From: Lichenostomus cassidix
Lineage: Eukaryota; Chordata; Aves; Passeriformes; Meliphagidae
NCBI GenBank assembly: GCA_008360975.2
Contig: CM039210.1
Coordinates: forward strand, 14,696,293 to 14,760,292
Direction of reading: 5' to 3'
DNA: 64,000 bases
The notes below the pieces were generated by a model. It saw nothing but the letters and a program-made list of their open reading frames with translations, searched no databases and was not told the origin of the DNA. Of this stretch, positions 1-64,000 are shown in pieces. Every line of letters starts with the position of its first letter. The stretch's first letter is position 1. A program made the translations under genes and the position numbers.

Positions 1-400
1 AGTGGTCAATAGGTAACTCAAGTTAACTATCGGGAGACAGAATATGTGAATTCTAAAACCTAGAAAAACAGGATTCCCTTAATCTTATCAAGATAAGAGG
101 GACAAAAGAATCCATCTGAAGCCAGCACCAGAAATCGCTGACTCATCCCATGAAGGACCACGCATGCTCCAGAGAGAAAGGTGAAAAGTACATTGTGATG
201 AAGACTTTTGTCCCCCTATTCTAATTATCCCCCCCAAGTGAGAGTATAGCCTAGTTTACAAAAGCATGTTCCAGAGAGAAGGCTCCGTCCAAGGTTGGAG
301 CCTCCAGTTTTGACATAGTTATGAATGTTTCATCTTCCCCCCTGGAGAACCCCCAAACTAAGCTAAATATCAGACTGCAAGAATTATAAACATGTAGGGC
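1..400 (+). repeat. LTR fragment related to the ERV L LTR
   Basis: Bases 1 to about 205 closely match 60243-60445, the U3 part of the LTR of ERV L, in the same orientation. After about 205 the two diverge and this copy continues with AT-rich sequence not seen elsewhere in the window. The left end lies outside the window, so neither termini nor target-site duplication can be defined. It is most likely the tail of an LTR upstream of the ESPL1 exons. Confidence 0.55.
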
Positions 401-507
401 TAAGGTACAAGGAGTGTTTGTGAAGGGTATAAGGAAAGGGAAAGGGTATAAAAATTTATAAAAAGGGTATAAAAAGAAAGGGCAAAAAAATCATCAGGCA
501 TCAGTCT

Positions 508-785
508 GACTCCCTCTTTTCTCCAGGAAAGCCTCTGGATCCCTCTGGACACTTCTGCCTGTCTCTGTCCTGACCCCATCTCCCTCTTTCTCCAGGAAAT
601 GACCCTCGAGGGGCTCTGTCCTGATCCCAGCTCCCTCTTTTCCCCAGAAAACCTCTGGATCCCTCTGGACATTTCTGCCTAGCCCTGTTCTGATCCCAGA
701 TGCCTCTTTTCCCATGAAATGACCCTCGAGTTGCCCTGTCTGGACCCCACCTCCCCCCTTTTCCCAGGAAAGCCTCCGGAGCCCC
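508..785. repeat. ESPL1: Intronic minisatellite, about 120-bp unit
   Basis: Roughly two and a third copies of a 120-bp unit lie directly upstream of the first visible ESPL1 exon. Each unit contains CCTCTGGATCCCTCTGGACA, then a C/T-rich stretch ending in CCAGGAAATGACCCTCGAG. The repeated pyrimidine-CCAG motifs look like splice acceptors, but only the last one (ending at 806) borders coding sequence. Confidence 0.75.
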
Positions 786-806
786 TCTGTTTCTCATTCC
801 TGGCAG

Positions 807-1788
807 ATCCAGGCGTGCGACTGCGCCCTGCACTCCTGTGTGGAGCAGCTGGCCCGGCCTGGGGGACTGCTAGACCATGGGGCCCTGCTGCTTGCCCTGG
901 CCCAGGAGGCCACCCTGGGCTACCTGAGCCTGGTCCCTCAGCCCCCACCCCTCTACCTGGAGAAGATCCTGTTCCACGTGCTCCAGAACACTGGGGAATG
1001 GGCCGGGAGCTGCATCTGGAGCGTGGCTGAGCTGCTCCAGACGTGGCTCCTGTGCTGCCGCTCCGACCGGGATTGGGCCATGGTCACTTCCAGCACCTTC
1101 AGCGTCCTCTGGAAATCTGCAGCCACCCTGGCCCGGGCCTGAGGGGCCTTGGGAGGAGGGAAGAGCCATGCTGACCACTCAGATCTGCTCCCTGTGCTTC
1201 CTGCTGCTGCTGGAATCGCGGGAATCCCTGCCGCCCCCACAGCTGCCCTTCTTCACCTCCCGGATCGCCCAGAAGGCTGCTGCTGCCCTCTACGAGGCTG
1301 AGTGAGCTCTGTGCCCCCTTTTCCTGGCCGGGCAGCTGTGGGAATTCCTGCTGGACATGCTTTGGGATGAGGCTCCAGACCCTCCAGGGCTCCAGAATTC
1401 CCTCTGCTTCTTGGAGCTCACCCTGGAGCACTGCCGCTGCCTCTGCTGGGCCCAGTGGCTTCATGACACTCTGGAGGCCCTGCAGGATGCCAGGGCTTTT
1501 TTGGGATCTGGGAGTTCTCTGGAAGCCCCCCCGGAGCTGCTGGAAGCTGGGATCCAGCTCAGCAAAGTCGCTGCGGACCCGTCATTTTGCCGGGCAGGAG
1601 CAACGCTGGCAGGGGAATTTTCAGGAAGGATGCTCCGGGTGCTGGCGGAAGGTGCCCAGTTCATGGTGTCCCAGCTCGGGGAGCTGCTCCAGAGGAGCTG
1701 GGAGTGGTTCCTCGGCCTCCAGGAGCTTCCTGGGATTTGTGACTTCTGCCAGGGCCACGGGCAGCTCCTGCAGCGGCTGCTGGCTGAG
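807..1788 (+). CDS. ESPL1: Separase N-terminal exon segment (with frameshift and stop)
   Basis: Separase is the cysteine protease that cleaves cohesin at anaphase; this is part of its long N-terminal helical-repeat region, not the protease domain. Recognition rests on human-separase-like blocks: PPPLYLEKILFHVLQN, FSVLWKSA and SLCFLELTLEHCRCLCW, in the expected order. The acceptor is TGGCAG ending at 806 and the donor is GAG|gtgagc at 1788/1789. Two defects are visible: the reading frame changes (+1) between about 1130 and 1168, and an in-frame TGA sits at 1303-1305. The second defect is followed by a pyrimidine-rich tract and CAG, so a degenerate micro-intron is an alternative. The segment may be a decaying gene, or a working gene with assembly errors in GC-rich DNA. 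Confidence 0.8.
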
Positions 1789-2062
1789 GTGAGCAGGAGG
1801 AGGAGGGAAATGGGAGCCGCTCCGGCCTCAGGGATCCCTGGAATCCCTCAGGGATGCTCTGTGCTGGTCCCGGCCCTGGCAGCAGCTCCTGGAGTAGGTG
1901 GAGTCCCAAATCCCACTTTTCCCCATTCCCAGCTCCATCCCCAGCAGTTCCTGCAGCTCTTGATCCCCGTTCCCATGTCCAGGTCCATTCCCAGAAGCTC
2001 CTGAATCCCTTTCCCATTCCCAGCTCTGTTCCCAGTAGCTCCTGATCCCGTTTCCATTCCAG

Positions 2063-2167
2063 GTCCCTCCCAACTCCGTCAGGAAGCAGGTGATGCTGAA
2101 GCAGCTGCTCTTCCACAACTTCCAGCTCTTCTCCAATGCAATCCACAAGGCCTTCCAGGGCTCCCAG
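2063..2167 (+). CDS. ESPL1: Separase internal exon, 35 codons
   Basis: A 105-base exon in phase 0, flanked by TTCCATTCCAG and by CCCAG|gtaccc. It encodes KQVMLKQLLFHNFQLFSNAI and neighbours, which align with the separase helical-repeat segment that follows the block in the previous exon. Order, phase and splice sites agree with its being the next exon. The downstream intron is enlarged by a minisatellite and a solo LTR. Confidence 0.8.
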
Positions 2168-2189
2168 GTACCCCAGGAATGGATCCCGA

Positions 2190-3175
2190 TCCCCTCGTGG
2201 GTCTGGGAGCCTTTCCCATGGGATGTGGTGTTGGGGAAGATGAAATAGGAAAGCCTTATAGAGATGATTACCTTGCAAAAGATGCTGAATATATGGAAAG
2301 TATAAGCAAGATTAAGATGAAGACAAGTTTTCAGTTGATGAGTAACTAGGAAACAATGGTATAGCCACTGAAGGTAATCCCCCTTCTTGATAGAACAATG
2401 CCCTCTGCCTAGGCAGGTCCAAAGGTCAGAGCAGACCCTGCCTGCCTGGTAGAGATTCCAAAAAGCAGTTTCTTAAGGTTTAAAATATAACCCCTTATGG
2501 TAATGTGATGATTCTTATAGGTTGTATGTAAATGCTGTAGGGTTTGTAGCTTGTCTCAGATTGGTTCAAGAGAATTAGAATATTCAACACAGAAGATGAT
2601 TTATTGTATTGTAAACAGCAAATCGCGCTCTTTATGCTCTCTCTTTTTGCCTCTCTCTCTTCCTCTCTCTCTTGCCTCTCTGGCCTGCTTTGAGCTGCGT
2701 CTTGCAGCCTAGCAGGCCTCTCACACCCCATGCTCTTTCACAATAAACTCCCATGCTCTAAAACCCAGCTTTAGAGATCTCGTTTCTATTCTATCTTCAT
2801 AACCAAATCCCACAGAGTTAAATCCTACAATGTGGGGCTGGGATTTGGGGATGGAGCCACTCTGGGAGCCTTTTCCATGGGATATGGGGTTGGAATTTGG
2901 GGATTGAGGTGCCCTGAAGGGTTCTGGAGGCGCTGGGAGCTTTTTCCATAGGATGTGGGCTTGGAATCTGAGGATGGAGCCACTCTGAGAGCCTTTTCCA
3001 TGGGATGTGGGGTCAGAATTTGGGAATGGAGCCACTCTGGGAGCTTTTCCCATGGGATGTGGGGTTGGAATTTGGGGATTGAGGTGCCCTGAAGGGTTCT
3101 GGAGGTGTTGGGACCTTTTCCCATGGAATATTGGGTTGGAATTTGGGGATGGAGGTGCCCTGTATGGTTCTGGAA
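2190..3175. repeat. ESPL1: Intronic minisatellite, about 60-bp unit, split by an LTR
   Basis: Imperfect units of about 60 bp carry CTGGGAGCCTTTTCCATGGG followed by ATGTGGGGTTGGAATTTGGG. One unit lies left of the solo LTR (2190-2228) and about six lie right of it (2830-3175). Variant units alternate between a GGATGGAGCCACTCTG start and a GATTGAGGTGCCCTGAAGG start, giving a higher-order pattern. Confidence 0.8.
2229..2829 (+). mobile_element. Solo LTR, class II-like, in ESPL1 intron
   Basis: The element starts TGTTGGGGAAG and ends AAATCCTACA. It is bounded by a perfect 6-bp target duplication ATGTGG (2223-2228 and 2830-2835). Six bp is typical of alpha/beta-type (class II) integrases. An AATAAA polyadenylation signal near 2742 sets the orientation. 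No internal retroviral sequence remains, so it is a solo LTR from LTR-LTR recombination. Confidence 0.85.
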
Positions 3176-3223
3176 GATTCTCTGTGGCTCTGGGGTCCTT
3201 GGCTGACCCCCCTGTCCCTCCAG

Positions 3224-3323
3224 CCCTCGGGGTGGCCAGGGCTGGCGCAGGTGACCCGAAGCTGTGTTCGGAGCATGGCTGCTATGCCCAAGGCTGAGAG
3301 GGCCAAGTTCCTTGATGTCACTG
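3224..3323 (+). CDS. ESPL1: Separase internal exon
   Basis: The acceptor is CCCTCCAG ending at 3223 and the donor is ACTG|gtcagt at 3323/3324. It encodes a 33-codon helical segment including TRSCVRSMAAMPKAERAKFL, consistent with the next separase block. It ends in phase 1, matching the phase of the exon at 9951. ERV A now separates the two by 6.6 kb. Confidence 0.75.
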
Positions 3324-3378
3324 GTCAGTGCCACCAGGGGGTCCTTGTCCCCTTGTCCCCATCTCCAGGGGTCAGTGC
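3324..3378. repeat. ESPL1: Intronic minisatellite, left part
   Basis: One unit of about 55 bp (GTCAGTGCCACCAGGGGGTC, then CCTTGTCCCC repeats) lies left of ERV A, which integrated inside the array. The array resumes at 9729 right of the provirus. The AGTGC at 3374-3378 is the left target-site duplication. Confidence 0.8.
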
Positions 3379-3814
3379 TGTGATAGATAAGGATTGATTC
3401 TCTAAATCGCAACAGGAAAACAGGGCCCCCACGAGCCAAAGACCTCCTGCTGGCATAAGCAGAACTTAAGCATCCTGTTTACACAAGGCTTATACAAAAC
3501 TTGCAAGGTTTAGGAAGAAAGGCAAGCTGCGAACGTGACTACGACCTTTCGGAAGGCAGCGGCGGACCCTCTAGCAACAGCAACAGACTACGCAGACACA
3601 GCCTTATCTCCAGCAAATGACACGTAACCCGGAAAAAGGGACTGCATAAAACCTCGGCACACACAAACCTCTGCGCGGTGTGTCTTAGGCAGAGCGAAGG
3701 AGCATGCCTAGCCCGCCCAGCGCTGCTTTGACCAGTATCCACTTGCTTGAATAAATTACAAATTACTGAATTGGAATTGTCTCTGATTGACTTATTGAGA
3801 CCCAATTTATAACA
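3379..3814 (+). repeat. 5' LTR of ERV A
   Basis: Begins TGTGATAGATAAGG and ends TTTATAACA. A TATA-like GCATAAAACC lies near 3645 and an AATAAA near 3750. It pairs with the 3' LTR at 9293-9728. Confidence 0.9.
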
Positions 3815-3817
3815 ACA

Positions 3818-3835
3818 TGGTGCTGTGACTCGGAT
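3818..3835 (+). other. Primer binding site, tRNA-His type
   Basis: TGGTGCTGTGACTCGGAT matches the known tRNA-His primer-site sequence at 17 of 18 bases. It lies three bases after the 5' LTR. Confidence 0.85.
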
Positions 3836-4198
3836 AGGGTCCCTCGCTGGAGACCCCTCACTGGGAGGCGCCCCGTTGTTTCAACGGCCCTGTGGGGGTA
3901 CTTCTCCGACACCCTAACCGACGAACCTAAATTCGGATACTGGTCAAAGGAAAACCCCATAATCTTTGTGCACGAAGCTCCGGACAAAGACGCAGGACGC
4001 GTGAGTATGTGTTCAGATTAAGAGAACACAGGGTATCCGTTCGGTTGGGGTGGTTATCCCAGAGTGTGGTGTGTGAGACGCCAAAGGCTTGGCGAAGTGA
4101 ATGTGGACTCCCTTGTAGTGCGGTTCCCACATCCCGCGAGGGACTGGGCCACGACCGGGAGGACGCGAGTGTGTGTGTGACTGAAGACACTCTGGAAG

Positions 4199-5200
4199 AT
4201 GGGTCAGAGGAAAAGCAAGCCCTCTGAATCCATGGGGGGGGGGGGGGGAGACCCAGACAAAACTCCCGGATATCCCGCCTGATAGTCCCTTAGGGGTTTT
4301 GATTAAATATTGGGCGGATGACCCCCGTACAAGGGGTAAGAGTAAAAGTAAAATGATAAATTATTGCATAGTAGTTTGGGGAGGAAAACAGATACGGACT
4401 GATCCTTTGTACTGACCAGTATTTGGGCCGTTTGAGAATTTTATGTGTCAAGCTTTAAATTCGTATGTAAATTCCAAACAACCTTTTAATCAGGAAGAAA
4501 GTGATTATGCTGCCCTTTGGATTACCCCGATATGAGGGGCAGGACTTTTTGTGTTAAAACAAAAGATCCTAAGAAAAGGAATTCAGAGGAAATGCCCCCT
4601 CTATATGTACCTCCAGCACCAACTCCGGCGCCACCTCCGAATGCACCAACAGCCCCGTTATTACCTCAAGATGACACTAATCAGTCATCTGAGGATGAGG
4701 AGCCTGCTCAGCCTAGTAGATGCATCACACGCAGCAGGGCACGTAATGGTCTATATCCACTCAGAGAGGTTGGTATGGAGATGGTAAACCCACCAGGGGG
4801 AGGTCAGGCACCTGGTATAGGGTACATAGCAGTTCCCTTAAATTCAGGGGACGTAAGAGAATTTACAAAGGAAATGGGTCACCTTCTAGAAGATCCATTG
4901 GGAGTTGCTGAGAGAGTAGATCAATTCCTAGGTCCTAACATTTATACCTGGGATGAACTCCCTTTACGGCAGAAGAAAGAAGGATGATTAGAACAGCCGG
5001 TATGAGAATTTGGGAAAATAACCATCCTCAGGGCCCGACTGGGGATGTGAAGTGGCCATTACAGCGGCCCAGTTGGGATAATCAAGACCCAAATGATCAG
5101 GCACACATGCAGGACTTGCAGACGATCATAGTCCAAGGCATTAAAAAAAAAAAAAAAAAAATCAGTCCCTAGGGGACAAAATATGACTAAGGCCTTTAAT
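4199..5200 (+). pseudogene. gag: ERV A gag, broken
   Basis: Gag opens with ATG at 4199 giving MGQ, the myristoylation-type start of gammaretroviral matrix. A run of 15 G (4234-4248) follows and probably shifts the frame; a TGA interrupts near 4411. A 156-codon open part (4517-4987) carries a proline-rich stretch (VPPAPTPAPPPNAPTAP) and the YPLREV motif typical of the matrix/capsid junction in gammaretroviruses, then early capsid. The rest of capsid and nucleocapsid is mostly missing, and a run of 19 A lies at 5143-5161. Confidence 0.75.
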
Positions 5201-5224
5201 GAACAGCAAAACAAAATGACAAAT

Positions 5225-7609
5225 TTGACAATTACTGGGATTATTTGGCCATTGTAGACAATGGATTGAGAATTACAGCCAAAAAGTCAAATTCCTATAT
5301 GAAAAATTGGCCCATGATGGACTCCTTAAAAGGTCTCCAGCAGATGAGGAAAGATTTCAGGCTCTAAAAAAAAAAAAAAAAAAAAGAATTGGTCAATGCA
5401 CCCGTGTTAAGCTTGCCTGATATCCACAAGCCGTCCCATTTATTTGTGAATACCGAAGAGGGGACTGCATTTGGTATTTTAGCTCAGGACTGGGCCAGTA
5501 GTAAAAAGCCTGTGGCCTATTTATCTAAATTGTTAGACTCCCATTAGTAAGGGATGGCCTACTTGTCTCCAAGTAGTAGCTGCAGCATCACTAATGGTAG
5601 AAGAAGCCCTCAAAATAACCTTTGGAAGAGAACTGCGAGTTGTCTCCCCTCATGATATCTGGAGTATTTTATCCCAAAAGGCAGAAAAATGGATCACAGA
5701 CGCCAGATTGCTTAAATACGAAGGAATTCTGGTTGCGTCTCCTAAATTAACTTTAGAAACCACCTCAGTACAAAATCCGGCCCAATTTTTGTATGGGGTA
5801 CCCGACGGCAATGTGCTATTACATGATTGCCTCCAAACCATAGAAGAACAAACAAAGGTTAGGCCTGACCTAGAAGATGAAGAATTAGAAGACGGCATTA
5901 AATTATTTGTGGACGGATCCTCACGGGTAGTAGAGAGTAAACGTAAGTCCAGCTATGCCATCATTGATGGACAAACCATGGAAGTACTCCAACCAGGTCC
6001 CTTAAACCCAAGTTGGTCAGCTCAGGCATGTGAACTTTATGCTGTATTATGAGCCTTACAAATAATTGGAAAAGACATAAGAACCATCTACACGGACTCC
6101 AAATATGCATTTGGAGTGGTACATACATTTGGAAAAATTTAGGAAGAAAGGGTCCTAATAACCTCCCAGAGTAAGGGACTAGTGCATGAGAGGCTCATTA
6201 AAGAAATCTTAACGGCACTCTGACAACCAACTAAATTGGCTGTAGTACATGTTAAAGGGCACCAAAAAGGGTTAAGTTTAACTACAAGAGGCAATAACCT
6301 AGCAGATGAGGAAGCAAAACGAGCTGCTTTGCTTTCTCTCCACGAGAAACACCCACGCGAGCTTTGTGCAACATGTAAAGATGATTTAGAGAAATTCCCC
6401 TGCTTTGCTTGCTGGAAAGATTTTAGGTGCGATAGTCTGGTTTGCACATGCGATAATCCCCATAAGGAATGGTGTTATGTACATGAAAAAGAGGGTCAAA
6501 CCTAGAGACCTCAGTTGTTATGCTTTTCTACGCTAGAGGAGCAAAAGCTTAGACAAACAGGGGTGACACAGAATTCAGAAAAAAAGTGAGTCCTTGCAGA
6601 TGGGAGGGAAGTACTACCAAAAGCTATAGCTCTGCGGGTTTTGCGGAGATTACATGAAAAGACTCATTGGGGAATACAAGCCTTAGTAGATCACTTTGCT
6701 AATAAATATATGTGCATAAAGATATATAATCTGGCCAAACAAGTAACCATGGGATGTGTAACCTGCCAGAAAGTAAATAAACAGCAACTAAGAGAACGAT
6801 TGCCTGGGAGTTGGGAATTAGCACATAGACCGTTCTCACATGTTCAAATAGACTTCACAGAATTACCTGCAGTAGGAAGACACAAATATCTACTAGTAAT
6901 GGTAGACCACTTAACCCATTTTGTGAAAGCCGTTTAAACAACACGAGCTACTGCACAAACAGTTGCCAAGGTATTGTTAGAACAAATTATTCCACGATAC
7001 GGTCTCATTGAAACTATGGACTCAGACCAAGGACCCCATTTCGTGTCCAAGGTAGCAAAAGCTGTGGCAGACGCTCTAGGTATCAATTGAAAATATCACA
7101 CCCCTTGGCATCCACAAAGTTCGGGAAAAGTAGAACGTATAAATGGGGAAATTAAGAAACAATTGACTAAATTAAAGCTTGAAACAAAAATGAGTTGGGT
7201 TAAATGTTTACCGTTAGCTCTATTAAATATTAGGACACAACCCCGTACAGATATAAGACTTTCTCCCTGTGAAATGTTATATGGAATGCCCTTTGATTTA
7301 GAAATTCCTGGAGATCATCCCGCTGTATCAGACACTCACTTACAAACTTACATTACACACCTGGCAGGGAGATGGGACAAGCTGAGACAAAAGGGGTTAG
7401 CTGCCCAAAGACCACCTCTCTAAATGCCGATACATGCATATCAGCCTGGAGATAAAGTTTTAATAAAATCCTGGAAAGAGGCATCTTTAACCCCTCAATG
7501 GGAAGGTCCCTATGTTGTGTTACTTACCACAGAATCCGCAGTCCGGACCACCGAAAAGGGTTGGACTCACGCCAGCCAAGTAAAGAAGTTCAACAGAAAC
7601 CCCTTGTAG
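5225..7609 (+). pseudogene. pol: ERV A pol remnant: RT connection, RNase H, integrase
   Basis: Protease and the catalytic RT fingers/palm are absent; homology resumes in the thumb/connection region near 5250. RNase H follows (LFVDGSS near 5910, YTDSKYAFG near 6095). The integrase zinc region, its DDE core (FSHVQIDFTELPA near 6840; MDSDQGPHF near 7015) and the C-terminal SH3-like part (LTPQWEGPYVVL near 7490) come after. In-frame stops occur near 6050, 6140, 6223, 6935 and 7089, with frameshifts between. A run of 20 A interrupts the RT remnant at 5366-5385. Confidence 0.8.
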
Positions 7610-7719
7610 AAAGTCGTGGAACGCCCCGAGGAATTGAAGATAAGACTTAAGAAACTGTAATTTCTAGTGCATGAACCCTGTTACTGTACACCTGAAATAC
7701 CCCATTAGAGTTTTCCCTA

Positions 7720-9290
7720 AGTATGATTTACCCTATGATTGCTATGCTTGAAACCATGTGGTCAAATGTAATACCCCTAATTGTAATTGCTATCCCTTTG
7801 TATGTTTTGTATGCAAAGTATGTAGAGAAAAGTGGTAGACCCATTGCACCAGGGGAAGGCCTCCTATGGGGGTCTGCCCAACCTGCTCTAAGGCAGAACA
7901 TAAGCAAACCAAACATTTGTTACGATTAGCTGTTAAATTGGGGAAATTACGACAGGGGATGCCCGAATGGTGGGATATTTACCTCCATGGGATTTGCCCT
8001 GAATTTTATTGTTACCACTCCAATGAATCTAGGCCGATGGTGGCAGAAATCATTGGAGGAGACTGTAAAAAAAAAAAAAAAATGTGGCTCACTTACCCTG
8101 CCATGGTCCAGTGGTTAAACATAAAAACTAAGACAGTTATAAAAACAGATCATTTACCCCGGAGCCCCCCCGAGGAATATCCTTGCTGCTGAGAAGATGG
8201 TGACCCCCGTGGCTCGCGGCAACCGAGTCGACAGGCGAAGCAGAAGGATCGAACCTAGGAGAGTAAAGACAGTCCATAGGACTATGAAAAGATCTAGACT
8301 GAGCTGCCCCAAGTCTTGAAAGGACTTTAAAAGGGTTCAAGAGCCCAAGCAGCAAAGTGGGTATCAAATACAAGTAAGAAGTACACGTTCAGCCATGGGA
8401 CCATCACTTACATAATGTATATATATGTGTAGCTTAATTTTGTTAAAATGTATCATGAGTAGTGCTAGCCATCATCCTCATGAACCATTTAAATAGTCTC
8501 TGATCCGATGAGAAGATCAACACATCATACAAACACAAACTACTGTGGAAAACCCATCTTTTCAGATCCCAGTCGGGTCATTAGGACCATACTAGTATCC
8601 GAATCGTACTACAGATTACTATATGTGCCCAAGTTCAAATCCTGGTCTTAGGTACTGTAATCAACCAACAGCTTATTATTGTGCACATTGAGAGTGTGTA
8701 ACTGTAGCAAGAAGTTAGACTCCTAGGAACAGTGACAAACATATTTCCACAGGATGGTATCCTTAAGGGTGTACATCACCTACTAAGTACAATTATATTG
8801 ACACTGAGAACTCAAACCATAGCAACATTGCTAGCTTTAAGAGCTACTAGAGCCAGTACAAGTATAGCATCTCTTGTAAACAAAAAATTTACTGCTCTGC
8901 GGGTAGTATGCTGACCACACAAGAGTAGTGAGAGATGCTATGTCTGAACTCCGTAAAGGATTAAAAAAAAAAAACGCAAAAGAGAAAGAGAAAACACCTG
9001 GAATTGGTATGAAAGCTGGTTCAATACATGCCCGTGGCTTACAACCATGTTATCTACCCTAGCGGGACCTCTGGTTGTACTAATATTGACACTTACATTT
9101 AGACCATGTATATTCAATCAACTTTTAAGTATAGTTAAAGGAAGATTGGAAGCAGCACACCTAATGCTAGCTAAGGCTAAACTAGAGATAATACCCGATC
9201 AGCAAGAATATGATATGGCCGAAGGACTGATCCTTAGCACAGAGGCCTTAAAGCAATTTAGCGAACAAAATGGTATTAAAGAAAGGGGAG
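7720..9290 (+). pseudogene. env: ERV A env remnant
   Basis: Only fragments are legible. A hydrophobic leader-like ORF (7723-7929) starts the region. A transmembrane-subunit tail lies at about 9010-9290 and contains [18 protein letters not shown], a membrane anchor of gammaretroviral style, with a cytoplasmic tail after it. The surface subunit is largely unreadable, and 16-A and 12-A runs interrupt it (8067-8082, 8963-8974). No functional product is expected. Confidence 0.65.
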
Positions 9291-9292
9291 AT
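9279..9292 (+). other. Polypurine tract of ERV A
   Basis: AAAGAAAGGGGAGA, directly upstream of the 3' LTR, fits the plus-strand primer position. Confidence 0.8.
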
Positions 9293-9728
9293 TGTGATAG
9301 ATAAGGATTGATTCTCTAAATCGCAACAGGAAAACAGGGCCCCCACGAGCCAAAGACCTCCTGCTGGCATAAGCAGAACTTAAGCGTCCTGTTTACACAA
9401 GGCTTATACAAAACTTGCAAGGTTTAGGAAGAAAGGCAAGCTGCGAACGTGACTACGACCTCTCGGAAGGCAGCGGCGGACCCTCTAGCAACAGCAACAG
9501 ACTACGCAGACACAGCCTTATCTCCAGCAAATGACACATAACCCGGAAAAAGGAACTGCATAAAACCTCGGCACACACAAACCTCTGCGCGGTGTGTCTT
9601 AGGCAGAGCGAAGGAGCATGCCTAGCCCGCCCAGCGCTGCTTTGACCAGTATCCACTTGCTTGAATAAATTACAAATTACTGAATTGGAATTGTCTCTGA
9701 TTGACTTATTGAGACCCAATTTATAACA
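9293..9728 (+). repeat. 3' LTR of ERV A
   Basis: 436 bp, matching the 5' LTR except for about four substitutions seen by eye. It is followed by target duplication AGTGC at 9729-9733. Confidence 0.9.
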
Positions 9729-9830
9729 AGTGCCGCCAGGGGGTCCTTGTCCCCTTGTCCCCATCTCCAGGGGTCAGTGCCACCAGGGGGTCCTTGTCCC
9801 CATTCTGGCTGTCCATGGAGGGGTCATTCT
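9729..9830. repeat. ESPL1: Intronic minisatellite, right part
   Basis: Continuation of the array interrupted by ERV A: two further units of GTGCCACCAGGGGGTCCTTG type. The sequence then changes to ordinary C-rich intron up to the acceptor at 9950. Confidence 0.8.
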
Positions 9831-9950
9831 ATGTCCGAGGTTCAGGATAGCTCTGGGAGCAGAGGTGACTCCGGGGTCCCCTCCCCACCCCGTTGGTGAC
9901 CCCTCCCCACCCCACCCCATTGCTGACCCCGACCCCTCCCCATCCTGCAG

Positions 9951-10087
9951 CTGCTGCCATGTTCCATCTGGGTCATGTCTTCCAGAGCCGGAACCTTCCA
10001 GAAGCGGCCAGAGCCGTGTGCAAGCCCTTCTGCCAGGCAATGGTGACCATGGATGGCTACGGCTGCACCGGCGTCCCCCCGGAGGGG
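9951..10087 (+). CDS. ESPL1: Separase internal exon
   Basis: The acceptor is CATCCTGCAG ending at 9950 and the donor is GGAGGGG|gtacta at 10087/10088. In the phase set by the exon at 3224-3323 it encodes MFHLGHVFQSRNLPEAARAV and then the CKPFCQAM block, ending in VPPEG. This aligns with the human separase stretch ending in VPPEK, including the exon end. It is the last ESPL1 exon visible; ERV F begins 785 bp downstream. Confidence 0.8.
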
Positions 10088-10560
10088 GTACTAGGATATA
10101 CTGGCAATACTGGGATCCCTTCTGCCAGGCAATGGCAGCCATGGGCAGCTATGGCATTCCCCTGGAGCAGGTACAGGATACTGGGGATACTGGGATCAAC
10201 TGGGAGGGCTGGGGGTACTGGGGATAATGGGATCCCTTCTGCTGGGGAATGGCGGCCACGGGCAGCTCCGGCATCCCTGCAGAGTGGGTACTGGGGATAC
10301 TGGGATCAGCTGGGGATAGTGGGAATACTGGGATCCACTGGGGTTACTGGGATCCACTGGAGATAGTGGGGATACTGAGATCTGCTGGGGATACTGGGAT
10401 CAGATGGGACCAATCAGGATCCTCTGGAAATACTGGGATCAACTGGGAGGGCTGGGGTCTGCTGGGAATACTGGGATTAACTGGGACCAACCAGCATCCA
10501 ATGGGATTACTGGGATCCAGTGGGGATACTTGGATCAGCTGGGAGAGCTGGAGTCAAGGA
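10088..10560. repeat. ESPL1: Duplicated exon ends plus minisatellite
   Basis: Two degenerate repeats of the preceding exon's 3' end follow it. One runs about 10116-10171 (CCCTTCTGCCAGGCAATGGC, ending GAGCAG|gtacag) and one about 10229-10288 (ending GAGTGG|gtactg). Both keep a possible GT donor. Around and after them is a short-period array (about 10-20 bp) of GGGATACTGGGATCAACTGG type. Confidence 0.75.
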
Positions 10561-10872
10561 GGGAGAGATGGGAAGGGTGGGATTGGGGTTGGTCCCAATT
10601 TTCAGCTCCAGGAATTTCCCCAGGTGGGAAAAGGGACAAGGATGGTCCCAGGGAGGGAGGAATGGAGTGTTTGGGATTGGGGGAAATCCTGGAAAAGCCC
10701 CAATTCCCTTTGTCCAGGTGGGAAAGGGGACGGGGATGGTCCCAGGGAGTGAGGAATGGGGAGTTTGGGATTGGGATTGGTTCTGGATCAACTCCAATTC
10801 CCAACTTTGAACAATTCCTTTATAACACCTTGGGAAAGGGGATGTGGGATGGTCCCAGGAGGGGAGGAATGG
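10560..10872. repeat. Minisatellite, about 98-bp unit
   Basis: Roughly three units share GGTGGGAAAAGGGACAAGGA, GGTCCCAGGGAGGGAGGAAT and TTTGGGATTGGG blocks. ERV F integrated into the last unit. No coding signal is seen. Confidence 0.7.
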
Positions 10873-11487
10873 TGTCTCGGATTAGAGACAAGTCTAGGAG
10901 GAAAGTGCTCTGAATAAATGCCTCCCCCAAAGCAAAGGGCTTCCGGCACCCCCTCCCCCACCACAACAGAATTTCTTGGATGAAAGTGAAAAAAACCCCC
11001 TGTTTATTTAACAAAACACACAGAGTGTCCTGCAAGGCACGGGAAAAGGGGAAGAGAAATTATTAAACCTGAGTAATCAACTGATGAACTTTAGTGTCCT
11101 TTTTCCTCGGGCATAGCTTCCCCTCTCCAGGGGGTCCCAGGGAGCTGGGCGGAGTTGCTCCGGTGGCTCCCTGGAGGATTCTCATCTACCGTCCCCCCGG
11201 GGCTCCTCTGATTCTCGGGCAAGAAAGCAAGTCGAAAAAGTCCAAAAAGGAGACGATGAAGAAGCAGTCCCAGGAAAAAAAACTAGCAGCAGCCAGATGA
11301 AAGGAATGTCCCTTCCCCCATCTCCCACACTCCCAGGCTGAGAAGCCTGGGGGAGAGTTTCAAAACAAACCGTGCCGACGGAGCTTCCTTCCGGGTGCTG
11401 AACGCAGTTAAAGCTACAGGACCACATTTCTGGGCATAAAAGCAGACAATAGGGAATACAGGATTATCATAACATCACCCCAAGACA
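10873..11487 (-). repeat. 3' LTR of ERV F
   Basis: On the minus strand it starts TGTCTTGGGGTG at 11487 and probably ends near 10873 (plus-strand TGTCTCGG). The outer boundary is less certain than the inner one, which is set by similarity of the adjoining bases to ERV B next to its LTR. A minus-strand AATAAA lies near 11005. The body differs from the ERV B LTR. Confidence 0.65.
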
Positions 11488-11639
11488 TTCCACGCCTTAT
11501 TCCATATCGTTGGCTTAATGCCCAAACTAATATATTTCAACTCTAAACACACACATTTATACATATATACATATAGCTATATACAAATAGTGACAGTGAC
11601 ATTCAGCAAGCAGTGGTAAATAGGCATCCCAACATTACA

Positions 11640-14373
11640 CGTGGTTCTCACCCCAAAATCAAATCTCCCTGAGGCACACATCGTGTTTCTCCATATTCCT
11701 GCATTACCCACCAGGTGCACCCTGGTTCCTCAGCAAAGACAACCCCATGGATGGGTTTGTCTTTACCTGAGGAAGAATTAATCCAAACAGTCTTTCCCAA
11801 TAAGCCTTTGATGTACCACTTGGACCTTGTCTCCGTCTACTGGATGCAGGGGCTCAGATTGGGCAGGGCCTGCTCAGTTGGTGGAGCCTCGGGTTTTAAC
11901 TAACCAGGTGGCCTTTGCTAAATGTCGCTCCCAATTTTTGAAAGTCCCCCCACGCAATGCCTTCAAAGTGGTTTTTAACAATCCATTGTACCGTTCCACT
12001 TTGCCAGCGTCTGGTGCATGATAAGGGATATGGTATACCCACTCAATGCCATGGTCTCTAGTCCAGGTGTTTATAAGTCTATTCTTGAAATGAGTTCCAT
12101 TGTCAGACTCAATTCTCTCGGGGGTACCATGCCTCCAGAGGACTTGCTTTTGAAGCCCCAGGACAGTGTTACGGGCCATAGTGTGGGGCACAGGGTAGGT
12201 CTCCAGCCATCCAGTGGTGGTTTCTACCATTGTGGACATGTAGCACTTGCCTCGATGGGTCTGGGGCGTTGTGATGTAGTCAACCTGCCAGGCCTCACCA
12301 TACTTTTGCTAGGACCACCTTCCCCCATACCACAGGGGCTTCACCTGCTTGGCTTGCTTGATCTCAGCACACGTCTCACAGTTATGGATAACCTGGGAGA
12401 TACAGTCCATGGTTAAATCCACCCCTCGGTCTCGTGCCCACTTATAGGTGGAATCTCTGCCTTGATGGCCTGAGGCATCATGGGCCTATGGAGCTAGGAA
12501 CAAGTCTCCCTTATGCTGCCAACCCAAGTCTACCTGGAACACCTTTATCTTTACAGCCTGATCTACAGCACGTTGTTTCAGTGCTCCTCATTAGCTCGGC
12601 TCTTGGGGACATAGACGTCTACATGGCGGACCTTCACATGTAGCTTCTCTGCCTTGGCAGCGATGTCTTTCCACTCTTGAGCAGCCCAGATTGGTTTTCC
12701 TCTATGCTGCCAATCAGCCTCTTTCCACTTTTCCAGCCAACCCCACAGAGCATTGGCTACCATCCATGAATCAGTGTAGAGGTAGAGGTTTGGCCACTTC
12801 TTTCTTTCAGCAATGTCCAGGGCCAGCTGGACAGCTTTGAGCTCAGTGAGTTGACTCGATCCACCTTCTCCTTCAGTAGTTTCTGCAACCCATCATGTGG
12901 GGCTCCATACAGCTGCTTTCCATTTTCGCTTTGTCCTTACAAGATGACAGGAACCGTCAGTGAAAAGAGCATAGCGTGTTTCTTCTGCTGGCAGTTGGTT
13001 GTATGGTAGACCTTCCTCAGCTCATGTCACCTGTTCCTGCTCCTCTTCATCAGTGAGACCAAAGTTTTCACCTTCAGGCCAATTTGTAATTATTTCCAAG
13101 ATTCCAGGGTGATTCGGGTTTCCCATACAGGTGCGCTGTGTGATGAGGGCAATCCATTTACTCCATGTGGCATTGGTGGTATGGTGAGTAGAAGGAACCT
13201 CTGCTTTGAAAGTCCACCCCAGCACTGGCAGTAGGGGTGCCAGGAGGAGTTGTGCTTCTGTGCCGATTACCTCTGAGGTGGCTTGGACTCCTTCATAGGC
13301 TGCCAAGATTTCTTTCTCTGTTGGGGTGTAGTTGGCTTCGGACCCTCTGTAACTTCGGCTCCAGAATTCCAGTGGTCGCCCTCAAGTCTCACCAGGCACC
13401 TTCTGCCAAAAGCTTCAGGACAGACCATTGCTCACGGCAGCAGAGTAGAGCACATTCTTTACTTCTGGTCCTGTCCTGACTGGGCCAAGGGCTACTGCAT
13501 GAGTGATCTCCTGCTTGATCTGGGCAAGGGCTTGTTGCTGTTTGGGGCCCCAGTGGAAATCATTCTTTTTTTGGGTAACTAGGTAGAGAAGGCTCACAAT
13601 CTGGCTATACTCAGAAATGTGCATTCTCCAAAAGCCTATGGCACCTAGGAAAGCTTGTGTCTCCTTCTTGTTGGTTGGTGGAGACATTGCGGTGATCTTA
13701 TTGATGAGCTTGGTGGGAATCTGACATTGTTCACCTTACCACTTCACTTCCAGAAACTGGATCTCTTTGGCTGGTCCCTTGACTTTGCTCTTTTTAATGG
13801 CGAAGCCAGCCTCCAGGAGAATCTGGATGATTTTCTCACTCTTCTCAAATACTTCTTCTGCTGTGCTCCTCCACACAATGATGTCATCGATGTACTGCAG
13901 ATGTTCCAGAGCCTCACCCTTTTCCAGTGCATCCTGGATCAGTCCATGGCAGATAGTGGGACTGTGGTTCCACCCCTGGAGCAGTCGGTTCCATGTGTAC
14001 TGCACACCCCTCCGGGTGAAAGCAAACTGAGGTCTGCACTCTGCTGCCAGAGGAATGGAGAAAAATGCATTTGCAATGTCAATAGGGGCATACCACTTTG
14101 CTGCCTTGGACTCCAGCTCATACTGGAGCTCCAACATGTCTGGCACAGCAGTGCTCAATGGTGGGGTCACTTCATTCAAGAAATGATACTCCACAGTCAA
14201 TCCTCCATTCTCCTTCAGATTTACGCACAGGCCAAATGGGGCTGATGAAGGATAAGTGGGTCCTGCTGACCACCCCTTGGCTCTCCAGCTCACAGATCAG
14301 CTTGTGAATGGGAATCACAGCATCTCGTTTTTTCCAGTACTGCCGGCGGTGCACTGTCAAGGTGGCAAAAATC
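11640..14373 (-). pseudogene. pol: ERV F pol: RT, RNase H, integrase (broken)
   Basis: A decayed version of the ERV B polymerase. Legible pieces on the minus strand include RT (IDIANAFFSIPLA, then YIDDIIVW near 13870), the RNase H primer grip region, and integrase with ESDNGTHFKN near 12105 and the third acidic residue in GKVERYNGLL. At least five frame breaks or stops separate the pieces. The 5' end of this part (TVHRRQYW at 14360) continues the protease-RT linker found at 31911, on the far side of G2 and ERV C. Confidence 0.85.
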
Positions 14374-15192
14374 CCCTTTGTTGAAGGGTAGGATTTGTTC
14401 CTTTTGTTTTCTTTCTCTTCGGGAATTTTTGTCCTATCTGTTACTATGACACCTTAACTCTCGGTACTTAAGAGAGACAAAATAAGTTTCCAAGCTCAGG
14501 AAAGGAGGGCACCTGACTGCACTCCTCCTGTCCCAGGCTTTCTCTGGGGGGAAGAGAAATATCATGAGGAACTGGGCTAAAAAAAGAGAGTTGGGGGCAG
14601 CCCCTGCCTCTCTTGCTTCTGGGGCACCGGAGGAGACAGCAGAGTTTCCGTAGCTAGGAGAGAGTTCACTGTGACCGCCAGAGCCCAGCATCTGCATTTC
14701 TTCCTTACTGGGCAAGCTTTCGTGTGTAAGAGCAGCCATTTGAACTGGGACCTTTTTATTAACACCAAATTTGACTAGGGAGGACCTTTACCATCCACCC
14801 AGGTTCCTCAGGGGAAACCCAGGGGCCATTCCCCCAATGGAGGAGTCTGGCTGCGGCTCCCTAGCCCTGCAACTTTCCTGCCGCTGACTCGGGTTGCTTT
14901 TCTTCTACACTGTGGCCCCACATCCCCCGCCTGCCTGGACACACCACAGCTTCTGCCACAGCTGCAGAGTATCTGCCACCTCTTGCTTGCGGTCCTGGAT
15001 GAGCCAGACCTGCTGTTCCAGCCTGATGCTCTGAGGTTTCCTACTGCAGCTTGCCATCCAGCTGGCCCGCCATTACTGCCTGAGGGAAGCTCACCTGACC
15101 TTGCGCCACAACGCCCCTTGCAGCTGCCCATGAGTCATTGCACCTGCCCTGCCTGGCTGGGAGCTCAACAGCGCCTCTGCCGGTTGTGACCA

Positions 15193-15905
15193 TGTGGCAG
15201 GACAAACACCCCCCCCTTCTCTCTCTCCCTGACTGCTGGCCGAGATCGATGGCTCAGATTAAGTCAATGGCTTAATCCGGACTATCAATGCTGGCATCTG
15301 GAACTCAGAGCGAGACACTGAGAGAATGTGAATAATTTTCAAGTGACCGCAAATACACACTCTTTTCCCTATAAAACACCACGAAAATCTCAGCAAAAGT
15401 AGAAGCTTTCTACATGGACATTGGAGCGTGAAAAGCCTCTCCCCTGAGTTTGGACGCAAGCTCTGTGGTTACTTCCCCGAGGGATTGAGAGAGGATCTGG
15501 TGCATCCCCAGCTCCAAAATTGGATTTGGTAAGAAGCATTCAGTTTCCTAAATTGTATTCTTCTTTGCTAGCTACAATAATATTAATAGGTACCTTTTTC
15601 ATTTTTAGCGCTGTATTGTTTTTAATCTCCCCATTTTGGGCACATATATATATATGTTTGTTTTAGCTATGAATAGCTTTTCATGTTTTGTGTAGTAAAA
15701 TTTGTCTAGTTCTTTGTTCTGTTCTCACCTGTGTCTAATAAACCATAATCTATTTTACATTAGACATAAATCGGCTGTCTTTATAAGGACTTATGAGTGA
15801 AACTGGGTTTTAGGGTGCTGGTCACTCTGAGTAGGTTTGGTCATCAGTTGTCATAGGCCTAGGCAACTGGTAAAATCTATATACCCTCTGTTTCCACTCG
15901 TGACA
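15193..15905 (+). repeat. 5' LTR of ERV C
   Basis: Starts TGTGGCAGGACA and ends CCACTCGTGACA. CCTATAAAACACC near 15370 is the probable TATA box and TCTAATAAACC near 15735 the polyadenylation signal. A solo copy of the family lies at 41393-42114. Confidence 0.9.
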
Positions 15906-15911
15906 TTTATT

Positions 15912-15929
15912 TGGCATAGTCGGCAGGAT
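15912..15929 (+). other. Primer binding site, tRNA-Ser type
   Basis: TGGCATAGTCGGCAGGAT complements the 3' end of tRNA-Ser(AGA) at 17 of 18 positions. A serine primer is known for the class III family HERV-S, which fits the pol sequence. Confidence 0.75.
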
Positions 15930-16814
15930 AGATGGCTAACGATTTGAGAACTGAGAGTAAGGAACTTACACAATATTTACGGAGGCACAATATTCACATT
16001 GATACCGATGATCCCTGGCCCACAAGTAACTGGTTTCAGTGGGAAAACATAAAGGAAAAATTAGATGAAAAACGGGGATCATTAAAAGATACCAAAGGAA
16101 AGGGCATTATTTGTCATGTATTCGCCCTATGTTTAAACTCTGCTTGGAGATGGAGAGAACAAATAATAAAAGAAAATGAAAAATTGATGAATGAAATACA
16201 AAGATTAAAATTGGCACAATTATCCCTGCAAAGCCAATATAACCAGGCAAAACAGGGGCTGAAAGAATCCAAAAAACATGCAAAAATGGTGGAGGAAAAA
16301 TTGGAATTAACATTATTGCATATTCCCAAATCTATGGATGTCAGAAAAATTAAAAAATTAATAACATCTCCTGAAAATTGGGATGGTGACATCTGGGAAA
16401 GCTCTGATGAAAATTATAATGACATCTTTGAGTTAGATTCAGATGAAAACACGGAACTTCCACCGTCTGAGGGGGAAGAAATTCCAGAATTTAAAATGAA
16501 ACCCATAATAAAAACTGAAATATCTCAGGGCCCGCAAAGGCGAGGCCAGCAAACTACCACCAAAACAACCCCGTATGATGCCTTACAAATGGCAAACATT
16601 AAAGAAAAATATTCAAGAAAGGCGGGGGAAAGTGAAACAGAATATTTATGGAGAGTTTGCCTCACAGGAGGAGATAATGTATTATTAGATGGCTCAGAGA
16701 GCTATGGCTTCTGGGGTCCAGGAGTATTTTTACACCTTGGACCACAACCCCCTGACGAGCCACACTCCATCACTAGCAGAGTGGCTTACTGGGCAGGAGG
16801 AACAAACCAGATGG

Positions 16815-17290
16815 TGAGACTCTGAGCTTTTTGCCCCCTTCCACCAGCACAGGCGCCTGTCTGTGGCCGCCAGGGCTGAAGGCTGAACTCTTAATTCAAA
16901 TTCAAATTGTAGGTAACAGCTCTGGCCTGATGGCTTATCAGCTAAGCATGCATTTGAAACCAGCACAGAAACCGCTGAATCATCCCATGAAGGACTGTCA
17001 CCTTGGAGGAGGCTTTGGGGGTCTCCAAAGACCACCAGGACATACGGAGCATGCGTTGTGCACATGCTAATGATATTAATGACTTCCGAGAAATGATTTG
17101 TATAACCACTCCTATCCTGAAGAATGTAATTAATATTCATGATTTTACCTATAACTCTGTGTCTTTGGGGTACTGAGGTGTGTGTGTTTGGTGGAAACAA
17201 TCCCCACACATCCGGTGCACCGAATAAAGCAAATACCCACTTCTCTGACTTGGTCTCTGAAGTGTCACTGAGCTCGATTGGGGCGAATCA
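16815..17290 (+). mobile_element. Solo LTR, D family, in ERV C gag
   Basis: 476 bp, TGAGACTCTGAGC to GGGGCGAATCA, with a perfect 4-bp duplication ATGG (16811-16814, 17291-17294). Four bp suits a gamma-type integrase. It matches both LTRs of ERV D; an AATAAA lies near 17224. LTR plus duplication is 480 bp, a multiple of three. Confidence 0.95.
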
Positions 17291-17487
17291 ATGGACAGAG
17301 GGGAACCAACTGTACTCCCTATTCATACTGCAGACGAGGTTACAGTTGCAATAGCGAAAGCTGCTTGTATTCAAGCGATGCATGAAAGAGGGGGCAGAAA
17401 CATCCCAATCTCTGCGGAGGTAGATCCTGAAAGGATGCACCCCTTAATACGGGGAGCCCCATCAGACATAAAAAATCACTTGGTACA

Positions 17488-18791
17488 TGTGGTGGTTTTG
17501 ATTGGCCCAAAACATCAGCGAAGTATTTTTAACATCTAGGAGAAATTTGGGCCCCTCAGAAGCTGTTCTAGTAGGCCTAGGGAGGTGTCTGAGGGGTGGG
17601 GTGTGGCACAAAGATGGCTCCTGTGTGTCCTGAGTGCAAGTTCTGGAAGTTTTTACATCAAGTCCAGCAGAGCCAATCTCTGATGGCTCTGAAGGTGATG
17701 GACATGCTGCCGGCCAAGTTTGGGCCAATTGGAGGTGCTGGTTACGCCTCTGTGAAAACATATTTAAGAAAAAGTCAAAACAAAGCAGGCGCGCACTTCT
17801 TTCACTTTGTAGTTGGAGGAGGAGGAGGTGCAGGTGAAAATATGTGAGGGAGAACAGCATGGAGAGTGCCAAGGTCAGTGAAGAAGGGGGGAGAAAGAGG
17901 TGCTCCAGTGCTTCCGGCACCAGAGCTGAAACTTTCTGCTAGCCGTGGTGGAAGCTATGGGGGAGCCAGAAATTCCTCCTGCAGCCCATGGAGTCCATAA
18001 GGATGCAGAAATACACCCACAGCCTCTCTCCAGAGGAGGAGGTGGATGCCTGGAAAAGACTGTGAACCAGTGGGAGTCTCATCTAAGAGTTAAAACTGCA
18101 AAAGGCCTTGACTGAGAGAGATAGGCCTTGCTCCTGGCATGGAAGCAGCCTGGCCTCAGCTCGGGAGAGTCTGCACAGCACCTTATGGACAAAAGACTCA
18201 TGTTGCAGCAAAAATTCGGGCGGGATGTTGCTCATGAGATTGGACCCACGCCAAAGAAGTTCCTAGAGGACTGTCTCTCGTGGGAAGGACCCCTGGCTAA
18301 GTAGAGAACCTCTTTTCCTGATTGGACTGACCAGAAGACCCCTCAACCTGCCCCCTGTCTGTGTTGCTAGTTTGCAAAGAGGGAAAAGGGGGGGGGTGAG
18401 TGCAGAGACTGCTTCTTAAGAGGGTGGGGGTGAGAGCAGAAAACTGTCTGAAGAGAGAGAGAAACAAGTAGAGATAAAGAGTATTTGTGGTAGAAGAATT
18501 GTGGTGATGAGTAAATTTGAGAATCTGCTCTGTGGACTGAAAAGAGACCCCACACCCTGCCCCCCCCCACCTGGCTTGTGGATTGTAGAGGAGGAAAGGG
18601 GGTGAATACTATAGGTTCGTAAGAGGGAGGGGGGGAGTGAAAAAAATAATGTATGAAAAGTATATTTTTGCCTTGCATTTATCCTCCAATTCTGTTAGGT
18701 AATTAAACACTTTTTGCAACTTTAAGCTTGAAGCCTGTTTGCCCTTTTTCGTGCGTCCTCCTGGCAAGGGTCCTGTCTCAAACCCACGACA
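17488..18791 (+). mobile_element. Solo LTR H, 1304 bp, in ERV C gag
   Basis: Starts TGTGGTGGTTTTGATTGG and ends AAACCCACGACA, flanked by a perfect 5-bp duplication GTACA (17483-17487, 18792-18796). It is long for an LTR. ACATATTTAAG near 17760 could be a TATA element and GTAATTAAACAC near 18700 a polyadenylation signal. An 83-codon ORF inside (17596-17847) is not convincing as a gene. The 3' half recurs, inverted, at 34709-35294. Confidence 0.85.
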
Positions 18792-19212
18792 GTACAAAAA
18801 CGAGATGAAATCAAAAACAATATAACATTCAACAGACAAAACCCACACGCACCACAGAGACCTATCCCTACATGGGCAGATCTCTCACACCATGTAACCT
18901 CCCATGCAAAAGAAATTGGGTGGAATTTAGAGTCAGTAATCGAACCCAAAAGAATTCCTGAACGGCGGGTGAAAGTAGTAAAACATAACACCTCCGAGAA
19001 AAGGAATTATTATCAATCAGACTCTAATAAAGAAAAAAGAAACGAGTTATAGAGAAAAGCCCTCTCCCTGGGTATTCCAAAAGATTTAATAAGAGGGAGG
19101 CCAAATAGTTCCATTGCAAGCTTGATCCAATTCACAGAACAGATGAAATCACCACCACTCAGCAATCCAAACACCACACAAGAGGCAGAAACTGCACCTA
19201 CACCCAACCCAT

Positions 19213-22200
19213 TTGCAACTCAAAAAAAAACTGACAAGCGCTGGAACGCCAGGGCAGCCGAGCCAGCGCTCAGACACACCCAAAAAACCTAGCCCACATG
19301 TGTATTTGCCCGTAGGGCCAAAGAGACAGCCTCTGAAATTCCTTATTGATACTAGAGCCCAAATCTCTTTAATCTCTCTAGCAGACGCTGCAAAATTAAA
19401 CTTAAGTTTTAAAACGAGGAAAAAGATACTTTTAACTGGTTTTAATGGAGACAGTACCACAGCTTACTTAGCAAAAATCCGGTTGTGGTTACCTGGAAAA
19501 AAAAGAATGACAGCTCATATTTTTGCTATTGCTGATCATGAAGAGAGCATTTTAAGATATGATATCCTTCAAGGAAAAAAGTGGCAATTACAAGACGGTA
19601 CTATCTGGTCTTTTGGTTCTGCAGAAACCTCACGCAGTAACCTTTTTGGAAAAAATAGAAAAATAAAACTTCTAAAAATGGCTCAAATATTACCTGTGTC
19701 TGCTGTAACTAATGTCAAACAATATCCCATACCTCTAGCAGCCAAAAAGGGAATTGATGCGGTAATCACAAACTTAGAACAAAGAAATATCATATATAGA
19801 ACACAGTCTCCTTTTAATTCCCCTGTCTGGCCAGTAAAAAAGCCAGATGGGAACTGGAGATTAACTGTTGATTATCGAAGATTAAATTCTAACACGGGAC
19901 CCCTAGCAGCGGCTGTTCCCAACATTGCAAACTTAACTTCCACACTGCAGGCTTCTGCTCACGAGTGGATGGCTGTGCTAGATATAAAAGACATGTTTTT
20001 CATGGTACCAATTCGTGAGGAAGATAAACCTAAGTTTGCGTTCACTTGGGACGGAGTACAATACATGTTCAATCGACTGCCTCAAGGTTATAAACACTCC
20101 CCCACTATAGCACACAATGCTTTAGCTGAGTTACTCCAACAAGTACAAATACCAGAAAGAGTGCAAATGTATCAATACATCGATGATGTATTGGTGGGTG
20201 GTAAAGAAGAAACAGCAGTAAGGGTTGCTGCAGAAAACATATGGAATAAATTGAGCGAAGAGGGAATAGAAGTACCTATAACCAAATGTCAGGGACCTTC
20301 TAAAGAAGTAAAGTTTTTAGGAGTCTGGTGGGTTTCAGGCAGAGCTGTAATTCCGGAGGAAACTGTTACAAAATTAGACACCATACCTACCCCCACAACT
20401 AAAAAGGAACTGCAGCAGATAATGGGTACCTTGGGGTACTGGAGAAAGCATGTTCCTGGGTTTTCCATAATAGCAAGACCCTTATACACACTAATGAGAA
20501 AAAATCAAGCATGGGAATGGGATGATGTTCACCAACAAGCTCTGCAAACATTAATAGAAGAATTAAAAACCTACCAATCCCTTGGTCCAGTTCATCCCAG
20601 TGATCCCATAGTAGTTGAGTGGGGTTTTGCTGAACATGGAACTTACTGTAATTTATTTCAAAAAGGACCTGAAGGACCCAAACGTCCACTGGGATTCAAC
20701 TCCACATCATTTAAAGACACTGAAAAAAGATATTCCAACTGGGAAAAAGGACTTTTATCACTTACTAGAGCTCTCAAGCAAGTAGAGAGATTTCAGCAGC
20801 TGCAGCCTGTTAAAATTCAAGGACCTTTCAGCTTGCTTAGTAGTGTAACAAAAGGCTCTGCTCCGCCTGAGGGAATTGCACAAAGACCCACAGTACACAA
20901 ATGGTTTGCATACCTCACAGGTATCACAGACCAAATGGTTATCACTGAAGGGCCGATAAAACCTACTAAATTACAAATGGACATTCCCCCAGACACTCTG
21001 GCTCTGCAACAGCCGTTCAAAAGCAGCCCAATAACCGACGCCCCTGCGTTTTCCCCAGGTTCTGAAGTAGAAGGTGTATGGTTTACTGACGCCTCAGCTA
21101 AGCGAATTGATGGAATATGGAAGTACAGAGCAGTAGCTCTGAATGTTGAAACGGGAGAGGAAGTGATAGAAGAAGGTTTAGGAAGTGCACAAGTAGGAGA
21201 ATTGAAAGCAGTGTTACTGGCAGTAAAGAGAAAGGCAGAGAAAGTATATGTGGATTCTTACGCCGTCTGGGCTGGAGCCACACAATGGTTGCGTCAGTGG
21301 GAAGCGTTGAATTGGCAGGTAAATGGGAAGACAGTTTGGCAAAAAGAGGATTGGCAGTGGTTGTTAACAGAAGCTCAGAATCGAAAAATCCAAATAGGCT
21401 GGGTTAAAGCACATTCAAATGACCACACATTGCAATCGTTTTGGAACAACAAAGTAGATAATCTAACAAAAATAAAAAAGATAAAAAGTGATGAATTAGA
21501 AGACTCACAACACTGGTACAGATTAGCAGAATTTTTACATTGTAAATTAGAACACATGGGTGAAAGTGCTCTCTTTTTTGCAGCACAAAGTAGAGGATGG
21601 CCCATAACCAGACAAATGTGCAAAAATATTCTCACACAGTGTCCACAATGTCAGCTGAGACTCAAACAAAATCATCCAGATCAAGCACCACCCTTACACA
21701 TCAAAGATAATAAAGCACTGAGGTCAACCTGGCAAATAGATTATATTGGACCTTTAAAACCATCTAATGGTTATAAATACATATTAACAGGAGTTGAAGT
21801 TGTATCTGGACTAATAAAGGCCACAAAAACCAGACAAGCTAACACAGAAGCCACTATCTCAGGACTTAGTGAGTGGTTTTCTAGCCTTCCTATTCCAGAC
21901 TCCATACAGAGTGACAATGGATCACATTTTACCAGTACAGCAGTACAAGATTGGGCCAGGAAGGAAGGTATCAAGTGGATTTTTCACACACCTTATTATC
22001 CACAGGCAAACGGAATGGTGGAACGGGCCAATGGTTTACTGAAACCCTACCTTAAACCACAGAATTCTAACTGGGACAAACGGTTATCTTATGCTCTTTA
22101 TCAGTTAAATAATAGATATGGAGTGATGTGTAGTCCAATCTCACGAGCTTTCTTAAGCCCTGTGTCTTTTCAGACAACTCCACATAAGAAGATTGAAACT

Positions 22201-22368
22201 TTTCAAAATAATCTAACAGTGGGCCAACAAGTTATGGTAAAATTACCCCAAATTGGAATTGTACCAATGATGCTGACAAGTGCTCGAGGGCCCATGGCTT
22301 GGGTAGCTACTGATTCTAATGGGCACCAGCATAGAATCAGCTCTCGATGGGTATATCCCACATTTTAA
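19213..22368 (+). CDS. pol: ERV C pol: protease, RT, RNase H, integrase
   Basis: A single open frame of 1051 codons (open from 19147; first ATG-like start at 19213). Protease comes first, with FLIDTRAQISLIS where DTGA is expected: the active-site glycine is arginine. RT follows with LTVDYRRLN, RLPQGYKHSP and YQYIDDVLVGG. RNase H has VWFTDASAK and VYVDSYAVW. Integrase has its zinc region near residues 770-820, then STWQIDYIGPL, QSDNGSHFTS and NGMVERANGLL for the D,D,E triad. The sequence resembles ERVL-type (class III) pol. The frame differs from gag once the inserted LTRs are discounted, so gag-pol expression was probably by frameshift or a separate start. Confidence 0.9.
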   Translation: MQLKKKLTSAGTPGQPSQRSDTPKKPSPHVYLPVGPKRQPLKFLIDTRAQISLISLADAAKLNLSFKTRKKILLTGFNGDSTTAYLAKIRLWLPGKKRMTAHIFAIADHEESILRYDILQGKKWQLQDGTIWSFGSAETSRSNLFGKNRKIKLLKMAQILPVSAVTNVKQYPIPLAAKKGIDAVITNLEQRNIIYRTQSPFNSPVWPVKKPDGNWRLTVDYRRLNSNTGPLAAAVPNIANLTSTLQASAHEWMAVLDIKDMFFMVPIREEDKPKFAFTWDGVQYMFNRLPQGYKHSPTIAHNALAELLQQVQIPERVQMYQYIDDVLVGGKEETAVRVAAENIWNKLSEEGIEVPITKCQGPSKEVKFLGVWWVSGRAVIPEETVTKLDTIPTPTTKKELQQIMGTLGYWRKHVPGFSIIARPLYTLMRKNQAWEWDDVHQQALQTLIEELKTYQSLGPVHPSDPIVVEWGFAEHGTYCNLFQKGPEGPKRPLGFNSTSFKDTEKRYSNWEKGLLSLTRALKQVERFQQLQPVKIQGPFSLLSSVTKGSAPPEGIAQRPTVHKWFAYLTGITDQMVITEGPIKPTKLQMDIPPDTLALQQPFKSSPITDAPAFSPGSEVEGVWFTDASAKRIDGIWKYRAVALNVETGEEVIEEGLGSAQVGELKAVLLAVKRKAEKVYVDSYAVWAGATQWLRQWEALNWQVNGKTVWQKEDWQWLLTEAQNRKIQIGWVKAHSNDHTLQSFWNNKVDNLTKIKKIKSDELEDSQHWYRLAEFLHCKLEHMGESALFFAAQSRGWPITRQMCKNILTQCPQCQLRLKQNHPDQAPPLHIKDNKALRSTWQIDYIGPLKPSNGYKYILTGVEVVSGLIKATKTRQANTEATISGLSEWFSSLPIPDSIQSDNGSHFTSTAVQDWARKEGIKWIFHTPYYPQANGMVERANGLLKPYLKPQNSNWDKRLSYALYQLNNRYGVMCSPISRAFLSPVSFQTTPHKKIETFQNNLTVGQQVMVKLPQIGIVPMMLTSARGPMAWVATDSNGHQHRISSRWVYPTF

Positions 22369-22545
22369 ACGGTAACAAAGCTGGTTTCGCTTAGGGCAAG
22401 ACCCTCTGGCCACTGAAAACTCATAAAACCGTCCCTACACTGCCCCCATGTGACAGCAGTGAAAATAGCGACCTGTTTCCAACTACAGGCCAATAGAGGG
22501 AATGACAACTCTCAAAGAAAATGTTAATCACTATTTAAATTCTGT
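22369..22545 (+). other. ERV C pol-env spacer, left part
   Basis: 177 bp after the pol stop, without an ORF. It ends in TCTGT (22541-22545), the left target duplication of ERV B. It continues at 28525 on the other side of ERV B. Confidence 0.8.
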
Positions 22546-23058
22546 TGTCTTGGTTTGAAAACAAACCAGTGGGAGATCACAAGTCAAGATTGAAATTAAA
22601 AATAAGTGAAATAATACAAGGAAAAGCACTGACAAAGTCAGATACAACCTAACACCCTGTTAGGGTGGTAGTAGCAGTCCAACTGAAGTAGTCCAGCTGA
22701 AGCGGTGATCCTGTGAAGGTCTAGTCTCCAGCTGAAGATCCAGTGGTAGCTCTGGTCCTCTCAGGGAACCCAGTAGACAGGGCTAGCTCAGGCATTTCCA
22801 AGGCCAGGTTATATCCAGGTGGGAACACCTGGCTCCTCCCTCCTCGGCAGAGCATCTCACAATGGGATGAGATAAGTCCATGAGTCACACGGTGGGTCCC
22901 TGATGGCCCATTGCCTGTCATGCGGGGTGGGTCATTAGCAAGTGATAATAGCTAACGGATGGCCCATTGCCTGTCATCCGGAGTGGGTGATATCAGCTAA
23001 TGGCCCACAGCTGGTGGTAATAGAATACTTAACTACATCAATATTGCAACCTAGGACA
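22546..23058 (-). repeat. 3' LTR of ERV B
   Basis: On the plus strand it reads TGTCTTGGTTTGAAAAC to CAACCTAGGACA. The termini TG and CA apply in either direction because the ends are inverted repeats (TGTCNTNGG type). It directly follows the pol stop codon (23061-23059). Confidence 0.9.
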
Positions 23059-26000
23059 TTATCCACCCCTTATTCTATTACCATCTACACAGTTCTCACT
23101 TAAGATAAGGTCTCCTTGTGGGACACAACGGGTTTCTCCATCTGCCTGCATCACCCACCAAGTATAACCAGGTCCTTGGGCAAAAACCACTCCACGGATG
23201 GGTTTGCCTTTCCCTGAGGTGGGACTAATCCAAACAGTCTTTCCTAAAAAACCTCTTACGTGTACCACAGGGACTTTATCTCCATCCACTGTGTGCAAAG
23301 GTTCGGACTCGGCAGGACCGGCTCGATTGATAGAACCCCTTGTGTTAACCATCCAGGTGGCCTTTGCTAAGTTCAGTTCCCAGTTTTTGAAGGTTCCCCC
23401 GCCAAGTGCCTTCAAAGTTGTTTTAAGTAGTCCGTTGCACCGTTCAACTTTCCCGGCAGCTGGTGCATGATAGGGGATATGGTATATCCATTCAATTCCG
23501 TGTTCTCTAGCCCAGGTGCTTATGAGGCCATTCTTGAAATGGGTTCCATTGTCAGACTCGATTCTCTTAGGGGTACCATGTCTCCACAGGACTTGCTTTT
23601 CCAGACCCAAGATGGTGTTCCGGGCAGTAGCATGAGGCACAGGGTAGGTCTCTAACCATCCCGTGGTTGCTTCCACCATGGTCAACACGTAGCGCTTTCC
23701 TTGGCGGGTTTGGGGAAGTGTGATGTAGTCAACTTGCCATACTTCCCCATACCTGTATTTTGACCATCGTCCACCATACCACAGAGGCTTCACCCGCTTG
23801 GCCTGTTTGATTGCAGCGCAAGTCTCACAGCTGTGGATGACCTGTGAGATGTTGTCCATGGTCAAGTCCACCCCTCGGTCACGAGCCCACCTGTATGTCG
23901 CATCCCTCCCTTGATGACCAGAGGCATCATGGGCCCAACGAGCTAGAAATAATTCTCCTTTGTGCTGCCAGTCCAGATCCACCTGTGACACTTCCACCTT
24001 GGCAGCTCGGTCCACCTGCTCGTTGTTACGATGCTCTTCATTAGCCCGACTCTTAGGTATATGTGCATCCACATGTCGAACTTTCACAGTCAGCTTTTCT
24101 CCCCGGGCGGCGATGTCCTGCCAAATCTCAGCGGCCCAGATGGGTTTTCCTCTGCGCTGCCAGTTAGCCTTTCTCCAGCGATCTAACCATCCCCATAGCG
24201 CGTTGGCTACCATCCAGGAGTCGGTGTAGAGATAGAGCCTTGGCCATTTCTCTCGTTCGGCAATATCCAAAGCCAGTTGGATGGCTTTGAGCTCTGCGAC
24301 CTGACTCGATCCACCTTGTCCCTCGGTAGCCTGTACAGCTTGTCGTGTGGGGCTCCATACTGCAGCTTTCCATTTCCGATCTGCGCCTACAATTCGGCAG
24401 GACCCATCGGTGAAGAGGGCATAGTGTCTTTCACTCTCCGGCAGCTCGTTATATGGGGGTGCTTCCTTGGCACGTGCTACTTTCTCCTCTGCTTCTTCTG
24501 AAGATAATTTAAAAGTCTCACCTTCAGGCCAGTTTGTTATAATTTCCAGAATCCCAGGGCGATTCGGGTTTCCAATACGGGCGCGCTGTGTGATGAGGGC
24601 AATCCATTTGCTCCACGTGGCATCAGTGGCATGGTGGGTAGAGGGAACTCTTCCCTTGAACATCCACCCCAGCACTGGCAGTCGGGGTGCAAGGAGAAGT
24701 TGTGTTTCTGTGCCGATCACCTCTGAGGCAGCTTGGACTCCTTCGTAAGCTGCCAAGATTTCTTTCTCGGTGGGAGTGTAGTTGACTTCAGACCCTCTGT
24801 AACTTCGACTCCAGAATCCCAGTGGTCGACCTCGGGTCTCACCAGGCACTTTCTGCCAAAGGCTCCAGGACAGACCATGGCTCCCGGCTGCAGAGTAAAG
24901 CACATTCTTTACCTCTGGTCCTGTCCTGACTGGGCCAAGGGCTACCGCATGAGCAATCTCCTGTTTGATCTGGGTGAAAGCTTGCTGCTGTTCAGGGCCC
25001 CAGTGGAAATCGTTCTTCTTGCGGGTTATGAGGTAGAGAGGACTCACGATCTGGCTGTACTCAGGGATGTGCATTCTCCAAAAGCCTATGGCGCCTAGGA
25101 AAGCTTGCGTCTCCTTCTTGTTGGTTGCTGGAGACATCGCGATGATCTTATTGATGACCTCAGAAGGAATCTGACGCCGTCCGTCTTGCCACTTTACTCC
25201 CAGGAACTGGATCTCTCGGGCAGGTCCCTTGACTTTACTTTTCTTGATGGCAAAACCGGCTTCCAGGAGAATTCTGATGATTTTCTCTCCTTTCCCAAAT
25301 ACTTCCGTTGCTGTGTCCCCCCACACAATGATGTCATCAATATACTGCAGATGTTCTGGAGCCTCACCCTTCTCCAGTGCAGCCTGGATCAGTCCATGGC
25401 AGATGGTGGGACTGTGCTTCCACCCCTGGGGCAGTCGGTTCAACGTGTACTGCACACCTCTCCAGGTGAAAGCAAACTGAGGCCTGCACTCTGCTGCCAG
25501 AGGAATGGAGAAAAAGGCATTGGCAATATCAATGGTCGCATCCCACTTTGCTGCCTTGGATTCCAGCTCATACTGAAGTTCCAACATGTCCGGTACAGCA
25601 GCACTCAGTGGTGGTGTGACTTCATTCAGGCCACGGTAATCCACCGTCAGTCTCCATTCTTCACTGGACTTACGCACCGGCCATATAGGGCTGTTAAAGG
25701 GTGAGTGAGCCTTGCTGACCACCCCTTGGCTCTCCAGATCCCGAATCATCTTATGGATGGGGGCCACAGAGTCTCTGTCAGTGCGGTATTGCCGGCGATG
25801 CACTGTTGCTGTAGCAATTGGTACCCGCTGTTCTTCAATTCTCAGTAGTCCTACAGCAGACGGGTTATCTGAGAGACCAGGCAGGCTATTCAGTTGTCTT
25901 ATGTCTTCTGTCTCTACGGCTGCTATCCCAAAAGCCCAGCGATGTCCCTTCGGGTCCTTGAAATATCCACTCCTGAGATAATCTATGCCGAGGATGCATG

Positions 26001-26277
26001 GGGCGTCTGGACCAGTCACGATGGGGTGTTTCTGCCACTCATTCCCAGTTAAACTCACTTCAGCTTCCAGTACAGTCAGCTGCTGGGATCCTCCTGTCAC
26101 CCCAGAAATAGAAATGGATTCGGTCCCCACATACCTGGATGGCATCAGGGTGCACTGAGCGCCGGTATCAACCAAAGCCGTGTATCTTTGTGGGTCAGAC
26201 GTGCCAGGCCATCGGATCCACACAGTCCAATAGATCCGATTATCCCTTTCCTCTACCTGGCTAGAGGCAGGGCTCCT
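23059..26277 (-). CDS. pol: ERV B pol: protease, RT, RNase H, integrase
   Basis: Open frame immediately after the gag UAG; no methionine is needed if it is made by readthrough (the reported 1054-codon ORF begins at a GTG, 26223). Protease: ALVDTGAQCTLMPS. RT: LTVDYRGLNE, RLPQGWKHSP, LQYIDDIIVWG. RNase H: ALFTDGSCR, VAELKAIQLAL, LYTDSWMVA. Integrase: zinc residues in HDASGHQGRD and HSCETC, then VWQVDYITL, IESDNGTHFKN and AGKVERCNGLL. All expected acidic residues are present. The last codons overlap the purine tract and the TAA touches the 3' LTR. The family is ERVL-like; no dUTPase domain was recognised at the C-terminus. Confidence 0.93.
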   Translation of the reverse strand, partial: RSPASSQVEERDNRIYWTVWIRWPGTSDPQRYTALVDTGAQCTLMPSRYVGTESISISGVTGGSQQLTVLEAEVSLTGNEWQKHPIVTGPDAPCILGIDYLRSGYFKDPKGHRWAFGIAAVETEDIRQLNSLPGLSDNPSAVGLLRIEEQRVPIATATVHRRQYRTDRDSVAPIHKMIRDLESQGVVSKAHSPFNSPIWPVRKSSEEWRLTVDYRGLNEVTPPLSAAVPDMLELQYELESKAAKWDATIDIANAFFSIPLAAECRPQFAFTWRGVQYTLNRLPQGWKHSPTICHGLIQAALEKGEAPEHLQYIDDIIVWGDTATEVFGKGEKIIRILLEAGFAIKKSKVKGPAREIQFLGVKWQDGRRQIPSEVINKIIAMSPATNKKETQAFLGAIGFWRMHIPEYSQIVSPLYLITRKKNDFHWGPEQQQAFTQIKQEIAHAVALGPVRTGPEVKNVLYSAAGSHGLSWSLWQKVPGETRGRPLGFWSRSYRGSEVNYTPTEKEILAAYEGVQAASEVIGTETQLLLAPRLPVLGWMFKGRVPSTHHATDATWSKWIALITQRARIGNPNRPGILEIITNWPEGETFKLSSEEAEEKVARAKEAPPYNELPESERHYALFTDGSCRIVGADRKWKAAVWSPTRQAVQATEGQGGSSQVAELKAIQLALDIAEREKWPRLYLYTDSWMVANALWGWLDRWRKANWQRRGKPIWAAEIWQDIAARGEKLTVKVRHVDAHIPKSRANEEHRNNEQVDRAAKVEVSQVDLDWQHKGELFLARWAHDASGHQGRDATYRWARDRGVDLTMDNISQVIHSCETCAAIKQAKRVKPLWYGGRWSKYRYGEVWQVDYITLPQTRQGKRYVLTMVEATTGWLETYPVPHATARNTILGLEKQVLWRHGTPKRIESDNGTHFKNGLISTWAREHGIEWIYHIPYHAPAAGKVERCNGLLKTTLKALGGGTFKNWELNLAKATWMVNTRGSINRAGPAESEPLHTVDGDKVPVVHVRGFLGKTVWISPTSGKGKPIRGVVFAQGPGYTWWVMQADGETRCVPQGDLILSENCVDGNRIRGG

Positions 26278-26280
26278 CTA
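26250..26280 (-). promoter_or_regulatory. Candidate gag-pol readthrough signal (UAG plus hairpin)
   Basis: The gag stop TAG is at 26280-26278, in frame with pol. Ten bases later comes CCTCTA (26267-26262), a 6-base loop, then TAGAGG (26255-26250), a perfect 6-bp stem. The stop itself begins TAGAGG and could pair with the same CCTCTA. ERV F has the same arrangement at 32354-32324. Readthrough is inferred by analogy with gammaretroviruses. Confidence 0.6.
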
Positions 26281-27957
26281 ATCCTGTTTTTGGTGCACGA
26301 TGTTCTTCTGTAAATGTGTTCCTGAGGTCCCTTCAAGAGGATCAGTCATATTATCACTTCCATTCTGTCTGGAGTTCTGGCCACAAGAGACTGGGGCAGT
26401 GTTGTACCTAGGTGAGCCTCCTGAAGTGGATGTTTCTTTTTTCAATTCACGTACCCGGGCTGCTAAGGTGGAGGTGGGTTTCCTATCCCACTTCCTCATG
26501 TCTTCCCCATGCTCCTGAAGGAAAAACCAGAGGTCACGTCGTGGAGTTTGTTTTCTTTCCCTGACTGGAGTACGTCTGCTCCTGATGGCAGAGACTCTGG
26601 TTGGTTTCGGTGTGGCATGAAAAAATCCTTCTTTGAGCTCTTTCTTTAGTTTCTGGTGGCTCTCTTTAATTAAGCTCCGGACTTGCTCGGCCAGGTTTGT
26701 TTCCTCCGATGAGACCTGGGTCCGTAGTGGAGCGGTGACAGTGTCCTCGTAAATTCTCAGTTTGTTTGTTAACACACCTACCTGGTCTTCGCCTTCCCTC
26801 CACTGCAATGTTGCCAGGTAACGAGAGTATATCTCTGGTCCGAGCCGCGCGAATCTTAGCCACATTTGTGAAGTGCACCGGACATTATCTGGGCTCTTGG
26901 GGAATCTCTCGTTGTCCGAGAAAATGATCTCTAGCACGGCCAATTCCCTCAGGCATCGGATACCTTGTTCTATTGTGTTCCATTTTCTTTGGTGCATCTG
27001 GAGGTCTTCTTTGCAGAGATATCTGTCCCGTACACTTGCCAGCAATCGCCGCCAGAGGCTGAGAGTTTCCTGGATTTTCCCAATCCCCTGGTCAATGACC
27101 ACATCCTGGGACAGGGATCCCAGTTGCCTGGCCTCACTTCCATCTAGAATGGTGTTGTTAGCTGCGGCGTCCCAGATGCGGAGCAGCCAGGTCAAGATGG
27201 ACTCATTCGTCTGCCGGGTGAATTCCCTCCGTAGGTCACGCAGCTCCCCCAGGGATAGAGAGCGAGTGATTATCTCTGGCTCTGTCTCTTCTGCTTGGTG
27301 AGATGGTCCTGCCGCATCCTCATCAGTCACTGTGCGGACTGACTTGCTCTTGGATTTCTTTTTCTGGACGGGGGCAACCGCTACTGGCTTTGGCTGCTCT
27401 GATTCAGCAATGGTCTGTGTTGAGACATTGACTGCTTGTTTAGTTCCTTTCCTCTTGGTAGCAGCTTGCGTGGACATGGTGCCTGCTGACTTGTTTCTTT
27501 TCTCCTCCTCTTCGAGAAGACGCTGTACAACACCAAGTATTGTTCTGTTTCTCAGCATGAGGTACACAGTGCTGGTCAAAGAGAATAGAACTGACAAAAA
27601 CATTATGCCATCCCTAGCATCCAGAGAGAACTCAATGTTGTCAAAGATGGCTGTGCCTGGCCTGAAATGCTGGAAGAAACCACTCTCTCCTCCTAGCCCC
27701 AGAGGGTGGGTGCGATTGCTGAGGAGGTCCCAGACGAAGCAGCTCAGGTTAGGCCAGGCAGACAAAGTCGAGTATATATTCCGAATGGTATTCATTGCCT
27801 CACAGGTTACCATGCAATAGGCATAATAAACCAATACAGCAATTTTCATGCCATGCCCTGATCGTAACAAGAGCAATACGACGGGCAGATAGTTTCCCAT
27901 TTGAGGAAAGATATAGAGAGCGAGATAAAGCACCCATACAGATAAGCTGAGCATCAT
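26278..27957 (-). CDS. gag: ERV B gag with membrane-spanning N-terminus
   Basis: The frame is open from 28047, inside the LTR, but the likely start is the MM pair at 27957/27954, about 33 bases after the primer site. The first 150 residues are unlike a normal matrix domain: hydrophobic stretches such as LSLSVWVLYLALYIF, YLPVVLLLL, IAVLVYYAYCMV and IMFLSVLFSLTSTVYLML suggest three or four membrane passes. A basic linker (KKKSKSKS) follows, then a capsid-like helical part (LTWLLRIWDAAANNTILDG) and a basic C-terminus (RSRRTPVRERKQTPRRD). No CCHC knuckle is seen. It ends in UAG in frame with pol. The capsid identity is inferred from position and similarity to ERV F. Confidence 0.85.
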   Translation of the reverse strand: MMLSLSVWVLYLALYIFPQMGNYLPVVLLLLRSGHGMKIAVLVYYAYCMVTCEAMNTIRNIYSTLSAWPNLSCFVWDLLSNRTHPLGLGGESGFFQHFRPGTAIFDNIEFSLDARDGIMFLSVLFSLTSTVYLMLRNRTILGVVQRLLEEEEKRNKSAGTMSTQAATKRKGTKQAVNVSTQTIAESEQPKPVAVAPVQKKKSKSKSVRTVTDEDAAGPSHQAEETEPEIITRSLSLGELRDLRREFTRQTNESILTWLLRIWDAAANNTILDGSEARQLGSLSQDVVIDQGIGKIQETLSLWRRLLASVRDRYLCKEDLQMHQRKWNTIEQGIRCLRELAVLEIIFSDNERFPKSPDNVRCTSQMWLRFARLGPEIYSRYLATLQWREGEDQVGVLTNKLRIYEDTVTAPLRTQVSSEETNLAEQVRSLIKESHQKLKKELKEGFFHATPKPTRVSAIRSRRTPVRERKQTPRRDLWFFLQEHGEDMRKWDRKPTSTLAARVRELKKETSTSGGSPRYNTAPVSCGQNSRQNGSDNMTDPLEGTSGTHLQKNIVHQKQD

Positions 27958-27989
27958 GGTGATAGGATTTCTGAGTTTCCCCAGGTTGA

Positions 27990-28007
27990 GCCCCACGTTG
28001 GGCGCCA
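27990..28007 (-). other. Primer binding site, tRNA-Lys1,2 type
   Basis: The minus strand reads TGGCGCCCAACGTGGGGC, an exact match to the tRNA-Lys1,2 primer site known from betaretroviruses. It begins five bases after the LTR. Confidence 0.9.
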
Positions 28008-28012
28008 AAATA

Positions 28013-28524
28013 TGTCTTGGTTTGAAAACAAACCAGTGGGAGATCACAAGTCAAGATTGAAATTAAAAAATAAGTGAAATAATACAAGGAAAAGCACTGA
28101 CAAAGTCAGATACAACCTAACACCCTGTTAGGGTGGTGGTAGCAGTCCAACTGAAGTAGTCCAGTTGAAGCAGTGATCCTGTGAAGGTCTAGTCTCCAGC
28201 TGAAGATCCAGTGGTAGCTCTGGTCCTCTGGGAACCCAGTAGACAGGGCTAGCTCAGGCATTTCCAAGGCCAGGTTATATCCAGGTGGGAACACCTGGCT
28301 CCTCCCTCCTCGGCAGAGCATCTCACAATGGGATGAGATAAGTCCATGAGTCACACGGTGGGTCCCTGATGGCCCATTGCCTGTCATGCGGGGTGGGTCA
28401 TTAGCAAGTGATAATAGCTAACGGATGGCCCATTGCCTGTCATCCGGAGTGGGTGATATCAGCTAATGGCCCACAGCTGGTGGTAATAGAATACTTAACT
28501 ACATCAATATTGCAACCTAGGACA
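28013..28524 (-). repeat. 5' LTR of ERV B
   Basis: 512 bp, almost identical to the 3' LTR. A further copy starts at 58301 and runs into the assembly gap. Confidence 0.9.
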
Positions 28525-28768
28525 TCTGTTGTTTTAGTTTCTCTAATAACCTTAAATATTTAAGAATATCCCCACCAGATCAAAGGCTAAGCGTGTGTTC
28601 CGGATGTGAGACAAGAAACGTGAGAAGCAAAATCAGAAAGAACTGCTTGCTACACGGCTGTGAAAACTTCAAAAAGTCCTGGACTCTTAAAGACAAACAA
28701 CATCCATTCCACATAAACGGAAAACCGCATGGAACTGCACACCAACCAGTAAATGTGTTGTAATCAAA
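28525..28768 (+). other. ERV C pre-env leader
   Basis: Begins with the right TCTGT duplication of ERV B. The stretch from about 28540 to 28660 (CTAAGCGTGTGTTCCGGATG, then TGAGACAAG) resembles 63560-63690 of ERV L and, inverted, 43840-43990 of ERV I, which are class I elements. It leads into the env start at 28769. Confidence 0.7.
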
Positions 28769-30079
28769 ATGTTAATGATAATGTTACTTGTGTTTTTATG
28801 CCTGCAAGTGACTGTTTTTAGCAATGCTAAATGGCACACCAGCCACCCTGACAAAACTTTGCAATTAGTCATTGTGAAAGGGAAACCAGAGAAAAATGTT
28901 AATACTTCCATGGCTCACTCTAACCTAACACAAATAGAGCAAATGCTATCTGACCCATGGAAAAGAAACACCCATCTCAAATTAGTACAAGCTGTAACTC
29001 TGATAGCCAATCGAAGTGATTGTTGGATCTGTTCTCAATTTCCTACTCACTCAGATGAAGGTACTCGAATGATGGGAATTCCCACACCAGGTATATTTTT
29101 CAATAGTATCCCTCCTGCCAAAATAATGTTCTTTCTGGGGGGAACAACAAGTCACACCATTATAGACCAACAAATCCTAACAATAGACATTGTAACTGTG
29201 GGAACTTCCTGTATTCACAGATATCTAGAGGGACCAGGAGTAACTTCACACCAAAAAATGAAATTACCTGAATGTAACCATGGTGTCAAAGTAGGAATTT
29301 ATCCCGAGTGCCATTCATATCTGGACGTAACTAAAAAAGGCATTTTAACCACGCAATGGTAGCCTATTCCAGACAGCATGGGATACTATTGGCTTTGTGG
29401 AAACCAAGCTAGAAAAGCTCTACCCCCTATGTGGGAAGGAATATGCACCATCGGTACAGTTGTCCCAGAAATAGACATTATTGACAAATCAGAATTTCCC
29501 CGAGGACACCTAAGATCTTTTATAACAAGACACAAACGAAATTTAAACCCCTTGGTTGAGAGGCCTACTGGATTTCATAAATTTGTAAGAGGGTTCTTAC
29601 CATGGATAGGAATACCTGAATTAGAAAAGGCAATAGTAAATATATCTGGAGTTATTGAACAAATAGAAAACCGAACAAATGATGCAATCAGTGCCTTACA
29701 ACAAGAAGTCACCAGCCTCTCAAAGGTAGTTAAGCAGAACCGAATGGCTTTAGACTTGATATTAGCCTCTAAAGGTGGAGTATGCACAGTCATCAACACT
29801 AGCTGCTGTGTATATGTAGATCAAACCCTCAGAATACAAACTGATCTAGAGGAAATTAGGAAAAACACTAAAATTTTACACGAAATCCAGAAAGATCAAG
29901 GAACATATTTATTTGACTGGATAACTTCGTGGATCCCAAATTTAAGTGCAATCATGAGAAAACTAATTGGTGCAATAATTGTAGTTGTAACATTAATGAT
30001 TGGAATCTGGATCATACTTCAAATTTGCAAAATTGGAATCAACAAAATAAGTAAATCCAATAATAATCGACATCTCTAA
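28769..30079 (+). pseudogene. env: ERV C env, gamma type, one premature stop
   Basis: Two ORFs in the same frame separated by a TAG at 29360-29362. The first has a hydrophobic signal-like start (MLMIMLLVFLCLQVTVFS) and a CWIC motif at residues 85-88, the CXXC of gamma-type surface subunits. The second holds a basic cleavage-like RHKR, a fusion-peptide-like region, an immunosuppressive-domain-like QNRMALDLILASKG, CTVINTSCC (CX6CC), and a membrane anchor (IIVVVTLMIGIWIIL) with a short tail. Subunit linkage by CXXC/CX6CC is known for gamma-type envelopes. As it stands it should yield only a truncated surface part. Confidence 0.88.
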
Positions 30080-30927
30080 AAGGAAGAAATCCCAAATTTA
30101 GCTTTGTTCACTCAGTACTATTGAAGTACTAAATGATTTGACAGATCTAAGTGATGTTTATGTATATACTTTATAATTTTTCCACATGTATGACTTTATG
30201 TCTTTACCTTGATTGTCACAGTAGGAAAAGGAGATTGTATCCTAAATATAACCTAATCAATTTAAATTACATAGCTACCTTTTTAAGTAAAATTAATTGT
30301 ATCCCCTAGGATAATCAAACTTATATATATATATTTCTGTATCTACCTCTCTATGTGTATTTGTTTACATTATTATAGAATTGTCTAACATTTTATATAC
30401 TAACACTAAACTCCACTGAGAAAAGAAGACTGAACTGGAGAGCACAAAAAGAGTGAAAGACTCACCAACCATTCATGGGACTAATTCAGCTGCTACAACC
30501 AAGAAGCTATCTTCACAGACTCTTTGTTCCTGATTTTCCCAAAATCTCAAGACTCAAGGGGTGGAAAACAACCTACCCTACATGGGCTAATACTTGTTAA
30601 ATTGCCTCCAAATACTATGGACATTCTGAAGTTAATGTCATATTTACTAATCCCTTAGTTGTTACTACTAATGTTCCTTTTATATATATTTTGCTACATA
30701 ATCTACTACATGAGCCCATAAACTGAAGCAACAGCAAATGCTTCCTATTAACATAGTTAAAGTTCCATTAGAGAATAATACAATTTTGGAAACACAATGT
30801 ATACCAAAAATTTAACAATAGTACCTAAATTAAAAAACGTGAGTGCATTTTATAGCGTGAAGGCAAGAGACACCTGCACCGTCACTTCATGACGTAAGAG
30901 TTGTGTCTTTGGGTCACAGGGGTGGAT
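30080..30927 (+). other. ERV C 3' region without a gene
   Basis: About 850 bp of AT-rich sequence between env and the 3' LTR with no ORF of note. The last bases (CACAGGGGTGGAT, 30915-30927) are a plausible polypurine tract. Nothing else was recognised. Confidence 0.7.
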
Positions 30928-31639
30928 TGTGGCAGGACAAATACCCCCCCCTTCTCTCTCTCCCTGATTGCTGGCCGAGATCGATGGCTCAGATTAAGTC
31001 AATGGCTTAATCCGGACTATCAATGCTGGCATCTGGAACTCAGAGCGAGACACTGAGAGAATGTGAATAATTTTCAAGTGACCACAAATACACACTCTTT
31101 TCCCTATAAAACACCACGAAAAACTCAGCAAAAGTAGAAGCTTTCTACATGGACATTGGAGTGTGAAAAGCCTCTCCCCTGAGTTTGGACGCAAGCTCTG
31201 TGGTTACTTCCCCGAGGGATTGAGAGAGGATCTGGTGCATCCCCAGCTCCAAAATTGGATTTGGTAAGAAGCATTCAGTTTCCTAAATTGTATTCTTCTT
31301 TGCTAGCTACAATAATATTAATAGGTACCTTTTTCATTTTTAGCGCTGTATTGTTTTTAATCTCCCCATTTTGGGCAACATATATATATGCTTGCTTTAG
31401 CTATGAATAGCTTTTCATGTTTTGTGTAGTAAAATTTGTCTAGTTCTTTGTTCCGTTCTCACCTGTGTCTAATAAACCATAATCTATTTTACATTAGACA
31501 TAAATCGGCTGTCTTTATAAGGACTTATGAGTGAAACTGGGTTTTAGGGTGCTGGTCACTCTGAGTAGGTTTGGTCATTAGTTGTCATAGGCCTAGGCAA
31601 CTGGTAAAATCTATATACCCTCTGTTTCCACTCGTGACA
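30928..31639 (+). repeat. 3' LTR of ERV C
   Basis: 712 bp, TGTGGCAGGACA to CTCGTGACA, paired with 15193-15905. The adjoining GACTG is the right target-duplication copy. Confidence 0.9.
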
Positions 31640-31910
31640 GACTGTAACTGCACAAAAGGGGAGGGTGCCTGGCAGCTTAGAGCAGGCTGCCACCAGGTTT
31701 CTGGTTTTGTTTGTTGTTGCTACTGTTGTTGTTGCTTGTTTGCCCTGTTATAGATACTAGTAAAGAACTGATATTCCTTTTCCCATATCTTTGCCTGAAA
31801 GCCCTTGATTTCAAAGTTATAATAATTCGGAGGGAAGGGGGGGTCACATACTCTATTCTAAGGGAGGTTCCCACCTGCCTTAACAGACACTTGTCTTTCA
31901 AACCAAGACA

Positions 31911-32351
31911 CCCTTTCAGGAGTCCTACTGCAGATGGGTTCTCTGATAGTCCAGGCAAGGTGTTCAATTGCTTAATGCCCTCTGTCTCTACAGCAGCTAT
32001 TCCAAATGCCCACTTGAGTCCCTTTGGGTCTTTGAAATACCCATTTCGGAGCAAGTCTCTGCCTAGAATGCATGGGACCTCTGGACCAGTCACAATGGGA
32101 TATTTCTTCCACTCTTTTCCAGTCAGGCTCAACTCAGCTTCCACCAGAGTCAAGTCTTGCGATCCTTGTGTCATGCCGGCAATAGAAACAGATTCTGCCC
32201 CCACATGTCGCAATGGGATTAGTGTGCACTGCATACCAGTGTCAACCAAAGCCTCATATTTTTGTGGTTCTGCTGTGCCAGGCCACCGAATCCACACAGT
32301 CCAAAAAACACAGTTTTCCCTGGCCTCTACCCGGCTAGAGGCAGGGTCCCT
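31911..32351 (-). pseudogene. pol: ERV F protease and start of pol
   Basis: The minus strand encodes ALVDTGMQCTLIPLRHVG, the same protease region as in ERV B (DTG kept), through the LNTLPGLSENPSAVGLL linker. There it is cut by LTR G2. It is in frame with gag across TAG at 32354-32352. The remainder of pol is at 14373 and below. Confidence 0.85.
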
Positions 32352-32354
32352 CTA
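32324..32354 (-). promoter_or_regulatory. Candidate gag-pol readthrough signal in ERV F
   Basis: TAG at 32354-32352, a 10-base spacer, CCTCTA (32341-32336), a 6-base loop and TAGAGG (32329-32324). Geometry and stem are the same as in ERV B although loop and spacer bases differ. Confidence 0.55.
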
Positions 32355-34708
32355 GCCCTGGTGAGCTTGCATGTTGAAGGTTCCTTCAAGGGGATTGGAC
32401 ACGTTGACTGGAGCTGCTTCCTTTCTGGTGGAGCTTCCTCTCTGAGCCTTGCCCTCCTTCAATTCATGCACTCGTTGTGCCAGAACATCCGTGAGTTGTC
32501 TATCCCAACTCCTCTTGTCTTCTCCACTTTCCCACAGGAAATACCACAGCTCACATCAAGGGGTATACCCGTTCCCCCTAGCTGAGGAACGTCTGCGTCC
32601 GGTAACAGAACCTCTGATCTGTACTGCCGAGATTTGAAGAAGGCCCTCTTTAATCTCCTTACTGAGTTTCTCGTGATTGTCCTCTATCTGATCTTCTAGT
32701 TTCTGCAGACGTGTTTCCAGAGCTGAGATTCTTGCATTCATTGGGCTATGCACGGCATCTGCATATGTTCGGAGCTTCCTTGCCATATCAAGCACGGTCT
32801 CATGCCTGTCATCTCACTTCATCATTGCTAAATGCCTTGGTTTGAAAGACAAGTGCCTGCTAAGAGAGGTGGAACCCTCCCTTAGAACAGAGGATGTGAT
32901 CTTCCTTCCCTCCGAATTATTTTAATTTGAAATCAAGGGCTTTCAGGCAGAGGTATGGGAAAAGGAATAACAGTTCTTTACTAGTATCTATAGCAGAGTA
33001 AACAAACAATAACAAGAATAACAACAACAAACAAAACCAGAAAACCAATAGCAGATGTCTTTTTGAGCTGCTGAGTACTTTCCCGCATGGTGTAATCACG
33101 GTCACAAGCAGCAGGGGTGCTGTTGAGCTCCCGGCTGGGAAGGGCAGGTGCAGTGACTCCCAAGCAGCTGCAGGTGGTGCTGTGGCACAGGGTCAGGTCA
33201 GCCTCACGCAGCTGGTAATGGCAGAAAAGGCTGAGAAGCAGGCATTGCGTGGCAGGCAGCTCGGAGCGGCAAAGCGGGGCGGCAGGGGCAGGGGCTGGCT
33301 CTCCCGGGCTAGCCAGCGAGGTAGCAGGGACTCTGCAGTCACGGCAGACACCGCGGTCTCGTGCGGCGAAAAACGGGGCGGGCTGCAGGGACAGCCAGAC
33401 TCCCCCGCAGCTGCTGTGAAAATGCAGCCAGGAAAACGTGCACTCCTGGTGGGGAAAGGAGGTTGGATCCAATGCCTTTTCCCCAGCAAAAGCTCACCCA
33501 GCCAGAAGGAGAAGGCAGAGCACAGTTGGATCTCCCACAGTCGCAGCCAGAAGCCAAAAGCAGTTGCTTTCCTCCCCGTCTGAGAACGTCCGGCTGGGAG
33601 AGCTTCCTCCTCACACCACACCCAGCCCAGAGTCTTTGTCTCTTACAAAAGACTTAGTAGCTCTGAGCACACAGCCATTTGTCTCCTAGTAACAAGATGG
33701 AGGAAAATTCCAACTTCCCCAACCTCCAACACTAAATCAGAAGCATATTCTGGTGGCCCAAGTTTTCGCCACATCACAGGTGTACATTCTACCACATCAG
33801 GATCCGTAAGTGGGGCTGGGTTTGCTATGTCCTCTGGGAAGACAATCTCTACCACTGCCATTTCTCTCAAGCGTTGAATCCCTTGTTCTACGGTCTTCCA
33901 TGGGGATTGTTGTATGTAGAGATCCTTGGGGCATAGGTATCTTTCCCTCACACCTTTGATAACTCACCTCCAGAGGCTGAAAGGGTCACCCCCACTCCAT
34001 GCCGCTCGGTTGATAGCTGGGTCAGGTAACCCGGTCCCCAAATGCCTCACCTCGGTACCATCTAGAAGTGTAATATCACCTGCAGCATCCCAAAGACGGA
34101 TTAACCAACTAATTATAGATTCATCATCTTGTTGGACATAATCTTTTCTTAGGCTGTGAAGGTCCTTCACGGTCACGGACTCAACAATGATTTCTGACTC
34201 AGTTGCTGACTTTGAGGATCCCTCCCCCCTGTCGCCATCTGCTTTGTGATCAGTCTTGAACTGGTGTTTCATGCTTCTTGTTACAGGAGTAACTGCCACT
34301 GGCTTAGGCTCCCCGTCTTCCTGTTCTATGGTATCTGACAATGTATGATAAACATTTGCCAGGGCCCAACATACTGCACTACAGCTGTCATTGCACTTCT
34401 CTTTCAGATACTTCCCCACCACAGCTGGTCTTGGAATTTGTCCAGGGGGGAAGTCCCAATCTATTGGTTCAGAGAATTTCTTTAAAGTTTGGCCTATGTC
34501 CTCCCATACTCCACACCATTCAAATTTTCCCACATCTGGATCAGGTGTCTGCTCCTGCTCAGCCCCTCTGGACCTCTCAGCTCTCATTCTGGGCAAACTG
34601 AACTCTATATAAATGAAACCTACCAGGTAAAACACCTGGAATACCAGGATAGTGGTCACTTTAACATCCAAAGGAAACTGAACATTCTGAAAAGGTGATG
34701 TACCAGAT
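32352..34708 (-). pseudogene. gag: ERV F gag, split by LTR G1
   Basis: Read on the minus strand it runs 34708-33737, then 32827-32352 beyond G1. Recognisable by similarity to ERV B gag: a membrane segment (TTILVFQVFYLVGFIYIEF near 34650), the capsid-like SWLIRLWDAAGDITLLDG near 34090, RYLCPKDLYIQQSPWKTVEQ near 33930, and a coiled C-terminal part (ISALETRLQKLEDQIEDNHE near 32715). The first 110 or so residues expected from ERV B are missing because LTR H' adjoins at 34709. Stops and frameshifts are present. Confidence 0.8.
32833..33731 (+). mobile_element. Solo LTR G1 in ERV F gag
   Basis: 899 bp from TGCCTTGGTTTGAAAGAC to ACCTCCAACA, flanked by a perfect 5-bp duplication CTAAA (32828-32832, 33732-33736). 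It is the same family as G2 but in the opposite orientation. The middle (33200-33450) is GC-rich. Confidence 0.88.
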
Positions 34709-35294
34709 TGTTGGGGTTTGACCCTGGCTAAATGCCAGGCACCTCTGCTCTCTCCTGCCACAGACATGCAGGAGAGGGAAGGAAAAAAACCTGTTAAACA
34801 CACACACACTGGACTCATGAGTGGAGATAGGACACTGGTGGCAGGACGCACCAAAGGAAAATACAGGCTTTAAACTTAAAGTTGCAAAGTGATTTATTAA
34901 CCTAGCAGAGTGGGAGGATAAATGAAAAGTAAAACTAAACTCTTCTGACACCGTTCCTTCACTCACCCCCCTCCCTCCTTCCAACCAACAGCTCAGGTAG
35001 GGGGCAGAGTATGGGGTTTTCTCTTAGTCCATAAATCCATTCATCACCACAATTCTTCTACTACAAACATTCTTTCTCTGCTCAATCCCCTCCCTCTTTC
35101 CAAACAGCAGCATGGGCAGGGAGCAGGGTAAGGATTTTTTTCTCTGGTCACTCCATCAGGGAGAGGGGTCCTCTACTTAGCCATGGGGTCTCTCCCATGA
35201 GAGACAGTCCTCTGTGAACTTCTTTGGCCTGGGTCCAATCTGACGAGCAATACTCTCCCGAATTTGTTGCAATGCTGAGTTTTTGTCCATAGGG
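34709..35294 (-). mobile_element. Truncated LTR H' (minus strand)
   Basis: The complement of this stretch matches the 3' half of LTR H (18180-18791): TTGCAACTTTAAG, the AATAAA/ATTAAA region and AAGAAGTTC blocks in the same order. Its 3' end is the TGTTGGGG at 34709. It stops abruptly at 35294 where the ERV E LTR starts, so about 700 bp of its 5' half is missing. Confidence 0.75.
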
Positions 35295-35557
35295 TGTCGC
35301 TGTTGAACCGCTAGCAGAGAGAAGTCCAGTCTTCAGTGTGGCAAAAATGTCTCCTTTTATTAATTAATTTCAACTTATATAGACTTTCAAAGGTCACTCA
35401 GATTGGTCGGTTCAAAACCTCCCCCCAGGCCAATTGGCCAGGCTTGAATTGTTCATATCTTGAGACACTTTCAACAACATCCAAACTTTATCTTTGTTTA
35501 TAAAACACAGGAAGAAGAGAGAAAAATTTCTCACTAGAAATGTCTGTGCTCGCCACA
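35295..35557 (-). repeat. 3' LTR of ERV E
   Basis: Plus strand TGTCGCTGTTGAACCGC to GTGCTCGCCACA. Diverged from the other LTR (43544-43812), especially at 35325-35355. GTTCCCCCCTTTT just right of it is the complement of the polypurine tract. Confidence 0.85.
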
Positions 35558-35857
35558 GTTCCCCCCTTTTATTTAGGAACAGAAGGCATTGCTTGTGAGC
35601 CCCAGTGGGTCAGCATGAAGGATCTGCTTGGTAATAGCCAGTTACCAAACAGAGCCTGGTTGAAACACAAGAAGGGGTCTGTCCGGCAGTGGCCAGCCAC
35701 CGAACAGAGCCCGAACCAGATGCTGATTAAGATGGTCAAAGAGACTCCTTGCAATACCCTAGACAGAGCATATATGAAACCTAATTCTACATATAAATCT
35801 ATAATTCAACAAAACATGCATTCAAAGTCCTTGCTTTCTGTCTCCATAAAATAAATT

Positions 35858-38640
35858 TCAGCCTCTGCTTGTGGAAGGACCGGCTTCTTGGTCATCATCA
35901 AAAGGATCACTTGGTTGGTGTTCTACATTCTGGTTGTCATCTTGAGGTTGCTGGTTCTGTCTCTGGAGCCGCAGGTCAGGGCGGACGCATTTTGCAGGCA
36001 GCCATCGTACCCCAATATCTGTGGAGACGCAAGCATACCCGTGACCCCAATCAATAAGCTCATGCGGGCCTTCCCAGGTATTAGTAAGTAGGTTCCGTAC
36101 CCATACCTTCGCCGGGGGCAAACACAACTCGCCTGACAACTGCAATGAGAGAAAATGGCTCAAAATCACCGGATTATTCGAATTCAGTGGCACTGTAAGG
36201 TGATGGTGTACAAAGCTTTTTCCAATCGACTCTGTGGTGTTTCCCCATGCATTCCCCCTCTTTGCCTTTCCAAAACACGCTTCCGAGTACCATGAGCGCG
36301 TTCAACAATGGCTTGGCCAGTAGGAGAATGCGGAATACCGAATGTGTGGTCTACACCCCATAGGTGTAAGAACTGCCTTCTGCGAGGCGTAGGCAGGACC
36401 ATTGTTGGTTTTCACAGTGGCTGGCACCCCCAGGACCAAATAGGCTAATTTCCAATGGGCAATGGCATCATGACTTTTTTCTCCAGTATGAGCAGTTGCC
36501 CACATAGCTGAGGAGAAAGTGTCAATAGACACATGCACATACTTGACTCGGCCAAATTCAGGGATGTGTGTCACATCTGTCTGCCACAACTGCAAGGCCT
36601 TCAGACCTCTGGAGTTTACCCCTGGTGGAAGAGGTGCAGCGAGTCCGTGGCAGTCAGCACAAGCACTGACAATGTCACGAGCTTCAGTTGGCGTCAACTG
36701 AAACTGCTTCTGCAGGGTATGTGCACTGTGATGAAAGAAATTTGGAGATGCCTTGGCTTGTGCAATTTTGTCAGGCTGAGGTGCCACCCATGTAGGGTTG
36801 GCTAGCATGTCAGCCCTGGCATTGCCTTCTGTTATAAAACCTGGTAGATTGGTGTGGCTTCGAATGTGCAGAATATAATATGGATGCACTCGAGCCTGAA
36901 TCGCCTTCCACAGGGTTCGCAATAGCGAGAATAGAGTCGCATTACTGACTTCTTTCAGAAGTGAACAATCCAAACGTTTGGTTATGTCTGCTACATAAGC
37001 AGAATCAGTGACCAGATTCAAAGGCACCTGAGAGAACTGCGGAAAAGGCATGGCAACTGCTTTCAATTCAACCAGTTGAGCAGAGCCTGTCTCGTGGCCT
37101 TTCAGCACTTGCCACTCAGATCCTTCCTTCCAGGTAACAATGACCTTTCCTGTTTTCCCAGAACCGTCCGTGAAGACAGTGGGTCCGTGAACTAGCACCC
37201 GGCTGTTCTTTGGCCACAACATAAGATTGACTGAATTTGCCAGCTGCAGCAATTTGTGACTGGGCAGATGATAAGCAATCTGCCCTGAAAAATTTTGCAG
37301 TGCACTTTGCAAAAGAGCGCTATTAGCAAGACACCATTCAAAATTGTCCCGTGATACCGGAACAACAATCGTTGCAGGACCAGCTGCCATCAATTGTAAA
37401 CACCGATATCAGAATTCAGTTATCAGGCAGGCTATCAATTCAAACAATGTGGGCACTGTCTTTTTCGGCTGATGGGGCAAAAAGACCCATTCCAGGATGT
37501 GCAAATGATCATCCCATTGTTTGTAACACTGGCCAATGATACCTGTAGGATGGAGGTCTGGAGCAGTAATGAAAACAGTGATATCAGTAGAGGGATCTAC
37601 TCAATAAACCTGATGAGCAGAAACAGCTTGCTGCACTTCATTCAGCACCCGTCGCGCCTCAGGAGTCAATTGCCGAGGTGAGTTTAGATCAGAGTCCCCC
37701 TTTAAAATATTAAAAAGTGGGGAAAGTTGTGCATTTGTCAGTCCCAAATACGGATGTAACCAGTTGATGATGCCTAGCAATTTTTGGGCATCATTCAGAG
37801 TCTTAATAGTGTCTGAAAACTGCACCTCTTGATGCTGTATGGTCCGATCCAAAATTTTGACTCCCCACTATTTCCAAGGAGGCTGTTGTTGAACCTTTTC
37901 TGGAGCAACTTGCAACCCATAGGAATGCAAGGCATCGAGCAGTCGAGGCTGTAACCTCTGCAACTCATCCTGGGTGGATGCTGCCACCAGGATATCATCC
38001 ATATAATGGTAGCAGAGTGCCTCAGGAAACTGCTCACGGATTCCGGACAAGGCCTGAGCGACATACCATTGACAGATAGTCGGGCTAATCTTCAAGCCCT
38101 GAGGTAACACTTTCCACTGAAATCGCATTGTTAATTGCAGGCACAGTGAAGGCAAATTTTGGCCTGTCATTGGGGTGCAAAGGGATGGTAAAAAAACAAT
38201 CCTTCAAATCAACAATCAAGATTTCCCACTCTATGGGAATCATCGTGGGTGAAGGCATGCCAGGCTGTATGCTCCCCATACTTTCCATCACTGCGTTAAT
38301 TTTTCAGAGATCTTGCAACAGTCTCCATTTCTCCTATTTTTTCTTAATCACGAAAAATGGGGTGTTCCAGGGACTGGTAGAAGGTTCTATGTGTCCCTGT
38401 TTCAGTTGCTCCTGAACCAGATGACAAAGGGCGACTAACTTGTCTTCTGGAAGGGGCCACTGTGGTTCCCATATAGGTGTTTTGGTCAGCCATCGCAAAG
38501 ATAGCGTGGAATATGGTGCGCCCTTGCACACAGTGACTCCTATTAAAAATTTGTCGTGATTCGCATCCCCCAAGCTGCCAACACGCCCCGTCCCCAGAGG
38601 TTCACTGGAGCTGGAGTGACATAAGGCCAAATGGAGGCCG
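35858..38640 (-). pseudogene. pol: ERV E pol: RT, RNase H, integrase (broken)
   Basis: Fragments in several frames. RT: GHIEPSTSPWNTPFFVIKKK near 38400, [20 protein letters not shown] near 38190, [15 protein letters not shown] near 38090, HYMDDILVAA near 38000. RNase H: TVFTDGSGKTG near 37170 and VTDSAYVAD near 37000. Integrase: zinc region ending VSACADC, LWQTDVTHIPEFG near 36570, VKTNNGPAYAS near 36410, QAIVERAHGTRKR near 36290, and a C-terminal domain (VWVRNLLTNTWEGPHELIDW). The second integrase acidic residue is N instead of D. At least five frame breaks are present. Confidence 0.85.
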
Positions 38641-39222
38641 TGCGTCCCTCTGGATCCTTCACCAACACAGGTCGCTTACTCAATCGACTCTGCGTTGTTC
38701 CTCCCAACCCCGTGATATTCAGTCCCACTGGGCACAAAGGCCACGTAGGAGGCCACGACGCAGCAAAAAGAATCGTTGCATCAGCACCTGTATCGATCAA
38801 ACCTCGGACTCGAATTCGATGCGGACGTGCTTTCGGCATGATGAGGGTACATGTCATCTGTGGCGACTCATTGGAGATAGATGCAGCCCAGTAGAACTGC
38901 GGAAGTCCTGGCGGTTCAGTGCTGTCACCTCCGCCAACTCGCTGGTCTACCCTGGGAGCAGAAGGTTCACAAGGCAATAAGTGAGCAAGGCAAGTGTTTG
39001 CAGGAATGGTGACAGGGGGATCAGGTGTGGAAACCCTAGCATGAAGTTGGCCCTTGAAATCAGCATTTATGAACTCTGGAAGAACAAGGATCCCTTGGCT
39101 GGTGGCCTCAGGCCCTGCCATAAGCAGTGCACTGGCCCCCTGATCCAGGGAACCACCCACTTTCAAGGGAACCCTGTGGGCATCGTCCGATTCTAAGACG
39201 ACTGTTGCTGCGGTGTAGGCAT
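38543..39222 (-). pseudogene. pro: ERV E dUTPase-like region and protease
   Basis: The minus strand reads a dUTPase-like part (GSLDQGASALLMAGPEATSQ, ILVLPEFINADFKGQLHARV) and then protease with GLIDTGADATILFA. A dUTPase fused before protease is a known trait of betaretroviruses. The dUTPase catalytic motifs look incomplete. A D-family solo LTR cuts the region from gag at 39223. Confidence 0.75.
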
Positions 39223-39698
39223 TGATTCGCCCCAATCGAGCTCAGAGACACTTCAGAGACTAAGTCAGAGAAGTGGGTATTTGCTTTATTCGGTGCACCG
39301 GATGTGTGGGGATTGTTTCCACCAAACACACACACCTCAGTACCCCAAAGACACAGAGTTATAGGTAAAATCATGAATATTAATTACATTTTTCAGGATA
39401 GGAGTGGTTATACAAATCATTTCTCGGAAGTCATTAATATCATTAGCATGTGCACAACGCATGCTCTGTATATCCTGGTGGTCTTTGGAGACCCCCAAAG
39501 CCTCCTCCAAGGTGACAGTCTTTCATGGGATGATTCAGCGGTTTCTGTGCTGGTTTCAAATGCATGCTTAGCTGATAAGCTATCAGGCCAGAGCTGTTAC
39601 CTACAATTTGAATTTGAATTAAGAGTTCAGCCTTCAGCCCTGGCGGCCACAGACAGGCGCCTGTGCTGGTGGAAGGGGGCAAAAAGCTCAGAGTCTCA
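39223..39698 (-). mobile_element. Solo LTR, D family, in ERV E
   Basis: 476 bp, plus-strand TGATTCGCCCC to GAGTCTCA, with a perfect 4-bp duplication GCAT (39219-39222, 39699-39702). Antisense relative to the solo copy at 16815. Confidence 0.95.
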
Positions 39699-39837
39699 GC
39701 ATTGACTCAGGCTGAGCCTTTGGTGCCTCCTCCACATTGACCAGGTAAGCCTGGGTCATCACCCTGTTCTGGGGGAACTGACGTGACAGGGGGCAAATCC
39801 CCCTTTTTGCACCCCTCTTCACGTTTCCCGACAGAGG

Positions 39838-42800
39838 TCAACCATCTGCATGGTACTGCGACCTGCAATAGTCTGAAGTGTGACCTGGCCTACCACACCT
39901 CTTACATTGAGGAGTCTCGGTCCCTGAATCTCCCTTTTTTCCTGAATTTTCTTTCTGTTTTGATTTGACTCGTTTTTGTTTTTTCCCAGATTTGGGCTGT
40001 TTTTGTCCCTGATCAGTGGGTCCCTGATCCGAGGACAGAAATGCAGCCAAAACGGATTTCCCCTGATTTTCTGACTGCACTCTGGCACAAGCTTGCATCA
40101 TTTCCTGGACAGAAGGATCCCCCAGTAGGGCATTGATGATCCTTCTACACTCGTCATTGGCATTGTCCCTTGCCAAATGTTTCATCAAGATCTGTCTCGT
40201 GGACTGATCATCAACCTGCTTTTCCAAAGCTGCTGCCAGCCTCTCAATAAATGTCAGGAAAAGCTCAGATTGTCCCTGCTGTATCTTTGTGTACCATGTT
40301 TGTGGGGCGACCATCTCTATAGTTTTTAAAATCGCTCCCATACCGAGCTGTTGGGCTTGCTCCAGGATCTGAGGATCCCAAGCAGCTTGAATGTTGGGGT
40401 TAGTGAAAGGTCCCTTACCCATGAGGACATCAGCCCCAACCATGCGCCTAGGGTCCTCGGCAGGCAAGGACGCATTTTTCTTCAGCTGATCCTCAACCAG
40501 CGCTTTCCAATTGTCCTCAAAGGCGCTGTATTGCATGGGGTGAAACAGCACCTGAGCCAGATACATAATATCAAATGGAGCAAGCAAATCACTATTTATC
40601 ATTCTAAGAATTTGCATCACGGCTGAAGAAGACACGCCAAACGTGGCTACCTTGGTCGCTAAATCATTTGTCATGCGCCATGCGATGGTGGAGTGGCTGT
40701 TCCTTGTGTCCATGGCATCTGGGTCAGACACATACACTGGAAAAGCCTGAGCGCCCCCTTGTGGGAAGCCACCACCATCCGAACCTGCCGCAGCAGATTC
40801 GCATCCCTCCTGCTCTTTGGGCAATCCAATCTTTTCTATAACGTCCCAGTGCCCTGTCTCCAGCGCACCCTGCTTGACTGATTCCCAGAACTGCAGGGAG
40901 TCACGCGGGCGAAAAATCCCCATGCCATTGCAGCGTCTTCAAGGGTTGGTCAGAGCCCAATGCCGCTTCTTTTTCGTTGCCTGCATGAGCCTCCTCCCAG
41001 GAGGAAGAAAACCCTCCTCATCACTGTCTGAGCCGTCTGAGTAGGGCTTGCAACCAGCGCTTCCCATCACAAAGGACGGTGACTGGCCGGAGGTAGTGCC
41101 CGTGCTAAGAAACTGTGCGGTGACTGGGATGGGGGAGGGGCAAGGAGACGGCGGCGCCACCAGCGCGCCACCGGGCGCGTTTACCAAGACTGCCGGCACA
41201 GCGCCAGTACACTGTGCCAGGGCTGCATTCGCCACAGAACCCGGCAGGGGAACCGGCATCTGCCCAGGGCCGAAATTCCCCTGTGCCGCGGGCACCAAGC
41301 CGGCTGCCAGGCCACCAGGAAGTCCAGACCCCATCTGGGGTCCTGGGGGATGGACTCCCGGCCCAGCCACACACGGACAGGAGGGCCTACACTGTGGCAG
41401 GACACTCCCCCCTCCCCCTTCTCTCTCTTCCTGATTGCTGGCCGGAGATGGATGGCTCAGATTAGGTTGATTGCTTAATCCTGGCTATCTAATACTGGCG
41501 CCTAGAAATCAAGGTGAGACACTGAGATACTGTGAAGAATTTTTAAGTGACCGCAAATCCACTCTTTTCCCTAGAAAACACCACGAAAATCTCAGCAAAA
41601 GTAGAAGCTTTTCTACGTGGACACTGGAGCGTGAAGTAAAGTCTTCTCCCCTGGGCTTGGACGCAGGATCTGTGGTTACTTCCCGAGGGATTGGGAGAGG
41701 GCCTGATGCATCCCCAGCTCCAGAAATTGGATTTGGTAAGAAGCATCAGTTTCCTAAATTGTATTCTTCTTTGCTAGCTACAATAATATTAATAGGTACC
41801 TTTTTACATTTTTTAGCGCTATATTGTTTTTAATCTCCCCATTTTGGGCAACATATATATATATGTTTGTTTTAGCTATGAATAGCTTTTCATGTTTTGT
41901 GTAGTAAAAATTGTTTAGTTCTTTGTTCTGTTCTCACCTGTGTCTAATAAACCATAATCTATTTTACATTAGACATAAATAGTCTGTCTTTATAAGGACT
42001 TGTGAGTGAGACTGGGTTTTGGGGTGCTGGTCACTCTGAGTAGGTTTGGTCATTAGTTGTCATAGGCCTAGGCAACTGGTAAAATCTATCCACCCTCTCT
42101 CTCCACTCGTGATATACACAAAAGGACCTCCATCCGCTGCCGAATTCCAGCCACCTCGGCCAGTAAATCATGAAAGACCGCAAGCAGAGGAATCTCCGCC
42201 GTGCCTGGCACGGACGCCGTGTCCGCCGAGCTGTGGGGGAGTCGGGTCGGCCCCACTCCCACGGGAGTGCCAATCAAAGCTCCCGCAGTGGAAGCACCGC
42301 CCGCCGGCGGCTTCCCTTCTGGCCCCCGTGCCGCCAGAATGGCGGCCGGGTCAGGAAGTGGCCCCACGACTGCCCCGGGAAGCCGCCCTGACTGCCAGGC
42401 ACCAGCCACAGCCAGCGGCTGAGCTGGCGCCTGCTCACACGGCCCCGGCGCCACACCGGCCCCGCCCGCACTGGCCGCAGCCGGCCATAAACCGGCCGCC
42501 GCTACCCCGGAGTCGAACGGGGCGCCAAGCCCCCCGTCAGGGGCACCTCTTCCGGTCCCTGCACAGCCAGAATGGCGGCAGGTCCCGGAAGCCTCCGCGG
42601 CAGTCGCAGCTCGGGGCTGCACCTCCACCGTGCCGTCCAGACTCGGGAAAACGCTTGGGTCCCCTGAACCAGCCGCCGCGCACACGTGGGAACCCCCGCG
42701 GCTGCCGAAACCGCCGGGAGATCCGGAACCGGAACCCCCGCAGCCTCAAGCTGCTGGCACGCAGCCAAGGCGAGCAGCAGCCCCCACGTCTGCCCGACCA

Positions 42801-43461
42801 GCCCCCGCCGCACACCCTGGCTGCCCACAGGGGAGGGGCACTCCGGCGCCATCCTGCGGGGGAGGGGGGGTTTCTGAGGCTGCGCATTTCATGGAGGCAG
42901 AGGCAGGGGGACCCTCGCGGTGGCCACGTCAGAGCCGATCTGCGGTCCTTCTTTCTTCATCATCCTGGCTGGCTGTTCTGTCAGATGGACATAAGAGTGC
43001 CTCGGGAGGTCAGTTGGAGAAACATACAGAGGTTTCGTGGCAGCATCCGCTGCCAGAGATGGGACCTCAGCATCTGTCTGGGTCGGTGCATCCTTCACGC
43101 ACCGCCCCACGACCGAGAGCAGGGGTTCCACGCCCACGCAACCCGCGAGCTGCGACTCATAAAATGCTTGCCCCTTCAAAGCGTCCCAAATGTCTCTCCA
43201 AACCCCATGGAAGCGGACCGTAGTCCTGTCTCCAAGCATCATCTCCGTGGCCAGGGTGCGACCGACATTGAACCAAAATTCACAGCTCAGTGCCACGTCC
43301 CAAATGTCCCGGGCCACGTGGCCCTCGACCCATTGCAACAAGGCCAGAGCGACCCGCGGCGTCTGATTGGCCGCAGGGTCATCCCCAGAGTCCACCAGAA
43401 AAGCCCGCAAGAGTTCATCCGCAGGAACAGGGGGGTCCATGTCCGCATCAGAATCAGCCAT
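39838..43461 (-). pseudogene. gag: ERV E gag, broken and split by a solo LTR
   Basis: Likely start ATG at 43461 (MADSDADMDPPVPADELLRA). Matrix-like sequence to about 42890 is followed by a very GC-rich, proline/alanine-rich part in shifted frames, interrupted by the solo LTR 41393-42114. The open part from 41370 (PPGRRLMQATKKK) reaches a TGA at 40941-40939, and capsid continues in the same frame from 40923 (MGIFRPRDSLQFWESV). The major-homology-like QGQSELFLTFIERLAAAL lies near 40260. A zinc knuckle CKRCGRPGHTSDYC is near 39880. Only one knuckle is visible, whereas class II viruses often have two. Confidence 0.82.
41393..42114 (+). mobile_element. Solo LTR, C family, in ERV E gag
   Basis: 722 bp, TGTGGCAGGACAC to CCACTCGTGATA, flanked by a perfect 5-bp duplication TACAC (41388-41392, 42115-42119). 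It resembles the ERV C LTRs but with many differences. The 3' terminus is TA instead of CA, probably by mutation. Confidence 0.92.
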
Positions 43462-43519
43462 GCCTGAGGGCAGACAGGGGGGTTGGGCCCGGGGCAAACC
43501 GCGTACCTGGAGTTGCACG

Positions 43520-43541
43520 CAGTATACATCGGTGGTCACCA
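43520..43541 (-). other. Primer binding site region of ERV E
   Basis: Minus strand TGGTGACCACCGATGTAT follows the LTR. It resembles the tRNA-Trp site of alpharetroviruses (TGGTGACC start) with a one-base shift. Assignment is tentative. Confidence 0.4.
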
Positions 43542-43543
43542 GA

Positions 43544-43812
43544 TGTCGCTGTTGAACCGCTAGCAGAGAGACAGAAACTGAGGCTCGAATGTGTGGTGAA
43601 TTGTCCAATTTATTAATTAATTCCAACTTATATAGACTTTCAAAGATCACTCGGATTGGGCCAATTCAAAACCTCCCCCCAGGTTGATTGGCCAGCTTGA
43701 ATCATTCATATCTTGAGACACTGTTCCAACAACATCCAAACTTTATCTTTGTTTATAAAACACAGGAAGAAGAGAGAAAGATTTCTCACGGGAAAGGTCT
43801 GTGCTCGCCACA
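43544..43812 (-). repeat. 5' LTR of ERV E
   Basis: 269 bp, plus-strand TGTCGCTGTTGAACCGC to GCTCGCCACA, next to ERV I sequence on its right. Confidence 0.85.
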
Positions 43813-46800
43813 TATATTGTCTAATATTGTTCTTTTGTGTCCTCTTTGTCTGGAGTTTCACATTAGAGAGGAGTCTCTGGCCGTAGATCTCACAGTCGTG
43901 AGGGAAGTCAGCAGTTCTTTTTGCTTCTGTAGCTTGAGTGGCTCCTTGTCTCACATCTGGACACAGCTTTTTATTTGATGAGGACACACTGAAGGATGTT
44001 AAAACAAACTTGCACAATTATAACACATGTTAGAGTGGGGAGAAGGATGAATCCTTGCCTCTTTCAACTCCCCATTGGAAATTCTTATACAAATCAAGTT
44101 TCTAATAAGTGAGAAATTAAGATTTAATGAACTAATGTTTTACACTTCACAGGATTTTACAAGCACTTACAGCTCTGCTGCTTGAGCTGACCATGTGAGA
44201 GGCAATGTCTCACTTATTTTAACTTTCTTTCATTAATGATAGTGTATTTTTCAAATTGTTACTCTTCTAGTACTTTTGAAGACTCACTACTAAATACATT
44301 CTCTCCCCAGACTAGGGAGTGCTTCGCGAATCTTCCCTAGCCGGGATCTGAAGATTTATCACCTGAAAGCTGTGCAGTCATGGGTTCTCCTCAACCCCTT
44401 AAGGGAGGCTGAGTCAAACCCCCTCATTTTTCAATTCTAAATCCTCTTGTTTTATTAAACAAGATTCACAGTACAATAACTGCACCGGTCATTTACTCAG
44501 ATGCTCCTTGAGTCAATAAACTTTCAACTTGGTGTGAGACTTATCAGATATGTTTCTATTGTCAGCCCTCGGGCCTCATTTACTATCAGAGCTCTGGCTG
44601 CACAAATTTGCAGATAACACGGCCAGCCTCTGGCTACATTCTGAGACAATGAATAGCCTCCAGCCACTGGATCTGGCAGCTTACAAAATTAGCATCAGGC
44701 CACCATGTTCTCCAAAAGTGGCTGCCAAATTTTCAAAGCATGGGGAACAACACTTTTTGCAAAAGTTACTTGCCATGACAACAAACCATACAGAGAGGAC
44801 TGAACCCCCTTGGGGACTTGAATTAAGCACACATTGTCACGTTCTTGGCTGCCTGAACAGCCTGCACAGTGGCTCAGAGACACACCGTGTCCACACCTTC
44901 CCCTCAGCAGTTATAATTTTTTTTCTCTGCAGCAGTTAATTTGCATTTTTTCTAAGGCAATTTGGCTGCTTGAAGGCTAAAGAACTTAAAAGCACTTGAG
45001 CAAACTTTTGTTCAAAAAAACCCCCAACAACTCAGAGTAACTCAGGCAGGAGACTTTAACTCTGAAATAGTTAATTACAAAATTTGGTATATCCTTTATA
45101 CAAATTAATTTTCTGAGCGTTTTTTACACATGGAATTTTAGGGTTTTTTGTTTTGTTTTGTTTTTTTTTAACTAATCTCTAAATCTTCGTGTACATCAAA
45201 AGAATTTTAAATTTACCATGCACTTGTATTTTAAGCACAATAACATTTTGGTAGTTATTTCAAATAGAGACTAGCCAATTATACTTTTACTATTGATTTA
45301 TTTTCATTATCTATTATACCATTTTCCTTGAGGCTGCCCACACTTTTGGGTTTATTTCAGCACGACCTTTCAGGCAAAGCTACTACGGTGTTAGCTTTTG
45401 TAGTTCTTCACAATATTAATGTGCATTCCCACTTTAGTCATCAAATTTCTTTCTAGTAAATTACAATTACAATAAAGAACAAACAGAAATTTATGCATTT
45501 CAAACTTATTCCTCACATTTACTAATACTGGCTGAATAAGGAGCACACTTCATCTTTTCCACTTGCTCCTTGAATATTTGACCATTTTCTCTTTTGGGGA
45601 TAAAATTCAAAGTGAATTAAGAGCTTTGACATCTCTTTTCGATTTAGACCCACCTTAAAAGTTATTAAGGGCTTCTGTGTGGGGCATCCCTGGTATAATG
45701 GGAGCTCTTGACATTCTTAACAATTCATTTTTATTAATTGCTGGACTTTTTCCCCCTGAGGATTCAGTTGTTTCTACAGACATTCCTGCTTTTAGTGACT
45801 CTGCCTTGCAGAGAGCAGTCTGACCTCTTATCAGCCGCTGCTCTGATCGGCTTTCTCTTGCTGAGGAGGGAATGCCTTTGCCACGTCTTGGTGGCTGGCC
45901 CTGTCTCCTTTGCCCCAGGGGCTTCACAGTTTATTCTTTTGGGGCTGTAATACCTTTGGCAATCACCTTTGCCTTTGCCTTTTCTTTATCTTTTCTTACA
46001 TACATTTGCAGTATCTTTCTAACTAGTTCATTCAGGGGCTTATTCTGCCCTTCTTCTAGCCCCCACCCGCACTACTGCCTAGGGGTGCTCATTGTCCCAC
46101 AAAGTCATTCTGGTGACCAAGACAGAACTCTTAACAGACAATCCACATTTTCTAGACATTCCTTCCGCAGTATCCAAACGCAGCCCTTCCCCCTTCTACG
46201 CTCTCAGCAGGCACGGCCAGCAGCACAAGTGACCAGGGTGTCCCGCAGCCTCACGGAGGCTGGGAGGCCACAGCTGCCCTGCCCCAGGGGGCGGCAGGGT
46301 CAGGGACTGCCCGGTGCTGAGCCTGCAGCTGTCCCACAGCTCTAGCTCGGCTCCGCACCTCCCCACAGGCCCCCAGCCTGTGCATCCAGCCCCGCACCTC
46401 TGTGCTCGCTCCTGCCACTCCAAAAGCAGAGGATACAGGGCGCTGCAGCTCGCCCTGGGTCAGCTGCCAAAATTTTAGGCAAGATGGGGGAGGGTGCTGA
46501 AAAACTTCTCCTCTCTTCCTTCTTTTTCCTTCTTTCTTTTACTCTATTTACTTGTATGCTCTTTCTGCTACAACATTCTATACAACCATATTTCAGCAGC
46601 TACACACAGGAGTTCCAAAGAGGTACTTATAAGATTCAACTAGTTATTTTTATCTCGCGGGCGTCCCTGCATAAATTTATATGCCGGCAAAAATACAAAT
46701 TAACACAGGTAAAATTTTGCACACACAGTACACGCACACACATTCAAAAAAAAATTTCAAAAGCACTTGAGCAAATAGACAATATCACTTCCTCTCACAA

Positions 46801-46835
46801 TTAATACAAGTGCACTAAGTCTAAATTTCACAACT
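43813..46835 (-). pseudogene. ERV I gag-protease ghost and non-coding sequence
   Basis: No long ORF. The match to ERV L covers a GC-rich block (46180-46470), a nucleocapsid-like basic stretch near 45860 (QRRQGQPPRRGKGIPS) and AT-rich sequence down to a pre-env leader (43840-43990). The zinc-knuckle cysteines seen in ERV L are only partly present near 45800. Confidence 0.6.
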
Positions 46836-46839
46836 GTTT

Positions 46840-47316
46840 TGAGACTCTGAGCTTTTTGCCCCCTTCCACCAGCACAGGCGCCTGTCTGTAGCCTCCAGGG
46901 CTGAAGGCTGAACTCTTAATTCAAATTCAAATTGTAGGTAACAGCTCTGGCCCTGATGGCTTATCAGCTAAGCATGCATTTGAAACCAGCACAGAAACCG
47001 CTGAATCATCCCATGAAGGACTGTCACCTTGGAGGAGGCTTTGGGGGTCTCCAAAGACCACCAGGACATACGGAGCATGCGTGGTGCACATGCTAATGAT
47101 ATTAATGACTTCCGAGAAATGATTTGTATAACCACTCCTATCCTGGGGAATGTAATTAATATTCATGATTTTACCTATAACTCTGTGTCTTTGGGGTACT
47201 GAGGTGTGTGTGTTTGGTGGAAACAATCCCCACACATCCGGTGCACCGAATAAAGCAAATACCCACTTGTCTGACTTGGTCTCTGAAGTGTCTCTGAGCT
47301 CGATTGGGGCGAATCA
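46840..47316 (+). repeat. 5' LTR of ERV D
   Basis: TGAGACTCTGAGC to GGGGCGAATCA; the polyadenylation signal GAATAAAGC lies near 47250. Copies: 16815, 39223 (solo), 53690, and a shortened one at 54699. Confidence 0.95.
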
Positions 47317-47319
47317 AAC

Positions 47320-47337
47320 TGGCACCCCAGATGGGAC
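47320..47337 (+). other. Primer binding site, tRNA-Arg type
   Basis: TGGCACCCCAGATGGGAC exactly complements the 3' end of tRNA-Arg(CCT) with its CCA tail. Confidence 0.85.
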
Positions 47338-47559
47338 CCTGACTCTGCTCGGCTGCCTGATCCTGGGGTAAGCAGACCTTCCAGTCGCGACCCTGAATTT
47401 TCAGGGGAAGCTCAGCTGTCCTCTGGCTCACGGCGGGAGTAGACTAAGGACCATCTGCACCAAATTAAGGTATTTGCTACTTTTAAAATAAATGCCTACA
47501 GGTCCGGGGTGATAGTCCCCGAGGGTGGGTTGAGACTGGGTCTCCCGACATTAGTCCCG

Positions 47560-47670
47560 GGCAAGGGGTTGGACCCCGCTGTCAGGAAAAGGTACTTCTA
47601 AAGGGTTGGACCCCGGGGTTGGACCCCGCTATAGTGAACGGTACCTTTAAGGGGGTTGGACCTCACTGTA
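47560..47670 (+). repeat. Hairpin repeats in the ERV D leader
   Basis: Four copies of GGGTTGGACCCC or close variants, two of them back to back. Each can fold as a GGGGT/ACCCC stem with a TGG loop. Equivalent arrays are in ERV L (about 60998-61075) and ERV I (54365-54440). Confidence 0.75.
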
Positions 47671-48226
47671 TTACACCATACTGTGATTTTGTTCTGTCTG
47701 TTGTTATTTTGTTACCGTATTACTGTGTCAATATTTTGTTGCCGTATTACTGTGTCAATATTTTGTTGCTGTGTGAGTGTGAATGAATGAGACGTGTCTC
47801 CGACACGAAGTGATAGCGGAGCTCTATTTGCGTTTCCGTTCTCTGGCGACAGAAACGGCCAGAGAAAAGCAAAGCGAGTGATAAAGAGTGAATGAGTATA
47901 AATAATATATAAACTGTTGGTTTGGAGTATCTGGAGGGGGGCAGATTGTATTATTAGAGGGGAAAGACTGAATTGAGAACACCCAGACCCTCTACACCTT
48001 TCTAATACAGCTCCTTGTGATTTCCTTTTAAAATCCTGTGTTTGGTGTGGAAACTGGACTTTTGTGTGCTTGTAATTGAAGGAATAGATTAGGGAAGAAG
48101 TGGCAGAGAGTAGTGTGACTTTGTGGCTGGTTCCCCAGATCTGAGGGGTTTTGAGAGGAAAAGTCAGAGGAGACGTGCAGGAAAGTGTACAAGGAAGAAG
48201 AGAGGGAGAATAAACAAAAGGAGGCA

Positions 48227-49750
48227 ATGGGATCATCAGAAAGCAAGGAAATACCCAAAAAAAGTCCCTTGGCATGTGTGTTAGCATATTGGAAACAATT
48301 AGGAGCATTCTCTGGGGGGACTATGAAAAAGAGCACCCTGATTAAATATTGTAATCAGTGGTGGCCACTGTACAAATTAGATGATGGTGAAAAGTGGCCA
48401 GAAAATGGGACTTTAAACTATAACACCCTGCTACAACTAATGTTATTTTTAAGGAGGGCAAACAAATGGGATGAGACCGCTTACGCTGATTGCTTTTTCA
48501 CTTTAAGACGTAAACCAGAATGGCAGAAACAATGTGGTATTAATTTAGCACCTCAGGACTCGATGGTCCTTGTATTGGAAAAAGAGGCAAAAGGGAAAAG
48601 CCGCATGATAAGGTGCTGTTCATCTTGCAGCATTGGACAGCGGTGTTTAAAGCTCAAAGCTGAGAGAGACCAGGATCCCCTAGAAACTCAGGAGTTGATG
48701 AACCCCAGTGGTGACACCCTAACATCAGGGGCAACATCCCGCAGGTCCTCAGTATCCCTGGAGGATAATGAGGATGAAGGGACAAGTGAAGCTAGCTCAG
48801 GAATATCATCCAGAACTAGAAGCAAGGCCCTTGTAAAAGAAAAACTAATAGCACCACTCAGACAAGTGGTAGGGCCAGACGGGGGAATAACAAAAGTTAA
48901 AACACCATTCACAGCTTTGGATTTAGATACCTGGAGGGAAGCAGCCAGGTTGTATAGAGAAGACCCTGAAAAGGTAGCAAAAAGGTTTGAATTAATTGTT
49001 AGAAATCAAGATATTGATTGGGAGGACATAGATTTAATGCTGTCAGAATTAACTGAAACAGAAAAGGCAGCAGTAATATCTGCAGCAAGAACACATGTGC
49101 AGGGACAGATAGCTACTGGAATATTACATGGGAATGTAGATAACATCTTTCCCATTTCAAATCCGCAGTGGGATGCGAACGATACACAAATGTATCCATT
49201 TTTGGTTAGATACAGGAAATTAGTACATTGGGGACTGCTAAATGCCATTCCTAAAACCATCGATTGGTCCTTATGATTCAATATTCACCAGGAAACCACT
49301 GAGTCCCCAGGCTCATTTATAGAAAGACTGAGAAATAATATGAGAAAACACACTACACTGGACCCAGCCTCTGAAGCCGGGCAACAACAGTTAATATCTT
49401 TGTTGATGGGTCAGTCAGCACCAGATATACGCAGAAAGTTGCAAAAGATTAAGGGACCAGATAGCCGGGACTTAGAAAAACTCTTAGCAGAAGCATGGGA
49501 AGTGTATAAGAACAGAAAACAAGCCGTCATGGTGGCAGTGGCACAGGCTGAGGAGCCAAACACCCCCAGGGGCGGGAGAAGGCCCCCACCTAGGGGGCAA
49601 AGACGGCAACGCCCAGGCCGTGACCAGTGCCTGTGCTGTGGGGGGTTTGGGCATTGGAAGCGGAATTGCCCTAACCGTGCTGCGATTATGCAGATGCAAT
49701 CACCAGCGCCGCCAGAACCAGTGACTGTAGCACAGCTGCATACGGAATGA
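48227..49750 (+). pseudogene. gag: ERV D gag with one premature stop
   Basis: Start ATG 48227 gives MGSSESKEIPKKSP, a myristoylation-type matrix start. Matrix (WPLYKLDDGEKWPENGTLN), an acidic/serine linker (SVSLEDNEDEGTSEASSG), capsid (FTALDLDTWREAARLYREDP, major-homology-like SFIERLRNNMRKH) and one knuckle CLCCGGFGHWKRNC near 49635 follow in a single frame. A TGA at 49274-49276 breaks capsid. The terminal TGA at 49748-49750 is in frame with pol. Length otherwise fits a gammaretroviral gag. Confidence 0.88.
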
Positions 49751-49768
49751 CGGGGACCGGCAGGTCCC
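49748..49768 (+). promoter_or_regulatory. Candidate UGA readthrough signal
   Basis: TGA is followed by CGG, a context known to favour readthrough in some RNA viruses. A perfect GGGACC/GGTCCC stem with a GGCA loop (49753-49768) follows. Pol continues in the same frame. Confidence 0.6.
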
Positions 49769-52700
49769 TCCCTAGCAGACCCGCTGGTTAAAATTAAGCT
49801 AGGGGAACGGGAGGTGGAGTTTTTGGTGGATACTGGAGCCACATTCTCAGTCCTGAATCAAACTTTGAGTCCTATAAGCAATAATTACATCCGAGTTATC
49901 GGGGCCACGGGAAAAAGTGAAAATGCCTACTTTTTGAGACCTTTAAAATTTACATTAGGCAAGAAAATGGGAATACACCAATTTTTATATCTTCCAAATT
50001 CACCAAAACCCCTATTAGGCAGAGATCTACTAACCTGGTTAGAAGCAAAAATAGAATTCACAGAACAAGGAATGAGACTACAGGTCCCTGAGGAAAAATT
50101 GATTATGGCTTTAAGCCTAGCAAATATCCCTGAAAAAGAGGAAATACCCATAGATAGTGAAATAACAGATCAAGTGTTCCCCTTGGTATGGGATGTCAAA
50201 ATTCCAGGAAGATCAAAACAGGCTTCCCCAGTGGTTATTGAACTGCTGGAAGGAGTGCAGCCAGTATCAGTAAAACAATATCCACTAAGGCATGAAGCAC
50301 GGGTAGGAATAGAACCAATAATTGCTAAATTTATTGATCAAGGGTTGCTGAGAGAATGTAGGTCTGCCTACAATACCCCAATTCTACCAGTGCAAAAGCC
50401 AAACGGGAGTTACAGATTAGTTCAGAACCTGAGGGCAATAAATGCCATAACAAAAACACTACATCCTGTAGTGTCTAACCCTTACACCTTGCTTACAAAA
50501 TTGCAAAATGACTGGGTGTGGTTTTCAGTTTTAGATTTAAAAGATGCTTTCTTTTGTCTGCCATTAGCTGAAAGCAGTCAGGAAATTTTTGCATTTGAGT
50601 GGGAAAACCCCAAAACAGGGAGAAAAAGCCAACTTACATGGACTGTATTGCCACAAGGATTCAAAAATAGCCCCACGATATTTGGAGATCAATTAGCTAA
50701 AGAACTGGAAGGCTGGACGCCGCCCCTTGGGGAAGGTACACTTCTGCAGTATGTTGATGACCTACTAATAGCAACAAGGACTCGTGAAGACTGCAAGAAC
50801 TGGACTGTAAGCCTTTTAAATTTTCTGGGACTAAATGGATATAGAGTCTCTCCTGAGAAGGCTCAGTTGGTCCTCCAAAAAGTCACATATCTGGGATATG
50901 AATTGGCAGGAGGAGAGAGAGCCTTGGGAAACAACAGGAAGGAGGCAATCTGTCAAATGCCCCAGCCAACTACAATCAAAGAACTGAAAACCTTTCTGGG
51001 CATGACAGGATGGTGTAGATTGTGGATCCCTCGTTATGGGCTGATTGTGAAACCCCTGTACCTACTCCTAAAGGAAACCAAGGGGACCTACCTATGCTGG
51101 ACACCAGAGACTAATAATGCATTTGTAACCCTGAAACGTGAACTAATGCAAGCCCCAGCATTGGGTATACCAGATATCACTAAACCTTTTCTGTTGTTCT
51201 CACATGAGAGGCAAGGACTGGCATTGGGACTTTTGGCACAGAAGCTGGGACCCTACAAAAGGCCAGTGGCTTACTTCTCCAAGCAATTGGATGTGGTCAG
51301 CCAAGGATGGCCCGCCTGCCTGCGTGCAGTGGCAGCTGTGATCCTGAACATAGAAGAAGCCCGCAAGTTCACAATGGGCCAGAAGATAACTGTTTTTGTC
51401 TCTCATACAGTGTCAGCAGTGCTCACGCAGAAAGGAAATCACTGGTTAACACCATCTCGCTTTCTCAAATATCAAGCTGTCCTAGCAGAATCGGAGGATG
51501 TGAGTATCCAGGTAACCAACATTTTAAATCCAGCAGCTTACCTCCAGGGCAGAGCTACTGAAGAGCCTGTACAACATGACTGCATTGAAACCATGGAGGC
51601 AGTTTACTCCAGCCGCCCAGACCTGAAGGACTCTCCGCTGGAGGATGCGGAAAACTGGTTCACTGATGGAAGCAGTTATGTCAGAGATGGTAAGCGCCTT
51701 GCTGAGTATGCAGTTACAACCACAGATGCCGTCATTGAAGCAAAACCGTTACCTGTGGGGACATCTGCTCAAAAGGCTGAGATAATAGCTCTAACTCGAG
51801 CCTTGACATTAGCCAAAGGAAAGCCTGTCAACATTTGGACTGATTCAAGGTATGCCTTTGGGGTGGTACATGCTCACGGGGCTATCTGGAAGGAGAGAGG
51901 TTTATTAACCTCGCAGAAGAAAGAAGTCAAGCATGCCACTGAAATCTTACAATTGCTAGAAGCAGTGCTGAACCCTTCAAAAGTGGCTATAATGCATTGC
52001 AAAGGGCACTCCCAGGGGAACACCATCCCTGAACTGGGAAATGCAATGGCAGACAAAACAGCAAAGGCAGTGGCTGGTACAGTTCAAATACAAGCCCTAG
52101 CTCTAATCCCTTCTAGCATCCTTATGGGTGAGAAACCCCCACCATATGACACTGATGATTTGAATTGGATACAAAAAGAGAAAGGACAAATAGGAGCAGA
52201 TGGGTGGGCTAGAATAGAAGATCTCCTGGTCATACCCAGAAAATTGTTAAAGTTATTTATCCAAAGCAAACATTCCAAAACACATTGGGGAGTTGATGCC
52301 TTACATAACTATTTAAAGAGCAAAGTGATAGCAACAAAGTTAAAGGAGACAATTGAGGACATAACTTCCACTTGTGAAATCTGTCTTAGAAACAACCCTA
52401 ATACCACTGTTAGGCAAAACACTGGAACAATCCTCAAAGGAGCCTTACCAGGGGACGTATGGCAAATTGACTTTTCTGAATTACCTAGAAAAGGGGGATA
52501 CAAGTACCTTTTAGTCCTCACAGACACTTTCTCCGGTTGGCCGGAAGCCTTCCCTTGTAGAACAAATAAAGCTAGAGAAGTTGTTAAAGCCTTAGTACAA
52601 GAGATAATTCCACGATTTGGGGTACCCAGGGAGATTAATTCTGATAGGGGATCACACTTTGTAGCTCAGGTGGTTCAGGGAGTAAGTAATCTACTAGGCA

Positions 52701-53290
52701 TACGCTGGCAACTACATACACCATACAGGCCACAGGCAAATGGACAAGTCGAAAAGATGAATCACTTAATAAAGCAACAATTAGCCAAAATTTGTCAAGA
52801 AACCAACTTATATTGGTATCAGGCTCTGCCCATGGCTTTGCTGAGAATTAGGGTAAAACCACGGCTCAAGGAAAAACTGAGTCCCTTTGAAATTTTGTAT
52901 GGAAGGCCCTATGGAACAAACATGATTCACAATGACAGTGTGGCTCTGGTAGGGCAAAGCTATCTAATAGATTATGTAAAACATTTAGGTCAAAAGTTAC
53001 AATCAATACACACTACTGTTGTTAATTGTAAACCCCCACCACCTGATAAACCCTTTCATAATGTGAATCCGGGGGACTGGGTTTATGTTAAGTCTCTTTC
53101 AGGAAATCCACTCCAGGAAAAGTGGGAAGGACCTTATCAAACGTTGCTGGTGACTCATACAGCAATTAAAGTACAGGGAAAATCGACTTGGATCCATTAT
53201 ACCAGGACCAAACTTGCACCAAGACCAGAGTGGGAGACAAGAAGAACAGGACCTCTGCGCCTTCAAATACGAAAAATCAATACCACATGA
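49751..53290 (+). CDS. pol: ERV D pol: protease, RT, RNase H, integrase (intact)
   Basis: Open from the gag stop to 53290. Protease has [15 protein letters not shown] and LLGRDLL. RT has [25 protein letters not shown] and [11 protein letters not shown], the gammaretroviral style. RNase H has [24 protein letters not shown] and [10 protein letters not shown]. Integrase has its zinc region ([15 protein letters not shown] to STCEICLRN), [36 protein letters not shown], and a C-terminal domain with [13 protein letters not shown]. All catalytic acidic residues are seen. No methionine start is required if it is made by readthrough. Confidence 0.95.
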
Positions 53291-53689
53291 TCTAGACTAT
53301 GCTAGTGATGCTGGTAATTGGGGCAGGTGCATGGGACCAAATGCATACTTTCAATTAATGGACAGTTATAAATACAAGGTGCTGCAGTTACAAAATACAA
53401 ATGCTGCATCAGATCACTTTAGATAATACTTCTTGAGGGTTTAAAGAGGTTTAATGGGACAAACTTATAGCATGGTTAAACAATTGTTTGTAATAGTTAT
53501 TTGTATTTTGTATTTTCACTTGCTGTTTGTATTAGTAGTTACTGTTGTATAATATTATGTACTTAGAACTGTGATGCTTATATTCAATGGCAAAAGTATA
53601 AACTTAGATATGAAATAGAGAAAGGTATTTACTTTCATAGCATACAAGATTTGTAAAGAATTACAAATTACAAAAGAAAAGGGGGGGAT
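53291..53689 (+). other. ERV D pol-LTR spacer (no env)
   Basis: About 400 bp without env domains. It ends in AAAAGAAAAGGGGGGGAT (53672-53689), the polypurine tract. A 70-codon ORF overlapping the pol end (53214-53426) is not recognisable. Confidence 0.8.
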
Positions 53690-54165
53690 TGAGACTCTGA
53701 GCTTTTTGCCCCCTTCCACCAGCACAGGCGCCTGTCTGTAGCCTCCAGGGCTGAAGGCTGAACTCTTAATTCAAATTCAAATTGTAGGTAACAGCTCTGG
53801 CCTGATGGCTTATCAGCTCAGCATGCATTTGAAACCAGCACAGAAACCGCTGAATCATCCCATGAAGGACTGTCACCTTGGAGGAGGATTTGGGGGTCTC
53901 CAAAGACCACCAGGATATACAGAGCATGCGTTGTGCACATGCTAATGATATTAATGACTTCCGAGAAATGATTTGTATAACCACTCCTATCCTGAAGAAT
54001 GTAATTAATATTCATGATTTTACCTATAACTCTGTGTCTTTGGGGTACTGAGGTGTGTGTGTTTGGTGGAAACAATCCCCACACATCCGGTGCACCGAAT
54101 AAAGCAAATACCCACTTGTCTGACTTGGTCTCTGAAGTGTCTCTGAGCTCGATTGGGGCGAATCA
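53690..54165 (+). repeat. 3' LTR of ERV D
   Basis: 476 bp, followed by duplication GTTT. It differs from the 5' LTR by about seven substitutions. Confidence 0.95.
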
Positions 54166-54698
54166 GTTTTCACACACAAAACACAGGATTTCAAAAGCAA
54201 AATCAAATGGAGCAATATTAGAAAGGTGTTGGGGTCTGGGTGTTCTCAATTCAGTAGCTAAAATCTTTCTCTTCAATAATACAATCTGCCCCCCTCCAGA
54301 TACTCCAAATCAACGGTTTATAATGACAGACAGAACAAAAATAGCAGTATGATGGTGCAGTACAGCGGGGTCCAACCCCGGGGATCCAACCCCTTAAAGG
54401 TACCTTTTCCTGACAGTGGGGTCCAACCCTGGGGGTCCAACCCCTTGCCCGGGACTAATTTCGGGAGACCCAGTCTCAACCCACCCTCAGGGACTAGCAC
54501 CCCGGACCTGCAGGCATTTCGGTTTTTGTAAAAGTAGCAAATACCTTAATTTGGTGCAGATGGTCCTTGGTCTACCCCCGCCGTGAGCCAAAAGACAGCT
54601 GAGCTCCCCCTGAAAATTCAGGGTCGCGACTGGGAGGTCTGCTTACCCCTGGATCCGGCAGCCGAGCAGAGTTAGGGTCCCATCTGGAGGTGCCAATT
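54166..54698 (-). other. ERV I leader with primer site
   Basis: The inverse of the leader in ERV D and ERV L, including hairpin repeats at 54365-54440. The primer site at 54677-54695 (minus strand TGGCACCTCCAGATGGGAC) is the tRNA-Arg type with small changes. Confidence 0.75.
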
Positions 54699-55051
54699 TG
54701 ATTCGCCCCAATCGAGCCCAGAGACGCTTCAGAGACCAAGTCAGAGAAGTGGGTGTTTGCTTTATTCGGTGCACCGGATGTGTGGGGAATTGTCTCCACC
54801 AAACACACACATCAGTACCTCTAAAGGCACAGTGTTATAGGTAAAATTCATGAATATTCATTATATTCTCCAGGATAGGAGCGGTTATACAAATTACTTC
54901 TCATAAGTCATTAATATTACTAGCGATTTCTTGTGCTCAATGGCAAAAGGATTCCTTTTGCCCCCTTTTATTTTGATAAGATTAAGAGAATCCAGAAGGC
55001 CAGAACTGATGGACGCCGTGCTGGTGGAAGGGGCAAAAGCTCAAAGAAACA
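54699..55051 (-). repeat. 5' LTR of ERV I, internally deleted
   Basis: Plus strand TGATTCGCCCC to about 55051. It matches D-family LTRs at both ends but lacks about 120 bp in the middle of U3. Confidence 0.75.
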
Positions 55052-55084
55052 AGAATGGTTGAAGTGCAAATAGATTTGGGTTTT

Positions 55085-55310
55085 CTATTTGACCACTCCT
55101 TTCTCACTCCTCAATGGGAAGGTCCATTCCAGGTGTTTCTGACAACCAAGGCAGTGATCCGAACCAAGGCGCGAGGGTGGATCCACGCCAACAGAATCAA
55201 AGGACCCGTGGAAGAACCAAAGGAGTGGACTGTAATATCTACGCCAGGTGATACAAAATTAACCCTTAAGTGTGGACGGAGGGGTAATGAACTGGGAGGA
55301 CTCAAATAAT
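55085..55310 (+). pseudogene. pol: ERV J integrase C-terminal fragment
   Basis: Encodes LTPQWEGPFQVFLTT and RGWIHANRIKGP, matching the SH3-like integrase end of class I elements (compare ERV A near 7490). The 5' part is cut off by ERV I. Confidence 0.75.
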
Positions 55311-56198
55311 CAACAGAGAAACCTAAGAGTTGTAAATAATGAAGAAATAAAACCAAGCCTGTATCAGTGGTTCCAAATACCATCAGGACAAATCCTAAAA
55401 CCCCTTCGTCACCCCCCTTGGAGAGGGACAGTTCCACCCCAAACCGGGGGATCAAGACTGTATCAAACAGAAGGTCCTAATGTGTATGCATTAGCTTGTG
55501 ACTTGTATAAAGAAAAAATCACACTGCATCCTGACCTCAAAGTATTATTACAACCCCCACCTGAACCAGCTCACATACCTTGTTTAGTTCATCCAAATAG
55601 GAGACACTGTAGCTGGGTCGAGTATAAGTGTACAAGCTGAGAACAAAATTGGTATTGTATAACCCATAAACGACAACCCTGGTGCCCGCGGTGCCGCCGT
55701 AATTCCAACTACCTGAGTGCATCCCGCAATCGCTGACACCTAACTGAGATTGTAACCCTGATTTGTGGGTGGGAATTAGCAATCTCTGCTGGGTGGGAAA
55801 TAGCTAAAGCAGAGTGGGAAACCACAATATCCTGGGAAAAAAAAAAAAACCGGCCTGACAGCTGGCTAGATACTTGGCACTATTAGCATAAGAATAATGC
55901 AACCTCTCAAGAGGCCGGAGGAGATCATTATCAACCAAAAACCACAACGTATGTGGCTTCCTTGTCTAAAACACCCCCACCTAAATCATCAAGCATGGGT
56001 ATTATGCAAATGTATTGAATGCTTGAATAAATGGTATTGCTCTTCAAGGAGGAGGCATCCCCGCTCTCTGAACTGCCGAAAGCATAAAGAACAAAGAGAC
56101 CAAGAAAATACTGCGGTAGAGCAAATTCTGTGTGGTGGGAGTTACTCGTACCTGAAATTTGGGAAATTCCTGAGGAAAAATAGGAGCAAAAATTATGC
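55311..56198 (+). other. ERV J region between integrase and env
   Basis: Short ORFs only (one of 122 codons from 55272). A 13-A run lies near 55840. Possibly a decayed env leader; no domain recognised. Confidence 0.4.
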
Positions 56199-58234
56199 TT
56201 GTGTGCAGTACAATTTGCATGGAAATGGAGCAAGCAGTGTAAGGAGGGCAAGCCCGGGTTAGCCTCTGCACCTGCCTCAGGTATAGTCTGGCCACGAGCA
56301 GCAACCTCGGGGGACATAAGACGAGGGAGTGTACGCCATACCGGACCTCCAATTACAACTGTGGCGATCATAATTATCGCATGTATCCTCGCATGGGTAA
56401 CCCCAAGCAATGCAAATCCAACAAACCCCTGCACCAAGCGTAACTCCCTTATGCGATGGGGCAGTCGTGCTTCTTATCTAACCTGGCACACAATAATAAA
56501 TAACGTGTGCTATTATGAAGTGTCCCTGGAAACTTGTAATTATGGAAAACACTCACTATGGGTAGCCAAATTAAAATCCTCAGGGGGACATCAGCTTGGG
56601 CTACCTTGTCTGAAAGGACAGTATGTTTGTTTTGCCAAAGCAGGAATGTGGGGCATTTCAGATAGTGGGGGTGTACAAGACAGAACTAAAAAAGAACTAA
56701 TAGAATAGTGAATACAGCCTCTCGAAAGCATCCCGAAACAGACCCAGACACCCTTAACTTCCTCAGACTCCCTCTATAAAAAAGTTAAAGAGCAGCTACA
56801 AGAAACACTTCCTATTCCACCTCAGGGCGAAAATCTATTTATAGATTTAATGGAACAAATAGCACAAGCTCTAAATATCAGCGACTGCTGGATATTCGGA
56901 GGTGCATTGAAAACTGAGCTGTGGCCCTGGAGGGGAATTAGCCTAAGTGTTCCCGAAATTTTGTTGTGGAATAAAACCAGAATATCCAGAGAACACCGCC
57001 CTGAAGGGTGGATGCTAAATTCAGGAGTAATGGGCGAGGAATGCATTGGGAGAGAGAGTCGAGCAAAATATAAAACCTGGGTAGGAATAACCCCGTGTAA
57101 AAAATCCCTATTCACAAATGTGACCCACCATTGGTGGTCACCAGAAACCCCTAAGGGCTATTGGAAACTGAGTAATCAGCAGAGCAAAAATTGTAGCACC
57201 CGAAAAAACACTACCTTATTCTGGTGTAACAGTAGCAATGATGACTTTATCAGTCCTTTTGCAGGCATGACAGAATTACATAATTACTGGAACCATAACC
57301 GTTGTTATTATGCTGTGGGATGCCCCCGATGGACTGTATTGGATTTGCGGAAGAAAAGCTTATACTAGGCTCCCCAAAGATTGGAGAGGAGTCTGTACAA
57401 TTGGAACCATTCAGGCGGGATTTTTTTTTTATTGCCAAAGGCAGTAGGAAAAATCTAGGCGTTCCAGTTTATGAGGACTTCCAAAGACAAAAGCAAAGTT
57501 CAATAGAAAGTACCTGAAAATTGAGTGACAATGTAGGAGGCATTCAAAGGTGGAAAAATGATGAGTGGTCACCTGAAAGAATAATAGAATATTATGGTCC
57601 AGCCACCTAGGCTCAAGATGGATCCTGGGGATACAGAACCCCCATTTATATGCTAAATAGGATAATAAGACTCCAAGTGGTGTTCAAAATTATTAGCAAC
57701 AAAACGGCCTCGGCTTTAGAATTAGTTACTGAGCAGTTATCCCAAACCAGTCCCATGACTTACCAAAAGTGTTTAGCCCTTGACTATCTATTAGCAGAAG
57801 AAGGAGAAGTATGTGAGAAATTTAATTCCTCTAATTGTTGCCTGCAAGTAACTGATAACGGTCAAGCTATACTTGATATTGCCACAGACATACAAAAGAT
57901 TGCTCATGTACCAGTTCAAAAATGGGAAACAATACTAGAAGTTAATTGGTGTGATAAATTCTTAGGAACAACTTGGTGGAAGAAACTAGGTCCTTTCCTT
58001 TTGTATGCAATTGCTGGGTTAGTATTCCTTCCTTGTTTAATTCCCTGTTTTATCCGGCTAATCACAAGTGTCATCCAAGGTATGCAGTTAGTCACCGTGC
58101 CCACAGACCCGAGACAAGCTACTTCTGGACCTGCACAAAGGATAATGATCCTGAAGAAACAAAACAGCATGGGAGACCCTCTTGAAGAAGCCCAGTTAAT
58201 TTGTAAAAAATTCGAGCATAACAACAAAGTTTGA
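56199..58234 (+). pseudogene. env: ERV J env, decayed
   Basis: The surface-subunit part begins with a hydrophobic leader (ITTVAIIIIACILAWV near 56360). A stop follows at 56706. Later NISDCWIFGGAL (near 56880) resembles the CXXC site but the second cysteine is F. A T run near 57421 and further stops precede the transmembrane subunit (57650-58234), which has LALDYLLAEEGEVCEKF, a CX7CC motif (CEKFNSSNCC), an anchor (FLLYAIAGLVFLPCLIPCF) and a 55-residue tail. Subunit types are gamma-like; it cannot encode a whole protein. Confidence 0.8.
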
Positions 58235-58300
58235 ATAAAAATTATGGTTCAAGCCAACAAAAAAAAAAAAGAGGGGGAATGAGTGTATAGTGAATGTTGG

Positions 58301-58383
58301 TGTGTTGGTTTGAAAACAAACCAGTGGAAGATCACAAGTCAAGATTGAAATTAAAAATAAGTGAAATAATACAAGGAAAAGCA
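58301..58383. repeat. B-family LTR, cut by the gap
   Basis: TGTGTTGGTTTGAAAACAAA and the following bases match the start of the ERV B LTRs as they read on the plus strand. The sequence stops at the assembly gap, so solo or proviral status is unknown. Confidence 0.8.
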
Positions 58384-58883
58384 NNNNNNNNNNNNNNNNN
58401 NNNNNNNNNNNNNNNNNNNNNNNNNNNNNNNNNNNNNNNNNNNNNNNNNNNNNNNNNNNNNNNNNNNNNNNNNNNNNNNNNNNNNNNNNNNNNNNNNNNN
58501 NNNNNNNNNNNNNNNNNNNNNNNNNNNNNNNNNNNNNNNNNNNNNNNNNNNNNNNNNNNNNNNNNNNNNNNNNNNNNNNNNNNNNNNNNNNNNNNNNNNN
58601 NNNNNNNNNNNNNNNNNNNNNNNNNNNNNNNNNNNNNNNNNNNNNNNNNNNNNNNNNNNNNNNNNNNNNNNNNNNNNNNNNNNNNNNNNNNNNNNNNNNN
58701 NNNNNNNNNNNNNNNNNNNNNNNNNNNNNNNNNNNNNNNNNNNNNNNNNNNNNNNNNNNNNNNNNNNNNNNNNNNNNNNNNNNNNNNNNNNNNNNNNNNN
58801 NNNNNNNNNNNNNNNNNNNNNNNNNNNNNNNNNNNNNNNNNNNNNNNNNNNNNNNNNNNNNNNNNNNNNNNNNNNNNNNNNNN
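58384..58883. other. Assembly gap, 500 N
   Basis: Exactly 500 unknown bases, a conventional placeholder; the true length may differ, and a whole ERV could be hidden here. Confidence 0.99.
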
Positions 58884-60087
58884 ACACTGATTTATGCTCA
58901 TTATACAAGTGCACATCAGATGGGCCTATTGTTTCAATAGCATATTTGTCATGGTGTACAGCCATAAGTATTTTCACCATAAGAATAATGTGCCTTTTAC
59001 ACTAGGATTTTAGAACTATGCTCTTATGCAAGATCAGCCTACTACAAAACTCCTCCCTACTCAGTAGCTCTGGAGATTAATCTAATGCACACACTCAAAA
59101 TTACTTGCACATAGGGATTTTAATAAACTACTGAATCTATTTAGTTAATTTATTTTTGGAGGAGTAACTATGCATAAATTATGTTCCAAGCTATGTGCAA
59201 TAGATATGTTTAACAGATTTATTCTTGTTTGCAAACACACACAAAGAATTTTCTGTCTTCTATGCAAGCAGAAGTTAAAATGGCGCTTTTGTTACTATGC
59301 ATTTTGGGGTTATATACCATACCAATTCACATGCCTCCTTTAAATCATGAATGCTCTTCAGTGCTGCTGCTGAAAGACCTGCTCCAGACATCATTTCTCA
59401 GTTGCTCTATGAGCTCTGGATTCTGATGCTGTATCTGTTGTGCAAACTGCTGCCCCATGTTAAACTGTTTTAAGTAAAATTAGCAAGGGTGAGGGGGAGG
59501 GAATACCTGATAAGCAGCATTTGTAAGAAAATGGGTGATTTAATATAACTGAAAGCTGCCTTATATGACAGTTAAGACTAAAGATATCTTCATTAAGACT
59601 ATACAGCAAGATAGCTGTAGTATTACCACTTTATCTAGGTAAAGTCTCTCCAAACAAGATTATCATCAGGTCTTCATTTTCATTCTTTAGGACTATTACT
59701 TCTACTTGATAGCATGGGAAAAAAAGTATTATCTTACTTGCTTAAACTAAAATTTAGCAACAAATCTGTTCCAATGCTTTTTTCCCTTCTTTTTGAGGGG
59801 ATCTGTTCTAGCTGTTTAAGATAACTACTCTTATAGTTGAAGTTCTAGTTTTTCCAGAAATGCAGTATGCAGCTGCCAACCTGTACAGCCAACAAGATGT
59901 CATTAGAAGAAAGCAAGCATATAATTACACCTGTATGATTGGAGTAATGACAGATCCATATCCATAACAGTTGCAGCTTGGGAGCGAAATTATTAGGTGG
60001 GATTAATTCCATGTGAAAGGTAAGCATAAGCCTGGTTTACTAGAAAAAAACCAAGTAAGTAAAGCATACTACTTCATGAATAGCCTA
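58884..60087. other. AT-rich DNA without a recognised feature
   Basis: About 1.2 kb with no long ORF, no LTR ends and no similarity to other parts of the window. It is probably single-copy intergenic or intronic host DNA. Confidence 0.5.
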
Positions 60088-60743
60088 TGTTACGGTCCGG
60101 TTATTAAAATTATTAGAAATGCCACTGACCGAATTAAGGTGCAAATGAGACCATACGCCAAAGTAAAAAATATGGATTTTATTTAACAGTAAATGAGAGA
60201 GAGATAGAGAAAAAGGAAGAGAAAAAAAGAAAAGAGGTGGTGAGAAAAGGGTAATCAATAGGTAACTCAAGTTAACTATTGAGAGACAGAATATGTGAAT
60301 TCTAAAACCTAGAAAAACGGGATTCCCTTAATCTTATCAAGATAAGAGGGATAAAAATCTGTTTGAAGCCAAAACAGAAACGGCTGAATCATCTCGTGAA
60401 GGACAACGCATGCTCCAGAGAGAAAGGTGAAAAGTGCATTGTGATGACCGTCATCCTGGAGGGGTCTTTGGGCGTCTCCAAAGACCACTGGGACATACAG
60501 AGCATGCGTAGTGCACATGCTAATGATATTAATGACTTCTGATAAATGATTTGTATAACCACTCCTATTCTGGGAAATGTGATGAATATTCATGAATTTT
60601 ACCTATAACACTGTGTCTTTGGAGGTACCGAGGTGTGTGTCTGGAGGAGTGAATCCCCCCACACCCGGCGCACTGAATAAAGCAAATACCCACTTCTCTG
60701 ATTTTGTCTCTAAAGTGTCTCGGGGCTCGCTTGGGGCAAATCA
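60088..60743 (+). repeat. 5' LTR of ERV L
   Basis: The probable start is TGTTACGGTCC and the end is GGGGCAAATCA. The right part (from about 60450) matches the D-family R-U5 (GTATAACCACTCCTAT, AATAAAGCAAATACC). The left part is unlike D but matches window bases 1-205. Confidence 0.65.
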
Positions 60744-60746
60744 AAT

Positions 60747-60764
60747 TGGAACCCCAAATGGGAC
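60747..60764 (+). other. Primer binding site, tRNA-Arg type (mutated)
   Basis: TGGAACCCCAAATGGGAC differs from the ERV D site at two of 18 bases. Confidence 0.75.
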
Positions 60765-62289
60765 CCTAACTCTGCTCGGCTGCTGGATCCAGGGGTAAGC
60801 AGACCTCCCAGTCGCAACCCTGAATTTTCAGGGGGAGCTCAGCTGTCCTTTGGCTCACGACAGGGGTAGACCAAGGACCATCTGCACCAAATTAAGGTAT
60901 TTGCTATTTTTTTAAAAACAAAAATGCCTGCAGGTCCGGGGTACAAGTCCCCGAGGGTGGGTTGAGACTGGGTCTCCTAAAATTAGTCCTGGGCAAGGGG
61001 TTGGACCCCCAGGGGTTGGACCCCACTGTCAGGAAAGGTACCTTTAAGGGGCTGGACCCCCAGGGGTTGGACCCCACCCTACTGCACCATCGTACTGCTA
61101 TTTTTGTTCTGTCTGTCATTATTTTGTTACTGTGTGAATGTGAATGAATTAGACGTGTCTCCGACATGAGGTGACAATGGAGCTCTATCTGCGGTTCCGT
61201 TATCTGGCAACAGAAACGGCCAGAGAAAAGCAAAGCGACTGGTAAAGAGTGAATGAGTATAAATCATATATAAACCTTTGGTTTGGAGTATCCAGAGGGG
61301 GGCAGATTGTATTATTGGAGGGGAAAGACTTTAGCTATTGAATTGAGAACACCCAGACTCCCAACACCTTTCTAATGTAGCTCCATTTGATTTTCCTTTT
61401 GAAATCTTGTGTTTTGTGTGTGGAAATAGTTGTGAGGCTTGGGCTCTGTGTGCTTGTATTAATTGTGAGAGGAAGTGATATTGTCTATTTGCTCAAGTGC
61501 TTTTGAAATTTTTTTGGAATGTGTGCGTGTACTGTGTGTGCAATTTATTACCTGTGTTAATTTGTATTTTTGCCGGCATGTAAATTCATGCGGGGACGCC
61601 CGCGGGACAAAAGTAACTAGTTGAGTCTAATAGGTATCTCTTTGGGACTCCTGTGTGTGTGTAGCTGCTGGAATATGGTTGTGTAGAACGTTGTAGTAGA
61701 AAGAGTGGGCATCCAGGTAGATAGAGTAAAAGAAAGAAGAAAGAAGAGGGAAGAGAGGAGAAAGAAAAAGGATTGGGATGTTTTTCAGCACCTTCCCCAA
61801 TCTTGCCCTCCAATTTTGCCAGCTGACCCAGGGCTAGCTGCACGACGCCTATATCCTCCGCTTTCGGAGCAGCAGGAGCGAGCGCAGAGGTGCGGGGCTG
61901 GGAGCACAGGCTGGGGGCCTGTGGGGAGGTGTGGAGCTGAGCTGGGGCTGTGGGACAGCTGCAGTCTCAGCACTGGGCAGTCCCTGACCCTGCCACCCCC
62001 CAGAGCAGGGGTGGCAGTGGCCTCACGGCATCCATGAGGCTGCAGGGCACCCCGGTCACCTGTGGTGCTGCTAGCCTTGCCTGCTGGAAATGCTGAAGGG
62101 GGGAGGGCTGCGTTTGGACACCGCAGAAGGAATATCTGGAAAATGCGGATTGTACATGGAAGGATTAGGAAGAGTTTTGTTTGGGTCACCGGAATGATTT
62201 TGTGAGAGAAGGAGCACCCCCAGGCAGTAGTGGGGGTGGGGGCTAGAAGAAGGGCAGAATTAGCTCCTGAATGAACTGGTTGGAAAGAT

Positions 62290-63180
62290 ACAGCAAATGT
62301 ATGTAAGAAAGGATAAGAGAAAGACAAAAGCAAAGATGATGCCAAAGGTATTACAGCCCCGAAAGAATAAACTGCGGGAGCCCCCAGGGCAGAGGAGACA
62401 GGGTTGGCCACCAGGACGTAGCAAAGGCATTCCCTCCACGGCAGGAGAAAGCCGATCAGAGCAGCGGTTGGGAAGGGATTAGTGTGCTATCTGCAGGGCA
62501 GAGAGACACTGAAAGCAGGAATGTCTGTGGAAACAACTAGATCCTCACAAGGAGGAAGTCCAGCGATTCATAGAAATGAATTGTTAAGGATGTCAGGGGC
62601 TCCCATTATATCATGGACACCCCACACAGGAGCCATTGATAACTTTTAAGGTGGGCCTGGATTGAGAGGAGATGTGAAGGCTCTTGATTCACTTTGAATT
62701 TTATCCCTAAGAGAGGAAATTGTCAACAAAATCTTTAATTTTTCAAGGGGTGAGTGGAAAAGATGAAGTGTGCACCTTATTTAGCCACTATTGGTAGATG
62801 TGGGGAATAAGTTTGAAATGCATGAATTTCTGTTTGTCCTTAATTGTAATTGTGATTTACTAGAAAGAGATTTGATGGCTAAAGTCGGAATGCACATTAA
62901 TATTGTAAAGAACTACAAAAGCTAACACTGTGGTATCTTTGTCTGAGAAGTCATGCTGAAATAAACCCAAAAGTGTGGGCAGCCTCAAGGAAAATGGTAT
63001 AATAGATAATGAAAATAAATCAATAGTAATAGTATAATTGGCTATTCTCTATTTAAAGTAACTACCAAAATGTTATTGTGCTTAAAATACAAGTGCATGG
63101 TGAATTCAAAAGTCTTTGGTGTACACAAGGATTTGGAGTTTCATTTTAAAAAACTAAAGTTCCATGTGTAAGAACCCTCA
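62290..63180 (+). pseudogene. ERV L nucleocapsid, protease and RT-start remnants
   Basis: A basic stretch (QRRQGWPPGRSKGIPS near 62400) precedes a CCHC knuckle at 62483-62524 (C-A-I-C, H, C) with a TGA inside it. A protease-like LLVDVGNKFEM near 62785 has DVG where DTG is expected, then DLLERDLMAKVGMHI near 62855. EINPKVWAAS near 62960 resembles the RT start of class I pol. The order supports a gag-pro-pol ghost. Confidence 0.6.
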
Positions 63181-64000
63181 GAAACTTGATTTGTATAAAG
63201 GATATACCAAATTTGGTAATTAACTATTTCAGAGTTAAAGTCTCCTGCCTGGGTTTCTCTGAGTGGTTGGTTTTTTTTATGAACATAGTTTTGCTCAAGT
63301 GCTTCTGAGTTCTTTAGCCTTCAAGCAGCCAGAGAAATTGCCTTAGAGGAGATGCAAATTGACACTGCTGAGGGAAAGTGTGAACAATGTCTTCCCCTCA
63401 AAACCAAGCTCTGTGTGCTTGCAGAGAAGGAAAACAAAACTGTCTGTGTTGCAAATTAAACTAGCTAGCATAAAAAATAAGAATTTCCAATGGGGGTTTA
63501 AGGAGGCAAGAATTCATCCTTCTCCCCACTCTAACGTGTTATCACTGTACAAGTTTGTTTTAATATCATTAACAACTTTGAATGTTCAAGTGTGTCCTCA
63601 TCAGATAAAAAGCTAAGTGTGTCCAGATGTGAGACAAGGAGCCACTCAAGCCACAAAAGCAAAAGAACTGCAGACTTCCCTCATGACTGTGAGATCTACG
63701 GCCAGAGACTCCTCTCTAGTGTGAAACTCCAGACAAAGAAGACACAAAAGAACCATATTGGACAATTGTTGGAATTTAGATTGCAGAACAAAGCTATATG
63801 AATATGTTTCTTAAGCTTAATTCAACTGTGTGAGCTACTCTAAGGTGCCTTTCCCAAGAAGATAACAGAATGTAAGGAGCCAAAAAATGTGAGCATCATA
63901 AAAGAATGTAAAACAAGATAAAACAGTTACCTAGAGAGAACCTTAGCTAATACTTAGAGAGCATGATAAAGAGCCTCAGCCAATTAGCAGAGTAGATTAG

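What the first reader, a model, noticed from the sequence alone, without database searches (positions are those of the whole stretch)
28530..30079. Class III element with a gamma-type env: recombinant
ERV C has an ERVL-like pol and a tRNA-Ser primer site, but env has CXXC, CX6CC and an immunosuppressive-like region of gamma type. ERVL families normally lack env. The pre-env leader (about 28540-28660) resembles those of class I elements L and I, which places a recombination junction at or upstream of about 28540.
Basis: partly seen in the sequence, partly recalled or inferred. Interest (0 to 1): 0.8.

Follow-up and report, generated by a model that had tools for sequence, protein, structure and literature searches.

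The report
Bird retrovirus with swapped envelope gene
An old retrovirus copy in a bird genome joins the enzymes of one retrovirus class to the envelope gene of another, and the same join is found in many copies across the genome, so it is an inherited viral hybrid and not a local accident; a similar hybrid is known from frogs.

Summary
ERV C is one provirus (15193-31639): its LTRs differ at 11 of 712 sites, and its flanks fit a 5-bp target duplication whose empty form is seen in a paralogue. Gag-pol is class III (ERV-L type integrase zinc finger, no Cys-His box, no dUTPase; pol clade apart from class I). Env has a gamma-type TM (TLV_coat 2e-22). A younger minus-strand provirus (22546-28524) splits the pol-env spacer.

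The join is not local. Of 36 other env loci read in the same genome, 27 have class III pol C upstream, 3 have class I pol and 6 are unresolved. Pol and env identities fall together in the 27 (rho 0.93), so the union predates their divergence.

The leader matches class I elements L and I (E 3e-11 to L); L has a distant env just beyond the window. The three more distant env rows with known pol are class I, which favours capture of a class I env by class III. SU and TM trees disagree about three close class I copies, so a return transfer is possible.

Class III pol with class I env is published for frog XtERV-S; this is a new bird member of that kind.

The parts
15193..15905 (+). 5' LTR of ERV C
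   Evidence: Differs from the 3' LTR at 11 of 712 aligned sites (which began one base inside); boundaries; one AATAAA at 15737
15912..15929 (+). primer binding site, tRNA-Ser-like
   Evidence: Sequence; tRNA identity recalled; XtERV-S has a tRNA-Ser(AGA/TGA) site
15932..16814 (+). first part of gag, cut by a solo LTR at 16815 and further on by a second one
   Evidence: Open frame; no CX2CX4HX4C box in the three gag pieces read
16815..17290 (+). solo LTR of the class I J family inside gag
   Evidence: 98% to the LTR at 53690-54165; ATGG on both sides
17488..18791 (+). second solo LTR-like insertion, GTACA on both sides
   Evidence: LTR identity inferred from TG...CA ends and the flanking repeat
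19213..22368 (+). pro-pol ORF, class III (PR-RT-RNaseH-IN); the protease D-T-G triad reads D-T-R
   Evidence: Pfam; motifs; tree
22369..22545 (+). 5' half of the pol-env spacer
   Evidence: Contiguous with the leader in L002-L010
22546..28524 (-). younger class III provirus without env nested in the spacer (LTRs differ at 3 of 511 sites)
   Evidence: TSD TCTGT at 22541-22545 and 28525-28529; gag and pol ORFs; pol
28525..28768 (+). pre-env leader; 28529-28646 is similar to class I elements L and I
28769..29362 (+). env, SU part, with CWIC; ends at an in-frame TAG
   Evidence: 42 genome matches
29378..30079 (+). env, end of SU and TM: RHKR, CX6CC, gamma-type TM
30928..31639 (+). 3' LTR of ERV C
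15188..15192 (.). left target duplication copy GACCA; right copy GACTG at 31640-31644; paralogous empty site reads GACCG
63477..63766 (+). leader of element L (homologue of the ERV C leader)
   Evidence: L's env TM lies beyond the window at L038:2346-2759
43816..44088 (-). leader of element I
   Evidence: 85% to L
46840..54165 (+). class I provirus J (gag-pol, no env seen between pol end 53287 and the 3' LTR), used as the class I yardstick
   Evidence: MLV-type RT 660 bits; GTTT on both sides; boundaries

Best explanation
ERV C belongs to a bird family of class III retroviruses whose ancestor gained a leader and a gamma-type env from class I retroviruses. The inferred mechanism is template switching between co-packaged RNAs just after the pol stop. 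The env-bearing virus then spread as a unit; ERV C and 27 other loci here keep pol C and env side by side (segmental duplicates not removed). ERV C inserted as one pol-env provirus, later took one nested provirus and two solo LTRs, and is now defective (gag interrupted, protease triad altered, one stop in env). Shown: fit to one integration, class III pol, gamma-type env, the join in many loci, co-divergence of pol and env, class I carriers of related env. Inferred: the template switch, the direction class I to class III, and the past infectious role.
For: Single integration: LTRs differ at 11 of 712 sites, and flanks GACCA and GACTG fit decay of a GACCG site that is empty in a paralogue. Join repeated: 9 of 9 loci L002-L010 on five contigs have C integrase and a contiguous spacer before env. 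Of 36 env loci other than ERV C, 27 have pol C upstream, 3 have J-like class I pol, 6 are unresolved. Integrase and SU nucleotide identities to C correlate, rho 0.93, n=27. Class I association of related env: L035-L037 (J-like pol; TM 75-77%), L064 (TM 44%), element L (TM 46%), and an eagle gene model with IN 69% to J. On the TM tree the three labelled rows outside the ERV C env clade (L, L064, eagle) are all class I, and 2 changes of pol class are needed. Leader block shared with L and I; some older class III copies match L over longer stretches than ERV C does, e.g. L026 166 bp 72% and L022 140 bp 74% against 121 bp 73%.
Against: Polarity rests on three labelled outgroup rows; the pol partner of the other bird and turtle env proteins is unknown, and the eagle row is a gene model. 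The TM tree puts class I L035-L037 inside the class III env clade (AU p 0.0196 against class III as one clade), while the SU tree puts them outside (its bootstrap had not settled). L035-L037 lack the leader, and L shares the leader but only a distant env, so no single donor is seen. Env in class III may be old: other class III groups carry env in the literature (PMC4299795, PMC8278194).
Confidence: 0.74

Rival explanations
1. Env was ancestral in this class III lineage, and class I elements such as L035-L037 took it from class III; the bird class III is not the recombinant.
For: TM tree nests L035-L037 in the class III env clade. Chong 2014 reports env in several ERV3 groups and suggests that lack of env is derived. 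XtERV-S joins a tRNA-Ser site, class III pol and a gamma-type TM.
Against: SU tree separates class III from L035-L037 with 100/100 support. The three more distant env relatives with known pol (element L, L064, eagle) are class I.
Confidence: 0.25
2. Pol and env were put side by side after integration, by nested insertion or DNA rearrangement.
For: A 6-kb provirus lies between pol and env.
Against: The nested provirus has a clean TCTGT duplication; the same join without it is seen at 9 of 9 loci; LTRs and flanks fit one insertion.
Confidence: 0.01
3. The leader similarity comes from convergence or a shared repeat and not from viral recombination (compatible with an env exchange without it).
For: The block is short in ERV C, with no significant flanking match; no RNA structure signal and no Rfam hit. 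A genome-wide search with the leader did not complete.
Against: L also carries an env downstream of it; some class III copies match L over up to about 165 bp at about 69-75%.
Confidence: 0.12

Closest known systems
XtERV-S of Xenopus (Yedavalli et al. 2021, PMC8278194; abstract and passages read)
   Same: Class III gag-pol, tRNA-Ser primer site, gamma-type TM, CWIC in a short SU, furin-like site near codon 254 counted through the stop (251-255 there), CX6CC, no Cys-His box in gag
   Different: XtERV-S is intact and has a dUTPase after integrase; ERV C is defective and has none; no direct sequence comparison could be made
Avian ERV3, CrocERV16 and CrocERV17 (Chong et al. 2014, PMC4299795; section 7 and passages read)
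   Same: ERV3/class III, no dUTPase, env reported in several ERV3 groups
   Different: Sequences not compared here; whether the avian groups there include this family is unknown
ENS-3 pol of birds
   Same: Pol 53% identical to a crane protein so named, and in the same 12-row pol clade
   Different: Env linkage of ENS-3 not tested
TgERV-F (alpharetroviral songbird provirus with gamma-type env; as described in PMC10536682, passages read)
   Same: Bird retrovirus with a gamma-type env taken from another class
   Different: Alpharetrovirus backbone
ERV-L of mammals
   Same: Same class by pol
   Different: No env; dUTPase present (table)

Membership tests
Class III (ERV-L/ERV3-like) pol | Integrase zinc finger HX4HX28CX2C and YIDD, as listed for XtERV-S and ERV-L in Table 2 of PMC8278194 | tested here: met
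   table
Class III (ERV-L/ERV3-like) pol | Integrase DX58DX35E spacing (listed in the same table; one-residue differences, not taken here as defining) | tested here: not met
   DX57DX35E in ERV C; class I element J also DX57; nested class III element DX58
Class III (ERV-L/ERV3-like) pol | Pol clusters apart from class I | tested here: met
   23-row clade without J, 100/100 (long branches meet in that tree); J hits MLV-type RT at 660 bits, ERV C at 173.5; best solved-structure match of the ERV C integrase is foamy integrase. No labelled mammalian ERV-L row was available
Class III (ERV-L/ERV3-like) pol | No Cys-His box in gag | tested here: met
   None in the three gag pieces of ERV C; present in J at 49628
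Mammalian ERV-L | dUTPase after integrase | tested here: not met
   No dUTPase hit up to E 0.1; pol ends at residue 1051
Mammalian ERV-L | Lacks env | tested here: not met
   Env at 28769-30079
Gamma-type env | CXXC in SU, CX6CC in TM, TM homology to gammaretroviral env | tested here: met
Avian gamma-type env | Cysteine pair around an internal fusion peptide (PMC3758190, passages) | tested here: not met
   No cysteine between RHKR and CX6CC in the translated ORF
XtERV-S kind (class III gag-pol with class I env) | Both parts in one provirus | tested here: met
XtERV-S kind (class III gag-pol with class I env) | tRNA-Ser primer site | tested here: inconclusive
   18-nt site present; tRNA 3' end recalled, not fetched

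The most novel reading that the evidence does not exclude
Env has moved both ways: class III took a class I env and leader early in this bird lineage, and later a class I lineage (L035-L037) took a TM from the class III family, with a breakpoint inside env. The leader and env of ERV C may also come from different class I sources, making ERV C a mosaic of at least three viruses, with relatives of each source kept in one genome.
Probability: 0.35. Interest if true: 0.65.

Novelty: new member of a known kind. Interest (0 to 1): 0.45.

Why it matters
Class III retroviruses are usually presented as env-less from the mammalian examples. This genome holds both sides of a cross-class env exchange, class III carriers and class I relatives, in many copies, so the time and direction of the exchange can be tested. 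It extends the frog case to a bird and supports the view that class III viruses often had env.

Tried and rejected
Viral contig scans with TM and with pol found no relative. A profile search with 12 full-length env proteins returned only 8 proteins. The SU fold was unusable (mean pLDDT 41.8), so no fold search was made. No RNA fold stronger than shuffles in the leaders of C, L or I, no Rfam match in the window, no tRNA gene. J's own post-pol spacer does not match the ERV C leader (score 33, null mean 35). Passages of PMC3362752, PMC3958431, PMC2717909 and PMC5006616 did not say whether ENS-3 has env.

Whether pol C also exists as an env-less lineage: of the 49 integrase places I fetched 8 stretches without a nearby env hit. 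Two keep env remnants (L059, L063), 2 keep leader joined to post-env or LTR sequence (L057, L058), 1 keeps a leader fragment (L062) and 3 gave no env linked to pol C (L060, L061, L064), where loss and original absence cannot be told apart. Short fragments at C32:5190958, 4109622, 22133310 and 13429631, and the place C32:20484812, were not fetched.

A first AU test (p 0.006) counted rows of unknown pol as non-class III and was replaced. (leader tree, 31 rows) used rows for L026 and L028 trimmed to their match with L, so its 74-75% against 61% for ERV C is not a fair comparison and is not used.

The 42 env places come from 40 scored candidates of 83 and are a lower bound. I read 37 loci including ERV C; C32:13743481, C32:6534031 and C32:19957061 (further parts of split or nearby copies) were not fetched separately. 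TM trees used 19 loci (L052 left out as too short), 16 (the 19 less L048 and L054, and without P0001; L-row count includes element L) and 17; the SU tree used 25 loci.

Full report
Anatomy. ERV C spans 15193-31639 on the plus strand. Its two LTRs (713 and 712 bp) differ at 11 of 712 aligned sites. With a recalled avian rate near 2e-9 per site per year this is about 4 million years (inference). The outer flanks, joined to show the empty site, line up with a paralogous copy in the window. The paralogue reads GACCG where ERV C has GACCA on the left and GACTG on the right, which is what one 5-bp duplication with a decayed CpG would leave (inference). Gag starts at 15932 and is cut by two solo LTRs. 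Pol is an open frame, 19213-22368. A minus-strand class III provirus, 22546-28524, with TSD TCTGT, lies in the non-coding pol-env spacer. Env is at 28769-30079 with one in-frame stop.

Pol is class III. Its integrase zinc finger is HX4HX28CX2C and its RT has YIDD, which Table 2 of PMC8278194 lists for XtERV-S and ERV-L (passages). The integrase spacing is DX57DX35E, one less than listed. Among solved structures the integrase best matches foamy virus integrase; RT matches MLV and foamy RT about equally, unlike class I element J, which scores 660 bits to MLV-type RT. In a 30-row tree pol C groups with stork, crane (ENS-3) and, further out, turtle pol, and 23 rows including the nested element form a clade without J (100/100). 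Several long branches meet in that tree, and it holds no labelled mammalian ERV-L. The gag pieces have no Cys-His box, and no dUTPase was found.

Env is gamma-type. TLV_coat 2e-22; Syncytin-2 1.5e-20. Motifs: CWIC, RHKR, CX6CC. The TM search gave 65 proteins; the named ones are from birds and turtles. Most aligned rows that cover SU have a CWxC near its start.

The join is a family trait. The SU DNA has 42 matches in the 1.10-Gb genome, 35 of them on contig C32, where the window lies. All 9 of the next best loci, on C1, C4, C19, C32 and C76, have C integrase, an unbroken spacer and env. Over 36 loci other than ERV C, 27 have pol C upstream on the same strand; 3 (L035-L037) have class I pol 50-59% identical to J; 4 (L019, L030, L033, L034) have no pol C on the same strand in the fetched stretch; 2 (L024, L025, apparent duplicates of each other) show only a weak 29% J-like match. 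In the 27, integrase and SU identities to C fall together from 98% to about 71%, rho 0.93. Pol and env therefore diverged together, and the join is older than these copies. Segmental duplicates were not removed.

Where the env came from. Related env sits next to class I pol in L035-L037 (TM 75-77%, SU 44-62% by piece), in L064 (class I integrase 49% to J, TM 44%), and in an eagle gene model whose integrase part is 69% identical to J. Element L shares LTR and 5' leader with J (80%), and the continuation beyond the window shows a TM 46% identical to ERV C and a J-type LTR. In the TM tree the three labelled rows outside the ERV C env clade (L, L064, eagle) are class I, and 2 changes of pol class are needed: gain by class III, then return to class I in L035-L037. 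The SU tree needs no return. Holding class III together on the TM tree is rejected at p 0.0196. The conflict is unresolved, and many forks in these trees are weak.

The leader. The ERV C leader 28529-28646 is 73% identical to L 63555-63671 (E 3e-11). Only this block is significant in ERV C, but some older class III copies match L over longer stretches, for example L016 167 bp 71%, L026 166 bp 72% and L022 140 bp 74%. L035-L037 start env close to the end of pol and show no leader match. The leader and the env of ERV C may thus have come from different class I relatives. The junction lies between the pol stop at 22368 and the leader block; the nested provirus sits at its edge.

Known and new. 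XtERV-S of frogs has the same plan (PMC8278194: abstract and passages). Env in non-mammalian ERV3 is reported by Chong et al. (PMC4299795: section 7 and passages). PMC10536682 (passages) calls XtERV-S an unusual example of a class III backbone with class I env. I saw no report of this bird family in the listings of seven full-text searches of the held open library, which lacks most subscription journals. I file it as a new member of a known kind.

Noticed in passing
22546-28524 (-): Young class III provirus without env, LTRs differing at 3 of 511 sites, long open gag and pol; pol 90% identical to a Corvus protein.
   Followed up: partly
46840-54165 (+): Class I provirus J with gag-pol but no env, 4-bp GTTT duplication, inserted in the minus-strand element I.
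   Followed up: partly
11655-14369 and 31914-32297 (-): Old class III provirus of the nested type apparently split by ERV C and its flanking repeat: pol residues 1-128 lie on one side and 136 onwards on the other.
   Followed up: partly
window contig G000:C32 (24.1 Mb): 35 of 42 env matches lie on this contig, 2.2% of the genome; fits an ERV-rich W chromosome (PMC8310711, passages), not tested.
   Followed up: no
P0117 (Hirundo gene model): Gene model joining nested-type class III pol to a different gamma-type env; possibly an annotation artefact.
   Followed up: no
61424-63377 (+): Element L keeps a degenerate gag-like stretch with weak collinear matches to J (tblastx 6e-5) and a broken Cys-His box; no pol seen.
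   Followed up: partly
56712-58231 (+): Remains of another gamma-type env with CWIF, only 32% identical in TM to ERV C; owner element not resolved.
   Followed up: no
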